From the NCBI GenBank assembly GCA_019054805.1, contig JAHQIY010000010.1, positions 2,339,501-2,403,500 on the forward strand: 64,000 nucleotides of DNA, read 5' to 3'. This DNA is from Brachionus manjavacas (taxonomy: Eukaryota; Rotifera; Eurotatoria; Ploima; Brachionidae). Of this stretch, positions 1 through 64,000 are shown piece after piece (the stretch's first letter is position 1; each line of letters opens with the position of its first letter). Under the pieces are notes generated by a model. The model was not told where the DNA came from, searched no databases, and saw only the letters and a program-made list of their open reading frames with translations. The translations under genes were made by a program, and so were the position numbers.

Positions 1-289
1 TGCTAGTGTTTTAGGGAAACAAATAAACCAAACTGAATTATTTATTTTTAATTTATTTGTATCAAAATTAACCTTCATTGTGGAGAAGTAAAAATTAAAG
101 TCGACAAAAGTAAGAAATCAAAATAGAAATATGAAAAATGTAAGAATAAAAATAAAATAAAAGATCAAAAGACCAAAAAAAAATTAACATATAAAATAAT
201 TTTTTCCAAACTGTTAAATTAAAAAATGTGGACCAAAAGTAAATTTAGTTAATTATCTATTTGTTTTATTTTCTTTAACTGAATAAGGG
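1..289. other. AT-rich sequence, no gene seen
   Basis: Low-complexity A/T-rich DNA rich in AAAATAAA-type runs. No ORF or recognisable repeat end. Confidence 0.6.
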
Positions 290-640
290 CTGACTATTAT
301 ATATTTATTTATTTGTTTTCTGTACCGAGCTAGGGCTCCTTCAGAATAAATTTAAAAAAAATCAAAATCAAAATAAAAATAAAATTAAAGTTGATAAAAT
401 GAGATAAAAAAAAATCAAAATAAAGTAAATAAGCTAAAAAAATGAAAGTTTTAGAAGACATAGATTGTTACGTGTGGCAAATGTTTACAGAGTTCAGGTT
501 TCAGGAAAAAAGGAGGAAATAGTAAGGTACCAATTACACAATGGAGTTGAGTATTCAATATATCTCGATTCGAAACCTTTTTTGTATTCCTCCACCAGTC
601 TTACAACCAATGGGATAAAAATTTGGCTGACCGGTGGAAT
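290..640 (-). mobile_element. LINE-A 3' tail fragment
   Basis: On the minus strand this ends in the LINE-A 3' signature: CTGAAGGAGC, then a short GAGC..GCTC hairpin, then a TAAATAAATA-like tail. The same segment recurs near 22855, 30810, 31020, 34100, 39440 and 50720. The adjacent stretch (about 465-610) matches the LINE-A 3' UTR seen at 31250-31370. No coding part of the same copy follows; a GC-rich retroelement fragment abuts it. Confidence 0.75.
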
Positions 641-1146
641 GACCGCGGGTCAGCTGGTTTTATTAAAAAGAAAATTGGGAATGAGTTCGAAAGCTGTCGA
701 TTCATTCGGAGCAGCCCGTATTTATAGTCGCGTTGAGCCCGGAAGGCGTGTCAGCTGGATTGTCGGCAGATGGCACGACGGCGATAAGCGACGGCGATGT
801 TGTTTTTGTCCCGGAAGTAGTTTACCATGATGACGAGGGAGAAGAACCTGTGCATGTTCTCTCGTCCACTCGTGTAAAACCGAGTCCATTTAGCCCGTAC
901 CCGCTTCCATAATCCAATGACGGCTTGATTGTCGATGTGGAGACGGATGTCCCCTGGCGTCGGATCTAAAAGAAAAGGAATCAGCGAGGCTGCTGCCTCA
1001 TTAAAAAGAATGGAGTCGGTTGAGGCGTTGATTGAGAGTTCCCTTCCCGAGCCACCTTCAAGTTCCCCCACTTGATACTCAGAGGCGGCCGAGAACCAGA
1101 CCTTTTTTACTTTGGGGTATTTCCTAAACTTGAGTCTGTCCATAGA
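640..1146 (-). pseudogene. Retroelement RNase H fragment (DIRS/Ty3-like)
   Basis: Read on the minus strand, an open segment (1143-751) has an RNase H-like layout: FSAASEYQVG (first acidic position, here Ala), GRELSIN, a central Glu in FNEAAAS, and HIDNQAVIG with the third acidic residue. Downstream, in a shifted frame, is VPSADNPADTPS, which resembles the 'NPAD..SR' end of the RNase H of DIRS/Ngaro/Ty3-type elements. The frame change, an internal stop and the lost first Asp mark it as dead. It is clearly more GC-rich than its surroundings. The superfamily assignment is an inference from these motifs. Confidence 0.45.
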
Positions 1147-1149
1147 AAG

Positions 1150-1592
1150 GAGCAGGCTAATTCAAATAACTGCAGGTGTTCCTCAAGGCTCGGTAATTAG
1201 TCCTCTTTTATTTTGTATATATATTAATGACATCCCCAAAAGATACAAAATTAATAATGAATACTCTCTGCTTTTTGCAGATGATCTAGTTACATTCTTC
1301 ATTTATAACAAAAAGGGGAACCTAGAAAATAAGATAAATAAATACACCAACGAACTAGAACAATGGCTTATTAAATGGAAAATGAAGATATCAGTTGAAA
1401 AGTCGTGTTCAGTAGTCTTCTCTAGGTACTAAAAAGAGAGTGATAATCTAAACTTAAAAATTTATGGAAACAGAATAGTGAGCCAAAAAGAAATCAAGTT
1501 TCTTGGTATTAAATTTGATTCTCAGTTAAATTTGTATATACTGGTAGACGAAATCAAAGAACGCTGCAATAAAAGGTTAAATATTATTACAA
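1150..1592 (+). pseudogene. LINE-A reverse transcriptase fragment
   Basis: This encodes the jockey-like RT core: ITAGVPQGSVISPLLF, then LLFADDLVTFF (the catalytic FADD box is intact here), then the thumb region ending in DEIKERCNKRLNII. A stop codon near 1429 splits the frame. It matches the minus-strand copy at 31408-32199 residue for residue over most of its length. It starts abruptly at a retroelement fragment and ends abruptly in a different LINE at about 1595, so it is a truncated piece of a chimera. Confidence 0.85.
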
Positions 1593-1594
1593 CG

Positions 1595-2870
1595 AACTTA
1601 TTAGGGTTTATTGATACAGTAACATACGAAATCGAAAACGGAAATTTCGTTGACATCATTTACACATATTTTTCAAAAGCCTTTGACAAAGTGTCACAAA
1701 GAAAATTGCTGGTTAAATTTAGAGGGTATGGTAAAGTCGAGGAGCCGTACGAATGGATAAAATCATTCCTTTTAGGTAGAACACAAAGAATAGTCCTTGG
1801 TAATGTAACATTAAAGTGGGAGGAAGTTTCAAGTGGTGTTCCACAGGGATCGGTCTTAGGTCCCATTTTGTTCGTTTTGTACATGACCTATTAGAGTTGA
1901 TTCAAAGTCCGATTCTCTCTTATGCAGACGATTTAAAGATTCTATGGATTTCAAGTAAAGTTTAAACAGGATCAATTCAGTTACAAGACGATTTGAATGT
2001 TTTAGACAGTTGGACAAAGACGTGGTCTACCTAACTGAATGTATCAAAATGCAAGGCAATGTATATAGGAAAAAATAGAGACAAATGGCCTACACGGTTT
2101 CAAAAGCTGATGGTGAAGTAATTTTGAAATAAACTAATGAAGAAAAAGATCTTGGTGTTTTGGTATCGAATGATCTTAAGTGGAGCAAACAATGTTCAGC
2201 AGCGGCAGCAAAAGCTAACAGAATTTTAGGTCAAATTAGGAATTCATTCGTGTATTTGGAAAGTGAGACTCTTAGACTTTTATAAACCGGACTTGTCAGA
2301 CCTCATCTCAAATATGCCATTAGTATGTGGAATCCTTCAACCAAAGCAAGTATAAATATGATTGAGAAAGTTCAGAGACGTGCAACCAAATTAGTCAAAT
2401 ATTTAAAGAAAAAATCATACGAAGATAAGCTTAAATCGCTAGAACTAATGAACTTGGAAGAGCGCAGAACAAGAGGAGATTTAATTCAAATGTTTAAAAT
2501 AGTCAACGGCTATGAAAAAATCTACTTGGTGAATGGAGTGAATTTTGCAAAAATTTTGAAAATGAATCTAAGAAGAGAGCATAACATGAAGCTTGTTAGA
2601 GAAATTTGCAAACGCGGCTCATTTAGGTACAATTTTTTATCGAACAGAATTGTGTCAAGGTGGAATGATTTACCAGAAAGTGTGGTGAATGCTGAAACAG
2701 TCAATAGTTTCAAATCGGGTATTGATAAAGAAGTGTTTGGTATGGTGCAGAGAAAGCAAAGAAAGACTGCCACAGCTCAACTTGAGCTAAACGCCGTTTG
2801 GTGTTAGTGTAGATTTATTCTATACTGCAGTTCTTATTACTACTACTACTACTACTACAACTAAATTCGC
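1595..2870 (+). pseudogene. LINE-B reverse transcriptase, degenerate, with 3' end
   Basis: The CR1-like RT is recognisable from DIIYTYFSKAFDKV and GVPQGSVLGPILFVLYM, then a decayed, frame-broken stretch (1893-2320) that still contains the A-D-D box region. The intact C-terminal part (2325-2807) has EKVQRRATKLV, LEERRTRGDLIQMFKI and FLSNRIVSRWNDLPESVV, typical of CR1/jockey ORF2 ends. A (TAC)n run at about 2838-2862 follows, consistent with the 3' tail. Several stops and frameshifts show it is not functional. Confidence 0.85.
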
Positions 2871-3351
2871 CCTGAATTAGTGAAGATTTTTACTGGATTT
2901 ACGAATAAAATTTTTGTTAAAAAAACTTTGCCTATTAATTTTTTCCAAAATCTTATTAAAACCCTGGATAAAAAATTGTTCACTTAATGGTGATTAATTC
3001 TTAAATTTTAAAAAATTAAATAATTATATTTTTTTGTGACATAATCTAAAGACCCCTTTTCCGTTTCAAATAATTGTGGGTAAATTCTTGTAAATTAATT
3101 TCTTAAAGTAAATTTTTAAACTGAGCACGTTTTAAAGCATTATTTATTTTTAAAAAAATTCAAATCAAATAATAAAATGAATAAACCTTAAGATAATTTA
3201 AGGTCTAATTTAATTTTGAAAAAGAAATTATCGTTTATCTTAAGCTTTTTCTAACCTTTTTTTGTCAAAATTAAGTAATCTTATCTTTACGTAACTAGAA
3301 TAGCATTTTACCTATTTAAAAAAAATATCTTCATAAACATTCTAACCTAGA
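2871..3351. other. Intergenic, probable 5' region of the DOMON-b561 gene
   Basis: AT-rich with no ORF. The upstream promoter and 5' UTR of the gene starting at 3352 presumably lie here; no specific promoter element could be recognised. Confidence 0.5.
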
Positions 3352-6300
3352 ATGAGATTCATATTGCTAGCCGTGTGTTTTTTACAAGTTTTTTCGATCC
3401 ATCTGCTCGAGATTGTATGTCCTAAAAATTCCATTTATTTCTTCTTAAATTTTTAATCCAAGGATGGAACAGGTTGTGACCAGCAATTTGGCTGCTTTCG
3501 ACAGCCCAGCGATTGCGACGGAAAAAACTGTGAATACTTTGTCAGCTGGAAAAATGAGGGCGATTTTATTAATTTTATAATGGGTGCAAAAATTTCATCC
3601 AACAATGCTTACCTTGCAATTGGTTTTTCAAAAGACTCAACCATGGTCTTTTTTGAATTTTTTGTGTTAAAAAATAAAAAAAATTTTTTTGATACAGGGA
3701 GATGATTCTGTGGTAATGTGTTTCAATGAACGAGTTAACTCAAATGACATTCAGCTATTTTATAATTTTGACAGCTACTCAGACATTTTGGATTCTAACA
3801 AACCAAATTTGGGTTTGAGTCAACTCCAAATTTCCCAAGAGAACAATTTTTTATCGTGTTCTTTTAGAAGAAAAAAATTTCTTGATTTTGAAAATTATTT
3901 TGATCTAAACAAACCATACTATCTTTTAATTGCCAAAGGAGAGGCAACGTTTGAAAGTGTTTTATTTATTTTTTAAATTCAAGATGCTTAAAAATACTTA
4001 AAAAATTTAGATTCAAAATTTGTACCAGATTATCATGGAGAAAATCGTCTCAAGAGTTCTGCTCCCATTGACTTTGCACAAATTGAATCCGCCAGTGTTT
4101 CGTCAAGCTCGATTAATTTGGTTAAAGCTCATGGTAGGTTAAATTTATTAAATCAATGTTAATTTTAAACTAAGAAATTAATGGTCAGATCACAATTTTT
4201 TACATTAATTGCATTTTATTTGAAAACTTTTTTCGAATTTTTTTACAGATTGAGCCAATTTAATATTAACTAAATAGTTTTGATAGTTAATTAACTTATC
4301 AATATTCACTTGCATTTTATAAAAAAAAAATTATCTCCTAAATTTAAAATATTAGACATCTAGTTTTTTGTGAATTATAATTTTAGAGGGGGTAATTTCT
4401 GTTATTCTTTTTAAAAGAATTATAAAAAATTTCATTTAAAGGCAAAAGTTCATTCTGATTCTAAGCAATTACATGGGAAACAAACAAAATAGAAACATTT
4501 CGATTTTGGGCAAGTTGAAGTTCATGATCATGATAAAATGATCAAACTATAATTGACAAAAATATTACTAAAAAAGAAGAAAAAATTTTAAATTAAAATT
4601 GATACAAATTAAACACTATTAACTGGGTAACTAATTTCGAAAAGTGCTTTATCATCATTTATTATTCTAACTTTTGAATAATTATATAATTTAGGGTCGA
4701 AGAATAAATACTCCGAAATTTTCTTAAAAAATGCACACCATAAAAAAAAATTTGATTAAAATATGCAAAAATTGGAGAGTTTTTGTAGGGCTTGGTTTGT
4801 ATATTTTAAACATTTTACAGAACCATTTTTTAATAATTAAAAAATTGTGAAAAAAAAAAAATCTCTTTTGTCTGTGAATTTAGCCCGAATCTACAAAAAT
4901 GCTTTTTTAATTGTATCTATTTAATAAAAATTATATAAATTTTGTTTTATTTGGCATTTTTTTTAGATAATATTAGGGACCTTCTAAAACAGTGAAACCC
5001 AAATTTTAAATTTTTTTGAGTCCCTCTTATTTTACAGAACAAAAATATTTTTAAAAGTTTAAGCCTGTCTTTAGTTTTTAAATTAATTTTAAATTAGTTT
5101 TTTTTCCAAAATTTTTATTTTTCTTGAAAATTGAGTATTTTATATTTTTTTAAAACCTGCCCCCTACTGACCCCCTAATTTTCCTCGAGCTTCTCATAAA
5201 TCTGTCTAATTAGTGTACAGAAAGAATTATTTTAAAGATATTGCAGAAAATTTTTAAATAGTTAAAATTTTTAAATTGCAAAATTTGAATATTTTGATTC
5301 ATTAATTAGAATATTAAAGACGACATTTTAAATATCCTTATAAGTAATAATAATAAAAAACTTGAATAAGGTCAAATTTTTTTACTTTTGTTATCGTTTG
5401 CCTTTTTTTTGTTGTCTACGTTCCATGTCCTTTCATTAAATTAATTTTTTCATTTTTAAAAAAATGAAAACGTATATTCTCACTTAATTTACGTGAAAAT
5501 ATAAATTAAAAGATTCGCTTAATTAAGTGTAAGTTTTAAAAAAATTAATTCTATTTTCACGTAACACTTAAACACAGTTATCACATTTCCAAATTTTCTT
5601 GGTTGGTACATAAGTTATATTAACACATTTTAAATGAAAAGATAATTGACAATTACCACATGAAATAAATTGTGAATAAAAAGAATAGAACAAATTTTAC
5701 AAAGATTTTGAAAAATTTTTAAAAATTTCAATAGTATTTTCCAGCATCATTAAGCCATCTGATGTAAAATATTCAACCAAATGATCCATTTTCATATCAT
5801 TACTATCAATAAAATTACTTTGTAAAATAGAAGTTGAAATAAGTTAAAGATTAACTCATCAAAAGTATCAAAAATTTGATTACTAGTTATCATTTTTCGA
5901 TTTTTAGTATATTATTCAGTTTAATTATGGTATGTTTTTCAAAAAATGTTAGTAAATTTATGGCAAAAAAGTTTTTATTAATTAGGAATATGGTACCAAA
6001 GAGCTTGGATTCTATTATCTTTAGGTCTTAATGGCTCAAAAAATCAAAAGTTCAAGTTAAAGTTCTAATTTATTAATTGACATTACTATTAGGGCTGGTA
6101 GACCGGCCCCATGAAACCGGCTTCAATTCGGTTTTTTATTTAAAACCGGTTCTAATCCGGCTAAGCCGTTTTAATTTCAATTCAATTACACTTAAATTAA
6201 TTCAAATTGTTTGAACTAAAAGAAGTTCTATCTTTTGTTACTGTTAGCCCAGCTGCTGAAAAAGTCTGTTCAGAAGGAACACTAGAAGGAGTTACACCTA

Positions 6301-9300
6301 AGTAATCTTTAGAAATTTTCTTTAAATAATGAAAGCTCGATTTTGACCACCATAAAGTTGCATCAAAGCCAGGTATTTTATAAACTCTTGGTGCATTTAA
6401 ATATTGAACGAGTTCAGTAGACGATCTACTCCCAGAAACACAATTTTTTTTCTTAAACATTCTACAAAGGCTTATCTTAAAATAAAATAAGATAAAAGTT
6501 TAGTAAAGAATTTCAAAAACAACAAACCTTTCAAATTCGATGAACTTTCTTTTTCAGTATCTGGATATTTTTGTTTGTATTCTTTCAACAAATCTTCTAA
6601 CAACTTTAAACCTATTTTCTTATCGTTTTTCTCTAAAAAATCTTTCTTAAAACATGGATCTTCAGCTTCAAATAACAAAATTTCCTATCTTATAAACGTT
6701 CTTCTAAGTGTTTTATCAATTGATTGAATATCAAATACAAATGACTACAAGAGTTGAAGTTATCAACTGATAAGTCCAATGTACCTAATTTGAAAATAAT
6801 AATTAAAACGTTTTAAAAATTATTTTTTTAAATTAATTACTTCGATCAAACGGTTCATGAATTTCTAAAACTAGACTGGCATTGTTAAAATTTTCTAAAT
6901 CTAAGAGTATATTTTCTTCTGGTTTCTCATCATTTAAGTCTTTTGAAATTGCACTCAAAGATTTTCTAATTTTCATTGCTATTTTGAATATCATGTCAAA
7001 AATCGAATTCCATCTGATTTCAATATCAAGCGACACTGACATTTCTTTCTCTTTAGATGCCTTCTGGTAAGCTGTTAAATCGGCTTTAAATTTCGAAAAC
7101 GCATTAATTTTTTACAAACATATCTTATTTTTGAAATTGATTGACTTATTTCTTTACAGTCGAGACCATATTTTACAGCTAAATTTAAGATATGAGCCGA
7201 ACATCGCATGTGAATGATTGAATTTATTGTATGATCAGCTTGTAAGTATTCCATTCCACTAACAATATTTGGTGCATTGTCTGTATTTGATAATGCACCA
7301 AATATTTCAATTCACTTATTGACAGAACTTGGTGATTTAAATTAAATTCGTTTAGAGTCTTAAAGATATTAAAGTAACAATAAATAATTTCTTTTTGAAG
7401 ATTTGTCTGGAAAATAAACTTTTTTAAAAAATCGCATAAATGCAATCTATCGTGTGGATGTGGAAAAATAAAAAAATCGAGAACAAATATTTTCTTAACC
7501 CATTCGTTGTCAATGGAAAAACGGTCGTTTAGGGTTCGTTTCCAAAAGATACCCAAACATCTGTTGATGGCTTAATCTTTAAAAAATTAAATTTAGTTAT
7601 TTCTCTTATCAAAAAACTTTGAAAATAAGAAATATATTTAACAAAGAGTCTAAGCTAAATATTAAGGCTTTAAGCTTGATTATTGAATTTTCAAATTCAT
7701 TATCCAATTGACGAGATATTGTATTTCTTTCTGGAACTATATAACGGTTATCCATTAAATAACATAATTTCAAAAAAGCCTTAGAATTAACAATTAAAAA
7801 TGATTGAAAAGATTCAACAATATAATCTAACAAGGCTTTTGTTCTTTTATTTTGATCGACTGTATTATGTTTTTGGGTATTTTCATTTAAATGCTCCGTT
7901 TGTTAATTTGAATTCTTAGGTCTTATTATAAACGAATGATATTTTTCAAAATGATCTATGATGTTTGAATTACCAGTTGTAGCCTTCCATTTTTGAGAAC
8001 AAAATTCAACATTACATTTTTTACTCCCATCTGCTAAAACAATGCAATGATCCCATATCTAACTTTCATTTCGTCTTCTCTTCATTGGAGACTTAACTGT
8101 AGAATCAGTTTGTGATATATTATTTTCTTGTGTATTCGCTCTTTTATCTTCATTTGATTCTGACGATGATTCCATAAAAATTGATACAGTTTGTGACATT
8201 TAATATTTAAACAATTTTTAATTTTTTGTAATTTTTGATTATATTCTTAAAATGATATTCAAAGAAAAAATTTTTAAAAAAAGAAAATATTTAAGAATTG
8301 AATCATAAAATTAAATATGGAGAGAAAGTCTTGACGTTTTTGGCGTGTTTTGTAATTTTTAGGAAAACATTATTTTCATATGTAAGATTCATAGAAATCC
8401 TTCTATATTATCAAATATAATTTTTTTTAATAAATTTACTCTTTCGGAAAATAATCTAAACTGGCTTCAAGCCTGTTGTTAGCCGGTTTTTTAAAACCAG
8501 TTCTATTTGTTAAAGCCTGTTTTTAAAAAATGTTACCGGTCTACCAGCCCTAATTACTATGAATCAAAAAAATTAAGGTAAATTTTAATACAAAAAAATT
8601 TATTCTCACTTAATTCAAGTGTAAATATAAGCTCTCTAATAAAAATCAAATTTTAAAATAAAAGATAAATTTAGGCGCAATAAGGTTATTACCTTTTGGT
8701 CTAATTCTACTACAGCAGGTTTCTGAAATAAGTTGACAGCTTGAAAATACTTTAACTTTTTAATTCCTTTAGCCCTTAGCCCATTGTACTAAATTGATAA
8801 ATCAAAACATATATGAGGCAAGAAGGGTTGTAAAATTTAAGTTTTACTCATTTCTAAGCTTAAATTTAAATTATCAAAAAAATATCACCCATCCTTCAAT
8901 TAAGCTTAAAAAAAATTGCCACAAATTTAGAAAATTGTGATGAAATCATAATAGCAAATCATTTTGAATATCAAATTGACTCTAGGAATTCCAATAGATT
9001 TTAAGAATAAGTAAAATTTTCAAAATTAAAGCGAAATTTCGATTACCGTATCCCCTTGTTTAGCGACGCATGCTTTAATACCATAAGTAGGATACTTGGT
9101 GCATGGTCTAACATAGATCTCACAATGTTAAATTTTTTATTTTAAAAGTCCTATGAGTCACATAGTCGATACATATTTAAAAACGTAGCGTTTATAATAA
9201 AAATTCAAAAAGAAAAGCAGAGCTTCAAAAAAAATCTTTTTTTTTATGACAGCACTTAAAGCTAAAAAAAATTTAATATTTTTTTTTTATTATTCATAAT

Positions 9301-11951
9301 TTTTCCAAAGGCGCGTCATCTAAAACACAAAAATATTAAAATAGAAAAATATTAAAAACTTTGATTTTGAATATAGAAGCAGCGTTAAAATCATAAAATC
9401 TTCTCTCTTGTTCTCAATTAAGTGTGTGCTTAAAAAAAAAACTTTTTCCACGCTGTTTTTTGGCATTTCGACTTAATAAAAAGCATATAAATATAGGTGT
9501 TTTTTGTTTATTTTTTTTAAAAAACTAAAATTCAAATAAAATGGAACTTGATAATGATTTTGATATTTTATTCTCTTTTTTGTCCTAGATTTTTAAATTT
9601 AATTGCCGGGTCAATAATTAAAATTAAACTTTTTTATTATATTTAATATTTTTTTTACCATAACTCTAACATCTATAAAATAAACTCAATCAATATTTTT
9701 TATATTAAGTTTTTTTTAAGTTTAAAACCCCGAGTCTCTAATAAATACTTTTTTTGAAGCTCTGCTTTTCTATTTGAATTTCTATTAAAAACGCTACGTT
9801 TTTAAATATGTATCGACTATGTGACTCATAGGACTTTTAAAATAAAAAATTTAACATTGTGAGGTCTATGTTAGACCATGCACCAAGTATCCTACTTATG
9901 GTATTAAAGCATGCGTCGCTAAACAAGGGGATACGGTAAATACTAAAATTAGTGATAAGAAAATTTTTTCCTTTTAAGTTCAATTTTCTTTTAGAATTCT
10001 ATGTGGTCATTTGAACTGGAAATTCTTTTTGATTATTGGTATTTTCGAACATTTTGTAAAGTTTCGATTTGGATTTTAGGGATTTAAGTCAAGAAATAAA
10101 TAAAACAATTTAATATAGTCAAAAGATTATTTAATGAAGTCTAAAAGTAAATAATAATAAAGTAGTGGTTTATATAGTATTTAGTTGTTAGCGTGCGCTG
10201 CCTGCAGTTAAAACTTAACTATATACTAATATGAGGACTAAATAGAAAGAGTGAGAGATGTCAAAACTCAGGTCTTAAAAATTTTAAAAGCATTTTTAAA
10301 AATAAAAACCAATCTTTACATTTAACAAAAGCAAAGAAATGATTTCTTAATTTGTGATTCACCATTAGGGTTTATACAAATTGAACTGCTGAATTTAATT
10401 TGGTGTAATTTTTGTGACTTCTTAAAAACAAGGTGGTTTTTGGAATAAAAAAAATAATATTTGGTAAATAAAAATTTTTAAATTTAAAAATTTTTAAGGT
10501 ACAATAATGGCTTTTAGCTGGATGTTTCTCTCAACATTGGGAATATTATTTGCCAGTTTGCTTTTCAAGGAAAAACTGATTTACTTTGTTTAAAAATGAA
10601 TTTAAGGATATTACAAATATTTTGGAAAAAATAAAACTTTGTGTGGTGTTCAAATTTGGTTTGTGTTCCATCGGCCTTTAATGCTGGCTACGAGTGTGTT
10701 ATCTTTAGTTGGACTTTTGCTTATTTTGATAAGAAAAGACTGGAAATGGACAAGTTCACAGCTGAAGATTAACTTTACTCATTCAATCATTGGAATTTTG
10801 ACAGTCGGAATCTCAGTAATTCAAGTAAGACTGTGATCTTATATAATCTTATATAAAAATTACTATTTCTTTTTTGAAAGCCTATATTTGGTGCATTCAG
10901 ACCTGACAAAGATTCGCCCAATCGTCCCATATTTAATTGGTTGCATAGAATATTTGGTATTTTGGCATATGTTTTTTCATGTAAAATTTAAAATTATGAA
11001 AAATTAAAAATTGATAAAATTTTATATTTAAGATGTTTCTATAACACTGGCCACTAAGTTTTTTTTACAAAATAATTTGTGGGCAATAATGATAGGTTGG
11101 TTATCGTGGCTGATCATTTTAATCATTCTATTGGAATTTACCGATTACAAAATACTTCTTAATAATAGATTAGGTAAATTATGTTTTTAAAATTTTTAAT
11201 TTTACTTGTCTAGTGATATTTAAAAATTATTGTTCAATCGATTTGACTTGAATGACACTTGGCAAATTTCTGTCAAAAAAAGACTGAAATTAAAATTATA
11301 GAAGAAAAGTTTCAAAATTTTAAAATTTAAAAAATTTAAAATCTTATTTAGCTATCTTGAGATAATCCGACAAGTATTTTAACCTGTAATATAAATTTTT
11401 CAATTTTGATAATAGATATTAAGTAAATATAAGCCTTTAGGGCCATTATCCATAATACATAGAGTGTATTTATTTATTTATTTAAAAATGTTAAAAAAAA
11501 ATTTAGTGCAAAAAGAATGTAAATTTTAAAGAAAAAAAATAATTTTTTAAATACAAAAACAATTGCAAAATAATTTGATTCTTATAAAAAAAAGTTTTTG
11601 CATTACTAAAAATGCATCTAATTAGACTTGAAATTCGGTACCCAGAAAAATTTTTGATCAAAATAACCAAAAAATCAAAAACTGAAATAATAATTGTTTT
11701 GTACACTTGAAGCACTCTTATTTTTTAGACCATTAATAATTTCTTACTTTAGATTCGGATACAGGAACTAAAATCAATGAAAAATATGGCAAAACTTTAG
11801 TAAAATTTAAATTTGCTTTTTTATGTTTGATTTAATTTTTTTTTAGTTTGATGAAAGCTTAAAGACATTTTTTATGGTAATGCACCTATTGGTATCATTA
11901 GGCTTCACACTGGCAATAATCATATTGATTTCAATTAAACCAGCAAACTAA
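3352..11951 (+). CDS. DOMON domain plus cytochrome b561 protein (ferric-chelate reductase-like)
   Basis: Ten exons: 3352-3414, 3463-3645, 3698-3956, 4011-4133, 10499-10555, 10607-10824, 10881-10980, 11033-11173, 11753-11799, 11847-11951. They sum to 1296 nt (431 aa) with all junctions in frame. Residues 1-20 form a signal peptide. A Cys-rich start (CDQQFGCF..C..NC) leads into a DOMON domain (about 30-180, with YLAIGFSKD and MGDDSVVMC) and the linker DYHGENRLKSSAPIDF. Then comes a b561 core with about six membrane helices. The four expected haem-ligand histidines are visible: AHG (209), FHRP (250), THSIIG (287) and NWLHR (323). Family role: transmembrane electron transfer, often ferric or monodehydroascorbate reduction; the substrate here is unknown. 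Intron 4 is 6.4 kb and filled with transposons while the others are mostly about 50 bp. An AATAAA lies at about 11972. Confidence 0.88.
4134..6081. other. First part of the 6.4-kb intron 4
   Basis: AT-rich sequence between the exon ending at 4133 and the hAT insertion. No conserved coding segment was seen. A short inverted pair around TTACGTGAA/TTCACGTAA (about 5487-5565) is the only structure noted. Confidence 0.6.
6090..8552 (-). mobile_element. hAT DNA transposon, full length but decayed
   Basis: The ends are inverted copies starting TAGGGCTGGTAGACCGG, flanked by a perfect 8-bp target duplication ATTACTAT (6082-6089 and 8553-8560), the hAT hallmark. Subterminal AACCGG-type repeats occur at both ends. 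The minus strand holds transposase pieces in the right order: a BED-type zinc finger (CNVEFC..H....H, about 8080-7955), a core with TDNAPNIVSGMEYL and HMRCSAHILNLAVK (about 7280-7150), RWNSIFDMI (about 7015), and the C-terminal dimerisation domain (6460-6197, VPSEQTFSAAGLTVTKDR). In-frame stops and frameshifts separate them, so the element cannot make its own enzyme. Confidence 0.93.
8561..9043. other. Intron sequence between hAT and MITE
   Basis: AT-rich intronic DNA of the DOMON-b561 gene. No coding segment or repeat end was recognised. Confidence 0.6.
9044..9938. mobile_element. Foldback MITE with about 190-bp terminal inverted repeats
   Basis: The left end (TACCGTATCCCCTTG...) and the right end (...CAAGGGGATACGGTA) are inverted copies over roughly 190 bp each, with a non-coding centre of about 510 bp. 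A TA lies at both outer edges and could be the target duplication, as in Tc1/mariner-type elements. The terminal TACCGTAT...CTTG pattern is shared with the larger element at 19497-20974, suggesting one superfamily. It sits in intron 4 of the DOMON-b561 gene. Confidence 0.8.
9940..10498. other. 3' end of intron 4
   Basis: AT-rich intron ending in the acceptor AG at 10497-10498. Nothing else was recognised. Confidence 0.6.
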
Positions 11952-13371
11952 TTTTTTTAAATTTTTGTCAAATAAATTTTTTTTTTTAAATTCAGCCATA
12001 AATTCTTTTTAAATGTTTCTTAAAATTTTAATTAGAGATTTTAAAAATTAAACATTTTTTTTTTAATTTTACTTTTAAAAAAATTTGAATTAAAATCCAA
12101 TGAGGTGTAGTTTTAATGGGTTTAAATGATTAAATAAATTAATCTAAAACTTATATTCTTTAAATACTAAGATTCGGTTTAAAAAGGAAACTAATTACCA
12201 AACAGAACATCGAAAATAATTTTTGAAAAAAAAGTTTTATAACTAATGGAATTGAATGACTCAATCCTACTCTGACGTAAATCTCACTCAAAGTCGATTC
12301 GAAACTGAAATTAAAGGCTTATGAAATTGATGATCAGCTTTACCTTAAGATAGTAAAACTACTTTATCTTCGAAAAAATTAAAATTTAATGAAGCATGCT
12401 TTAGATTTTATGGAGATTTAAAAAAATTATTTCAATCCACTGACTAGAATTCACATCGATTTTTTAAATCAAAAAATATTAACTAGTTTTTTGCAAAGTT
12501 TATTTTGAAGTATTTTGTTTCAAAAATATTGGGAATATTATCTGTATTTGTCCAGTTAACTCAAAAACCGAAAAAAAACTAAAAAACAATAAAAAAAAAG
12601 CGTAATAAAACGCCCGAGACTATCAAAATATGTGTAAATTTTAAGAAAAATTAAATCTTTAATTGTATTTGCATCTAAATTTATTTTAATTTCAATTTTA
12701 AATTTTATTGTGTTTTAAAATTAGATAAGAATTCTAAGATATAAAATATATTAAATATGAGAAAAATAAAGATTCAGTAAATTTAATACATAAGAAAAAA
12801 AAATAAATTTAAAAAGTTGACAATTTTTCAATTAGAAATAGATTCATAATACCGTTATAATTTTAAAACTCAGGATATAATTTCGATCTGAAGTATCGTT
12901 ATAAAAAAAACTTTAATTTAAAATTTTTGAATCAGATAAATTGGTCAAATTTAGATAAGAATTTTTATTATTGATCTATTAGCTAATAAACATCAAATTA
13001 AAAAAGATTTATTTCCTGAGAGCAAACTTTCGATTTTCGACTCGAAACTTAAGACTTATGTTGAAGTAAATTTTTTATTTTAAAAACTAAATGAAAAAAA
13101 ATACTAAATTAATTAAATTTTTAATTAATTAGCAAGTTATAATTATTTAGAAAACAAGAAATTGAATAAACATTATTTAGATTAAATTAAGATGAGTGTT
13201 TCATCAAAATCTGAATTTATAAAAGGTTTAAATTTTTCAAACTATCTTTAGCCACATCATCTACGGTATGCACCTTTTTTTTCTTACGAAATATTTGATC
13301 TCGTTCCATAAGAATTCAAAGGGATTAAAATCTAGTGATATACCTAAAAACTGAAAAATCTAGTAAACATA
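11952..13371. other. Intergenic, with a LINE-A scrap at 12240-12325
   Basis: After the poly(A) signal of the DOMON-b561 gene the sequence is AT-rich and non-coding. About 12240-12325 resembles, in minus orientation, the end of LINE-A ORF2 and the start of its 3' UTR (compare 31365-31430: GGAAT-GAATGACTCA-TCCT pattern). No gene was seen. Confidence 0.55.
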
Positions 13372-13850
13372 TTGATCATCTTAAAGAGGCTAAAATTCAA
13401 TTTGAAGTTTTTGTCTCTTTAAACTTTAATTTATTAGGTAATAAAAATTGAAAAAAAATGTAGACTTGTCAATAAATAAAATAAATAAACTGAAGTAAAT
13501 AAAAATTTACGAATTTTTTTCTTATCAAATGAATTAACTTATTAAATGAATAAAAGAGTTAATAAAAAAATATTAAAATTTTTCTGCAAAAAAACTAACT
13601 GTGTATCAAAAACAAAAAGAAAAAAATGTGGCTTTTAAGGGAATTTTCGTAAATTTTTATTTATTTCATTTAAAAAAAATTTATTTTTATTAAGCTTTTT
13701 AAATATCGAAATTGTTATGTTCATAAATTTTAGTGATCTGACAAGTCTTCATTTTTTTCAATTTTAATTACCTAATAAATTAAAGTTTAGAATTTTAAAG
13801 AGACAAAAACTTCAAATTAAATTTCAACCTTTTTCAGATTATTAATATAA
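13372..13850. mobile_element. Small MITE-like inverted-repeat element
   Basis: Two imperfect inverted copies of about 100 bp (13372-13475 and 13730-13850) share blocks such as TTTGAAGTTTTTGTCTCTTT and ACTTTAATTTATTAGGTAAT. The spacer is non-coding. Superfamily unknown; no clear target duplication was seen. Confidence 0.6.
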
Positions 13851-13914
13851 TTTCTACATTCGCTAGTTGTTTGATTTTTTTTAGTTTAATCGAAAATTTT
13901 AACAAACAAAAAAC

Positions 13915-14190
13915 TGGCACAATTATGTTCAAAGAATTCATCTAAAACAAATCTTGAAAACGATCTAGGTGTTTATATTCAAAATGACTTGAAGTGGACA
14001 AACCAAGTAAAATACTGTACTAGTCGAGGAAACCGAATTTTGTGTATGATTGCTATGAGTTTCAGGAATTTAAACATTGATACATTCAGAATGCTTTACA
14101 CAGCACTGTTAGACCTCATTTAGAGTTTGCCATTAGTTCATGGTGTCCATTTCTTGAAAAAGATATTTCTGAAATCGAGAAGGTCAAATA
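13915..14190 (+). pseudogene. LINE-B reverse transcriptase scrap
   Basis: Translates to pieces such as NDLGVYIQNDLKWTNQVKYC, followed in the shifted frames by the RT thumb region (FRNLNIDTFRMLYTAL). It is closely parallel to the LINE-B copies at 2140-2330 and 17060-17305. It is short, with stops, and no ends are visible. Confidence 0.7.
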
Positions 14191-14805
14191 AAAATAAAAA
14201 AAATAAATGATTATTTAAATGAGAATTTTTTTATTTAACTGACCAAAATTTGTATTTATTTTATTATAAAAAAAAGTGTGTTCAACTTGATAGACTATCT
14301 AAAAAAATTTAAAAAAAATTCAGTTTAAATGTAATGTTTATTGACTATTGCACAAACTAAACCATTAAATTTCCCATTGAAAAAATAGAATTTAAAATTT
14401 TAAACTCAATATTTCACAAATAACATAATTTTTTTTCAAGACAAAAATTGTGTTTTTTACTCATTATCATGTTTTAGTATTAAATTAGAAAAAAAAACAA
14501 AAAAAAGCCATTCAAAAATATTTGCTTCATCAGTGGAGGCTGCTAATAAATTAAAATATTTTATAATTTTATTTTTTGACTCTCAAGTATACACCATTAG
14601 CAAGTTAGACATATAAAAGTAAGCAAGCTAGAATAGCTTTTTTTAGATCTACTCGTTATACCATTTTACTATATACTAACATAAGAAATTAAAAATTATT
14701 TTTTTAAAAAATCGCTTGCTTATCTTAACTCAGCAACTCTTTAAAATCAACATAAATTTTTTTATTTCCGCCTAGATATATTCCTTGAGAGAATAGATCT
14801 AGAAA
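14191..14805. other. Intergenic, upstream of COX4
   Basis: AT-rich and non-coding; the COX4 promoter and 5' UTR presumably lie at its right end. Confidence 0.5.
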
Positions 14806-15495
14806 ATGTTCAAGGTTGTTTCATCGAATATTTGTAAAAAAAGCTTGACTAGATTTTCGATTGTCGCTCAGGCTCACACCGCTGCACCTGCTGCGCCCGG
14901 ACACCACGCCATAGAGCCCCAATTCAAACAAGCCGAAGTATACCCACGTATTGGTAACAGAGAGATTGTGGGCTTCGGTCGCAATGGAGAGCCTAGCTAC
15001 TTCGACACTCCAGATTGTCCTTGTCCAGCTGTTCGATGGAAAGAAGACACCCCTGAAATCAAGGCTCTGAGAGAAAAAGCAAAGGGCGATTGGGCCAATC
15101 TGACTGTCGAGGAAAGGAAAATTTGTAATTTTTTTAATAAAATAATTTAAAAAATAGTTAATTATTCTTTTAGTATACAGAGCTGATTTTAGATCAACTA
15201 TTTCGGAAGTTGTCGCTCCAACAGGCGAATGGAAATTTATTGTAGGTTCATTATTGGGATTAATGGGTGCTACCATTTGGGGGTATTATTTCTTCACTAA
15301 AGCAAGTAAAATATTTTGTCTAAAATTAATTCTAAATTCATTAAAGACTGCAATTAAGTTTATCCGGTAAAATTGGAAACTTCTAGCAATGAGCATCAAG
15401 CTCGCATGCTTGAAAGAATGATCGCCCAAGGTGTTGGAAGAGTTCACGGCGTGTCTTCTGAATGGGATTATGAAAAGGGAACTTGGAAAAAATAA
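14806..15495 (+). CDS. COX4: Cytochrome c oxidase subunit 4, mitochondrial
   Basis: Three exons (14806-15124, 15174-15305, 15359-15495) total 588 nt, giving 195 aa. The N-terminus (KKSLTRFS, about 1-25) is basic and Ser/Ala-rich like a mitochondrial presequence. The matrix domain has IGNREIVGFG, YFDTPDCPCPAVRWKEDTPE and LREKAKGDWANLTVEERK. One membrane helix follows (about 127-147, FIVGSLLGLMGATIWGYY) and then an intermembrane-space tail ending SSEWDYEKGTWKK. This order and length match nuclear-encoded COX4, a core-stabilising and regulatory subunit of complex IV in the inner membrane. Both introns are about 50 bp with GT..AG ends. Base composition is distinctly more GC-rich than the flanks. 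An AATAAA-like signal lies near 15542. Confidence 0.95.
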
Positions 15496-16084
15496 GCTAA
15501 TTAAATTGTTTTGGAAAATTAAAACAAAATTGAGACAGTAAAATAAAAGAAAAAGATAATATTTCTAGTTTTTTAATTTATATTTCTTCTAAATGTCTTT
15601 TACAGCAAAATAAAAGTCCTCAACAATCTTTTTTTCAAATTACTAAATGTCAAGTTAAATTTTGTTTTTTACCTCGAACCTTGAATGACCCCTATCAGAT
15701 TGGTTTTCTGAAACTAACTTTATTGTAACAGTTTAAGGTGCTCTAATTAATGAAATAACTAAGAATGTGGACTAAATTTTCAAAATATTTTTTCACACTT
15801 TTATCTGAAATAAAAGACTGCATTTTCTAAATTTGAAAGTTTTTTTTTTAAATCTAAAATTAGCATTAGTTTAAATATTGGCATCCAAATGGCATCGAAC
15901 TTAATTAGCTATTTTTTTTAATTTTTTGGTTCCATTTTTTTAAATTAATTTAACAAAGGCATGAAATTATTATAGAAGTAGTATTTAATGCTATTGAGGA
16001 ACGAAGTTCCTCAAGCAGTGACGACAGTAGACGTCCTGCTATAATAGCCTACGACCAGTTTATTAACAATTTAAAAAAAATAAA
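15496..16084. other. Intergenic, downstream of COX4
   Basis: Non-coding AT-rich DNA. About 15975-16070 can be read as a short open, Ser/Asp-rich peptide (EERSSSSSDDSRRPAIIAYD), possibly a transposase scrap, but nothing confirms it. Confidence 0.5.
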
Positions 16085-16680
16085 GTTAAGTAATAATAAT
16101 AATAATAAAAGCTACAGCAGACTAACTGCGGAGCAATGCTATATCTAGCCTTGATATGGTAGCTGTCTGGTTTTAAAATATGTCTTAAAAGATTATGTTA
16201 ATAAGAAAGAAGATTATGCTTGTTTCAAAAAGGTTTGAGTAATTTGTCTATTCTTTTTTTAAATTTGTTGGTGTTTTTTGTAATCCTGGTCTCTAGATCA
16301 AGTGAATTCCAGTATCCGGCTGTACGATTAACGAAAAAGTTGTGACGGACACCACAATTTCTTACCAGCTGCCTCTCTATGGCAAGGTGATTATTTCTGG
16401 TACGACCCGCTGGACTGTCCAGTCCATTTGATGCCAACATTTGGATGCCATTTATGAAATGTACTCGGTCATGTCCATGCTGAATCTTATGGAGCTGGAT
16501 GAGATCGCCACGTTTACGTCGGTCCTCAAGTGTCGTCCATCCGAGGGCCTCTCTTCTCTCCACGTACTGCTTCGATTTGAGCTCTGGCACGAGCTTGGAG
16601 AACCTCCTCTAGACCTTTTCGAGTACGTCAATATCACCACGTCGGTACGGGTTCCAGGCTGCTACTGCAAACTCATGAAA
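16085..16680 (-). pseudogene. LINE-B ORF2 C-terminal fragment with (ATT)n tail
   Basis: The minus-strand ORF 16590-16225 encodes LEDRRKRGDLIQLHKIQHG, then FFVNRTAGYWNSLD and a basic end, the same C-terminal module as 2325-2807. A TAA/ATT microsatellite at about 16090-16108 lies where the 3' tail should be. The upstream part continues, out of frame, to about 16680. It is 5'-truncated. Confidence 0.82.
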
Positions 16681-16924
16681 TTATTATCTATGTTATTTTT
16701 ATGCATAAAAAGGCAAAAATACTGATCTAAAGTATAATTCTGTTTATCAATATTAAATAAAATAAAAATTGAAGTTTGTTGAAAATTTTTCAAATTCTGA
16801 CTTCAAGATGTTATTTAACTTTTGTTATTTATTAATTTCAATTTCTCTTTTTATTTTTAACATATCATCCTTTAAACTAATTGTTTTAATTAATTTTATT
16901 TTTCTTTTTTGATTTTTTTTGTTA

Positions 16925-16965
16925 TCTAAAGGAGCTTTAGCTAGCTAGAGATAAACAAACAAATT
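16925..16965 (+). mobile_element. Possible LINE-A 3' end scrap
   Basis: AAAGGAGCTTTAGCTAGCTAG followed by AAACAAACAAAT resembles the LINE-A terminal hairpin and tail. It is very short, so the match is tentative. Confidence 0.35.
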
Positions 16966-17049
16966 TATTTTTGTTTTTTATTTTCAAATATAATTGTTTC
17001 GTTTTATTCAGCTTATTGTAAACACATTAAAAATGAATTTGTTACAGAG

Positions 17050-17310
17050 ATCTAAATAACTAACAATCAAAACGAGAAAATGGTTTCCTGATGCGACCTA
17101 ACATTTGCTTTGCTTTGTTAGTAGACTCTATCACTTGATTTTTCCACTTCAGATTTTTATTGAAAATAACTCCAAGATCTCTTTCAGTTTCTGACGCTGC
17201 TAACCACTTATCATTGATAAAATTTGGAAAATCTTGGTTTTTATGACCATAATGCAAGACCACACATTTTGTGTGTTGAAGAGAAGAAGCCAATCTTGAG
17301 TCCACTTGAA
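17050..17310 (-). pseudogene. LINE-B reverse transcriptase fragment
   Basis: The minus-strand ORF has CVVLHYGHKN, ASETERDLGVIFNKNLKW and NKAKQMLGRIRKPFSRFD, the RT thumb region of CR1-like LINEs. Both ends are abrupt. A 25-bp unit (AAGTATAATTGTTTCGTTTT) is repeated near 16988, 17356 and 17382 around it. Confidence 0.82.
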
Positions 17311-17663
17311 AACTAAATCCAATAATGGAATGAATAATTATTTGGTTTTATTGTCAAGTATAATTGTTTCGTTTTATTCAAGTATAATTGTTTCGTTTTG
17401 TTTAAAATTTTTAATTATTTAATATTTAATTTATAAAAAATGAATAAGTTTTAATTATATTTGACGCTTTCTTATTAATTTTGTTTTATCAAAAATAAAC
17501 CTACTTTGAGTATTTTTGTTTTCTAAATAATAAATTTTGTTTTTTTACATATATTATACGTTTTAAACAAATGGTGTGTATTTTTGATGAATTTTTTTCT
17601 AAAGAGCTAGTGAAATAAATTTAATAAATTAAAAAGCGAGATAATTTATTTTGTTTATAGTAA

Positions 17664-19075
17664 TTCAGGGTTGAACCGTTAATAGGGTACAATCGTGAAT
17701 TCTTCTTTGAATGACTAAAACTTTTCTTTCAAAAAAAATTTTTCTATTAAATAAAAAAATGAATATAAAGAACGTCTTTGTTTATAAAAATGACCAATAA
17801 AAAAGAATTTTTTATTTTTTTTATTTTCATTTAAACGACTAATCTTCGCTACTTAAAAGAAAATGACGATCCTCGAAAAAAAACTTTGATAACTGGTAAA
17901 AATTTGAACAAAGAACACTGTTATATGTATTTTTTGATGCTGATTACGAATTTCTTATTGAAAAATTCAAAAACTTAACCGATTTTCTGTTATTTTAAAA
18001 TAAAATAATTTTAAGAAAAAAATGGGATTGGGGTTAAACCGTTAATTTCATTTATTGCAATTAATAGTGTGAATTTTCTATTTGATTGATATTTAAAAAA
18101 AAAACTTTTTAAAAATGCCAAGAAGTAACTTCCAAAAAACCCAAAAAGCTTATAGCGAATAAACTTTACAAATTGCCATTGCCGAAATTGAAACTAAAAA
18201 ATTAAACAAACATCAAGCTTCTGTGCGCTTTAACATTCCATATTCAACATTTAACGACCGAATCAATGAAAAGTATAAAAGACCTGCAAATGGTAAAGGT
18301 GCTACCCCATGGATCCCTAAAGAATTTGGAACGCTTTTAGCTGAAGTGATCAAACAATTAGCTGATTGGGGTCATGGTTTTAATTTTGCTAGCATTAGAA
18401 ACTTTGTGAAACACTATTTCAGCAAATAAAGAGAAAACGTCAACAAAAAAAAACGAGGATTAAAAGAAAGAACGGTGAAGTTTTGACTGAGAATCAAGTT
18501 TTGAAACAATTAGAAGATGAAGAGGCAAAAAAGTTGAACAAAAAGAGGAAAAAAGTGACAATAATCAGTGATGAAGAAGATGAAGAAGAGTCTGAAATTG
18601 AAATATCTCCACTGAACGACCAAAAAAGTTGTTTCAAATTTAAAACAGTATTTGGAAAAGTCAAAACAAATCAAAACAAATGGATTTCTTGTGAGAAATG
18701 TAACAATTGGTCTTGTGGGAAGTGCCTTCCAAGAGGCCTTGATTTAACTGTGGAATTTTTTTGTTCAAAAAAGTGTTCTAAATAGATAAACTTAGTTTTA
18801 AAATAGGATACATATATTTTCTTACACTTTTTTTTGTATTTTAATTGCTTGAATTTATGTAATTCACGGATATACCCCAATGAAGGCGTTGAAACGTTAA
18901 TGAAAGATCTTATTTTATTTTAACTATAACTTTTGAACCGTTCTTATTTTAAATAAAGTTTTTTTTTTAATTAAAGACAATATTCTCTTTATTATTTTAT
19001 ATTTTTTTCGAAAAAAAAAATAAATCTCACAACTAATTAGCGATCAAATAAAAGAATTCGCGGTTTTACCCCGTT
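17664..19075 (+). mobile_element. pogo/Tigger-like element, transposase core deleted
   Basis: The ends carry weak inverted repeats: left GGGTACAATCGTGAATTCTT, right (reversed) GGGTAAAACCGCGAATTCTT. A second copy of the left motif (GGTTAAACCGTTAAT ... GTGAATTTTCTATTTGAT) occurs at about 18035-18090, so the left end looks partly duplicated. The interior holds the transposase remnant at 18117-18785. Assignment to pogo/Tigger rests on that remnant. Confidence 0.6.
18117..18785 (+). pseudogene. Truncated pogo-like transposase: HTH plus C-terminal Cys cluster
   Basis: The N-terminal part begins MPRSNF and, after one stop, reads LQIAIAEIETKKLNKHQAS and FNIPYSTFNDRI, a Psq/CENP-B-type helix-turn-helix as in pogo transposases. 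The next segment, with GHGFNFASIRNFV, corresponds to the start of the region before the DDE core. After a break at 18427 it jumps to an acidic/basic tail (DEEDEEESEIEI) and a Cys-rich end (WISCEKCNNWSCGKC..FCSKKC), like the PHD-type finger at the C-terminus of some pogo/Tigger proteins. The whole catalytic DDE domain is missing, so this is an internal-deletion derivative. Confidence 0.65.
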
Positions 19076-19496
19076 TGACTATTTTTTACTTAATAATGTA
19101 ATAAGACATAAACTGTTAGAAAAATAAATGTTTTTTTTATGAATCCCGCTACACATTTAAAATCCTTGTACAATTATGAATAAAAAAAAATTTTCAAAAA
19201 GGCATTGTGCAAGGCATATTTTTGTGTGAAGGTCATATATAATTATGGTCTTGAAAACTGCTTAATTAGCAAATGTGAAAAAAAATAAAAACTATGGAAG
19301 GTTAATGATAAAAAAAACTTGGTAACTTTAAAAAAGATCTCGAACTACAAACTTACTTTATGCATTTAATATAGAAGCCGCCATTAAAAATCAAGAATTT
19401 GAAACTTAATTTTGGAGAATTAATAATTGAAAATGATAAGACAGATAAAAATTTCGTAAAAAAAGAACCAAAGGAATGTGTTATTCATCAAAAACG
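19076..19496. other. Intergenic
   Basis: AT-rich; no gene or repeat end recognised. Confidence 0.5.
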
Positions 19497-20974
19497 TACC
19501 GTATACACTTGCAGTGAGATGCGTGCCCTTAAACTCGAATATCAAGTTTTAAACCATGCGCTGACTACCATCTAACCCATGTTAAAGTGTTATTAATAAG
19601 AAGACCATGTCTTTAAACCTGGTATTCGGGTTTAAGTGCATCGTTTATAACCAAAAATCAAAAATAGACCCAGGGTTTAAACTCAAAAATCAGATTCAAA
19701 AGCAGCGTTAAAAAATAAAATCTACGAGAACGCTAAATTTAGGTTTTGGTTTTAAGAGCTGGGGTAAAAATTAAAACAATTTTAAAATAAATAAATAATT
19801 TTAATTATTTTTTTAATTACAAAAATATGAGTTTCGTATTTAGGTGTGGGTACAAAAATTAAGAAATATTATAAAAATCGAAATTCAAAGGTTAAAATGG
19901 TGAAAAATTTTAAAAAATACTCGACTACTTATTGGGTTTTTTTTTTGAGTTTTTGGGTGGTCGGCCAGGTTTTCTTTTAACAACATTTTGTGCAGACTTT
20001 ATTTCCATTTGTTCAGATGTTTGTCTAATTGTTGGCTCAATTGAGAGTGGAGATGAAATCGTTTGGGTAGGTTCTGGTTGAGCTACTTCGGATTCTTCTG
20101 AGGATGATGGTGAGTTTGAAGCAATAGATGTGGCTGTAGCTTGTTCAACTCTTGATTGACTTGAAGATGATTGGGACGATAGAGGAGAAGTTGATGGTAT
20201 GACACGTACATTTTCCAATTCAATTGAGGTTGATGGAGGAGTTGTTGAAGAATATTATTAGACTCTTTCTCTTTTTTTCTCTGTCTCTCTCTATCGCTGA
20301 TATGAATCCAAATCAAATTTTAAGATTTAAAATTTGAATAATAGTTAAACAAAACTTGATTTTCAAACAAAAAACATGGATTTACAAAACCGAAGACAAA
20401 TCAGAGTTCTAGGATACCCATTAGAGTATAAAATTCGAGTGATTAACTAGTACAAGAATGGACATAGTATCAATGAATGTTCAAGAAATTTTGAAATTAA
20501 AAGAAGCATAGTTATCCGCTGGATTAAGTGTATTTTAGATTAGATTAGAATTGATTTTTTAAAATTTTTCACCATTTTAACCTTTGAATTTCGATTTTTA
20601 TAATTTTTCTTAATTTTTGTACCCGCACATAAATACGAAACTCATATTTTTGTAATTAAAAAAATAATTAAAATTATTTATTTATTTTAAAATTGTTTTA
20701 ATTTTTACCCCAGCTCTTAAAACTAAAACCTAAATTTAGCGTTCTCGTAGATTTTATTTTTAACGCTGCTTTTGAATCTGATTTTTGGGTTTAAACCCTG
20801 GGTCTATTTTTGATTTTTGGTTATAAACGATGCACTTAAACCCGAATACCAGGTTTAAAGACATGGTCTTCTTATTAATAACACTTTAACATGGGTTAGA
20901 TGGTAGTCGGCGCATGGTTTAAAACTTGATATTCGAGTTTAAGGGCACGCATCTCACTGCAAGTGTATACGGTA
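19497..20974. mobile_element. DNA element with about 423-bp terminal inverted repeats
   Basis: Left arm 19497-19919 and right arm 20552-20974 are near-identical inverted copies that start TACCGTATACACTTGCAGTG. A TA at each outer edge may be the target duplication. The centre (about 630 bp) holds a minus-strand AT-hook ORF (20218-19925). On the + strand, about 20380-20520 reads as a decayed helix-turn-helix (YPLEYKIRVIN, YKNGHSINECSRNF, VIRWIK). The arms are unusually long for a MITE. The terminal motif is shared with 9044-9938. Confidence 0.85.
19925..20218 (-). CDS. Ser/Glu-rich AT-hook peptide inside the inverted-repeat element
   Basis: A 97-aa frame with a Ser/Thr/Gln-rich body and a C-terminal KRKPGRPPKNSKKK, a textbook AT-hook (GRP core between basic residues) that binds the minor groove of AT-rich DNA. 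The frame may be the tail of a longer transposon protein, since a decayed HTH lies on the opposite strand next to it. Low complexity and small size make its status as an expressed protein uncertain. Confidence 0.4.
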   Translation of the reverse strand: MENVRVIPSTSPLSSQSSSSQSRVEQATATSIASNSPSSSEESEVAQPEPTQTISSPLSIEPTIRQTSEQMEIKSAQNVVKRKPGRPPKNSKKKPNK

Positions 20975-21661
20975 GTGCCAAATATCACGCAATTTTTATG
21001 TGTTTTTTTGACTGTTGCAATTTTGCTGACGTTTTTTTTTTAATTTGTTATTTTGAAACTGATATTTTAACATTGAGTCCATAAAGCCTCCATTTGAATT
21101 TTTAAAAATATTCAAGTGATTTCTTTTGCCTTTAAATTCGTCTTTAAACGAGTTTGAATGAGATTTTCTTATCAAAAATGTAAACTTTGAATTTTTCTTA
21201 GTAATAAACAAACATGAAAATATTTAAAAAATGGTAAAAGCTAAAAATAAAATCAATATGATTTATCATTTTATTAAAATTCTAATCAACTTTAAAGCTA
21301 TAAAAATTAGTTTTTATCTTTAATTTTTTCTAAAGGCAGTGATTGTCGAAATTTTTCATATTCCAAATTAAACATATGCAAACCAATGGTGGCATAAAAT
21401 TGACACATGGACACTAGTTGGGACATTGTTTCGATTATTGGATCCTAAAAAAGCTCTTTTTTTTAATTATGATTTTTTTTCGTTTTTATCATCATCATAA
21501 AAATTTTTGCTTATGCTCAAACAGCATAACCATGCCATATATTGGAATTTATTCAACCGTAACTTAATTGTTTAAAAAATAATATTCTTTCACTATTCTA
21601 TTGCATAAATTTTGTTATATAAAAACCTAAACATATTGAGCCTAAAAATCAAAGCTCCAAA
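20975..21661. other. Intergenic, upstream of the two-DOMON gene
   Basis: AT-rich; short ORFs are low-complexity and unconvincing. Promoter elements were not recognised. Confidence 0.5.
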
Positions 21662-24600
21662 ATGCTTCTGAGTAAATTATCTCTGGTTTTATGCATTTTA
21701 GCATTTGGTCAAATAAATGCTCAATTTTATAATTTTCCTAAATTAAATCTTACAGTATCATGGACAGTAAATAAGAATACGACCAAATTCACCCTAGTTC
21801 ATAATAAAACTGATTTTTCAAACAGATGGATCGCTGTTGGTATCAACACTCAAGAAGAAATGGTACCTATGAAAAAAAAAAAAAATACTTAGTCATTTAT
21901 AAAATTTAATTTTATTTAAAATCAAAGAATGGCGGAAATGCTTTAATATGCTTTTTTGATAACTCAACTGGTAATTGGGTCGGTCACTATCATTTGGACG
22001 GAACCACACCAAAATTGTTCGATGAATCACAGCCAGACTTTGGTATCAGAAACTCATCTGTCACAGATCTAGGATCACAAGCTATTTGCACTTTTGAGAG
22101 AGAAAACTATTTGGCTAGAGATAAATATTTAAACTCGCTAGAAGAACTTTATGTTCTAACAGCCATGTCAAACGGTAAGTTATCTAAATCTTATTTTTTT
22201 TTTATTATTCATATTTTATTTTCAACATTCGATGCGAATCTTCATTTTTCTATTCTGCAAAAATTTGCTCAAATGCTCATTTAAGCATGACAATTGATTA
22301 TAATTTTGAAAAAAGATATGGACCGATCCCAAAAATGAACTTTTTGAGTATTTTCTTGTGGATCTCGACAAACTGCTTCGGAATATATAATTACATTATT
22401 TATCTGTCATTTTTCTAGCTAGAAACTTAAAATTTTGTTCCAAAAGTGAATAAGGATTTTAAAAATATTTTTATTTGATGCATTAACATCACTACTGGTA
22501 AATTTCAAAAGCATTTAAATTTTTGAATTTTTGAGAACGACCAATGTCATTGACCCACCGATCTAATAAAAAAACATTTTAATTTATTTTAAATATTAAA
22601 AAATCAGATTCCTGAAAAAATTTTATCAATCAATTAAAATTAATAATTGAAAAATTCAATTTTGTTCAAAATTTAACTTTAGCTTTTTTAAAATTTTGAT
22701 GGATGCATTTTAGCAACCACATTAAAAAAACTAAAATTTGAGGTCTTTCTGATTATTTCCAAATTAAAATTTAAAAAAAAAAATTTATTCTTTAATTGTG
22801 ACTTTTTTTATCTTTGACTAGCTTAGCTTCTTCCGATTAAAAATAAAATAAAAATTAAAAAAATTTAAAATTGATTAAAATAAGACATAGAAAAAAAAAT
22901 AATAAATTAAAATAAGACATAGAGAAAAAATAATAAGATAATTTGAAATGAGTCATCACAGGTGAATGTTTCAGGAAAGAAAGAATAAATGACAAGGTAG
23001 CAATTACTAAATGTAATCGAGTATCTAATATATCTTGATTCGAAACCCGCTTCCTATCCTCCACCAGTCTGACAAGAAATTTAAATAGCTAAAATATTTT
23101 TCGTTAATTAACAATAAAGTTAATTTTTTATTATAGTGAATTGATTTATTAGACCTAAAAAAAAAAATAATAAAGTGTACTTAATCTCAGATTACTAGCA
23201 GTCTCTAATCGAATTTTTGAGTTGAGTGAGAGATATGTTAAGGCAGGACATTATATTGTTAAAGAAATTAGAAAATTATCTAAATTAATTTCGCCTAAAA
23301 AAAATTTATTCACACTGTTTTTTATCTGTTGATCACGTTCAATATCGACTTTTCATAATTTTGGCTGACCCTGGCCATCTAAATGTGAAGGCTGCCACAA
23401 ATTTTGTTTAATTTGCTATGAAATCTCTTTACGATTAGATCTAAAGCTTCATTTACATTTTTTAGTTAAATAAAAGTTAAAAATTGCAAAAGTAAATATA
23501 AAAATCTCTATTGAAAGTTGATAAAAATTAGGTAATAATCTGGAATATACCGTAATTTGAGAATGATGCAAAATGTTAGAAGATGTATCATAAGGTTCGC
23601 GCGTAGCAAAACGACAGCACTATCCTGATCGACAATTTTCGATAGCATATTCGTAATCTACGTATTTGAAAACCTAGGAAAACTTGTTTCTTTAGGGGGG
23701 AAAAAAAAGATTTTTGACCAGAGGATCTTGAAGTTTGATAGTTTTTGAAAACAGTGGTTTAGGTTTTTGAAATTTTTGAGATGAGTTTTCATTCAAAAGT
23801 TACTATAATTATATATATTTTTAAAGAGTGCAAATTTTCTATAAAACGATATATTTTTCAAGTATTTTAAGTGGAATTAAGTTGTACTTTAAACCAAAAA
23901 AACACATTTTTTGTGCTTTTTTCCATTTTTTTGATTCTCGTCGGAGGATTGACCCAGAACCCTAATTTTTTTATTTAAATCTTAATTAACCAAAAAAAAG
24001 TCAAAATATAGTTCAATTTCTAAAAAAATGCTAAAACATTCAACTAGTAAAGCTAATTCGATCAAAAATTTGTGAGTTTTAGCCAAAAAAAACCTATTTT
24101 CGCAGTGGTCAATCATGTTAACACTCCTGTTACAGTTTCAGAAAATAATCAATCTGACTTCTCTTTTGATTAAACTTTTTCCATGCAAGATTCGCCTAGC
24201 GAGGACTATGAGAGTAGAGATGAAATCACTTATGTTGACATTGACCTTATTAAACAGATTCTTGATTACATTTTTAGTGGAAATAATTCTAGACGATCTT
24301 TGAGTGTCTTTATTCTTGCAATTTTAAAGTTGTTTAATTATATTTTAAATATTTAGGCAATTTATCATAACTATTTTTACATTCGTATTACTCGACTTTT
24401 GAACAAAAAAATACCTCATATTGCAAACAGCTCAAGAACCTAGAGAAAAAGATACACTTTGATCCGATGGAATATAGTACAAAGACTTCAATAGTCATAA
24501 TTGATCATATATTTTTTGATAAAAATCGTGGCTTGGTTAACTCGGTTAAGTTTGTGTGCTCGCAAATAAAAATCAATATGGAACTAATATTGGATTACTT

Positions 24601-27600
24601 TTATTTTTATAAAATTTTAAATGATCTTTTGAGAGTAAACTTTTTTACTTAGTAACACTAGTGCAATTTTCTTTCTTTTTTTAAATCATTTAAAAAAAGA
24701 AAGAAAATTGTTAAAGTTTAACTCGAATTTAATGTAATTTTTTGTAATTTTGCCTATGGGGCTTTAAACTAATAAATAATAATAATAACTTAAGTAATAA
24801 CTTAAATAATAATAACTTAAACCTAGGTTTTCATTTACGTAGATTACGAATATGCTATCGAAAATTGTCGATCAAGATAGTGCTGTCGTTTTGCTACGCG
24901 CGAACCTTATTTTAGTTTTAAAATAGATGGAACTGCTGAATTTTGGATATCTTATGTTCTTTCAGAAAAATTTATTCCATGATACAGTGTGTTATCTATT
25001 TTATGACCTCCTATTTTGTGACATTTCGTTTTTGTGACTCAAAGTAGAAATACACCGAAAAACATAATCCTCTCCATGTTAAATTTTTTCGAATTTGTCA
25101 CTCTTTCATATCAAGATTTTATTTACATTCATAAAATGTCAAATTTATTACGTTCATTTGAAAATAAAGTATTTGAAGATAACTTGATCTGATACAAAAA
25201 ATAATGATTTTAATTAAAATTTATTGAAATTATACATTTTTTGATTTTTTGGATGACTTGTACTTAATATTAATTTTAGATAAAATTTTTTCAATGATCC
25301 TCTTTTTTATGACATTGATGTCATAAAATCGAATTCATTTATCATTGAACTAAAATAAAATTCGAAATTTATCCCTTGGCACAATAAGATCATGGAATAA
25401 TCTGTAAAAAATTTTTTTAGTTAATGAAAGCTTAAAAAGGATTTTTATTAAAAATTAAAAATAATGATCAATTGTAAAACAAGATCTTAAAGCGAAACAA
25501 TTTCTGGATTCATAAAATATTTAAGAAAATTCAAAGACTTCACTATTCTGCATTTTAGGCTTAGGATTAGTTATTTTTTTAGATAAATTAATTTTAAAAA
25601 AAAAATTTGTGACAAATTTTTTTCATTTTTTTAACAAAATTAGAATTTTTGAGAGAAAAGTAAAAAGTAAAATAATTTCCCCGTGAAAAACATGAATTTA
25701 GATTTAAATTTGCAAGAAGACAATTACTGCAACACCTAAATACAATTTGAGAATAAGAAATTGTTGTTTTTCCGTCTTTTCAATCCACTCAAGGAGACTA
25801 AGTAATTAAAATGGAAAAAAATGCTTTTTTTATATTTTAAGCTATAAAGTAAAAATTTCTGCTTTTTTGAAAACGTTGAACTAAGTGTTTTAATTTGCAC
25901 TCTAATTTTTCCCCTGATATTTTTTCACAAAAATTTACCTAAATATTTGTAAATTTTTTATTTTGGAATTTTTTTATTTTAAAATAAATGCTCACATTTT
26001 CAATCTTTTTCTTTTGTTCAAAATTAAATAAAAAGAAAGACCCAATAATTAAATCACATAAAAATGCTTACATTTTGGGATTTTGTTTTTTTGTTGAAAC
26101 TTTTAAAAATTATCATATTAAAATTTTTAATTTGATTACTCAAGGAGCATTAAAATATCATTGGGGAAATAGAGCCCATACAGCTCGAGCTGTTAGTCTA
26201 AAATTGGCTCAAGAAACTTCAACAACAGCAGCAACAACAACAACAGCATCGACAGTGAAAAAAACTGATGGAGGATTTACTTCTGATGGATGGCATTTTT
26301 TTCCAAGCTTGAACATGGTAGTTTATTGGTTATTGGGTGAAAAGAATACAAAATTTATTGTCGAATTCGACAAACCTAGTGCTTTTGTGTCAGGCTGGTT
26401 TGCTGTTGGCTTCAACACTCAACCTAAGATGGTAAGAAAGGGGCTCTGTATTATTTGAGCCAATATTAAAATAGCATAATTAAATTAGCACATTTAAATA
26501 AGCAAGATAAAAATCGCAAGTTCGAAATATTTACCTGTAATTTTTTTTCACAAAATAAAATAGCAGAATTAAAAAAGCAGAAAATAAATAGCAATAAAGT
26601 TTTTATTATTAATTATATATAATATAAGTTGCAAGTTGTCTAATCAAAAATAAATCTAATTAATCTAATATTCTAAAACTAAAGTAAGATTATCAAAAAA
26701 AATTTCGAAACTATCCTTTTTGTACTCATTTATCAGCATTTTTAATCTCTCATCTAATTTGGCATATGCAGGTTTCCTTTTAGGAATTACGCCTGTTTTT
26801 GCCAAAACGATTTTTTCAGATACCAAAATTTGTTCTTTTCTGAACCAGTCAACTAATTTATTTACTAATGGGTGACACTTTAACATTTTTGAAAAGGAGT
26901 TATGCTCTTTTACGCGGTGGTGCAAGTTCCAAATTGCTTTACCAAACATTGGTTCAAAACGCTGCTCTACTAATGTTGCATTTCTTCCATTGCTAGATTT
27001 AACCATTTTTAGTCGCGTGTTTGATATTTTGTACTTGCTTTTTTGAATCGTAAAAGCTAAAAAGTTGCTAATTTTTTGCTAATTTAATTATACTATAATA
27101 ATTAAGATATTTTATTGTTTGCTATTTTAAAATACTCCCTAAGAAAGGGATCTAAATTTTTATTTCAGTCAATTTTATTTTTAGTCTAACGGAAATGGAG
27201 TTGTTTGCGTAGTTAACAACAATTCTGACTCTTCAGTTCATAGTTACCATTTTGATGGCTACACGCCAAAATATTTTAGCGAAAGTAATAAGAGTTGGGG
27301 CTTGAGTGATGCCAGCGTTGTTCATGAAGGTTCTTTAGTGGGTTGCACCTTTTATAGAGAAAATGTGATGAATTCAAGTAAATATATGAGCACAAACCAA
27401 GAGCTCCATTTGTTGGCCTCTTATGGAATTGGTAATTTTGAAAAGGAATCATATAAAAATAATAGTTTATTTGTGTAATGTTAAGGTTCATTTGGTTTCC
27501 ATGGCATAAATAAAGCTTACACTGAAAAAATGTACTCTTTAGTTCATCAATCAACAGATATGCCAGAATTACCATTTGACTGGAGTGACTTATTCAATGT

Positions 27601-27709
27601 CGAAACTCTTGAAAAATTACGTACTGCAGTCAATCAATTTGTTGATCAGCTTATCAATTATGTGAAGCTTCTAAATTTGCAAGATGCTTTAGATTTTTTT
27701 AATTTTTAG
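21662..27709 (+). CDS. Secreted protein with two DOMON domains
   Basis: Five exons (21662-21862, 21928-22174, 26145-26431, 27185-27431, 27486-27709) sum to 1206 nt, giving 401 aa. A signal peptide (about 1-20, LLSKLSLVLCILAFGQINA) precedes DOMON 1 (to about 150: RWIAVGINTQ, NGGNALICFFDN, YHLDGTTP). A Thr/Ala-rich linker (TTAATTTTAS) leads to DOMON 2 (about 195-330: GWFAVGFNTQ, SNGNGVVCVVNN, YHFDGYTP) and a C-terminal tail without a membrane segment. DOMON domains bind haem or sugars; the ligand here is unknown. Exons 2 and 4 are both exactly 247 nt with the same phases, showing an internal duplication. Intron 2 (3.97 kb) and intron 3 (0.75 kb) contain transposons. The join of exons 2 and 3 across the large intron is inferred from phase and homology of the exon starts. 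Confidence 0.82.
22855..23260. mobile_element. LINE-A fragments, head to head, in intron 2
   Basis: About 22910-23085 matches the LINE-A 3' UTR on the minus strand (TATCTTGATTCGAAACCC, CCTCCACCAGTCT). About 23190-23255 matches the end of LINE-A ORF2 on the + strand (GAGTTGAGTGAGAGATATGTTA). The two pieces face each other. Confidence 0.65.
23593..24907. mobile_element. DNA element with about 85-bp TIRs (AGGTTCGCGCGTAGC)
   Basis: The left end reads AGGTTCGCGCGTAGCAAAAC and continues for about 85 bp; the right end (24824-24907) is its inverted copy with few mismatches. TA lies on both sides (23591-23592, 24908-24909), consistent with TA target duplication. A second, interrupted copy begins at 28555. 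The interior encodes, in one frame near 24150-24350, an open stretch with DSPSEDYESRDEITYVDIDL, possibly the N-terminus of a lost transposase. It sits in intron 2 of the two-DOMON gene. Confidence 0.82.
24910..26144. other. Remainder of intron 2
   Basis: AT-rich intron ending at the acceptor AG 26143-26144. No conserved coding segment. An ORF that reads into exon 3 from 25988 is low-complexity intron, not extra coding sequence. Confidence 0.6.
26464..27134 (-). mobile_element. Short TIR element with transposase-like fragment
   Basis: The ends share TTAAAATAGCA and TATAATTAAATTAGCA blocks in inverted orientation. The minus strand encodes 113 aa (27006-26665) with GKAIWNLHHRVKEH, HPLVNKLVDWFRKEQ and AKTGVIPKRKPAYAKLDERL. 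This layout resembles the C-terminal part of MULE or ISXO2-like transposases, but the match is by eye. It lies in intron 3 of the two-DOMON gene. Confidence 0.45.
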
Positions 27710-28438
27710 ATAAACTTTAAAGCTGGCATTAGTCAATTTTTATTTGCTAATCAATTAAAACTTTTTATTTATATTATGTAAAACAAATTTTTAAATTTCT
27801 AGATAGAAAAAAAACCCAAAAACTGTTTTTATTCAATTTTAAAATTTGTTAACACCAATTTTGGTGATGTAATAAAAAAAATATTTAAACAACAAAAAAT
27901 ACAGAAAATTTCCCACATACTACTTTTTTCTTAATATTCATCATATAAAAGGTCTGAATAAGTTTTAAAAATCTCCGTTCTATTTTCTATTTTTCATTAT
28001 ATAAGCTTTTGTCAAAATGTATTTAAGAAACTTCATTTAAAAATTAAAAAAAAAAGGATTTTTAATGATTTTTTAATTTTGGTATTGTGAATTTTAAATG
28101 CGGAATTAAATTTCATTGCATTTTTAAAAATTCCAATCCTTCTTCATGACTTAAAAAAAAGCTTTGAAATATAAGTAAAAATTTAAAAATCTGCGATGAA
28201 ATTTAATTACATAATTAAAAATTTTTTGATGAAAATTTAAAAAATTAAATTTAATAACATATTAAAAAAAACTGCACAAACAATAACAAAAAAATTTTTA
28301 TACCTTTTTTTACCTAAAATAATTTTTCTGATGTAAATAAAAGACCAAAATAAAATATCAACTAAATTTTGATTGATTATTGATTTTGTTAACCAAAATA
28401 AAGTTTTTATTTTAGGTAAAATAGATGCAAGCATCCTA
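27710..28438. other. Intergenic, downstream of the two-DOMON gene
   Basis: AT-rich; no gene or clear repeat recognised. Confidence 0.5.
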
Positions 28439-28439
28439 G

Positions 28440-28552
28440 AAAATCGTAAATAGAAATCATAGAACTGTTTAATTTACCTCTTAAAGAAGGTAGAGTCCCA
28501 AAAGCGTGGAAAACTTCGAACATTATAATGATTCAAAAAAAGGCCTCTGTTT
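28440..28552 (+). pseudogene. LINE-A RT fragment
   Basis: Encodes EIIELFNLPLKEGRVPKAWK followed by an MIQKKAS stretch, the same RT segment as 32580-32480 (minus). It stops where the TIR element at 28555 begins, so it is probably the left remnant of the + strand LINE-A copy that resumes at about 30163. Confidence 0.8.
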
Positions 28553-29027
28553 TAAGGTTCGTTTTGTAGGAGCAAAACGACAGCACTATCTTAATCGACA
28601 ATTTTCGATAGCATATTCGTAATCTACGCATATGAAAACCTAAGAAAACTTGTTTCTTTAGGGGGGAAAAAAAAAGATTTTTGACTAGAGGGTCTTGAAG
28701 TTTGATAGTTTTTGAAAACAGTGGTTTAGGTTTTTGGAATTTTTGAGATGAGTTTTCATTCAAAAGTTACTATATCTATATTTTAATATTTAAAACCCAA
28801 ATGTGTGAAAAAAAGTAAAATTTTCATGCATTTACTTTCGATAATTAACTTTTATATTTGAATATAGTGCTTTAATATTTGTCTTAATCCATTTTTTAGA
28901 TTACATAATGTACATAAATTTTTTTACAGCTTAAAAATAAATCTTAATTAAAAAATTAAGAAAAGAAAAAAACTTTCAAATTCATTGAAATTCATTCAAG
29001 TTTTTCTTACAAGAAATGTTGTTTGTA

Positions 29028-29329
29028 CATTATTTCATAAAAAGTTAGAATCAAGTTTAAAAAAATAAAAATATTGTTTTTTAGCAATTAAAAAAATCGT
29101 TAACTATACATTATTTTCAAATAAAAGCTTTTTAAAAGGAAGACTACCTAAAAATCCGACAAAATAGAGAAAAAATGGGTAAAAATAAAATAACTGATCA
29201 ACAGAGATGACATATTGCATGTTTATTGAAAAATCAGACAAAGGCTGAAAGAGAAATTGGAGAGTTAACGAAATAATGAACAAAAAAAAATCAAATAGAA
29301 AAAAGTTTGATTCTAACTTTTTGTGACTG
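29028..29329 (+). mobile_element. Tc1/mariner-like relic
   Basis: Inverted ends contain AAAAAGTTAGAATCAAG at the left and its reverse at the right, with TA on both sides. From 29175 it encodes a decayed N-terminus, MGKNKITDQQR, stop, HIACLLKNQTKAEREIGE, which reads like the first helix-turn-helix of Tc1-like transposases. At about 300 bp most of the gene is gone. Confidence 0.6.
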
Positions 29330-29362
29330 TACAGAAATAATCATTAAATCATTTAATCAACA

Positions 29363-29847
29363 CAGACTTGTTTTTAAGTCACAGTTTTAAGTCTAAGTCA
29401 CAAAAATTTAAGTCAAAGTTATGACTTGACTTAAATTTTTTTGTTTTTAAGTCAAAGTCATGACTTAAAATTTTTTGTTTTTTTTTTTTTAAGTCAAAGT
29501 CATGACTTAAATTTTTTGTTTTTTTTTTTTAAGTCAAAGTCATGACTTAACTTAAATTTTTTTTTTTTTAAGTCAAAGTCATGAGTTAGATTAGAAATAA
29601 TTTTAATTATTTATTTCATTAAAATTGAGTATTATTGGTAGTGGATGATTGTTGGCCGTTGGTTTTTTTTTTTTTAATAAAATTATGGTTTTTTTTAATT
29701 AATATACATATTTAATTTTCTTAACTTTTTAATTTTTTATGATATTTTGGCATCTTTTTTTGGCATCTTTTTTTTTTTTCTTTTTTTTCAGTCTTAAGTC
29801 AAGTCAAGTCAAGTCAGTCAAGACTTGTGACTTAAAAACAACTCTGA
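29363..29847. mobile_element. hAT-type MITE with AAGTCA satellite interior
   Basis: Ends CAGACTTGTTTTTAAGTC and (reversed) CAGAGTTGTTTTTAAGTC are flanked by a perfect 8-bp duplication AATCAACA (29355-29362, 29848-29855). The interior contains several copies of the palindromic unit AAGTCAAAGTCATGACTTAA (about 29400-29590) and AAGTC runs near the right end. The 8-bp duplication and CAGAG-type ends fit hAT. Confidence 0.8.
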
Positions 29848-30529
29848 ATCAACATCATTATGAAAAAAGAAATTTAAAATCTATTTTTAATAAAAATTTT
29901 TCAATATAATAAATAAAATAAATCAATCAATTAAATAATCAATACTAATTTCTTTTTCATTTATTTTTATTATTCAGGTAGCGGAGCAACAGGTAAAACC
30001 TTGAATATTTTTAAAGAGTAAAACTTCTATATTAAACGATATATTTTTCAAGTATTTTAAGTTGAATTAAGTTGAACTTTTGATTCTCGTCGGAGGATTG
30101 ACCCAAGACCCTTACTTTTTTATTTAAATTGTAAAACTAGACAAAATTCTGAACAAATCTCAGGACGCTGCAATAAAAGGTTAAATATTTTTAAGATATT
30201 GTCGAACAAAAAACGGAGTCTTACTCAAAACACACTAGGAAATTTATATAAATCTTTAGTCGGATAGATTTTAGACTAATCTTTTCCTTGCTTGAATTCA
30301 TTTTCAGAAAATAATATCAAAAAACTGCAAGCAATTCAGAAAATAGCAGTCAGATATATCCTTAAGTTAACTCTTATCCGTCCAAAATAGAAAAAATAAC
30401 GTTATCGTCCAAAATGGGTAATTTTTGACCCGAAAAAAAATTCCAATTAAGTAAAAAATTGGAATTTTTTTCGGAAAAAATTGAGGTCTTGAATTCAAAC
30501 AATAACACTTTTCTTTTCCATAAAAAATT

Positions 30530-30783
30530 TTTTTAGTTATGCTGCTGTATTCGGAGGCTATGGTAAATGTCGATGAGCGAGGAATCCTTGGTGTGCTAGA
30601 TGGAGATTCTAATAAAGGTGCATCATCGTATTCTTCGTCTGATGTTTCTGACTCACTTTCATACTCGTCGACAAATTCTTGCAGAGTAGGTTGAACCTAA
30701 TCAAACTCGTCATCGCTAACTTGATCCTCAGCATCTACCTGTTCAAATGAATAGTTATATGTATTCATATTATAAAAACTCAT
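30530..30783 (-). pseudogene. N-terminal remnant of piggyBac-like transposase
   Basis: Begins MSFYNMNTYNYSFEQVDAED, has one in-frame stop, then an acidic stretch ESESETSDEEYDDAP and a Ser/Thr-rich run. An acidic N-terminus is usual for piggyBac transposases. The catalytic domain is absent. Assignment depends on the TTAA-flanked terminal repeats around it. Confidence 0.55.
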
Positions 30784-30809
30784 TTTTTTAATACTTCTAA
30801 TATATCATT

Positions 30810-31270
30810 TATTTATTTATTTGTTTTCTGTACCGAGCTAAAGCTCCTTCAGAATAAATTAAAAATAAAACAAAAATAAAATTAAAGTTAATAAAATTAG
30901 ATAAAAAAAAAAAAAAGAATCAAAATAGAGTAAATAAGCTAAAAAAATGAAAGTTGAAAAGACATAAATTGGAAAAGATTGTTACATGTGGCACATGTTT
31001 AATTAGTTCAAGTTCAAGTTAATATTATTATTTATTTGTTTTCTGTACCGAGCTAGAGCTCCTTCAGAAAAAGTTAAAAATTAAAAAAATAAAATAAAAA
31101 TAAAATAAAAGTTAATAAAATAAGATAAAAAAAAAAAAAAAAAAAAAAAAAAATAATTAAAAAAAAGTAAATAAGCTAAATAAATGAAAATTAAGAATAT
31201 ATAAAATTGGAAAAGATTGTTACATGTGGCTCATGTTTAAATAGTTCAAGTTTCAGGAAAAAAAGAAGAA
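30810..31270 (-). repeat. Tandemly duplicated LINE-A 3' tail
   Basis: Two consecutive minus-strand copies of the LINE-A tail (about 30810-31015 and 31020-31270). Each has the ACCGAGCTA-AGCTCCTTCAG hairpin, an A-rich stretch and the start of the 3' UTR (GATTGTTACATGTGGC). Confidence 0.8.
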
Positions 31271-31407
31271 ATAGTAAGGTAGCAATTACACAATGGAGTT
31301 GGGTATTCAATACATCTTGATTCGAAACCTTCTTTGTATTCTTTCACCAGTCTTTGAACCAATGGAATAGAATGACTCAGTCCTGTCCCAACATATTTCT
31401 CGCTCAA

Positions 31408-33387
31408 CTAAAAAAGACGATTCGAGACTGTTAGTAATTTTAGTTTATTTAAAGCTTCATGTTGCACGATGTTGAAGGGAGTATCATATTTTAACTTTAG
31501 GATAGATCTTACTGCTGTATTCTGAATTGCTTGTAGTTTTTTGATATTATTTTCTGAAAATGAATTCAAGCAAGGAAAAGAATAGTCTAAAATCGATCCG
31601 ACTAAAGATTTATATAAATTTCCTAGTGTGTTTTGATTGAGACCCCATTTTTTGTTTGACAATATCTTAATTATATTTAACCTTTTATTGCAGCGTTCTT
31701 TGATTTCGTCTACCAGTACATTAAAATTTAACTTAGAATCAAATTTAACACTAAGAAACTTGATTTCTTTTTGGCTCACTATTCTGTTTCCATAGATTTT
31801 TAAGTTTAGATTATCACCCTCTTTTTTGTACCTAGAAAAGACTACTGAACACGACTTTTCTACTGATATCTTCATTTTCCATTTAATAAGCCATTGTTCT
31901 AGTTCATTGGTGTATTTATTTATCTTATTTTCAAGGTTCACTTTTTTGTTATAAATGAAGAATGAAACTAGATCATCTTCGAAAAGCAGAGAGTATTCAT
32001 TATTTGTTTTGTTTCTTTTTGGGATGTCATTAATATATATACTAAATAAAAGAGGACTAATTACTGAGCCTTGAGGAACACCTGCAGTTATTTGATATTC
32101 GTCGCTCAATTGGTCATTCACATTTACCTTAAATGTCCTACTATCTAAAAAGGATCTAATCCAGTTAGTCAAGTAATGAGGTGGATTCATTTTAATCAAT
32201 TTAAAAAGTAGACCTTTATGCTAAACCCTATCAAAGGCTTTAGAAATATCAAAAAAAAGGCCACAAACTCTTTTTTTTCTATTAAATGATTCCACAATTT
32301 TTTGAATTAAGAAGAAAAGATTATCTGCTGTTCGCCGGTGTTTCCTAAATCCAGATTGCTCCTGGATAAGGAGTGAATTTTGCTCTAAAAAATTGTATAA
32401 TCTTGAATATACTATGCGTTCCAGTAGCTTTCCTAAACAACTCGTTATACTAATTGGTCTATAATTTAAAGGATCGTGTAAACTAGAGGCCTTTTTTTGA
32501 ATCATAGAAATGTAAGATGTTTTCCACGCTTTCGGGACTCTACCTTCTCGAAGAGTTAAATTAAAAAGTTCTATGATTTCTATTAATGAATTTCTAGGTA
32601 AGTTTTTTAACATTAAATTATGAATTTGGTCAGGTCCTGATGCCGCTTCATTTTTTAATCTCTTTAAAGCCATAATTAATTCATTTAAGCATATTGGATC
32701 ATTAAAATTAGACTGGTTATAATTCCTAAAGAAAACAGAGTCAGAATTTAGAATTTCGATATCTTTCTCAGTATCAATTAAATCAGAATTAGGACTAAAT
32801 ATTGACGATAAGAGTTCTCCAAAGCATTTTCCCTTTTCTTCATTAGTTTTGAATTCCCTTTCATTTAAAATCAATTTAGGAATTAAATTTGATCCTTTTT
32901 TTGTTCTAAATTTATTTATTTTTTTCCAAAAAGGTATACTTGTCAGTGGGTTTTTTCCCATCTTCTCAATAAAATCAAACCAATTTTGATTCCAGAATTT
33001 TTTTAAAGAGGCCTTTAACTCAGATGCAAGTTGATTAAATTTTTGCTTGAGCTTTTGACAGCGAGTTTTCTGTTAATTTCTTCTTACTTTCCTACGTTCT
33101 TTTATCAAATTAACAATGTTTGGCGGAAGACTCGTTTTGTAGATTTTCTGAGAAAGATATGGAATGCTTTTATGTGAAGCAGAAATAATTTTTTCTGTTA
33201 TTTTATCATTTAGTTGATCTATTGTGAGGGAACTTTCAGTGACATTCACTATTTGAGAATTTAAAATCTCGCTGAATAATTGCCAGTTTGCTTTCTTATA
33301 GTTAAGCCTTTTAGCTGCTGATTTATTTTCTAATTGATAGCCCATAGAAATCGAAATTAAGAACTTAGTTTTTATAGACCCAGCCAT
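31408..33387 (-). pseudogene. LINE-A ORF2 (reverse transcriptase), 5'-truncated, two nonsense mutations
   Basis: Three collinear open segments (33387-33073, 32961-32221, 32199-31408) form one RT-bearing ORF2 lacking the N-terminal endonuclease. Visible: ASGPDQIHNLML, PKAWKTSYISMIQKK, NYRPISITSCLGKLLERIV, GLFFDISKAFDRV, GVPQGSVISPLLFSIYINDI, then the catalytic box as FEDDL where the + copy at 1270 has FADDL, and the thumb/C-terminal region to VSNRLF. A TAG after AFDRV stands where relatives have Trp, and a TAA follows KVRRN. Jockey clade is inferred from motif style. Confidence 0.9.
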
Positions 33388-34130
33388 GAACCGTTAATTT
33401 TAATTGATTAATTAAGGCTTATTCTAGCCGTTTTAATTCAACTTAGCGAAGTTAAAATTAAGATCATTTATCGGTATTTTCTCATTTTTTAAAAAGTTAC
33501 ACTGAATAAAACAATTAAAGTAATATCAGTTTTCGGTATTTTTAATTTTTTTTAAACAATGGTGTTGAATAAAAAAATAAGATCAGTTTTCGGTGTTTTT
33601 ATTTTTTAAGGGAAAGACAATCAATTAACAATCGAAATCAATTAAGTTGAATGAAAAGTTTTTTTATTTAGAAAAAATTCAATGTAATTTTGCTTGGGTC
33701 ATTTTTGACCCATTTTGGCCGATAACCGAACTTTTGGACGGATAAGAGTTAAAATGTGATACTCCCTCCACCATGGTGCAATATTAAGCTTTTAATAAAC
33801 TTAAATTACTAACAGTCTTGAATCGGCTATTTGAGTTGAGTGAGAGATATGTTGGGACAGGACTGAATCATTCTGTTTCATTGATTCTCAGACTGATGGA
33901 GGAATACAAAGAAGGTTTCGAATCAAGATGTATTGAATACCCAACTCCATTGTGGAATTGCTACTTTATTATTTCCTCCTTTTTGTCCTGAAATCTAAAC
34001 TATGTAAACATGAGCCACATATAACAATCTATGTCTTCTCAACTTTCATTTTTTTTACCTTATTCACTTAAATTTTATTTTTTTAAATTTATTCTGAAGG
34101 AGCTTTAGCTCGGTAAGAAAACAAATAAAA

Positions 34131-34499
34131 AAAAAATAATATTTTATTAAATAAAATGATAGAAAAAACACAGTCAACCAAACGTAAGCTTTTTACGTTG
34201 TATTAAAAAATTTAAATGCTTAAAGCTTATAGACAGCAAAAAAAACTCAGACCCAAGTCTGTGGGGAATTTAAAATTACAGTAGGTACGATGAGCGGTAT
34301 TTACAAACGTATAGAGGAGTATATAAAGCCGCAGAATGTCAAAAAATCATAACTTTTTTGTCTTATTCGGATGTAACGAAGTTCGGTTATAACGAACCTT
34401 TTTTGATTCCCCTAGTGACTTCGTATAGTTTATTTAAAGTTTAAATGAAGGTTTTGTTTGGACTTTTTTCATGAATTTTGTTCAAGTCTGCAAATTAGC
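34131..34499. other. Spacer with pogo/Tigger-like TIR scrap
   Basis: About 34365-34410 (GTAACGAAGTTCGGTTATAA, then CGAACC) resembles the repetitive TAACGAA ends of Tigger elements, as seen also at 44170-44220. Nothing coding. Confidence 0.4.
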
Positions 34500-34503
34500 T
34501 TGA

Positions 34504-35081
34504 CACTAGAAGCACCAACGAGTCAAAATGACTCTTTTACGATTTTTGGCCGCTAAAATCAAAGTCAATTTTTGCTATTTGAGCACAATTTTTTTTTTCA
34601 GCATAAAATAAGAATAACTTTCTAAATTAACTAAATTCAAATAAAAAAAATAAATCCTTTGTACAAAATCAAGTATTTACTACTAGAAGCAGCAAAAAGA
34701 GTCATTTTGACTCGTTTTTTAATTAAATTTTTGAATTTATCTACAAAATCAATGGATGAGTCATAAAATATTTATAAAAAGTATACAAATCTTTAAAAAC
34801 TGACTTAAATCCTAATACTTGAACGAAGGTAAGCAAATTTAAAAAATGCAAAAATTAAAGTTTGCGTATTTTACATGAAAGACGAAAAATTGGTTCAAAA
34901 AGGAATGAATTCAGTAGAAGATAAAATTTTTGCAAGATGCTTTTTTTTAGCCAAATTTTTATTTTTACTCAATTAAAATTAAGTTCTGAATAGATTTATC
35001 CAAATAATAAATTATTATCCATTTTTATCCATTAGATTCTATTAAAACAAGTCATTTTGACTCGTTTTGGTGCTTCTAGTG
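34504..35081. mobile_element. piggyBac-like MITE
   Basis: Inverted ends CACTAGAAGCACCAA.ACGAG (left) and its reverse (right, GTGCTTCTAGTG form) are flanked by TTGA at the left and TTAA at the right, i.e. one mutated TTAA target duplication. GAGTCAAAATGACTC palindromes occur at both ends and at about 34697-34715 in the interior, where ACTAGAAGCAGC also recurs. Non-coding. Confidence 0.75.
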
Positions 35082-36073
35082 TTAAATTTATTTAAATTTT
35101 AAAAAATTAAAGAAAAGTTTTTGAAGGATATAATTAAGTTGATGTAAAAAATGAATACAAAGCTCAGTTTGAGGGAGTTGTTAACATTGATTTAATATTA
35201 ATTTATTTTATTAAAATTATTTATTCTTTCCTGTAAGTCAAGGCTTAAGCGGAACTAATGAATTCAAAACTCAATTTTAAGTACTATTTTCTGATAATTA
35301 GACTTTATGAAATTCTTTTAAAAATTTGCTTTAAATTTTATAATGCTAATTTTCTCAAGCTGATCCATTTTTCATCAAGAGTTTTAAAGCAAAAACATAA
35401 AAATGAATTTCAATTTGAAATTTATGTTTTTGTTCTTTGTTCCAAATCCTAAATTAAAATTGATTTCGAATTCAAATTTATTTAAATAATGTTCTTCGCT
35501 ACTACTTGATTTAAATGCTTATCCACGGTTTCAAAAAAAATTCAACTTAGCATAATTTGGTCAATTTTTTTGTCTGAATTTGAAAAGCCTGCCTGAAAAA
35601 AAATCATAAATTTCATAATTTAATTTTATTTAGCAAAAAAAACACATTTAAGTGTGTATAAAAAGAAACAAACAAAAGAAACAAAAAAAGCTCCTTTTCA
35701 ATCAAGCCAAAGCTAATTAAATTATCTAATATTTTTGCTAACTTATTGGCACAAATGACAACATTACAACAAACACCAGCAGTCTCATAAAGCTTGCATA
35801 AATTTTGCAACTACCTGAGTTCAACACGTTCTATTATTATAATTAATTGCAAATAAAAACCGATACCACTAATAATATTCATCTAGTTAGCATAATTTTT
35901 TGAATAAATAATTTTTTATTTTAAATAAAATTTTAATTGAAAATTGGATGGAATTTTTGAACTAATTTTTTTAGTGATTTTTTTAAAATAAAAAAAAAAT
36001 TTAAATTCACAAATTTTCATTTGCATAAGCTTTTTTTCAACTTTTTTTCAACTGTGGCCGACAAAGCAATGCT
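35082..36073. other. Intergenic, upstream of the motif-array gene
   Basis: AT-rich. Small ORFs (for example 35258-35452 +, 35613-35810 -) are low-complexity and unsupported. The promoter and 5' UTR of the gene at 36074 should lie at the right end; an AG before the start (ACAAAGCAATG) could be a splice or trans-splice acceptor but cannot be shown. Confidence 0.5.
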
Positions 36074-37198
36074 ATGGATAAGCCACATAAAAAGCTGAAA
36101 GCCTCATCGAGCGCCAAACTGATTTCTCACTATGTCAAAAACATCGAATTCAACTCGACTAGCAAAAAGCCTGTGTCACACTATGTCAAAAACGATGAGC
36201 CCATAAACCACTGCTCAAAGCCCATATCGCACTACATCAGAACGGGACAGCTCAAAAACTCCGCATCTAGCCTCGTTTCGGACTATTTCCAGTCCAATGG
36301 GCTGAAAAATTGTGCAGAAAACAGTGAAGCAGAGCCGGTCTGTCTGGAGAGCAGGCGAGTTCGCTCAAGGCGAAACTACATTTCGCAAATAATCAACAGT
36401 GAGCCCAATGACGCTAGACCTGGCCGCAACATCAGTCAAATTTTGAACGAGAACAGCAAAGAAAACGACTCCAGTCATCACATAGTGCCGATTGGCGACA
36501 CCACAAACCAGCCCAATAGAAAGATGCACAAAGTGAAGAGTGTGCTCATATCGGACTACATAAAAAACATTGAGAGCCAGCCGGACTGTTCAATATATCT
36601 TGGAAAATCGCAGTTGATTTCCAAGCTGATCGGACTGGACGCCAACAGCTGCTCGAGTCCCAGTGACTCGAAAAGCTTGCCGGCCGAGCCCAAGGAGAGC
36701 GAGGCTGAATTGAGCCAGAATGTGGCCAATTTGTCCAGGAAAAAAAGCCGCGGAAATTTCATTTCTTTTTATTTGAAGTCGAACAGCTCGCCTGAGTCAG
36801 CCGTCGCCAGTCAAAAATGCGACTTGGCAAATAGAGAAAAAAGTTTTGTCAAACTGAGACGTTCCAAGCTAATATCCCAGTACATCAGAAATGAAAAAAT
36901 GGATTGGAATGGTGCACAGTTCAGTGTAAAGACAGAAGAAACAAAGCAAAAGTCTAAACAGGCTATTAGATCGAGGTATATCTCGTCTTTCATTAAGCAG
37001 TACGAGAACGAAAGTGTGCTGGCTGATAGTCCACATACTTTAAACAAAATCATAAGACGAAATTTGGCCTTAACTTATACCAAAAGTGGACGAAGAGCCT
37101 TCAGGCGAAGCAAGGGCCAAAAGGACAGGTTTTTGAAAAAATACATTAAGCTTGACAATATTGTCAATCGGCTTAGAAAGACCAAAAAACTTGATTAG
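36074..37198 (+). CDS. Motif-array protein with 11 or more copies of a short I-S-x-Y-type motif
   Basis: A single-exon 374-aa ORF of unknown family, basic and Ser/Asn/Lys-rich, with no signal peptide or membrane helix. A nine-residue motif of the form [KRS]-x-[IV]-S-x-[YF]-[IVL]-[KR]-[NS] recurs at residues 15, 32, 49, 66, 101, 118, 157, 180, 228, 265 and 301 (KLISHYVKN, KPVSHYVKN, KPISHYIRT, SLVSDYFQS, NYISQIINS, RNISQILNE, VLISDYIKN, QLISKLIGL, NFISFYLKS, KLISQYIRN, RYISSFIKQ), plus a degenerate one near 352. The first four copies, and the pair 101/118, are spaced exactly 17 residues apart. The C-terminus is strongly basic. GC content is well above the flanks, as in the other true genes here, and the ORF is fully open, so it is probably expressed. 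AATAAA lies at about 37213. An array of short motifs between low-complexity linkers suggests a disordered, multivalent docking protein; this is inference. Confidence 0.8.
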   Translation: MDKPHKKLKASSSAKLISHYVKNIEFNSTSKKPVSHYVKNDEPINHCSKPISHYIRTGQLKNSASSLVSDYFQSNGLKNCAENSEAEPVCLESRRVRSRRNYISQIINSEPNDARPGRNISQILNENSKENDSSHHIVPIGDTTNQPNRKMHKVKSVLISDYIKNIESQPDCSIYLGKSQLISKLIGLDANSCSSPSDSKSLPAEPKESEAELSQNVANLSRKKSRGNFISFYLKSNSSPESAVASQKCDLANREKSFVKLRRSKLISQYIRNEKMDWNGAQFSVKTEETKQKSKQAIRSRYISSFIKQYENESVLADSPHTLNKIIRRNLALTYTKSGRRAFRRSKGQKDRFLKKYIKLDNIVNRLRKTKKLD

Positions 37199-38168
37199 TA
37201 TTTTAAACATTTTAATAAAGTATTAGAAATTTTTTTTTCTTGTTAATAAATTTTATTTTATGTTTTTTTTTTTTTTTATAAAGGTTTTTAAATTTAAGGC
37301 TAATGGGACACTGCCAGTTTATATCAAAATAAATATTTTTAATTTTAACATCTTTTTATTAAAATATTAAAAAATTTATTTAATAAAAATAAAAATGATA
37401 TTTTACACCCCCAATTACAGTGCTGCTACGATACCTTGAATTCACGATATTTTACCATATTTACCGTAAAATATAGTAATCTAAAAAAGGGTATTTTTCG
37501 TAAAAAACCGATAATTATTGTAAAATTCAGTGAAAAAAAATTTCCAAAATTTCTCGAAAAAAACCGATTTTCATGAAAAAAAGATTTTTTTTTGAATTTT
37601 TGAAAAAGAAAAAAAAAAAATTTGAATTTTGTGACAATAATTGACGTAAATTTCGGTAAATTTTTGTAGAAAAAGGTAAAAAATGGTAAAAATTCAACAA
37701 AAAAGGATTTTTTATTATTTAATTTAATTTTTTTTAAACAAATTATGAAAATTAATATTTAAACATTTTTTACAAAATTTAATTTATTTCTAGCTTTTTT
37801 TGCTTTTAAGCTGTTAGCTGCCTTGTCCCAAGCTTCTTAGAATGTGGAACCTTTTGGAATAAATTTTACAAGCCCAGCTTTTTAAAAAAATTTATATCTA
37901 ACTTTTGATTTCATTTTAAGCATATTATTTTACTTTTGATATTAAGCATTTCATTTGGACATTTAGTTATATAATATTTAAGAGTTTGATTTTAAATGAC
38001 TTTAACCTTTTTCAAGCTATAAATGATTTTCAAAAAACTTTGACAGTTGAAAATGTAAGAAAAATATAAATCATCATAAAAAAGTAAAAAAATTATTAAA
38101 AAATTTTATTATTATAATTTTTTAAATAAAACATTTCTAGGTTGTTGAGATTGTAATTGAGAGAAATG
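37199..38168. other. Intergenic with a small inverted-repeat element
   Basis: Contains a MITE-like pair: 37850-37905 (CCTTTTGGAATAAATTTTAC, then AAGCCCAGC) and its inverted copy at 38186-38228, spacer about 280 bp. The large inverted duplication starts inside this element. A run of TACCGTAAA/TTTACCGTAA-like simple sequence lies at about 37440-37690. Confidence 0.6.
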
Positions 38169-38559
38169 GTATAAATTAGATAAAATTTTTTTTAAAAAGC
38201 TGGGCTTGTAAAATTTATTCCAAAAGGTTATTAAGTGTAAAAGTCCATACATGACCTTTTAAAAAAAAAATTATAGCTTTTTATTTTTTTTAGACGGTTT
38301 TGGCTCGACATTTTGAAAAATAATAAAAAACTGAGACTTGTGACTTTTAAGCAGCTCTCTCAAGATTTCAAATTTAAAAATAATTTAAGTCATTATTGCA
38401 AGCATTTTCATCATTGAATTTAAACTTTTTAGTGAAATAGGACGAGTTTAATTTTTATTTGAAAATTTAAAAAATAAAAATCAACTTGATTTAAATTCAA
38501 ATTAGAAAAAGTCCATAAATATGCCTTTCATTTATTACTTTAAATATAAATTAGTGTGC

Positions 38560-38605
38560 CTTATCAGCACACTCGCTGGCTAGCCAGCTACAGTCAAAAC
38601 TACTC
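38560..38605. repeat. Paired short palindromes
   Basis: A GTGTGC...GCACAC stem is followed directly by the perfect palindrome GCTGGCTAGCCAGC. The mirror copy lies at about 51600-51645 in the right arm. Function unknown; it could be the 3' hairpin of a rolling-circle or other element. Confidence 0.5.
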
Positions 38606-39159
38606 CTACTAAATATTATTCTTATCATTTGTTTTACTTTTTAGAAGGTTAGGATTATATTGATTAACTGTACTATTCAATAAAAATTTTATGTTTTTTT
38701 TTTCAATATTTTTTTACATTACATGATTACTTTGAATATTTCAGAACTCGTTAAAGGGAATATTTTTGATTCTAGATATCTTCAGAAGAATACAAGTTTT
38801 GAAAAATTAGCTTTGCTCCAAACGAGTTGAGCGAATTTTGATATTTCGTCTAAAGAAAAGTCTAATAATAAATAAATTTTTTTATCAAAGAACTTATAAG
38901 AATTAAATTTTCTAAGTTTGGAGTTTATATCAAGAAAATCATTTTTTCGTTTGTCATCGTTTGTCTTCAAAATAACATTTCAGAAAATTTTATAATTTAT
39001 TAATTTTTTATGTGCTTTTTAATTAATTAATAAATTGACTCAATCATCCCATTATTGGTTTTGACCTTTGGTCTCTTTGGTTGAGTTGTACATTAGAAAA
39101 AAAAAATTTTATTCCAAGTGGATACTTACTGATGAAAGATAATTTGATTTTTAAAAATT

Positions 39160-39310
39160 AAACTCGCTCAATTTCACTTTCAATATTCACTTAAAACTAT
39201 TTTTTATTTGAAACTTTAAAAAAATATTTCAAGCATCGCACTTTTTCAATGTTATTTCAACAGTTGATACATTTTGTAATTCAAACACAAAAAATTAAAC
39301 CAAATTAATT
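39160..39310. repeat. Dispersed subterminal repeat
   Basis: Contains GCATCGCACTTTTTCAATG and TACATTTTGTAATTCAAAC. The same block occurs inverted at 50880-51030 (right arm) and as the two ends of the composite at 54684-57397, marking a transposon family. Confidence 0.65.
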
Positions 39311-39429
39311 CAAAAATTGAACGTCAAATCAACAAGGAAAAAAATATTTCCAGTTAAAGTCAAGTTAAAAGGATTCAAGTTTTGAATCAGTTTAGAATTG
39401 AAGAATTTTATTAAAAATTAAATTTTTTT

Positions 39430-39620
39430 ATAATAATTTATTTATTTGCTTTCTTAACGAGCTAGAGCTCCTTCAGAATAAATTAAAAAAAATAAAATAA
39501 AAATAAAAATAAAAAATAAAATTAAAGTAAATAAGCTAAAAAAATGAAAGTTAAGAAGACATATTTATGGAATAGATTGCTATAAGTGGCTGATGTTTAC
39601 ATAGTTCAAGTTTCATGAAG
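39430..39620 (-). mobile_element. LINE-A 3' tail (left arm)
   Basis: The minus-strand LINE-A tail hairpin (ACGAGCTAGAGCTCCTTCAG) plus 3' UTR (TTCAAGTTTCA) directly abuts the Tigger element. On the far side of Tigger, 41787-41850 resembles LINE-A ORF2 (VVFSRYK and DSELNFNILV on the minus strand), so Tigger landed in a LINE-A copy. The mirror is at 50580-50760. Confidence 0.75.
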
Positions 39621-39622
39621 TA

Positions 39623-41784
39623 GTCATTATTTTTTGTCCCAGGTACAAAATATTTTTTTCGTATTTGCCACGTCACAAATTTGGTTTTGTAGCCACTTTT
39701 TGATGGTATTTTGTACCGTCACAAAACATTTTGTGCCAGCTACAATTCCGAATTTATACCATGGTACAAAACAGGTCATTTTAAAATGTGTGATATAAAA
39801 AAATCCGAGACTTTTTTTTTGCAAATATTTTATTTATAAATTCAGGAATTTATTCGAAAAAACTTAGAAAACTAAGGAAATTTTTTTATTATCTTTATAA
39901 CATTAATATTATTTTTAATCATTTTAATACAAATTAATTGTAACTCTTGAGTCTAAAGAAAATCAAATTGTAACAAATTACGATTCGTATTGATTATGAA
40001 ACTAAATTTTAATATAATTAAGTCCATAATTGATATGTTTACATGAAGTAATGAATAAAATGTTTCGAAACATAAAATGTGAAGAAAAACAGGCAGAAAA
40101 AGGACACTGCCAATTTCGTCACCACTTTCATGCTCATCAATACTAGAATGGTCTTCTAGATCACTTGAATCAGAATTTTGGTCCGATTCTTCGTCGACAA
40201 CACCGTCATCATCGGTCTCATGATTTTGATTCAATCTACCTTCGACTCGAGTATCAATTTCTTCTAAGTTCCCTTGATCAAATCCATCTACATCAATTTC
40301 ACCTTCATCGTTGTCGACATAATCATCGATGAGACCTCGTTTCAAAATATGTTTTAAAGTTCCATGAAAATCGTCTTGGTTATTCGAAGTGATTTCACAG
40401 ACGTGAAATGATGATTTAATAATCGACGAGTCGAATTCATCCCATATTTGTGATAGCCACTCAATTGCTCTCTTATAGTCTGGTGATTTTAAATTCCCAT
40501 TTTCGTAAACGATTTAAAATCGTTTAAATACCAACTTGTCCATTTTCATTTCATTTTGTGTCATTCAGTGTATGATTTTTTTAATGACTTTAACCAACAG
40601 ACATCTGCAGGTTGAAGCAAACAAGTGAGTCTCGCCGGTATGAGTGAATACGAAATATTTAAGTCTTGCATAAAGCTCGTTGTTGACGAGTTTTTATAAC
40701 ACGGTGCTTGATCAAAGTAGAGTATTGGATTTTTGTGTGACCTTTTAATCAAGTGAGATAGAAATAGACGCTGGATAAAATCGGTTTTAATCAACTGAGA
40801 AACGAAAGTGCCACTCGGCTTGTTTACCACAACTACATTTGATGGAATTTGAAAATCTTTGATCGGTGTTTTTCGTGGGACTAAAATTATTAATGGAAAC
40901 TTGGTCCCGTCAGCACTTGCGCATAAACCGATTGACAATCTCGCACTTCCAGATGTATCTACTTTAACTCGTTTTGCACCGCGCTGTTCGTAAGTATAGT
41001 TCTCAGTTGAGTCTAAGTATAACGTTGTCTCATCAAAATTATAAATTTGGCTACGAGGTCTTTTTACACAGTCGTCATTGCAATTTTTAAAAAATTGATT
41101 GATTGTCTCAACGCAGTTACTTGGTAAAGTTCGTCCATTTGATGTTATTCTTCTAAGAACGAGATTATTCCGGTCTAAAAAGCGACTCAACCAACCCTTG
41201 GAAGCTTTAAAGAAATCTATGCCAGATTGATCAGCTAAATTTAATGTCTTCAGTTAACACATGCACCAGTATTTCGAGATCGATTGGTCCAATTGAGGAG
41301 ATTTGTTTCCAGATTTACAAACTTTAATTTTCGATCATATAATACATGAAATCTTCTACTTTTTGATGAAAAAACGAGGATTTTAATGTGTTTGTGTAAC
41401 ATACTTCTTTTATACAACAAATTGAAAAGGTCAAGTTTATTTTTATAAAATTTGAAATTTAAAAAGGACAAGCGATAGTAAGTAATATGTTTTCTTAAGA
41501 GATTTCTAATTTCATGTTGATTTTTGTAAGGTATCTTTTGATATTACAAAAAAAGTCAAAAATAATTTTCTTTGTGGCCTTTTCTATTTAATTTCTTAGG
41601 ATTTATTAAACCAAAAGAAATTCTTGACTACTTAAATAATGAAACAAAAAAAAGTCTCGGATTTTTTTATATACACATTTTTAAATGACCTGTTTTGTAC
41701 CATGGTATAAATTCGGAATTGTAGCTGGCACAAAATGTTTTGTGACACTTTTTCTGTTTTATACTGGGACAAAAAATGAGGGAT
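39623..41784 (-). mobile_element. Tigger (pogo-type) transposon, left-arm copy
   Basis: About 130-bp inverted ends contain TTTTTTGTCCCAG, ACAAAACATTTTGTGCCAGC and TACCATGGTACAAAACAGG. TA dinucleotides border both ends (39621-39622, 41785-41786), as expected for TA-targeting pogo elements. Inside is one decayed transposase gene on the minus strand. The inverted twin is 48416-50576. Confidence 0.88.
39953..41471 (-). pseudogene. Tigger-type DDE transposase, inactivated
   Basis: The order on the minus strand is a CENP-B-type region (LETNLLNWTNRSRN; then, after a frameshift near 41230, QSGIDFFKASKGWLSRFL), then the DDE_1 core (41190-40561). Catalytic positions are visible: D in YNFDETTLY, D in LYFDQAPCYKN and D in LLQPADVCW. 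After a TGA stop at about 40561 come AIEWLSQIWDEFDSSII and an Asp/Glu-rich tail (DDYVDNDEGEIDVDG), typical of Tigger C-termini. The helix-turn-helix expected at the extreme N-terminus is not evident. Frameshift and stop make it inactive. Confidence 0.85.
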
Positions 41785-41849
41785 TACGGTACCAGTATAT
41801 TAAAATTTAACTCAGAATCAACAGCGAGTTGTTTTTGTACCTAGAAAAG

Positions 41850-42520
41850 ACTACTTCAGATGGAGTTTCTATATTGTCAGAGGTACTAAGTGGAGTTCCG
41901 CAAGGTTCTGTACTTGGACCTATGCTATTTATTCTGTACATAAATGAAATACTTGACTGCGTTTCAAATAAAATGGAATTTTATGCAGATGACTCAAAAA
42001 TACTCGGCATAGTTAATAAATTTTGTGAGAGAGCAATTTTACAGAAAGACCAGGATGCAGTGTGCCAATGGGTAGAGATTTGGGACTGTGTGCTGATAAA
42101 TATAAAGTAATGCATTTCGGCAGACTAAATGCAAAGCATAAATATACACAGAGTGTGAGCGAGCACAGAGTGTGAGAGGGATCTTGGAGTGATGGTCTCA
42201 TCAGATTTAAAGTGGACCCATCAAGTGAAAAGTGCTTGTGCGAAAGCAATTCGGGTACTTAGAATGCTCAAGCAAACGTTTACAAGTATAGAGGATAGGC
42301 TTTGGGGTAAGATTGTATGTATCCATGGTAAGACCTCATCTAGATTACGCAGTGCAGATTTTGAATCCAAGTATGAAAAGGGATGTGAACGCGTAAGAAA
42401 AGGTGCAAGAAAGGGCAACAAAAATACCTTTGTCTCTAAGAAACATGTCGTATGAAATGAGGTTAACGAAATTAGGACTGACAAAGCTGAGTGAAAGAAG
42501 AGTAAGGGGGACTTGATTGA
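41850..42520 (+). pseudogene. LINE-C reverse transcriptase 3' segment (left arm)
   Basis: Open pieces encode VLSGVPQGSVLGPMLFILYI, MEFYADDSKILGIV (YADD box intact), DLKWTHQVKSACAKAIRVLR and, near 42430-42515, MSYEMRLTKLGLTKLSERRV then RGDLIE: CR1-like RT core to C-terminus. Frame breaks occur at about 42110 and 42330-42420. It meets an opposite-strand LINE piece head-on at about 42520. Confidence 0.88.
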
Positions 42521-42524
42521 AATC

Positions 42525-43199
42525 ATTTAAACTAATTATATCTGGTAGGTGTTTATTTGTCATGTTCAGTAGTTGTAAGGTTTTGTGGGATTTGACGATT
42601 GATTGGGAGTTAAGGTGTAGCATTTTCAGCGGCTTATTGTTGTTCATTTTCATATTCAATGTATGGATCGGACATGTTTGCATCGAAGCGGTCATTTTTT
42701 AGACTTGCGAAAAGTATTGGTTCGAGTTCACGACTATATCGTTGCCCAAGATTTGTTGAAATAATATCGAGTAGAGGTTTTGGGTCTTCGTGGACTGTTG
42801 AGGTGATTTTGTTCAAGTTTCTAATTAGGTCTATTATAAATTTAAGGATTGAGAGTGTTGAAGGGTTTTGTTGTTGCTGGCTATTGAAACTGGAATAATT
42901 TCTTTGAAAATTATTGCTATTTTGTGTTTTTTTAGTAGTCTTTTTTCTTGTTCGGCTGATTTTGCGATAACTGCTTCTTGGAGAATTTTGCATGACTTAG
43001 AACAGGCTGCGTGATTTTCACCACAGTTTACGCATTTAAATTTGGCTTGGTCTTTTACATGACATGATTTGAAGTGGTGTTTACCAGAGCATCTGAGACA
43101 GGTAGGGTTTTTTTCTATACATTTTTCTTTAGTGTGTCCAAACTTCTGGCAGTTGAAACATTGGTCTGGAGTAGTTCCTGAAACAGAGTAGTTCCGCAT
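42525..43199 (-). pseudogene. LINE-C ORF1 zinc-knuckle end plus start of ORF2 (left arm)
   Basis: Minus strand 43199-42834 encodes three CCHC-like knuckles: CFNCQKFGHTKEKC, CLRCSGKHHFKSC and CVNCGENHAACSKSC, the nucleic-acid-binding end of LINE ORF1. A Gln/Asn-rich tail (QQQQNPSTL) and YIEYENEQQ end ORF1 in a shifted frame. ORF2 then starts (LKMLHLNSQSIVKSHKTLQL, then PDIISLNDF), the beginning of an AP-endonuclease domain, and is cut at about 42525 by the RT segment in opposite orientation. Only this copy retains the first two knuckles; the copies at 44774 and 47128 begin at the third. Confidence 0.85.
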
Positions 43200-43653
43200 T
43201 GGAATAAGTTGCGATAAAATGTGGTCAAATCTAAGTCAACCGCTAATTTTAAAATGGCTTTAAATAATTTAGATAAGTACAATGGGATCGGCGGTGGTGG
43301 GTTCAGACTCTCTATATGTTAGGTGTCGCAGCATGAACTACTACTTCTACTACTACAACTGAACATGACTTAAATTATACTTTATATAAATAATGTATAT
43401 TTACTACAAAATGATTTTTGCATTAAAAAAGACAATTAATTAAAATAATGATATAAAAATTTAGGAAAAATACCGTGAAGCTGCAATGGATTACTTGCGT
43501 TAAGTTCAATTAGAAGTCGAATTTCTAAATAAATACAGTGAGATCCAAACTTTAAAATTATTTTTTAATATTTTATTTGTTTCAAACAAATAAAAGAAAG
43601 TTTCTCTAATTATAATAGTTAACAACATCTGTTTCACTAAATTTCTTTATAGT
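43071..43653. other. Single-copy centre of the palindrome
   Basis: After the ORF1 N-terminal part (to about 43260) there is a LINE 3'-end-like segment with (TAC)n (about 43340-43365). Then at 43465-43560, after a TTTAG, an open stretch reads EKYREAAMDYLR, stop, VQLEVEFLNKYSEI, possibly a coding relic of unknown origin. Confidence 0.5.
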
Positions 43654-44154
43654 TATTTATTTTATATTTGTTTTGTCTATAAAGTTTCTTTTGCCATTTA
43701 TTTTTTCATCATGTTTTTTAGCTATAATTTCCTTTCACATTAATTTTTCTTTTTAAGTTTTTGACAATAAAATATATTAGCATTATTCCCTTTTTTATGA
43801 TGAAAAGGATTTTAAAGGCGTCTCGTATTACAAAGACATTTGAAATAATTTTTCTTTCTGAGCGGTTACCGAGTCTTTGATCATCTATTTGAATGACTCG
43901 CACACAAACCACTTGGTTACACGGACTTTTAACGTTTGTTTGCTAGAATTTTTGATTTGGATTTTTCGTCATAAAAAATTGAAAATTATATTAATTTAAG
44001 TATTTGAAAAATATAATAAAAAATTTAAAAAATGAAGTAAAAAATTTTTATATGTCAGAAATTTTTTTTTATTTTTATTTTACATTTTTCAAAAAATCTT
44101 CAAGAAAAAAAAAGCCAAAATAAGAATTTGTTTTGTAAAAAAAAATCTATTAGG

Positions 44155-44610
44155 ATAGTACGAACCTCTTAATAACGAAATCCCGATATAACGAACTAAG
44201 AAAAAAAACTTTACATAACGAATTTTAAAAAAATGACATCCGTTAATAGACACCTTGATAATAAAAAATAGTAAATAAATACTTGACAATTACTAATTAT
44301 TGATTATCTAAAAATTCTAATTGATAAAAACGAATGAAAAGCAAGTTTGCAAAAAGAGAAAATGTATATCTCTTGAAGTCAAGATAGAAATTATAAAAAT
44401 CAAGTGATTAACTCGAAAGAAGCAATCGATAGAATAAATGAACTGAAACAATTTTTTTTAAACAAAAAAGATGATGATTCTAATGTAATTAATTTATTAT
44501 TTAATATTGAAAATTTTATAATTGAAAGTAGCTTTACCTAACAATCATCTATTACCGATTTTTTTCAAAAAAATTAACTTTTTGTTTTTTCTCACATTTT
44601 TATTTTAGAT
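44155..44610 (+). mobile_element. Internally deleted Tigger-like element (unit 1)
   Basis: Starts with GAACCTCTTAATAACGAAAT and CCCGATATAACGAAC, typical Tigger-type terminal repeats. Near 44355 it encodes KKRKCISLEVKIEIIKIK (transposase N-terminal helix-turn-helix). After a frame break it passes straight to EAIDRINELKQFF and QSSITDFFQKN, a transposase C-terminus, so the catalytic middle is gone. The right end is rearranged into the hairpin at 44557-44778. Confidence 0.65.
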
Positions 44611-44778
44611 TTTTTATCAATACAATTTGGTTTAAAAATTTTTTTATACCTATCATTTTATATTTAATAGAGAATTTCGATATTACGACTCGTAAATTTT
44701 TAAACCAAATTGTATTGATAAAAAATCTAAAATAAAAATGTGAGAAAAAACAAAAAGTTAATTTTTTTGAAAAAAATC
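44557..44778. repeat. 85-bp perfect inverted repeat with 52-bp loop (unit 1)
   Basis: Arms 44557-44641 and 44694-44778 are exact reverse complements (GATTTTTTTCAAAAAAATTA ... and inverse). The loop contains TTCGATATTACGACTCG. The right arm ends exactly where the inverted LINE-C copy begins. Confidence 0.93.
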
Positions 44779-45340
44779 ATGTCATGTAAAAGACCAAGCC
44801 AAATTTAAATGCGTAAACTGTGGTGAAAATCACGCAGCCTGTTCTAAGTCATGCAAAATTCTCCAAGAAGCAGTTATCGCAAAATCAGCCGAACAAGAAA
44901 AAAGACTACTAAAAAAACACAAAATAGCAATAATTTTCAAAGAAATTATTCCAGTTTCAATAGCCAGCAACAACAAAACCCTTCAACACTCTCAATCCTT
45001 AAATTTATAATAGACCTAATTAGAAACTTGACCAAAATCACCTCAACAGTCCACGAAGACCCAAAACCTCTACTCGATATTATTTCAACAAATCTTGGGC
45101 AACGATATAGTCGTGAACTCGAACCAATACTTTTCGCAAGTCTAAAAAATGACCGCTTCGATGCAAACATGTCCGATCCATACATTGAATATGAAAATGA
45201 ACAACAATAAGCCGCTGAAAATGCTACACCTTAACTCCCAATCAATCGTCAAATCCCACAAAACCTTACAACTACTGAACATGACAAATAAACACCTACC
45301 AGATATAATTAGTTTAAATGATTTCAATCAAGTCCCCCCT
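44774..45340 (+). pseudogene. LINE-C ORF1 end plus ORF2 start (unit 1)
   Basis: Inverted copy of 42525-43070. Starts at the third zinc knuckle (CVNCGENHAACSKSC), continues through the Gln/Asn-rich ORF1 tail and the ORF2 start (LKMLHLNSQSIVKSHKTLQL), and is cut by an opposite-strand RT segment. Confidence 0.85.
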
Positions 45341-46010
45341 TACTCTTCTTTCACTCAGCTTTGTCAGTCCTAATTTCGTTAACCTCATTTCATACGACAT
45401 GTTTCTTAGAGACAAAGGTATTTTTGTTGCCCTTTCTTGCACCTTTTCTTACGCGTTCACATCCCTTTTCATACTTGGATTCAAAATCTGCACTGCGTAA
45501 TCTAGATGAGGTCTTACCATGGATACATACAATCTTACCCCAAAGCCTATCCTCTATACTTGTAAACGTTTGCTTGAGCATTCTAAGTACCCGAATTGCT
45601 TTCGCACAAGCACTTTTCACTTGATGGGTCCACTTTAAATCTGATGAGACCATCACTCCAAGATCCCTCTCACACTCTGTGCTCGCTCACACTCTGTGTA
45701 TATTTATGCTTTGCATTTAGTCTGCCGAAATGCATTACTTTATATTTATCAGCACACAGTCCCAAATCTCTACCCATTGGCACACTGCATCCTGGTCTTT
45801 CTGTAAAATTGCTCTCTCACAAAATTTATTAACTATGCCGAGTATTTTTGAGTCATCTGCATAAAATTCCATTTTATTTGAAACGCAGTCAAGTATTTCA
45901 TTTATGTACAGAATAAATAGCATAGGTCCAAGTACAGAACCTTGCGGAACTCCACTTAGTACCTCTGACAATATAGAAACTCCATCTGAAGTAGTCTTTT
46001 CTAGGTACAA
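45335..46010 (-). pseudogene. LINE-C RT segment (unit 1)
   Basis: Minus-strand copy of 41850-42520 with the same frame breaks: SGVPQGSVLGPMLF, FYADDSKIL, DLKWTHQVKSA. Confidence 0.87.
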
Positions 46011-46507
46011 AAACTATTTATTTTATATTTGTTTTGTCTATAAAGTTTCTTTTGCCATTTATTTTTTCATCATGTTTTTTAGCTATAATTTCCTTTCACA
46101 TTAATTTTTCTTTTTAAGTTTTTGACAATAAAATATATTAGCATTATTCCCTTTTTTATGATGAAAAGGATTTTAAAGGCGTCTCGTATTACAAAGACAT
46201 TTGAAATAATTTTTCTTTCTGAGCGGTTACCGAGTCTTTGATCATCTATTTGAATGACTCGCACACAAACCACTTGGTTACACGGACTTTTAACGTTTGT
46301 TTGCTAGAATTTTTGATTTGGATTTTTCGTCATAAAAAATTGAAAATTATATTAATTTAAGTATTTGAAAAATATAATAAAAAATTTAAAAAATGAAGTA
46401 AAAAATTTTTATATGTCAGAAATTTATTTTTATTTTTATTTTACATTTTTCAAAAAATCTTCAAGAAAAAAAGCCAAAATAAGAATTTGTTTTGTAAAAA
46501 AATCTAT

Positions 46508-46965
46508 TAGGATAGTACGAACCTCTTAATAACGAAATCCCGATATAACGAACTAAGAAAAAAAACTTTACATAACGAATTTTAAAAAAATGACATCCGT
46601 TAATAGACACCTTGATAATAAAAAATAGTAAATAAATACTTGACAATTACTAATTATTGATTATCTAAAAATTCTAATTGATAAAAACGAATGAAAAGCA
46701 AGTTTGCAAAAAGAGAAAATGTATATCTCTTGAAGTCAAGATAGAAATTATAAAAATCAAGTGATTAACTCGAAAGAAGCAATCGATAGAATAAATGAAC
46801 TGAAACAATTTTTTAAACAAAAAAGATGATGATTCTAATGTAATTAATTTATTATTTAATATTGAAAATTTTATAATTGAAAGTAGCTTTACCTAACAAT
46901 CATCTATTACCGATTTTTTCAAAAAAATTAACTTTTTGTTTTTTCTCACATTTTTATTTTAGATT
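46508..46965 (+). mobile_element. Internally deleted Tigger-like element (unit 2)
   Basis: Copy of the element at 44155-44610 with shorter A and T runs (for example near 46500 and 46810). Confidence 0.65.
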
Positions 46966-47132
46966 TTTTATCAATACAATTTGGTTTAAAAATTTTTTTA
47001 TACCTATCATTTTATATTTAATAGAGAATTTCGATATTACGACTCGTAAATTTTTAAACCAAATTGTATTGATAAAAAATCTAAAATAAAAATGTGAGAA
47101 AAAACAAAAAGTTAATTTTTTTGAAAAAAATC
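46912..47132. repeat. Inverted repeat with loop (unit 2)
   Basis: Same hairpin as at 44557, with one T fewer in the left arm. The right arm again joins the inverted LINE-C copy. Confidence 0.92.
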
Positions 47133-47695
47133 ATGTCATGTAAAAGACCAAGCCAAATTTAAATGCGTAAACTGTGGTGAAAATCACGCAGCCTGTTCTA
47201 AGTCATGCAAAATTCTCCAAGAAGCAGTTATCGCAAAATCAGCCGAACAAGAAAAAAAGACTACTAAAAAAACACAAAATAGCAATAATTTTCAAAGAAA
47301 TTATTCCAGTTTCAATAGCCAGCAACAACAAAACCCTTCAACACTCTCAATCCTTAAATTTATAATAGACCTAATTAGAAACTTGAACAAAATCACCTCA
47401 ACAGTCCACGAAGACCCAAAACCTCTACTCGATATTATTTCAACAAATCTTGGGCAACGATATAGTCGTGAACTCGAACCAATACTTTTCGCAAGTCTAA
47501 AAAATGACCGCTTCGATGCAAACATGTCCGATCCATACATTGAATATGAAAATGAACAACAATAAGCCGCTGAAAATGCTACACCTTAACTCCCAATCAA
47601 TCGTCAAATCCCACAAAACCTTACAACTACTGAACATGACAAATAAACACCTACCAGATATAATTAGTTTAAATGATTTCAATCAAGTCCCCCCT
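47128..47695 (+). pseudogene. LINE-C ORF1 end plus ORF2 start (unit 2)
   Basis: Same as 44774-45340, but one extra A in the Lys-rich stretch near 47253 shifts the frame between the third knuckle and the ORF1 tail. Confidence 0.85.
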
Positions 47696-48371
47696 TACTC
47701 TTCTTTCACTCAGCTTTGTCAGTCCTAATTTCGTTAACCTCATTTCATACGACATGTTTCTTAGAGACAAAGGTATTTTTGTTGCCCTTTCTTGCACCTT
47801 TTCTTACGCGTTCACATCCCTTTTCATACTTGGATTCAAAATCTGCACTGCGTAATCTAGATGAGGTCTTACCATGGATACATACAATCTTACCCCAAAG
47901 CCTATCCTCTATACTTGTAAACGTTTGCTTGAGCATTCTAAGTACCCGAATTGCTTTCGCACAAGCACTTTTCACTTGATGGGTCCACTTTAAATCTGAT
48001 GAGACCATCACTCCAAGATCCCTCTCACACTCTGTGCTCGCTCACACTCTGTGTATATTTATGCTTTGCATTTAGTCTGCCGAAATGCATTACTTTATAT
48101 TTATCAGCACACAGTCCCAAATCTCTACCCATTGGCACACTGCATCCTGGTCTTTCTGTAAAATTGCTCTCTCACAAAATTTATTAACTATGCCGAGTAT
48201 TTTTGAGTCATCTGCATAAAATTCCATTTTATTTGAAACGCAGTCAAGTATTTCATTTATGTACAGAATAAATAGCATAGGTCCAAGTACAGAACCTTGC
48301 GGAACTCCACTTAGTACCTCTGACAATATAGAAACTCCATCTGAAGTAGTCTTTTCTAGGTACAAAAACAA
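47690..48371 (-). pseudogene. LINE-C RT segment (unit 2)
   Basis: Minus-strand copy of 41850-42520; together with the preceding piece it is the inner end of the right arm. Confidence 0.87.
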
Positions 48372-48415
48372 CTCGCTGTTGATTCTGAGTTAAATTTTAA
48401 TATACTGGTACCGTA

Positions 48416-50576
48416 ATCCCTCATTTTTTGTCCCAGTATAAAACAGAAAAAGTGTCACAAAACATTTTGTGCCAGCTACAATTCCGAATTTATACCATGG
48501 TACAAAACAGGTCATTTAAAAATGTGTATATAAAAAAATCCGAGACTTTTTTTTGTTTCATTATTTAAGTAGTCAAGAATTTCTTTTGGTTTAATAAATC
48601 CTAAGAAATTAAATAGAAAAGGCCACAAAGAAAATTATTTTTGACTTTTTTTGTAATATCAAAAGATACCTTACAAAAATCAACATGAAATTAGAAATCT
48701 CTTAAGAAAACATATTACTTACTATCGCTTGTCCTTTTTAAATTTCAAATTTTATAAAAATAAACTTGACCTTTTCAATTTGTTGTATAAAAGAAGTATG
48801 TTACACAAACACATTAAAATCCTCGTTTTTTCATCAAAAAGTAGAAGATTTCATGTATTATATGATCGAAAATTAAAGTTTGTAAATCTGGAAACAAATC
48901 TCCTCAATTGGACCAATCGATCTCGAAATACTGGTGCATGTGTTAACTGAAGACATTAAATTTAGCTGATCAATCTGGCATAGATTTCTTTAAAGCTTCC
49001 AAGGGTTGGTTGAGTCGCTTTTTAGACCGGAATAATCTCGTTCTTAGAAGAATAACATCAAATGGACGAACTTTACCAAGTAACTGCGTTGAGACAATCA
49101 ATCAATTTTTTAAAAATTGCAATGACGACTGTGTAAAAAGACCTCGTAGCCAAATTTATAATTTTGATGAGACAACGTTATACTTAGACTCAACTGAGAA
49201 CTATACTTACGAACAGCGCGGTGCAAAACGAGTTAAAGTAGATACATCTGGAAGTGCGAGATTGTCAATCGGTTTATGCGCAAGTGCTGACGGGACCAAG
49301 TTTCCATTAATAATTTTAGTCCCACGAAAAACACCGATCAAAGATTTTCAAATTCCATCAAATGTAGTTGTGGTAAACAAGCCGAGTGGCACTTTCGTTT
49401 CTCAGTTGATTAAAACCGATTTTATCCAGCGTCTATTTCTATCTCACTTGATTAAAAGGTCACACAAAAATCCAATACTCTACTTTGATCAAGCACCGTG
49501 TTATAAAAACTCGTCAACAACGAGCTTTATGCAAGACTTAAATATTTCGTATTCACTCATACCGGCGAGACTCACTTGTTTGCTTCAACCTGCAGATGTC
49601 TGTTGGTTAAAGTCATTAAAAAAATCATACACTGAATGACACAAAATGAAATGAAAATGGACAAGTTGGTATTTAAACGATTTTAAATCGTTTACGAAAA
49701 ATGGGAATTTAAAATCACCAGACTATAAGAGAGCAATTGAGTGGCTATCACAAATATGGGATGAATTCGACTCGTCGATTATTAAATCATCATTTCACGT
49801 CTGTGAAATCACTTCGAATAACCAAGACGATTTTCATGGAACTTTAAAACATATTTTGAAACGAGGTCTCATCGATGATTATGTCGACAACGATGAAGGT
49901 GAAATTGATGTAGATGGATTTGATCAAGGGAACTTAGAAGAAATTGATACTCGAGTCGAAGGTAGATTGAATCAAAATCATGAGACCGATGATGACGGTG
50001 TTGTCGACGAAGAATCGGACCAAAATTCTGATTCAAGTGATCTAGAAGACCATTCTAGTATTGATGAGCATGAAAGTGGTGACGAAATTGGCAGTGTCCT
50101 TTTTCTGCCTGTTTTTCTTCACATTTTATGTTTCGAAACATTTTATTCATTACTTCATGTAAACATATCAATTATGGACTTAATTATATTAAAATTTAGT
50201 TTCATAATCAATACGAATCGTAATTTGTTACAATTTGATTTTCTTTAGACTCAAGAGTTACAATTAATTTGTATTAAAATGATTAAAAATAATATTAATG
50301 TTATAAAGATAATAAAAAAATTTCCTTAGTTTTCTAAGTTTTTTCGAATAAATTCCTGAATTTATAAATAAAATATTTGCAAAAAAAGTCTCGGATTTTT
50401 TTATATCACACATTTTAAAATGACCTGTTTTGTACCATGGTATAAATTCGGAATTGTAGCTGGCACAAAATGTTTTGTGACGGTACAAAATACCATCAAA
50501 AAGTGGCTACAAAACCAAATTTGTGACGTGGCAAATACGAAAAAAATATTTTGTACCTGGGACAAAAAATAATGAC
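48416..50576 (+). mobile_element. Tigger transposon, right-arm copy
   Basis: Inverted twin of 39623-41784 with the same terminal repeats and bordering TA dinucleotides. Confidence 0.88.
48729..50248 (+). pseudogene. Tigger-type DDE transposase, inactivated (right arm)
   Basis: Carries the same frameshift (about 48945-48965) and the same TGA stop (about 49637) as the left-arm copy, and the same intact catalytic positions (YNFDETTLY, LYFDQAPCYKN, LLQPADVCW). The shared lesions mean the gene was already dead when the segment was duplicated. Confidence 0.85.
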
Positions 50577-50579
50577 TAC

Positions 50580-50760
50580 TTCATGAAACTTGAACTATGT
50601 AAACATCAGCCACTTATAGCAATCTATTCCAATATATGTCTTCTTAACTTTCATTTTTTTAGCTTATTTACTTTAATTTTATTTTTTATTTTTATTTTTA
50701 TTTTATTTTTTTTAATTTATTCTGAAGGAGCTCTAGCTCGTTAAGAAAGCAAATAAATAA
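50580..50760 (+). mobile_element. LINE-A 3' tail (right arm)
   Basis: Plus-strand LINE-A 3' UTR and tail hairpin (TGAAGGAGCTCTAGCTCGTT) with TAAATAAATTA end; mirror of 39430-39620. Confidence 0.8.
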
Positions 50761-52029
50761 ATTATTATAAAAAAATTTAATTTTTAATAAAATTCTTCAA
50801 TTCTAAACTGATTCAAAACTTGAATCCTTTTAACTTGACTTTAACTGGAAATATTTTTTTCCTTGTTGATTTGACGTTCAATTTTTGAATTAATTTGGTT
50901 TAATTTTTTGTGTTTGAATTACAAAATGTATCAACTGTTGAAATAACATTGAAAAAGTGCGATGCTTGAAATATTTTTTTAAAGTTTCAAATAAAAAATA
51001 GTTTTAAGTGAATATTGAAAGTGAAATTGAGCGAGTTAAATTTTTAAAAATCAAATTATCTTTCATCAGTAAGTATCCACTTGGAATAAAATTTTTTTTT
51101 TCTAATGTACAACTCAACCAAAGAGACCAAAGGTCAAAACCAATAATGGGATGATTGAGTCAATTTATTAATTAATTAAAAAGCACATAAAAAATTAATA
51201 AATTATAAAATTTTCTGAAATGTTATTTTGAAGACAAACGATGACAAACGAAAAAATGATTTTCTTGATATAAACTCCAAACTTAGAAAATTTAATTCTT
51301 ATAAGTTCTTTGATAAAAAAATTTATTTATTATTAGACTTTTCTTTAGACGAAATATCAAAATTCGCTCAACTCGTTTGGAGCAAAGCTAATTTTTCAAA
51401 ACTTGTATTCTTCTGAAGATATCTAGAATCAAAAATATTCCCTTTAACGAGTTCTGAAATATTCAAAGTAATCATGTAATGTAAAAAAATATTGAAAAAA
51501 AAAACATAAAATTTTTATTGAATAGTACAGTTAATCAATATAATCCTAACCTTCTAAAAAGTAAAACAAATGATAAGAATAATATTTAGTAGGAGTAGTT
51601 TTGACTGTAGCTGGCTAGCCAGCGAGTGTGCTGATAAGGCACACTAATTTATATTTAAAGTAATAAATGAAAGGCATATTTATGGACTTTTTCTAATTTG
51701 AATTTAAATCAAGTTGATTTTTATTTTTTAAATTTTCAAATAAAAATTAAACTCGTCCTATTTCACTAAAAAGTTTAAATTCAATGATGAAAATGCTTGC
51801 AATAATGACTTAAATTATTTTTAAATTTGAAATCTTGAGAGAGCTGCTTAAAAGTCACAAGTCTCAGTTTTTTATTATTTTTCAAAATGTCGAGCCAAAA
51901 CCGTCTAAAAAAAATAAAAAGCTATAATTTTTTTTTTAAAAGGTCATGTATGGACTTTTACACTTAATAACCTTTTGGAATAAATTTTACAAGCCCAGCT
52001 TTTTAAAAAAAATTTTATCTAATTTATAC

Positions 52030-52190
52030 AGTCGGCCGAACTTAAGTTCTCGACTTAGGCGCCTCCTTGGACTCCCGAGCCACATGCATACAATGAGAGA
52101 TGAGTCGTAAAGTCAACCTCAAGGTAATGATCACTTCGGGTCGTTAAGCCTCCATGTCACTGTCGGAATTCCTACTGGGTGGGCAGCCCT
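52030..52190. other. GC-rich block at the outer edge of the right arm
   Basis: About 160 bp with roughly half G+C (GTCGGCCGAACTTAAGTTCT, GGCGCCTCCTTGGACTCCCG, CTACTGGGTGGGCAGCC) in otherwise very AT-rich DNA. No ORF. Identity unknown; an LTR/UTR of a retroelement or a SINE are possible. Confidence 0.5.
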
Positions 52191-53376
52191 ATTTAATCTT
52201 AAATTCACTTTATTCATAATTTCTACCATAAAATTACGAATTAATTTCTCCTCTTTTTTGATGAAATTAACACAAAATTTAAAGTTAAATTACGTCTAAT
52301 TTTGTGTCGTAGAACATCTAAATTTATACTTTTATCGATGACTTTTCAGGCTCATGTTCTTTTAGAAATAAATATATTAAAAAACACAAACTTTTTATTT
52401 ATTTGCTTACGAAAAAGCAAAATACAATTTAGATGAAATTTTTGATTTCAAAAATGATCAAAAAATGTTAAATGGGCAATTAGATCTCATTGCATTTATA
52501 ACGACTAGAATCTTTTATCTAAAATTTTGAAACTTTTAATAAATTGTAAATTCTTGAAAGAAATTAATTATGCATTCTTAATTTAAAGATCATTTTTAAA
52601 ATCGTTGAACCTGAGGGCCTCTTCACGACATTTTTTTCAGCTATTGACTACGAAATCTTGTGTATGATGTGAAGAATTTTAAAGTCTTACATCAGATAAG
52701 CTTAAATTTACATTATTAACTTTAAAATTATTGAAAATTTATAATAAAAAACAGTCATTTTGTAAAGAAAACAACCCAAAAAAATTATAATAACTAATAA
52801 AATTTTTTACTTTAAATTATAAAAAAGCATCATGCAAATAGTAATTTTGAAATTCTAGAATAACTTACCTTGTTTATGTTCTTTTTGAAATTATTGCAGA
52901 TTAGATAATTAAATAGATATTATTGAATGAAATTACAATTAAAAAATCATTTTTGAATTAATTTATTCAATTATTTATTCACAAAAACGCTATGGGAATA
53001 TTATTTAAAAAAAATAAATTACAATTGAATTCTTAAAAATGTGTTGAAATTAAACTAGATTAATAATAACTTATTTTGACTAATAATTACATAATTCCAC
53101 TTGAATTATTTCAAGTGCTGAGATCTAATGTTTACTATTCAAACAAGCTCTATAAATACCATCCTTCAGGCAAAATTTCTGATAATTAGCGTCACAAAGC
53201 ATTCGTAAATTTTGAGTTAGCTTAATCAGAAAACTTTAGGCTGAACACTATAGTATCAAAAATAATTTATTTTATGTTTAATCAGAATAATCTTTAAATA
53301 ATTTATTGATTTTTTTCTTCATTTTACTAATCTAACTACAAAAGCTAACAGAACAAAAAAAGATTTTTTTTTCACA
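52191..53376. other. Intergenic, upstream of uridine phosphorylase
   Basis: AT-rich, non-coding; no repeat end recognised. The uridine phosphorylase promoter presumably lies at the right. Confidence 0.5.
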
Positions 53377-54482
53377 ATGGAATTGGATGAGCGAGATCTT
53401 GATTCTGGCCAAAAGCATTACAAACATGTCGAAAGATTGCCAAGTGTGGTCGAAAGCGACTGTGAAATCGAAAAGTAATTAAATTTGCCTCTTTTTTCCT
53501 AATTGAAATTAAATAACCGCTAAAATTAAATTATTTTATTTTAAAAAAAATATTTAAAAAAAAATTTTATTTAAGAGAGTTTGAAAATTTGGCTATCATG
53601 AATTTGAATCGTCACCTGGCAGTGCTTGAAAATGACTATCTGTATCACATTAGCTTGGAGAAGTCCGAAAGACTTAGAAAAGCATTCAGTGATGTTAAAT
53701 TTGTCTGCATGGGCGGAAGCCCCAAGCGAATGCACCAGTTTGCTCATTATATAAAAGAAGAAATTGGCTTTCAGCTACCGATTGGTGTAGCTCTACAGAA
53801 TATAAGCGAAGAAAGTGATCGCTACGCCATGTACAAGATAGGACCAGTTATATCGGTCAATCATGGAATCGGATGTCCGAGTATTTCAATTTTGCTCAAT
53901 GAGTTGATTAAACTGATCCATTACGCTGGTTGCAAAGATGTGACTTTCTTCCGAATCGGTACATGTGGTGGGGTAGGTGTTGAACCGGGCACAATCGTGG
54001 TTACTTCAGAAGCAGTTGATGGCATGTTCAGAGCCGAGTATAGACAGATAATTCTAGGCAAAGAACAGGTCAGAAAGACCAAGTGTGATGAGAAATTGGT
54101 GCAGGAAATTGTGGATATCGGAAAGAAGTTTGAAAATAAAGAAGGAATTGAGCAAGTGACAAGTGGCAAAACTTTGTGCGCCAATGATTTTTACGAGGGA
54201 CAAGGCAGGCTTGATGGAGCGTTTTGTGATTACAATGCAGAGGAAAAGATGGGATTTTTGCGCAAGTGCAAAGATAATGAAATCAAAAATATCGAAATGG
54301 AATCTTTGTGTTTTACTGGTTTGCTCAATTATGCGAATATTAGGGGCGCTGTTATTTGTGTGACTCTAGTTGATCGGCTCAATGGCGACCAAGTTGTGTC
54401 TCATGATTTAAATTTGCAGTATCAGGAAAGACCGTTTAAACTAGTGGCCAAATATATCAAAGAACAATTGAAAAAAAATTGA
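53377..54482 (+). CDS. UPP: Uridine phosphorylase
   Basis: Two exons (53377-53474 and 53576-54482) total 1005 nt, 334 aa. Exon 1 supplies MELDERDLDSGQKHYKHVER; the join restores ...EIEKEFENLAIMNLN. Family motifs: CMGGSPKRMHQFA (about 78-90, phosphate/substrate loop), VNHGIGCPS (about 127-135), FFRIGTCGGVGVEPG (about 157-171, phosphate-binding), and NIEMESLCFTGL near 272-283 (ribose-binding Glu-Met-Glu). The enzyme cleaves uridine with phosphate to uracil and ribose-1-phosphate in the cytosol. Length and motifs match animal UPP1/UPP2; the N-terminus is slightly longer. The ORF is more GC-rich than its surroundings. AATAAA lies at about 54560. The next gene downstream is ribokinase, 3.35 kb away. 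Confidence 0.95.
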
Positions 54483-55671
54483 AAACAATTTATTTGTTTG
54501 GCTGTATTTTTTTAATTTTAGTTTATTATTTGTGTATGAAATAGTTTTTTTCCTATCTTAAATAAATTAGCAAAATTCAGAGTTTTGAAAACAAAAAATT
54601 TTGACACCATCTCCTTACAATTCTAATTAATTATGCTACTATTATTTTTAAACAAAAATTTAAAATAAAATCTTATTATAGACAGTTTAATTGGCGTTTG
54701 AATCACAAAATGTATCCAATGTTGAAATAATATTGAAAAAGTGCGATGTTTCAAATGTTTTATTCAGTTTCAAAAAAAATAATTTTAAGTTAAAGTTGCA
54801 AGCATTTTCCATATTAAGTCGAACCCATGTAAAAAAAAACACAAAAATGTTTTAAATTTTTTATAATTAATTCATGGGTAAATCGAAACATTATAAAAAC
54901 TGAATTTTTTGGACAATTAAAATGGAAGAGAGTGTTCAATAATTAAAGTAAAACGTGGGAAATTTAAACTAATTGACTGTATTATTTATGATTTCAAGTT
55001 GTTAATTAATTGATCAATCCTCAATTTTCTTAGTATTATTTGTTCCATTGTCTTTTATCTTTAGCCTGTCGCTTTTAAATAATAATTTGTCATATGATCT
55101 TTTTATTAGTTTAATCCCTCTAAGTTGCATTGATGTCTCCGCAAAGCTTTTCATATTGATACAATAGATACAATGTGAGGTTATTTCAGTAAATGAGTAT
55201 TTTAATATCCTTTAGAAATGTAGAATTTAATCCAATAAGTAAGATTTTCAATTAAACTAAAAGAGACAATTATCATAATCCCTCAATTTGGAAATGTCGT
55301 AAAAATGTTGATATGCATATTTGAAATTAAACTCTTTAGTGAAATAGAATGAATTTAATTTTTAGTTGGAAATTTGAAAAAATGAAAACAAAAATAAAAG
55401 GATAAAAAAAATGATTTGCGAGTGACAAGGTGACGAGCTAATTAAACAAACGTGATTGCGTATAAAAATCGACTACTGGACTATATTAAAAAAATTCTTG
55501 ACCAAGTTCGTTAATAGACTATACAAATGAGAAGAAGAAATCAATCTTATTTTCATTAATTGATTAGGTTTCTTAACAAAATAAACTTAACATCCTTCTT
55601 TACCTATCTAATTTAGATAATTGCACATAATAATCTTGATTTGATAATTGAAATGTAATCGATAAACGCTT

Positions 55672-55900
55672 TAAACAGGCCACCGGTAAGGATAAACCTT
55701 TTGGTGGTATTTCAGTCATACTCACTGAAGATCCTGGACAACTTCTACCTGTTTAACTTCTAACTTCTACCAGCCTCTCCATTATCCACAAATCTCAAGG
55801 CCAAACAATTTCAAAAGCTGCTACTTACTTTTGTTGCTTTATCCCGCCTTAAAAAGTTAACTGATTGTTTGACTCAACCCATGCCATGATAAAATTTCTA
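55672..55900 (+). pseudogene. PIF1-like helicase relic
   Basis: Reads KPFGGISVILTEDPGQLLPV (compare 'FGG..VIL.GDF.QLLPV' of PIF1/Helitron helicases), then, after a large internal deletion, LSIIHKSQGQTISKAATYF and, one frame over, FVALSRLKKLTDCL (helicase motifs V-VI). Stops and deletions make it dead. It could come from a Helitron or a PIF1 gene copy. Confidence 0.6.
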
Positions 55901-56460
55901 AGGAGAGTCTTAGACTTTAGATTGTTTAGGCATAATTTAATGGACTCGAATAAACTGTCATTAGATTCTTTTTTAATTTTCAAGATCTTAAGAATATTTG
56001 ACATGTGACAGCATGTTCAAACCTTACATGGTTCGTATAAGGTTGCTCTGGAAAGTGTTTAAGAATTTTAAAGCTTTTACCTTTATTGTTGAGCTTTCTA
56101 GCCCATAGGTAAACTTAGACAGACAATTTGTCTTGTAGATAAAGGATTTGAGATCTGGACTTATAGAATTCTGTTCCATACCTAGGTAAGAAATAGAAAG
56201 AAATTTTTTTGGACTTTTTTGAATTTATCAGTAGCTGTTATATCAAAGTCGAGATTAGAATTGAGTGTAACTACAAGGTGGTCTGTATTATCTACCTTAT
56301 TCAACTTTTGATTACTGATGAAAAACTCTTTTTTGAAGAGTTGAGGGTCGAATTCAACTATGTCGGATTTAAGGGGGTTCAACTTGAGTCTCCATTTTGA
56401 CCCAAAATCTGAACAAATATTTAGTAAAGACTGTAAATGAGAGTCAACTCGACTTACTAG
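55900..56460 (-). pseudogene. LINE reverse transcriptase fragment
   Basis: Minus strand: LKLNPLKSDIVEFDPQLFKK, then TDHLVVTLNSNLDFDITA, DKFKKVQKNFF and decayed downstream pieces. The layout matches the RT thumb region of jockey-like LINEs but differs from the LINE-A copies here. Confidence 0.65.
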
Positions 56461-57397
56461 AGGAATAATAATCTTAATAAAAATTAAAAAACAGTTAACG
56501 CCTCGTCACTTGCATATATAAAGTTCTGCTTCACCAATCTTAAATAATTCATTTTGATTAAAATATTCAATCGTTGAAAATCTCGGTCTAGTCGGTATTT
56601 CACCTAAAATGCGAAAAATTCTTGTTCTCAGGTTTTGTGAACTATTAGTTCACCCATTTTTTTTGGTCACGTTAAGGTGAACCAAAATAGAATTAGGTGA
56701 AAAGTTTGTAAAAAATTGTTAGAATAGAATGCCTAATTCTCGAAACTGATATAAAAATAAACAATTAAAGTTGATAATTTTTTTTTTGTTTTTTTTTTTA
56801 ATATGAAGGAGCTTTAGAAATAACATTTGCTCTGAACTGTACCCTTTCAACAATCCCGAATACCCAAATGCGCTCTCTACTTAAATTATTGCCTTAAAAG
56901 ATAATGATAATTTAAATCTAAAAGATAATTAAAATGATACTTAGATTATTTAATTTTGACTGATAGTTCAAAATTATGACAAAAAAACTAGGATTTTTAG
57001 AATTTTGAAAATGTTCAAAAATAATAATTTTTAGATTTTATTTGGATTACTTTTTAATGAATAAAGGTATCCAAACTAAATTTTGTGCGTCATGAGAAAA
57101 TTGACCGTTCTTCATAAAAAAATTTAAGCCATAATGATACATAAAGAACAACATCATGTTTAAATTTTGTTAATAAAAATTAAAGATAATTAAAATTAAT
57201 TTTTCACCCTTCAAGTGTTTGATATTGGGGAACATATATTCATCTATTTCAAAAAAAAAAGTTTTCCATGCTTGCAAAATTAACTTAAAATTATTTTTTT
57301 ATTTGAAACTGAAAAAAAGATTTGAAACATCGCACTTTTTCAGTGCTATTTCAACATTGGATACATTTTGTAATTCAAACACAAAAAATTAAACCAG

Positions 57398-57833
57398 ATG
57401 ACATTTTTGTTCTAGTAGTTACGCGCTATTTTAGATGGTTAGAATGTTAAGTGATCTCAATTCACGGGTTCAATAGGCGTCCGCACACATTTTTTAGCCT
57501 CTGCTTGCGTTAAGTACTGCAAAAAAAGTTTTTCAATTTTGTAAAATTTTTGAACAAATTTTTTTTACAATTTTTTAAGTGAAAATTTCAAAGATACTGA
57601 ATAAAAAAAATCCATGTAAACTTGAAAAATTTAAATGCCAAACTTGAAAATGCTCCTTAGACTGAAATTAACACTAAGAAGAGAATTACTTTTAAATTAC
57701 CAATGAAACATTTATCTTTAATTTAACATTATAAAATTTCAAATAATAAAATAAAATATTTTTGAAACAACGCATTTTTATCTTTAAAAAAAAATCAAAT
57801 TCAAAATAGAAAAAGAATTTGAGGTAACAAAAA
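57398..57833. other. Intergenic, upstream of ribokinase
   Basis: AT-rich, no gene or clear repeat. Confidence 0.5.
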
Positions 57834-58873
57834 ATGAGTGAAAAACCTTTCGATGTTGTATCCGTAGGTGATTGTGTAATGGATTGCTTATTGTAAGACA
57901 TAACCAACTGTAAGAAATTAATCTAACCAATTTTGTAAAGTTATGTAGATCGCATGCCTAAAATGGCCGAGACCATGACAGCCAATGATTTTGAGCTGTT
58001 GCCAGGTGGTAAAGGCGCAAACGTGTGCATCGCCGCTGCTCGCCTAGGCTCCAAAAACGCCTTCATCTGCAAACTCGGCGAAGACATGTTTGGCAAAAAT
58101 TTTGTAAGCATACTTCAATCAGAAAAGATTAACATCGATCACGTGAGCTTTACAGATAAGGCTCCGACCTCAGTCGCTTCCATAATGGTTGACCCGGAAG
58201 GAAACAACAGCATCGCAGTGAATTTTGGGGCCACACTTCAACTAAATGAACAGGACATTGAAAAAGCAGAGGATTTGATAAAAAAATGCAAAGTTTTGAC
58301 CACATCAATGGTAGTCAAAGGAACCACTGCTTTGCATTCGCTCAAATTGGGCAAAAAGCACAACTGTAATTCGAAAAAAATAATAATTAAAAAATATTAT
58401 AGAGCTTATTTTTTTAAGTAATAACTGTATTTAATTTTGCACCTGCAATTAAAGATTTAGACGCTGAATTCAATTTGTATGTGGACTTATTGGTGGTAAA
58501 TGAAGTAGAAGCGGAAGTTTTTACAGGTTCGAGTGTAAAGTCTGTCGAAGAGGCAGAAAGAGCATGTAAAGTTGTTCTGGCACGAGAAGGATTTGAAATC
58601 GGGGTAGTGGTTACTTTGGGCGAAAAGGGTTGTGTGTTTGGCAATAAAAAAAATGGTGATATCAAACATTATCCGGGAAAAAAAGTAAAGGTTGTTGATT
58701 CAACCGGAGCTGGAGACGCGTTTTGTGGTGCATTGTCTCACTATATTGGCAAGTGTGAGATTTACCAAGCCATTGAGTTGGCAAGTTCATATGCATCATT
58801 CACTGTACAGAAAAAAGGAACTCAAGCCAGCTATCCGTGTATTGACAATTTAGACCTAAGTTTTAGAATTTAA
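57834..58873 (+). CDS. RBKS: Ribokinase
   Basis: Three exons (57834-57892, 57941-58365, 58419-58873) total 939 nt, 312 aa. N-terminal FDVVSVGDCVMD; first PfkB signature GGKGANVCIAAARLG (from about residue 42); middle part GATLQLNEQDIEKAEDL; the exon 2/3 join restores NLITVFNFAPAI and then VNEVEAEVFTG; second PfkB signature DSTGAGDAFCGAL (from about 255) with the catalytic Asp in GAGD (about 261). It phosphorylates ribose to ribose-5-phosphate with ATP in the cytosol. Introns are 48 and 53 bp, GT..AG. The length is typical. An AATAAA-like signal lies near 58953. Proximity to uridine phosphorylase, which releases ribose-1-phosphate, fits a shared salvage role but is not proof of co-regulation. 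Confidence 0.95.
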
Positions 58874-60640
58874 TTTTTTATCAAAATTTTTTTTTTTTTT
58901 TAAATTAAACTGAAAAAAATTTTATTAATTTAAAAATTGATATTTTATTATAATAAAAGGTTAGGGTTATAGAATAAAGATGATCAATAGTCATCCAAAA
59001 ATGTTTTTTGTTTATAAAATGTCAAAGATGTTTTTTTAAACCAATTTTTTTTCTTTGCTTATTTATTGTTAAAAAGCTTCGACCAATTTGATTATGGACT
59101 CGAAAAATAATAAAAAAAGCTAAAATTATAATTAAAAAAACATAAAAAAAATTTTTTAAATAACATTATTTCTTGATAGCATTTTCAGCTGTAATCTAGA
59201 TACCGAAGGTGGTCAGTTTGATAAAAAAAAGCACCTGTTTAAAAAACATTTTTGTTTATCAAAAATTCCGCTTTTAATTTTTAAGAGCTCATAAAGCTCA
59301 ATTTTTGCGGATTCTGAAAAACAAAGAAACATAGAACAAATAATTTATCACCTTTATCTAATGAAATTAAAATTTATTAAAGGATATGGATCACACAATT
59401 CAAAGGTATCTTCATAAAAAAAACTCTTGGTTCGAAAGATGGTTCTGGAAGATTAGAAACGAAACTTTTAGTTGAACCATGCACCTAGACTATAGAGACC
59501 AAAAAATAAACAATTTCTCAGTTCAACTTCTATTCGCAATCACTCATCAAAAAACATCCAGTAAACCAAGCAAAACCTGACTCCTAACCAGCCAAAAAAA
59601 ATCCTTAATAGCCGCAACAGGACACGAACACAACTTGCTATTTTCTTAACATATACATCTACTAGATCTGAGTGCTATCAAAACAAAGGCTTCTCCGCCA
59701 AATTTAAAAACTTTTTAGCATAAAAAAATTAAAACTTAATTGAAGAAGGACGTCTGTAACAAATTTTAGAAAAAAAATAACAAAATTGGTAATATTTTAT
59801 CTTTTTCATATGAAATGTAACTGTTTCAGAAAATAACAAATAAAATATATTCAATTAATCCAATTTCAGAAATAAGAAACAATTAAATGAAAACTATATC
59901 AATCTTATAAAAATTATTTTTTTAATATAAAAAACATAACTAATTTAGTACTCAATTAACAAAATAATTTTTAATTGACATATCTCACTTTAAGATTTAC
60001 TATAAATTATCTAACTTTATATCTATTCCATAAAAATGAACTCTGAACAAAAATCAAGAGAGACCGTACTACTTGACCGTTCGAATTAAGATTCAAATCA
60101 TAGATTTTGTGAAAAATGTAACACTAAAAAGTTTAAAAAAAAGAGGATATTATTGCCCAAATTGCACGAAAAAAAATAAAAGAATTTGAGTGGATTGAGA
60201 AAATTCATATTTTTTGTTTTTATTTTTCTAAAATTAGTTACTAATTATAAAAATTAATTACATTTTTTTTTTATTTAGTTATTTTTTTGATAAATTTGTG
60301 AATTTTTTTTTATTATGGTATTTTTTCCTGAAATTAATAATAACAACTGAAAAAGTTCTTTGTTTTTATAATTAGTTCTTTTTTTCCTAAATTTGTGGCG
60401 ATATTTACAGAATTAGAGGTATAAAAATATTTATGCTCATTGAAGAATAGGCTGAATTTTAAATTAATAAGTCTTGGTAAGAGGATCTAGTCATCATTAA
60501 AATATTTTATTTTTTAATTTTTTCTAAATAAAATTGAAAATTTTAAAATTAAAGCTTAACTTTTATGCTAATTTAAGTCAAAGTCAAAGTCCCTGACTTC
60601 ACTTTGACTTTAACTTAGTGACTTACGCATAAGTCAGGAA
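58874..60640. other. Intergenic, downstream of ribokinase
   Basis: AT-rich, mostly featureless. About 60100-60175 contains, with a frameshift, a CEKC..CPNC pattern (FCEKCNTKKF, KRGYYCPNCTKK) that may be a transposase zinc-ribbon scrap. About 60575-60640 repeats AAGTCAAAGTC / GACTTTGACTT as in the MITE at 29363. Confidence 0.45.
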
Positions 60641-60644
60641 TAAA

Positions 60645-60715
60645 ATAAGAAATTGTATGGTAGCAGTTACAAAATGGAGTTGGATACATTAACACCTATC
60701 CTGATTGTCGTGAAC
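60645..60715 (-). mobile_element. LINE-A 3' UTR scrap
   Basis: GTAGCAGTTACAAAATGGAG matches the LINE-A UTR (AGCAATTACACAATGGAG at 31280). Confidence 0.5.
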
Positions 60716-60769
60716 AAGTAAAATACTTTTCTATCTACTTAACTATCACAGCAAAAAACGAATTGCCAA

Positions 60770-61135
60770 AATTAAAGCCGCGAACTTAGAACAAGAATTA
60801 AGTTAACCCTCAAATTACAAACAAAATTAATCTTCAGAAAATATTCAATTGAAATCCTTGCTCACAAATAATCTCCCGTTGCCTCCAAAAGAGCATCGTT
60901 AATAGCTGCTAAATGTAGCAGACGAGAATTTTCAAAGCGCATATATCTTTAAATATCATATCGACATCAGGATTCGACAAAGTTAGGAATAAAGGTTTAA
61001 AAACTTGTCCAATAGATTTTTTGAACCGCATCTCGAAACTTTTTAATTCAACAATCGAAATTGGCTACATACCATCCCAATTAAAAGTATCAAAAATTAT
61101 AATGATCCCAAAAAAGATAAGACTCCAGATGATAT
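60770..61135 (+). pseudogene. Jockey-like LINE RT N-terminal scrap
   Basis: The clearest part reads GFDKVRNKGLKTCP, LNRISKLFNSTIEIGYIPSQ and SKIIMIPKK, the start of a LINE RT domain. Ends are abrupt and other stops occur. Confidence 0.7.
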
Positions 61136-61179
61136 TTACTCATACCGGAGATGATTAGTCTTCAAGCTGATTTCGACAC

Positions 61180-61720
61180 AGTGGCCTATTTTAAGTTCAG
61201 CTCACAATCGCCACATGCCGCATCAAAAGCTAACCAAGTTAGGAATGCTAAGAAATACATTCGTGTCTAGGGATGTGGAAATATGGACCTCAGCATATAT
61301 CGCACCTACATTCGTCCGAATCTGGAGTTTTCAGTATCGGCTTTGAACCCGTATCTCAGAAGAGATATTGACACCCTTGAAAAAGTCCAGAGAAGAGTAA
61401 TGAGAGTCCCCACTGTTTGGAAAGGCATGGAGTACGAGAGCAGACTTGAGTGGATGGATCTCACATCTTTGGAGACTAGACGATAACGTGGTGACTTAAT
61501 CCAACTTTTCAAAGTCAACAAGAGTAAAGACGACATAACGAGGTACAACAACCTAATTCGTCGGCTCCGAGAGACACTAAAAGATCGTGGCGTCTTGTCA
61601 GCAAAGCCACAACTTCTTCATCAATGGGATAGCAAATGTATGGAACGGCTTACCAGACGAAATAGCCGCAACTAAGACGGGCTCCTTTAAAATAAAAAAA
61701 AAACAAATGCGAATTGAGAC
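61180..61720 (+). pseudogene. LINE-B ORF2 C-terminal fragment
   Basis: Encodes YRTYIRPNLEFSVSALNPYL, EKVQRRVMRVPTVWKGM, LETRR, stop, RGDLIQLFKVNK, then in another frame FFINGIANVWNGLPDEIAAT. Same module as 2325-2807, decayed. A CTCCTACTTCTCCT-like pyrimidine run follows at about 61770. Confidence 0.8.
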
Positions 61721-61949
61721 GACCGCTTTGATGGCATCCCAGCGAGTAATCTCGCCTCGCGGTCTTTACTACTCCTCCTACTTCTCCTATCATACCGTCC
61801 TATCTCGTCAATCAGTTGCATTGCCAAAATTTTCGAAAAATTTCAACAATAAACTTATATGTTGGATCGAATCAAACTAAATTATACCACCATGCCAATC
61901 AGAATTCTGACAGAATATGAGTACTCAAGAACAAATTTTTAGACCTTCT

Positions 61950-62520
61950 CAATCAGTAATCACAATACACGGGACAATACACAGGCGCAGTCTTTTTCGA
62001 CCTTGAAAAGGCGTCACATCATGGAATTTTATCCAAATTGGATTAACTTGTTATCAATAAGTATTTACTAAAATAAATTAAAAAATTTTTTAAAAATTGG
62101 ACCTATAAAGTGTCAATCAATAACATGATTTCAAATGAAAGAAAAGAATCCCTCAAGGAAGCTGCATGTCTCCAAAGCTTTTTTCGTATTTTTCAGTGTT
62201 AAAATAATTCCCCAAGAGGTTCAAGTTGTGTTGTTTACTAACGACCTTTGAATTTGGTTCATGAGTAAATCAATAACAGAAATAAAGCTAATTTTGAATC
62301 GAGTCTCAAATTTATGAATATTGCTCCAAAATTGGATCTCCAAATCAACCTTACCAAAACGTTACACACAGTATTTAAAAGTGCAGTTAATCGATCAAAC
62401 TATGTGATCAAATACAAGTTAAAATTGCGTTTAAACACACACGATATTTTCCTAGATCCATTCCCTACATTTCTGGGTATCCGATTTGATCTTAAACTTA
62501 GCTTTAAATAATTATAGGAA
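61950..62520 (+). pseudogene. Jockey-like LINE RT, strongly decayed
   Basis: GAVFFDLEKASHHGILSKLD is recognisable as the RT 'FFD..KAFD..WH..L' block. Then come frame-shifted pieces of the PQGS and A-D-D regions, then ORF 62314-62511 with LDLQINLTKT and DPFPTFLGIRFDLKLSFK. Catalytic motifs are destroyed. Confidence 0.65.
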
Positions 62521-62984
62521 AAAATTAATTCGAAAGTTTCAACCAAGATCTATAAATTAAAAAATAAAATGAGCAAAAAAATTAAAACAAAATCACGTTT
62601 ATACTGTGTTAATTATTTGTACAAGATCAAATTTTTTAAAACAAATTCATTTTTTTTTTATCGAAGAAAATATTCTGTAAAGAAAATTAGAGCAACATTG
62701 AACTTTTACTTTTCAAAATAATCCATTCCTTCAAAAACCGTATATTGCACAACAATTGTTTTATTTTTATTAAAAAAAATCTCAGGCTCGTAAAAAATAA
62801 GAAAAATTTGTGAAAAAATTTAGCAATAGTATAGATTTAAACTAGGTTAATCTAAAATTTTTTTAATTAAAATTTTTATTCTTTTTTAAACTTTTTAGGC
62901 TGATACGTTTAAGAAAATGCCCAAAACAGAATGATTTGCAAAAGCTCCAACGCTTAATTTGGTGTTAGCGTAATAGAGACTGTG
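62521..62984. other. AT-rich spacer
   Basis: No gene or repeat end recognised. Confidence 0.5.
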
Positions 62985-63680
62985 ATTTTAATGAGGACAT
63001 ATACGTTGATGAGACAACAATAGTAGTGTATGATCAGCCTATTTATCACCTAAGGCTACCGTCATCAAGTCCAGAAGCTATCCCATCTAGCCCAAAATTT
63101 CAATTAAAAATTTAAATGTGGGTGGTATCTCGTTTTAAATGGGTAGTATCTCGTTACCACCGCATTTGCAGTAATTTCTTTTTTTTTTGGCAAATTAAAT
63201 TAATTTTTTTTTTAGCTTTTTAAATGCACTTTGGAATCTGAATTATATAAGAATATTTTAGCTGAATATTTACTCCCATTTGTGTCTGAAAATTATTCAT
63301 TTAATTTTAAATTGCATCAAGACAATTACACAAAGCACAAATCAGATCTTTGCTGTGATTTTTTGAAAGGAAACAGCATAAACTGGGGGTGTCTTTAATA
63401 ATAAAAATAATAATATAAAATAGCTAAGGAATATTTTTAAACAATGAGATCTCCTCCAAAGTCTCCAGTCCACAAACCCATTTGAAATGGTTTGGAATGA
63501 GTTGAAGGATTCACTTAGAAAAAGGACGATCAAATATGAACAAGAAGCAGATGAGGGAATTTTTGATTTCCAAAAAATTCGAAGTCCATCAAAATGCCAG
63601 TCTTATATAAACCATTTAAAAAAGGTTTTTTCATTATTTTTATTTTTTAAACTAATTAAGTATCAAAGGTAATTGATATG
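62985..63680 (+). pseudogene. Tc1/mariner-type transposase relic
   Basis: Frame-broken pieces in the right order: DIYVDETTIVVYDQPIYHL (first catalytic Asp), QDNYTKHKSDLCCDFLKGNS (compare 'QDNDPKHTS', second Asp), INWGC, a degraded proline block (SSLQSLQSTNPFE, compare 'SPPKSPDLNPIE'), then NPFEMVWNELKDSLRKRTIK (catalytic Glu region). Stops and frame changes throughout; no inverted ends were identified. Confidence 0.75.
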
Positions 63681-63689
63681 GTGATTGAA

Positions 63690-64000
63690 AAGAATGGAGA
63701 ATTGGTAAAATTCTAAAAAAAAATTTTTAAAAAAGACTTAACAAATTTTGAAAAAAAAATTCTAATTACATTTGAGAGATTTACATTCTTTTTTTTTTAA
63801 TTTTTTACTATTTGTTACGAAAATTTACGAATTTAGGTAAAATTACTATTTGAATATTTTAGTTAAAAAAGTGAAAAAATTTAAATTTTCAAAAAAATTG
63901 TCTAGAATTATTAATATTAACGTTAATAAACGTAATTTTAATATTCTATTTATACGTAAATTTACGTATATGTTACCGTAAATTTCCAAAACACGTAAAT
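63690..64000. other. AT-rich end of window
   Basis: No gene seen. TTTACGTA-type short palindromes cluster near 63910-64000. Confidence 0.5.

Follow-up and report, generated by a model that had tools for sequence, protein, structure and literature searches.

Does the open reading frame at positions 36074 to 37198 belong to a gene and, if so, what could a protein do in which one short motif recurs along most of the chain? We studied the frame in its setting, a 64,000-nucleotide stretch of the Brachionus manjavacas genome (the window). A sequence-only reading had described a single-exon protein built around the motif and had proposed a multivalent docking scaffold.

The open reading frame and its surroundings

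Coordinates, length, the unbroken frame, the Ser/Lys/Asn-rich make-up and the basic C-terminus were all as first described (Table 1). GC content is 43.7% within the frame and 22.5% and 18.7% in the 1-kb flanks. The other five reading frames of the same segment each contain between 9 and 25 stop codons. In 20 simulated sequences of 64 kb with the composition of the window, no open stretch exceeded 163 codons, compared with 374 here. In 50 simulated pieces of 4 kb with the composition of the frame itself, the maximum was 224 codons. No second copy was found in the organism's own genome (114 Mb, 61 contigs), where 9 of 9 and 7 of 7 candidates were scored. A weak second match in that genome (E 0.19 to P0008, a relative introduced below) is a proline-rich stretch and was taken as chance. 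Judged by composition and conservation, the frame looks like a real single-copy gene.

The encoded protein, hereafter P0001, has a net positive charge, with 70 Lys/Arg against 37 Asp/Glu. The pyrimidine-rich run next to the start codon would fit a putative splice or trans-splice acceptor. Neuropeptide precursors were considered and dropped because the N-terminus, MDKPHKKLK, is unlike a signal peptide as judged by eye. An alignment of P0001 with its seven relatives (P0002 to P0008) contains an invariant IKLDNIV stretch inside the C-terminal tail.

Table 1. Positions of the motif copies, other sites of the gene and neighbouring features. Residue numbers are those of P0001; nucleotide positions are those of the window.
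Feature	Residues	Position	Strand	Remarks
Open reading frame		36074-37198	+	374 aa, uninterrupted; pI about 9.9; no second copy found in own genome
Motif 1	15-22	36116-36139	+	core I17
Motif 2	32-39	36167-36190	+	core V34
Motif 3	49-56	36218-36241	+	core I51
Motif 4	66-73	36269-36292	+	core V68; gapped in P0005, degraded in P0004 and P0006
Motif 5	101-108	36374-36397	+	core I103; fourth place Ile, not Tyr, in P0001
Motif 6	118-125	36425-36448	+	core I120; aliphatic class; P0005 and P0008 lack the Ser
KEN tripeptide	129-131	36458-36466	+	aligned place common to 7 of 8 proteins
Motif 7	157-164	36542-36565	+	core I159
Motif 8	180-187	36611-36634	+	core I182; aliphatic class; missing from P0008
Motif 9	228-235	36755-36778	+	core I230
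Motif 10	265-272	36866-36889	+	core I267; among the best kept
Motif 11	301-308	36974-36997	+	core I303
Possible degenerate copy	322-330	37037-37063	+	judged by eye from the alignment
Possible degenerate copy	353-362		+	in the C-terminal tail
Conserved basic C-terminal tail	345-374	37106-37195	+	alignment of 8 proteins
Possible polyadenylation signal		37214-37219	+	AATAAA, shortly past the stop codon
Pyrimidine-rich run		36030-36066		two copies of CTTTTTTTCAA; ends in AG directly 5' of the start codon
DOMON-like frame		3457-3705		E 2.4e-06; 28.2 bits, cut-off 32.7
DOMON-similar frames		near 21.7-22.2 and 26.3-27.5 kb		by eye
Cytochrome c oxidase subunit IV gene		14803-15370		Pfam COX4 on 14803-15147; second exon by eye
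Frame		25988-26455		one of the DOMON-similar frames; no Pfam match at E 0.01
Non-LTR retrotransposon pieces		31408-33393		5' of the gene; minus-strand RVT_1 within 32224-32961
Further retrotransposon fragments		near 1.1-2.8 and 41.8-48.4 kb		by eye
Nested palindrome		38169-52029		very large; centre near 45.1 kb
Frame in outer palindrome arm		40561-41190	-	209 aa; DDE_1 transposase-like (the copy tested)
Frame in outer palindrome arm		49010-49639	+	209 aa
Nucleoside phosphorylase family frame		53589-54482		PNP_UDP_1
PfkB-type (ribokinase-like) gene		57954-58873		at least 2 exons

The inverted arms of the palindrome measure 2024, 1396, 715 and 251 bases and are 98-100% complementary; further in lie arms of 680, 565, 441 and 130 bases. 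One and the same 209-aa frame is present in each outer arm. The structure may be a recent rearrangement or an assembly artefact.

Relatives of the protein

Homologues in related species, the lack of which would have spoken against the sequence-only reading, do exist. Seven full-length relatives were found in the protein collection; the two that carry names are both from Brachionus. They align with P0001 end to end, from first Met to last Asp, and P0006 starts ten residues earlier. Identity to P0001 ranges from 89% to 39% in the multiple alignment. Among named relatives the nearest, 87% identical over the full length, is BpHYR1_006075, a hypothetical protein from Brachionus plicatilis. At the far end stands an unnamed Brachionus calyciflorus product, with 33% identity by BLASTP or 39% by multiple alignment. 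The contigs that carry P0002, P0004, P0005 and P0007 measure 1.2-1.5 kb, a size that would be compatible with transcripts. Polyproline stretches occur in a linker of P0007 and P0008 and in none of P0001-P0006. In the literature searched, no paper was found for locus tag BpHYR1_006075.

Searches of the protein collection with a single sequence, a four-sequence profile and the C-terminal region returned no relatives beyond these seven. Briefly, the profile search scored the best 7994 candidates by shared words. Candidates in the homology searches were 0.55-1.75 times the length of the query, so homologues that are much longer or have diverged strongly could escape. The protein is known so far only from Brachionus-like rotifer sequences and appears to be fast-evolving.

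Pattern and spacing of the motif

At least 11 copies of [KRS]-x-[IV]-S-x-[YF]-[IVL]-[KR]-[NS] had been claimed. Taken strictly, this pattern matches P0001 three times (residues 15, 32 and 265). The relaxed pattern [IV]-S-x-x-[IVLFM] has 11 matches, of which eight carry Tyr or Phe at the fourth place. Shuffled versions of P0001 averaged 1.4 relaxed matches, or 0.09 with Tyr/Phe, and none of 5000 shuffles reached either count. Each of the seven relatives contains 9 to 11 relaxed matches. Loss of the pattern in orthologues, which the sequence-only reading would have counted against itself, was thus not seen at the protein level. The copies share a loose consensus, S-[KR]-[LYPF]-[IV]-S-x-[YF]-[IVL]-[KR]-[NST].

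To describe individual places we numbered residues from the core (position 0) and counted over 87 cells. These comprise 11 copies in 8 proteins minus the gapped motif 4 of P0005, and include cells where the pattern is lost. Position +1 is Ser in 84 of the 87 and Thr in none. Hydrophobic residues or Pro occupy -1 in 77 cells; aromatic residues occupy +3 in 62 and +4 in five. Lys or Arg stands three residues ahead of the motif Ser in 45 of 88 cells, including six of the 11 copies of P0001. Copies 5, 6 and 8 are mostly aliphatic where other copies mostly carry Tyr or Phe. Hence, there may be two classes of motif, one aromatic and one aliphatic.

Successive cores of P0001 lie 17, 17, 17, 35, 17, 39, 23, 48, 37 and 36 residues apart. 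For this protein it is correct, as first noted, that copies one to four are spaced by 17 residues and copies five and six likewise. The interval of 17 between motifs 1-3 is kept in seven of the eight proteins and becomes 17 and 18 in P0008. Between motifs 5 and 6 it is not kept, being 18 in P0002, P0003, P0004 and P0006 and 28 in P0007; motif 6 is unmatched in P0005 and P0008. Among the relatives the distance between motifs 6 and 7 ranges from 35 to 52. That between motifs 10 and 11, before the tail, ranges from 36 to 45 and is in no case 33.

Conservation and origin of the array

The array is present in all eight proteins and its motifs are conserved above the linkers. For this comparison, which the sequence-only reading had suggested, a mask of columns -2 to +5 was set by hand and the rest of residues 1-319 was treated as linker. 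Mean pairwise identity among the eight aligned proteins was 0.786 in motif columns and 0.442 in linkers (0.79 vs 0.44), as expected of a scaffold of short linear motifs. Residues 320-374 gave 0.691. When the mask was slid round residues 1-319, the observed difference between motif and linker was reached at one of 318 positions. Between P0001 and P0007, 74% of motif and 26% of linker residues are identical; between P0001 and P0008 the figures are 61% and 21%.

Orthologous copies are 0.58 identical (n = 33) and different copies 0.33 (n = 495). This argues that the array predates the split of the sampled species and that the copies have been separately maintained, not homogenised. A copy of P0001 is most similar to its own orthologue in P0007 in 10 of 11 cases with ties and eight without. 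For P0008 the numbers are eight and four of 11. On these counts, individual copies pair with their orthologues firmly in P0007 and less firmly in P0008.

The 11 motif serines of P0001 use five codons drawn from both Ser classes (AGT in motif 6, TCN in the other ten). Hence, the likeness between copies is at the protein level. Fifteen identical bases recur 51 bases apart in motifs 1 and 2. We read this as the trace of a tandem duplication of a 17-codon unit, by which the array would have grown at least in part. The number of motifs does not appear to be fixed. Not every site seems to be needed, because some relatives have degraded forms of motifs 4, 6 and 8 or lack them.

Searches for known families and motif classes

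All eight proteins were scanned against Pfam and none had a match at or above a family cut-off. The strongest match was PRIMA1 in P0008 (residues 164-214, E 0.00012; 22.4 bits, cut-off 38.6). It covers the proline-rich linker, was set aside as a composition effect and recurs in P0007 at E 0.87. Other Pfam matches among the eight proteins had E 0.055 or weaker and all fell under the cut-off. A TEA domain was rejected because the two of the eight proteins that match it score 9.5 and 9.7 bits, where the cut-off is 25.1; the match lies at residues 261-275 of P0001 (E 1.6) and elsewhere, at 334-367, in P0005. Neither the single sequence nor a family profile matched the PDB. A 17-residue motif profile gave six PDB matches with E from 0.28 to 2.1 (an RNA polymerase, three ferritins, a ULP protease and LRRC48), all taken as chance. 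Rfam had no match in the window. The statement that no family can be recognised stands: Pfam and the PDB give no family, and the protein collection gives only the seven relatives. A chain that has no known domain should indeed match neither Pfam nor the PDB.

We also scanned 25 motif patterns in P0001, P0007 (400 of 405 residues) and P0008. None covers more than two copies per protein, except generic Phi-x-x-Phi-Phi and a basophilic kinase pattern. Eight patterns were run on the eight full-length proteins, and their matches are given with each motif class. A KEN tripeptide is present in all eight proteins, within otherwise poorly kept linkers. It hints only weakly at turnover by APC/C, because 14-30% of each protein's shuffles hold one and the fuller D-box, RxxLxx[ILVM]x[NDE], occurs in none of the eight (minimal RxxL occurs in all).

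Interpretation of the array

The best reading is that P0001 is a probably disordered, probably nuclear platform on which one partner domain docks at many sites. We hold it with modest confidence. A docking scaffold had already been called the simplest reading; conservation of motif over linker favours it and binding to a partner is still a proposal. In P0001, 43 of the 80 large hydrophobics of residues 1-319 fall in the 88 motif residues and the linkers are polar. This looks like the anatomy of a flexible chain with short docking sites. Hydrophobics at -1, 0, +3 and +4 with Ser at +1 would sit more naturally on a short helix or one helical turn than on an alternating strand. We propose that, on contact, each of the 11 copies forms a short helix or turn that exposes these hydrophobics and the fixed Ser to the partner. 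Each would engage a single copy of a shared partner domain. Avid yet dynamic binding would then follow from the many weak sites along one flexible tether. Residues 320-374, which are well kept, may instead be the main functional part, and conservation of the motifs could stem from folding into a small repeat structure instead of docking.

If the repeated sites were degenerate PCNA-interacting (PIP) boxes, the protein would be a multi-site PCNA binder. The sequence-only reading saw a faint likeness of this kind, while remarking that the Gln and second aromatic are missing. Anchors at 0, +3 and +4 do match PIP positions 4, 7 and 8 in spacing, and Ser at +1 occupies the place of Thr in degron-type boxes. 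The aliphatic of position 4 is nearly always kept and an aromatic stands at position 7 in 62 of 87 cells, but Gln at position 1 is found in none and both aromatics in only four. For one site these absences are not decisive, because a curated study of PCNA binders (77 proteins; PMC6881253) finds Gln missing from 34% of its motifs and one aromatic from 43%. Across 11 independent boxes, however, the chance of no Gln at that 34% would be about 7e-6, a value to be read knowing that duplicated copies are not independent. The same study states that positive flanks raise affinity, and Lys/Arg flank many copies; the hydrophobic or Pro at -1, on the other hand, falls outside the PIP definition given there. 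Canonical PIP and APIM patterns had no matches in any of the eight proteins. With Gln absent, an extra fixed Ser and a hydrophobic at -1, the likeness to PCNA-docking motifs is not supported. We reject membership of the PIP class and consider a PCNA-binding array very unlikely. It is highly improbable that P0001 is simply a lineage-specific protein of low complexity, with repeats that arose by recent duplication and have no function. Partial tandem growth at motifs 1-2 and the lack of relatives past the seven would agree with that view, but motif columns are conserved relative to linkers, copies match their own orthologues best (10 of 11 in P0007 and 8 of 11 in P0008, with ties) and synonymous codons differ among copies.

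The near-invariant Ser, never replaced by Thr, would also be explained if a basophilic Ser kinase used the array as a ladder of substrate sites, with each motif Ser part of a multisite phosphorylation switch. The basic residue three before Ser suits such a kinase in about half of the cells, but five of the 11 copies of P0001 lack it, and the hydrophobic anchors are conserved nearly as well as the Ser. We regard the ladder as quite unlikely; phosphorylation of Ser may be an added layer and not a rival to docking. Alternatively, the motifs could be short basic amphipathic segments that pack together or on a polymer (DNA, RNA, microtubule or actin), the run of motifs 1-4 being a small structural repeat. 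Net positive charge and the regular spacing of motifs 1-3 accord with this, and the weak TEA match in P0001 would be compatible with a helical segment. However, that match is far under the cut-off and lies elsewhere in P0005. Furthermore, later spacings vary (17 to 28 for motifs 5-6), and such variation would be hard to fit into a regular repeat fold or a polymer register. That the Ser is never replaced by Thr points to a pocket contact more than to a general surface. We judge packing of this kind unlikely.

The docking platform is thus our favoured reading of a conserved array unlike the families tested. If true, it is a clean natural case of a lineage-restricted protein made largely of one repeated docking motif. 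Its grammar (residue, spacing and copy number) would be readable from evolution across relatives 89% to 39% identical, and the interaction system would be one absent from the 25 motif patterns compared. A bolder proposal, which we find doubtful, is that S-[KR]-[LYPF]-[IV]-S-x-[YF]-[IVL]-[KR] is an undescribed motif class read by a domain that is not known to read peptides of this kind, and that the protein is the hub of a KEN-degraded, cell-cycle nuclear assembly peculiar to monogonont rotifers. "Undescribed" here rests on the family searches.

Comparison with known systems

The KNL1 MELT array is a fast-evolving scaffold of short motifs around Ser/Thr, and P0001 resembles it as a fast-evolving, Ser-centred array. 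The MELT-type pattern M-[DE]-[LIVM]-[ST] has no match in the eight proteins. KNL1 ends in a C-terminal RWD/coiled-coil region; Pfam gave no KNL1 or RWD/coiled-coil match in the eight proteins, and a diverged domain could escape such a search. Coactivators with LxxLL motifs, of which RIP140 is a multi-copy example, share the generic Phi-x-x-Phi-Phi spacing with 11 of 11 copies in P0001, 11 of 11 in P0007 and nine of nine in P0008. The motif here has Ile/Tyr/Ile and a fixed Ser in place of Leu, and LxxLL itself has no match in any of the eight proteins.

PCLAF/PAF15 is a basic protein with a KEN tripeptide. Like it and other PIP-box proteins, P0001 is basic, has hydrophobic anchors at 0, +3 and +4 and contains KEN. 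Unlike PCLAF/PAF15, it has 11 copies with a fixed extra Ser and no Gln, and the second aromatic is nearly always aliphatic. LC8 binds sites with the core [TIV]-Q-[TVI], and neither this core nor a TQT-like site matches any of the eight proteins; the array is therefore no member of the LC8-binding class. Among known systems, the closest in its way of working is nevertheless an LC8 ligand, ASCIZ (ATMIN). Its motifs are of the TQT type and it has zinc fingers, whereas no zinc finger is among the Pfam matches here. The shared principle is a disordered chain with many copies of one motif: according to PMC5963919, the disordered LC8-binding domain of ASCIZ carries seven motifs in fly and 11 in human for one hub protein, and the ASCIZ-LC8 complexes are dynamic and of low occupancy.
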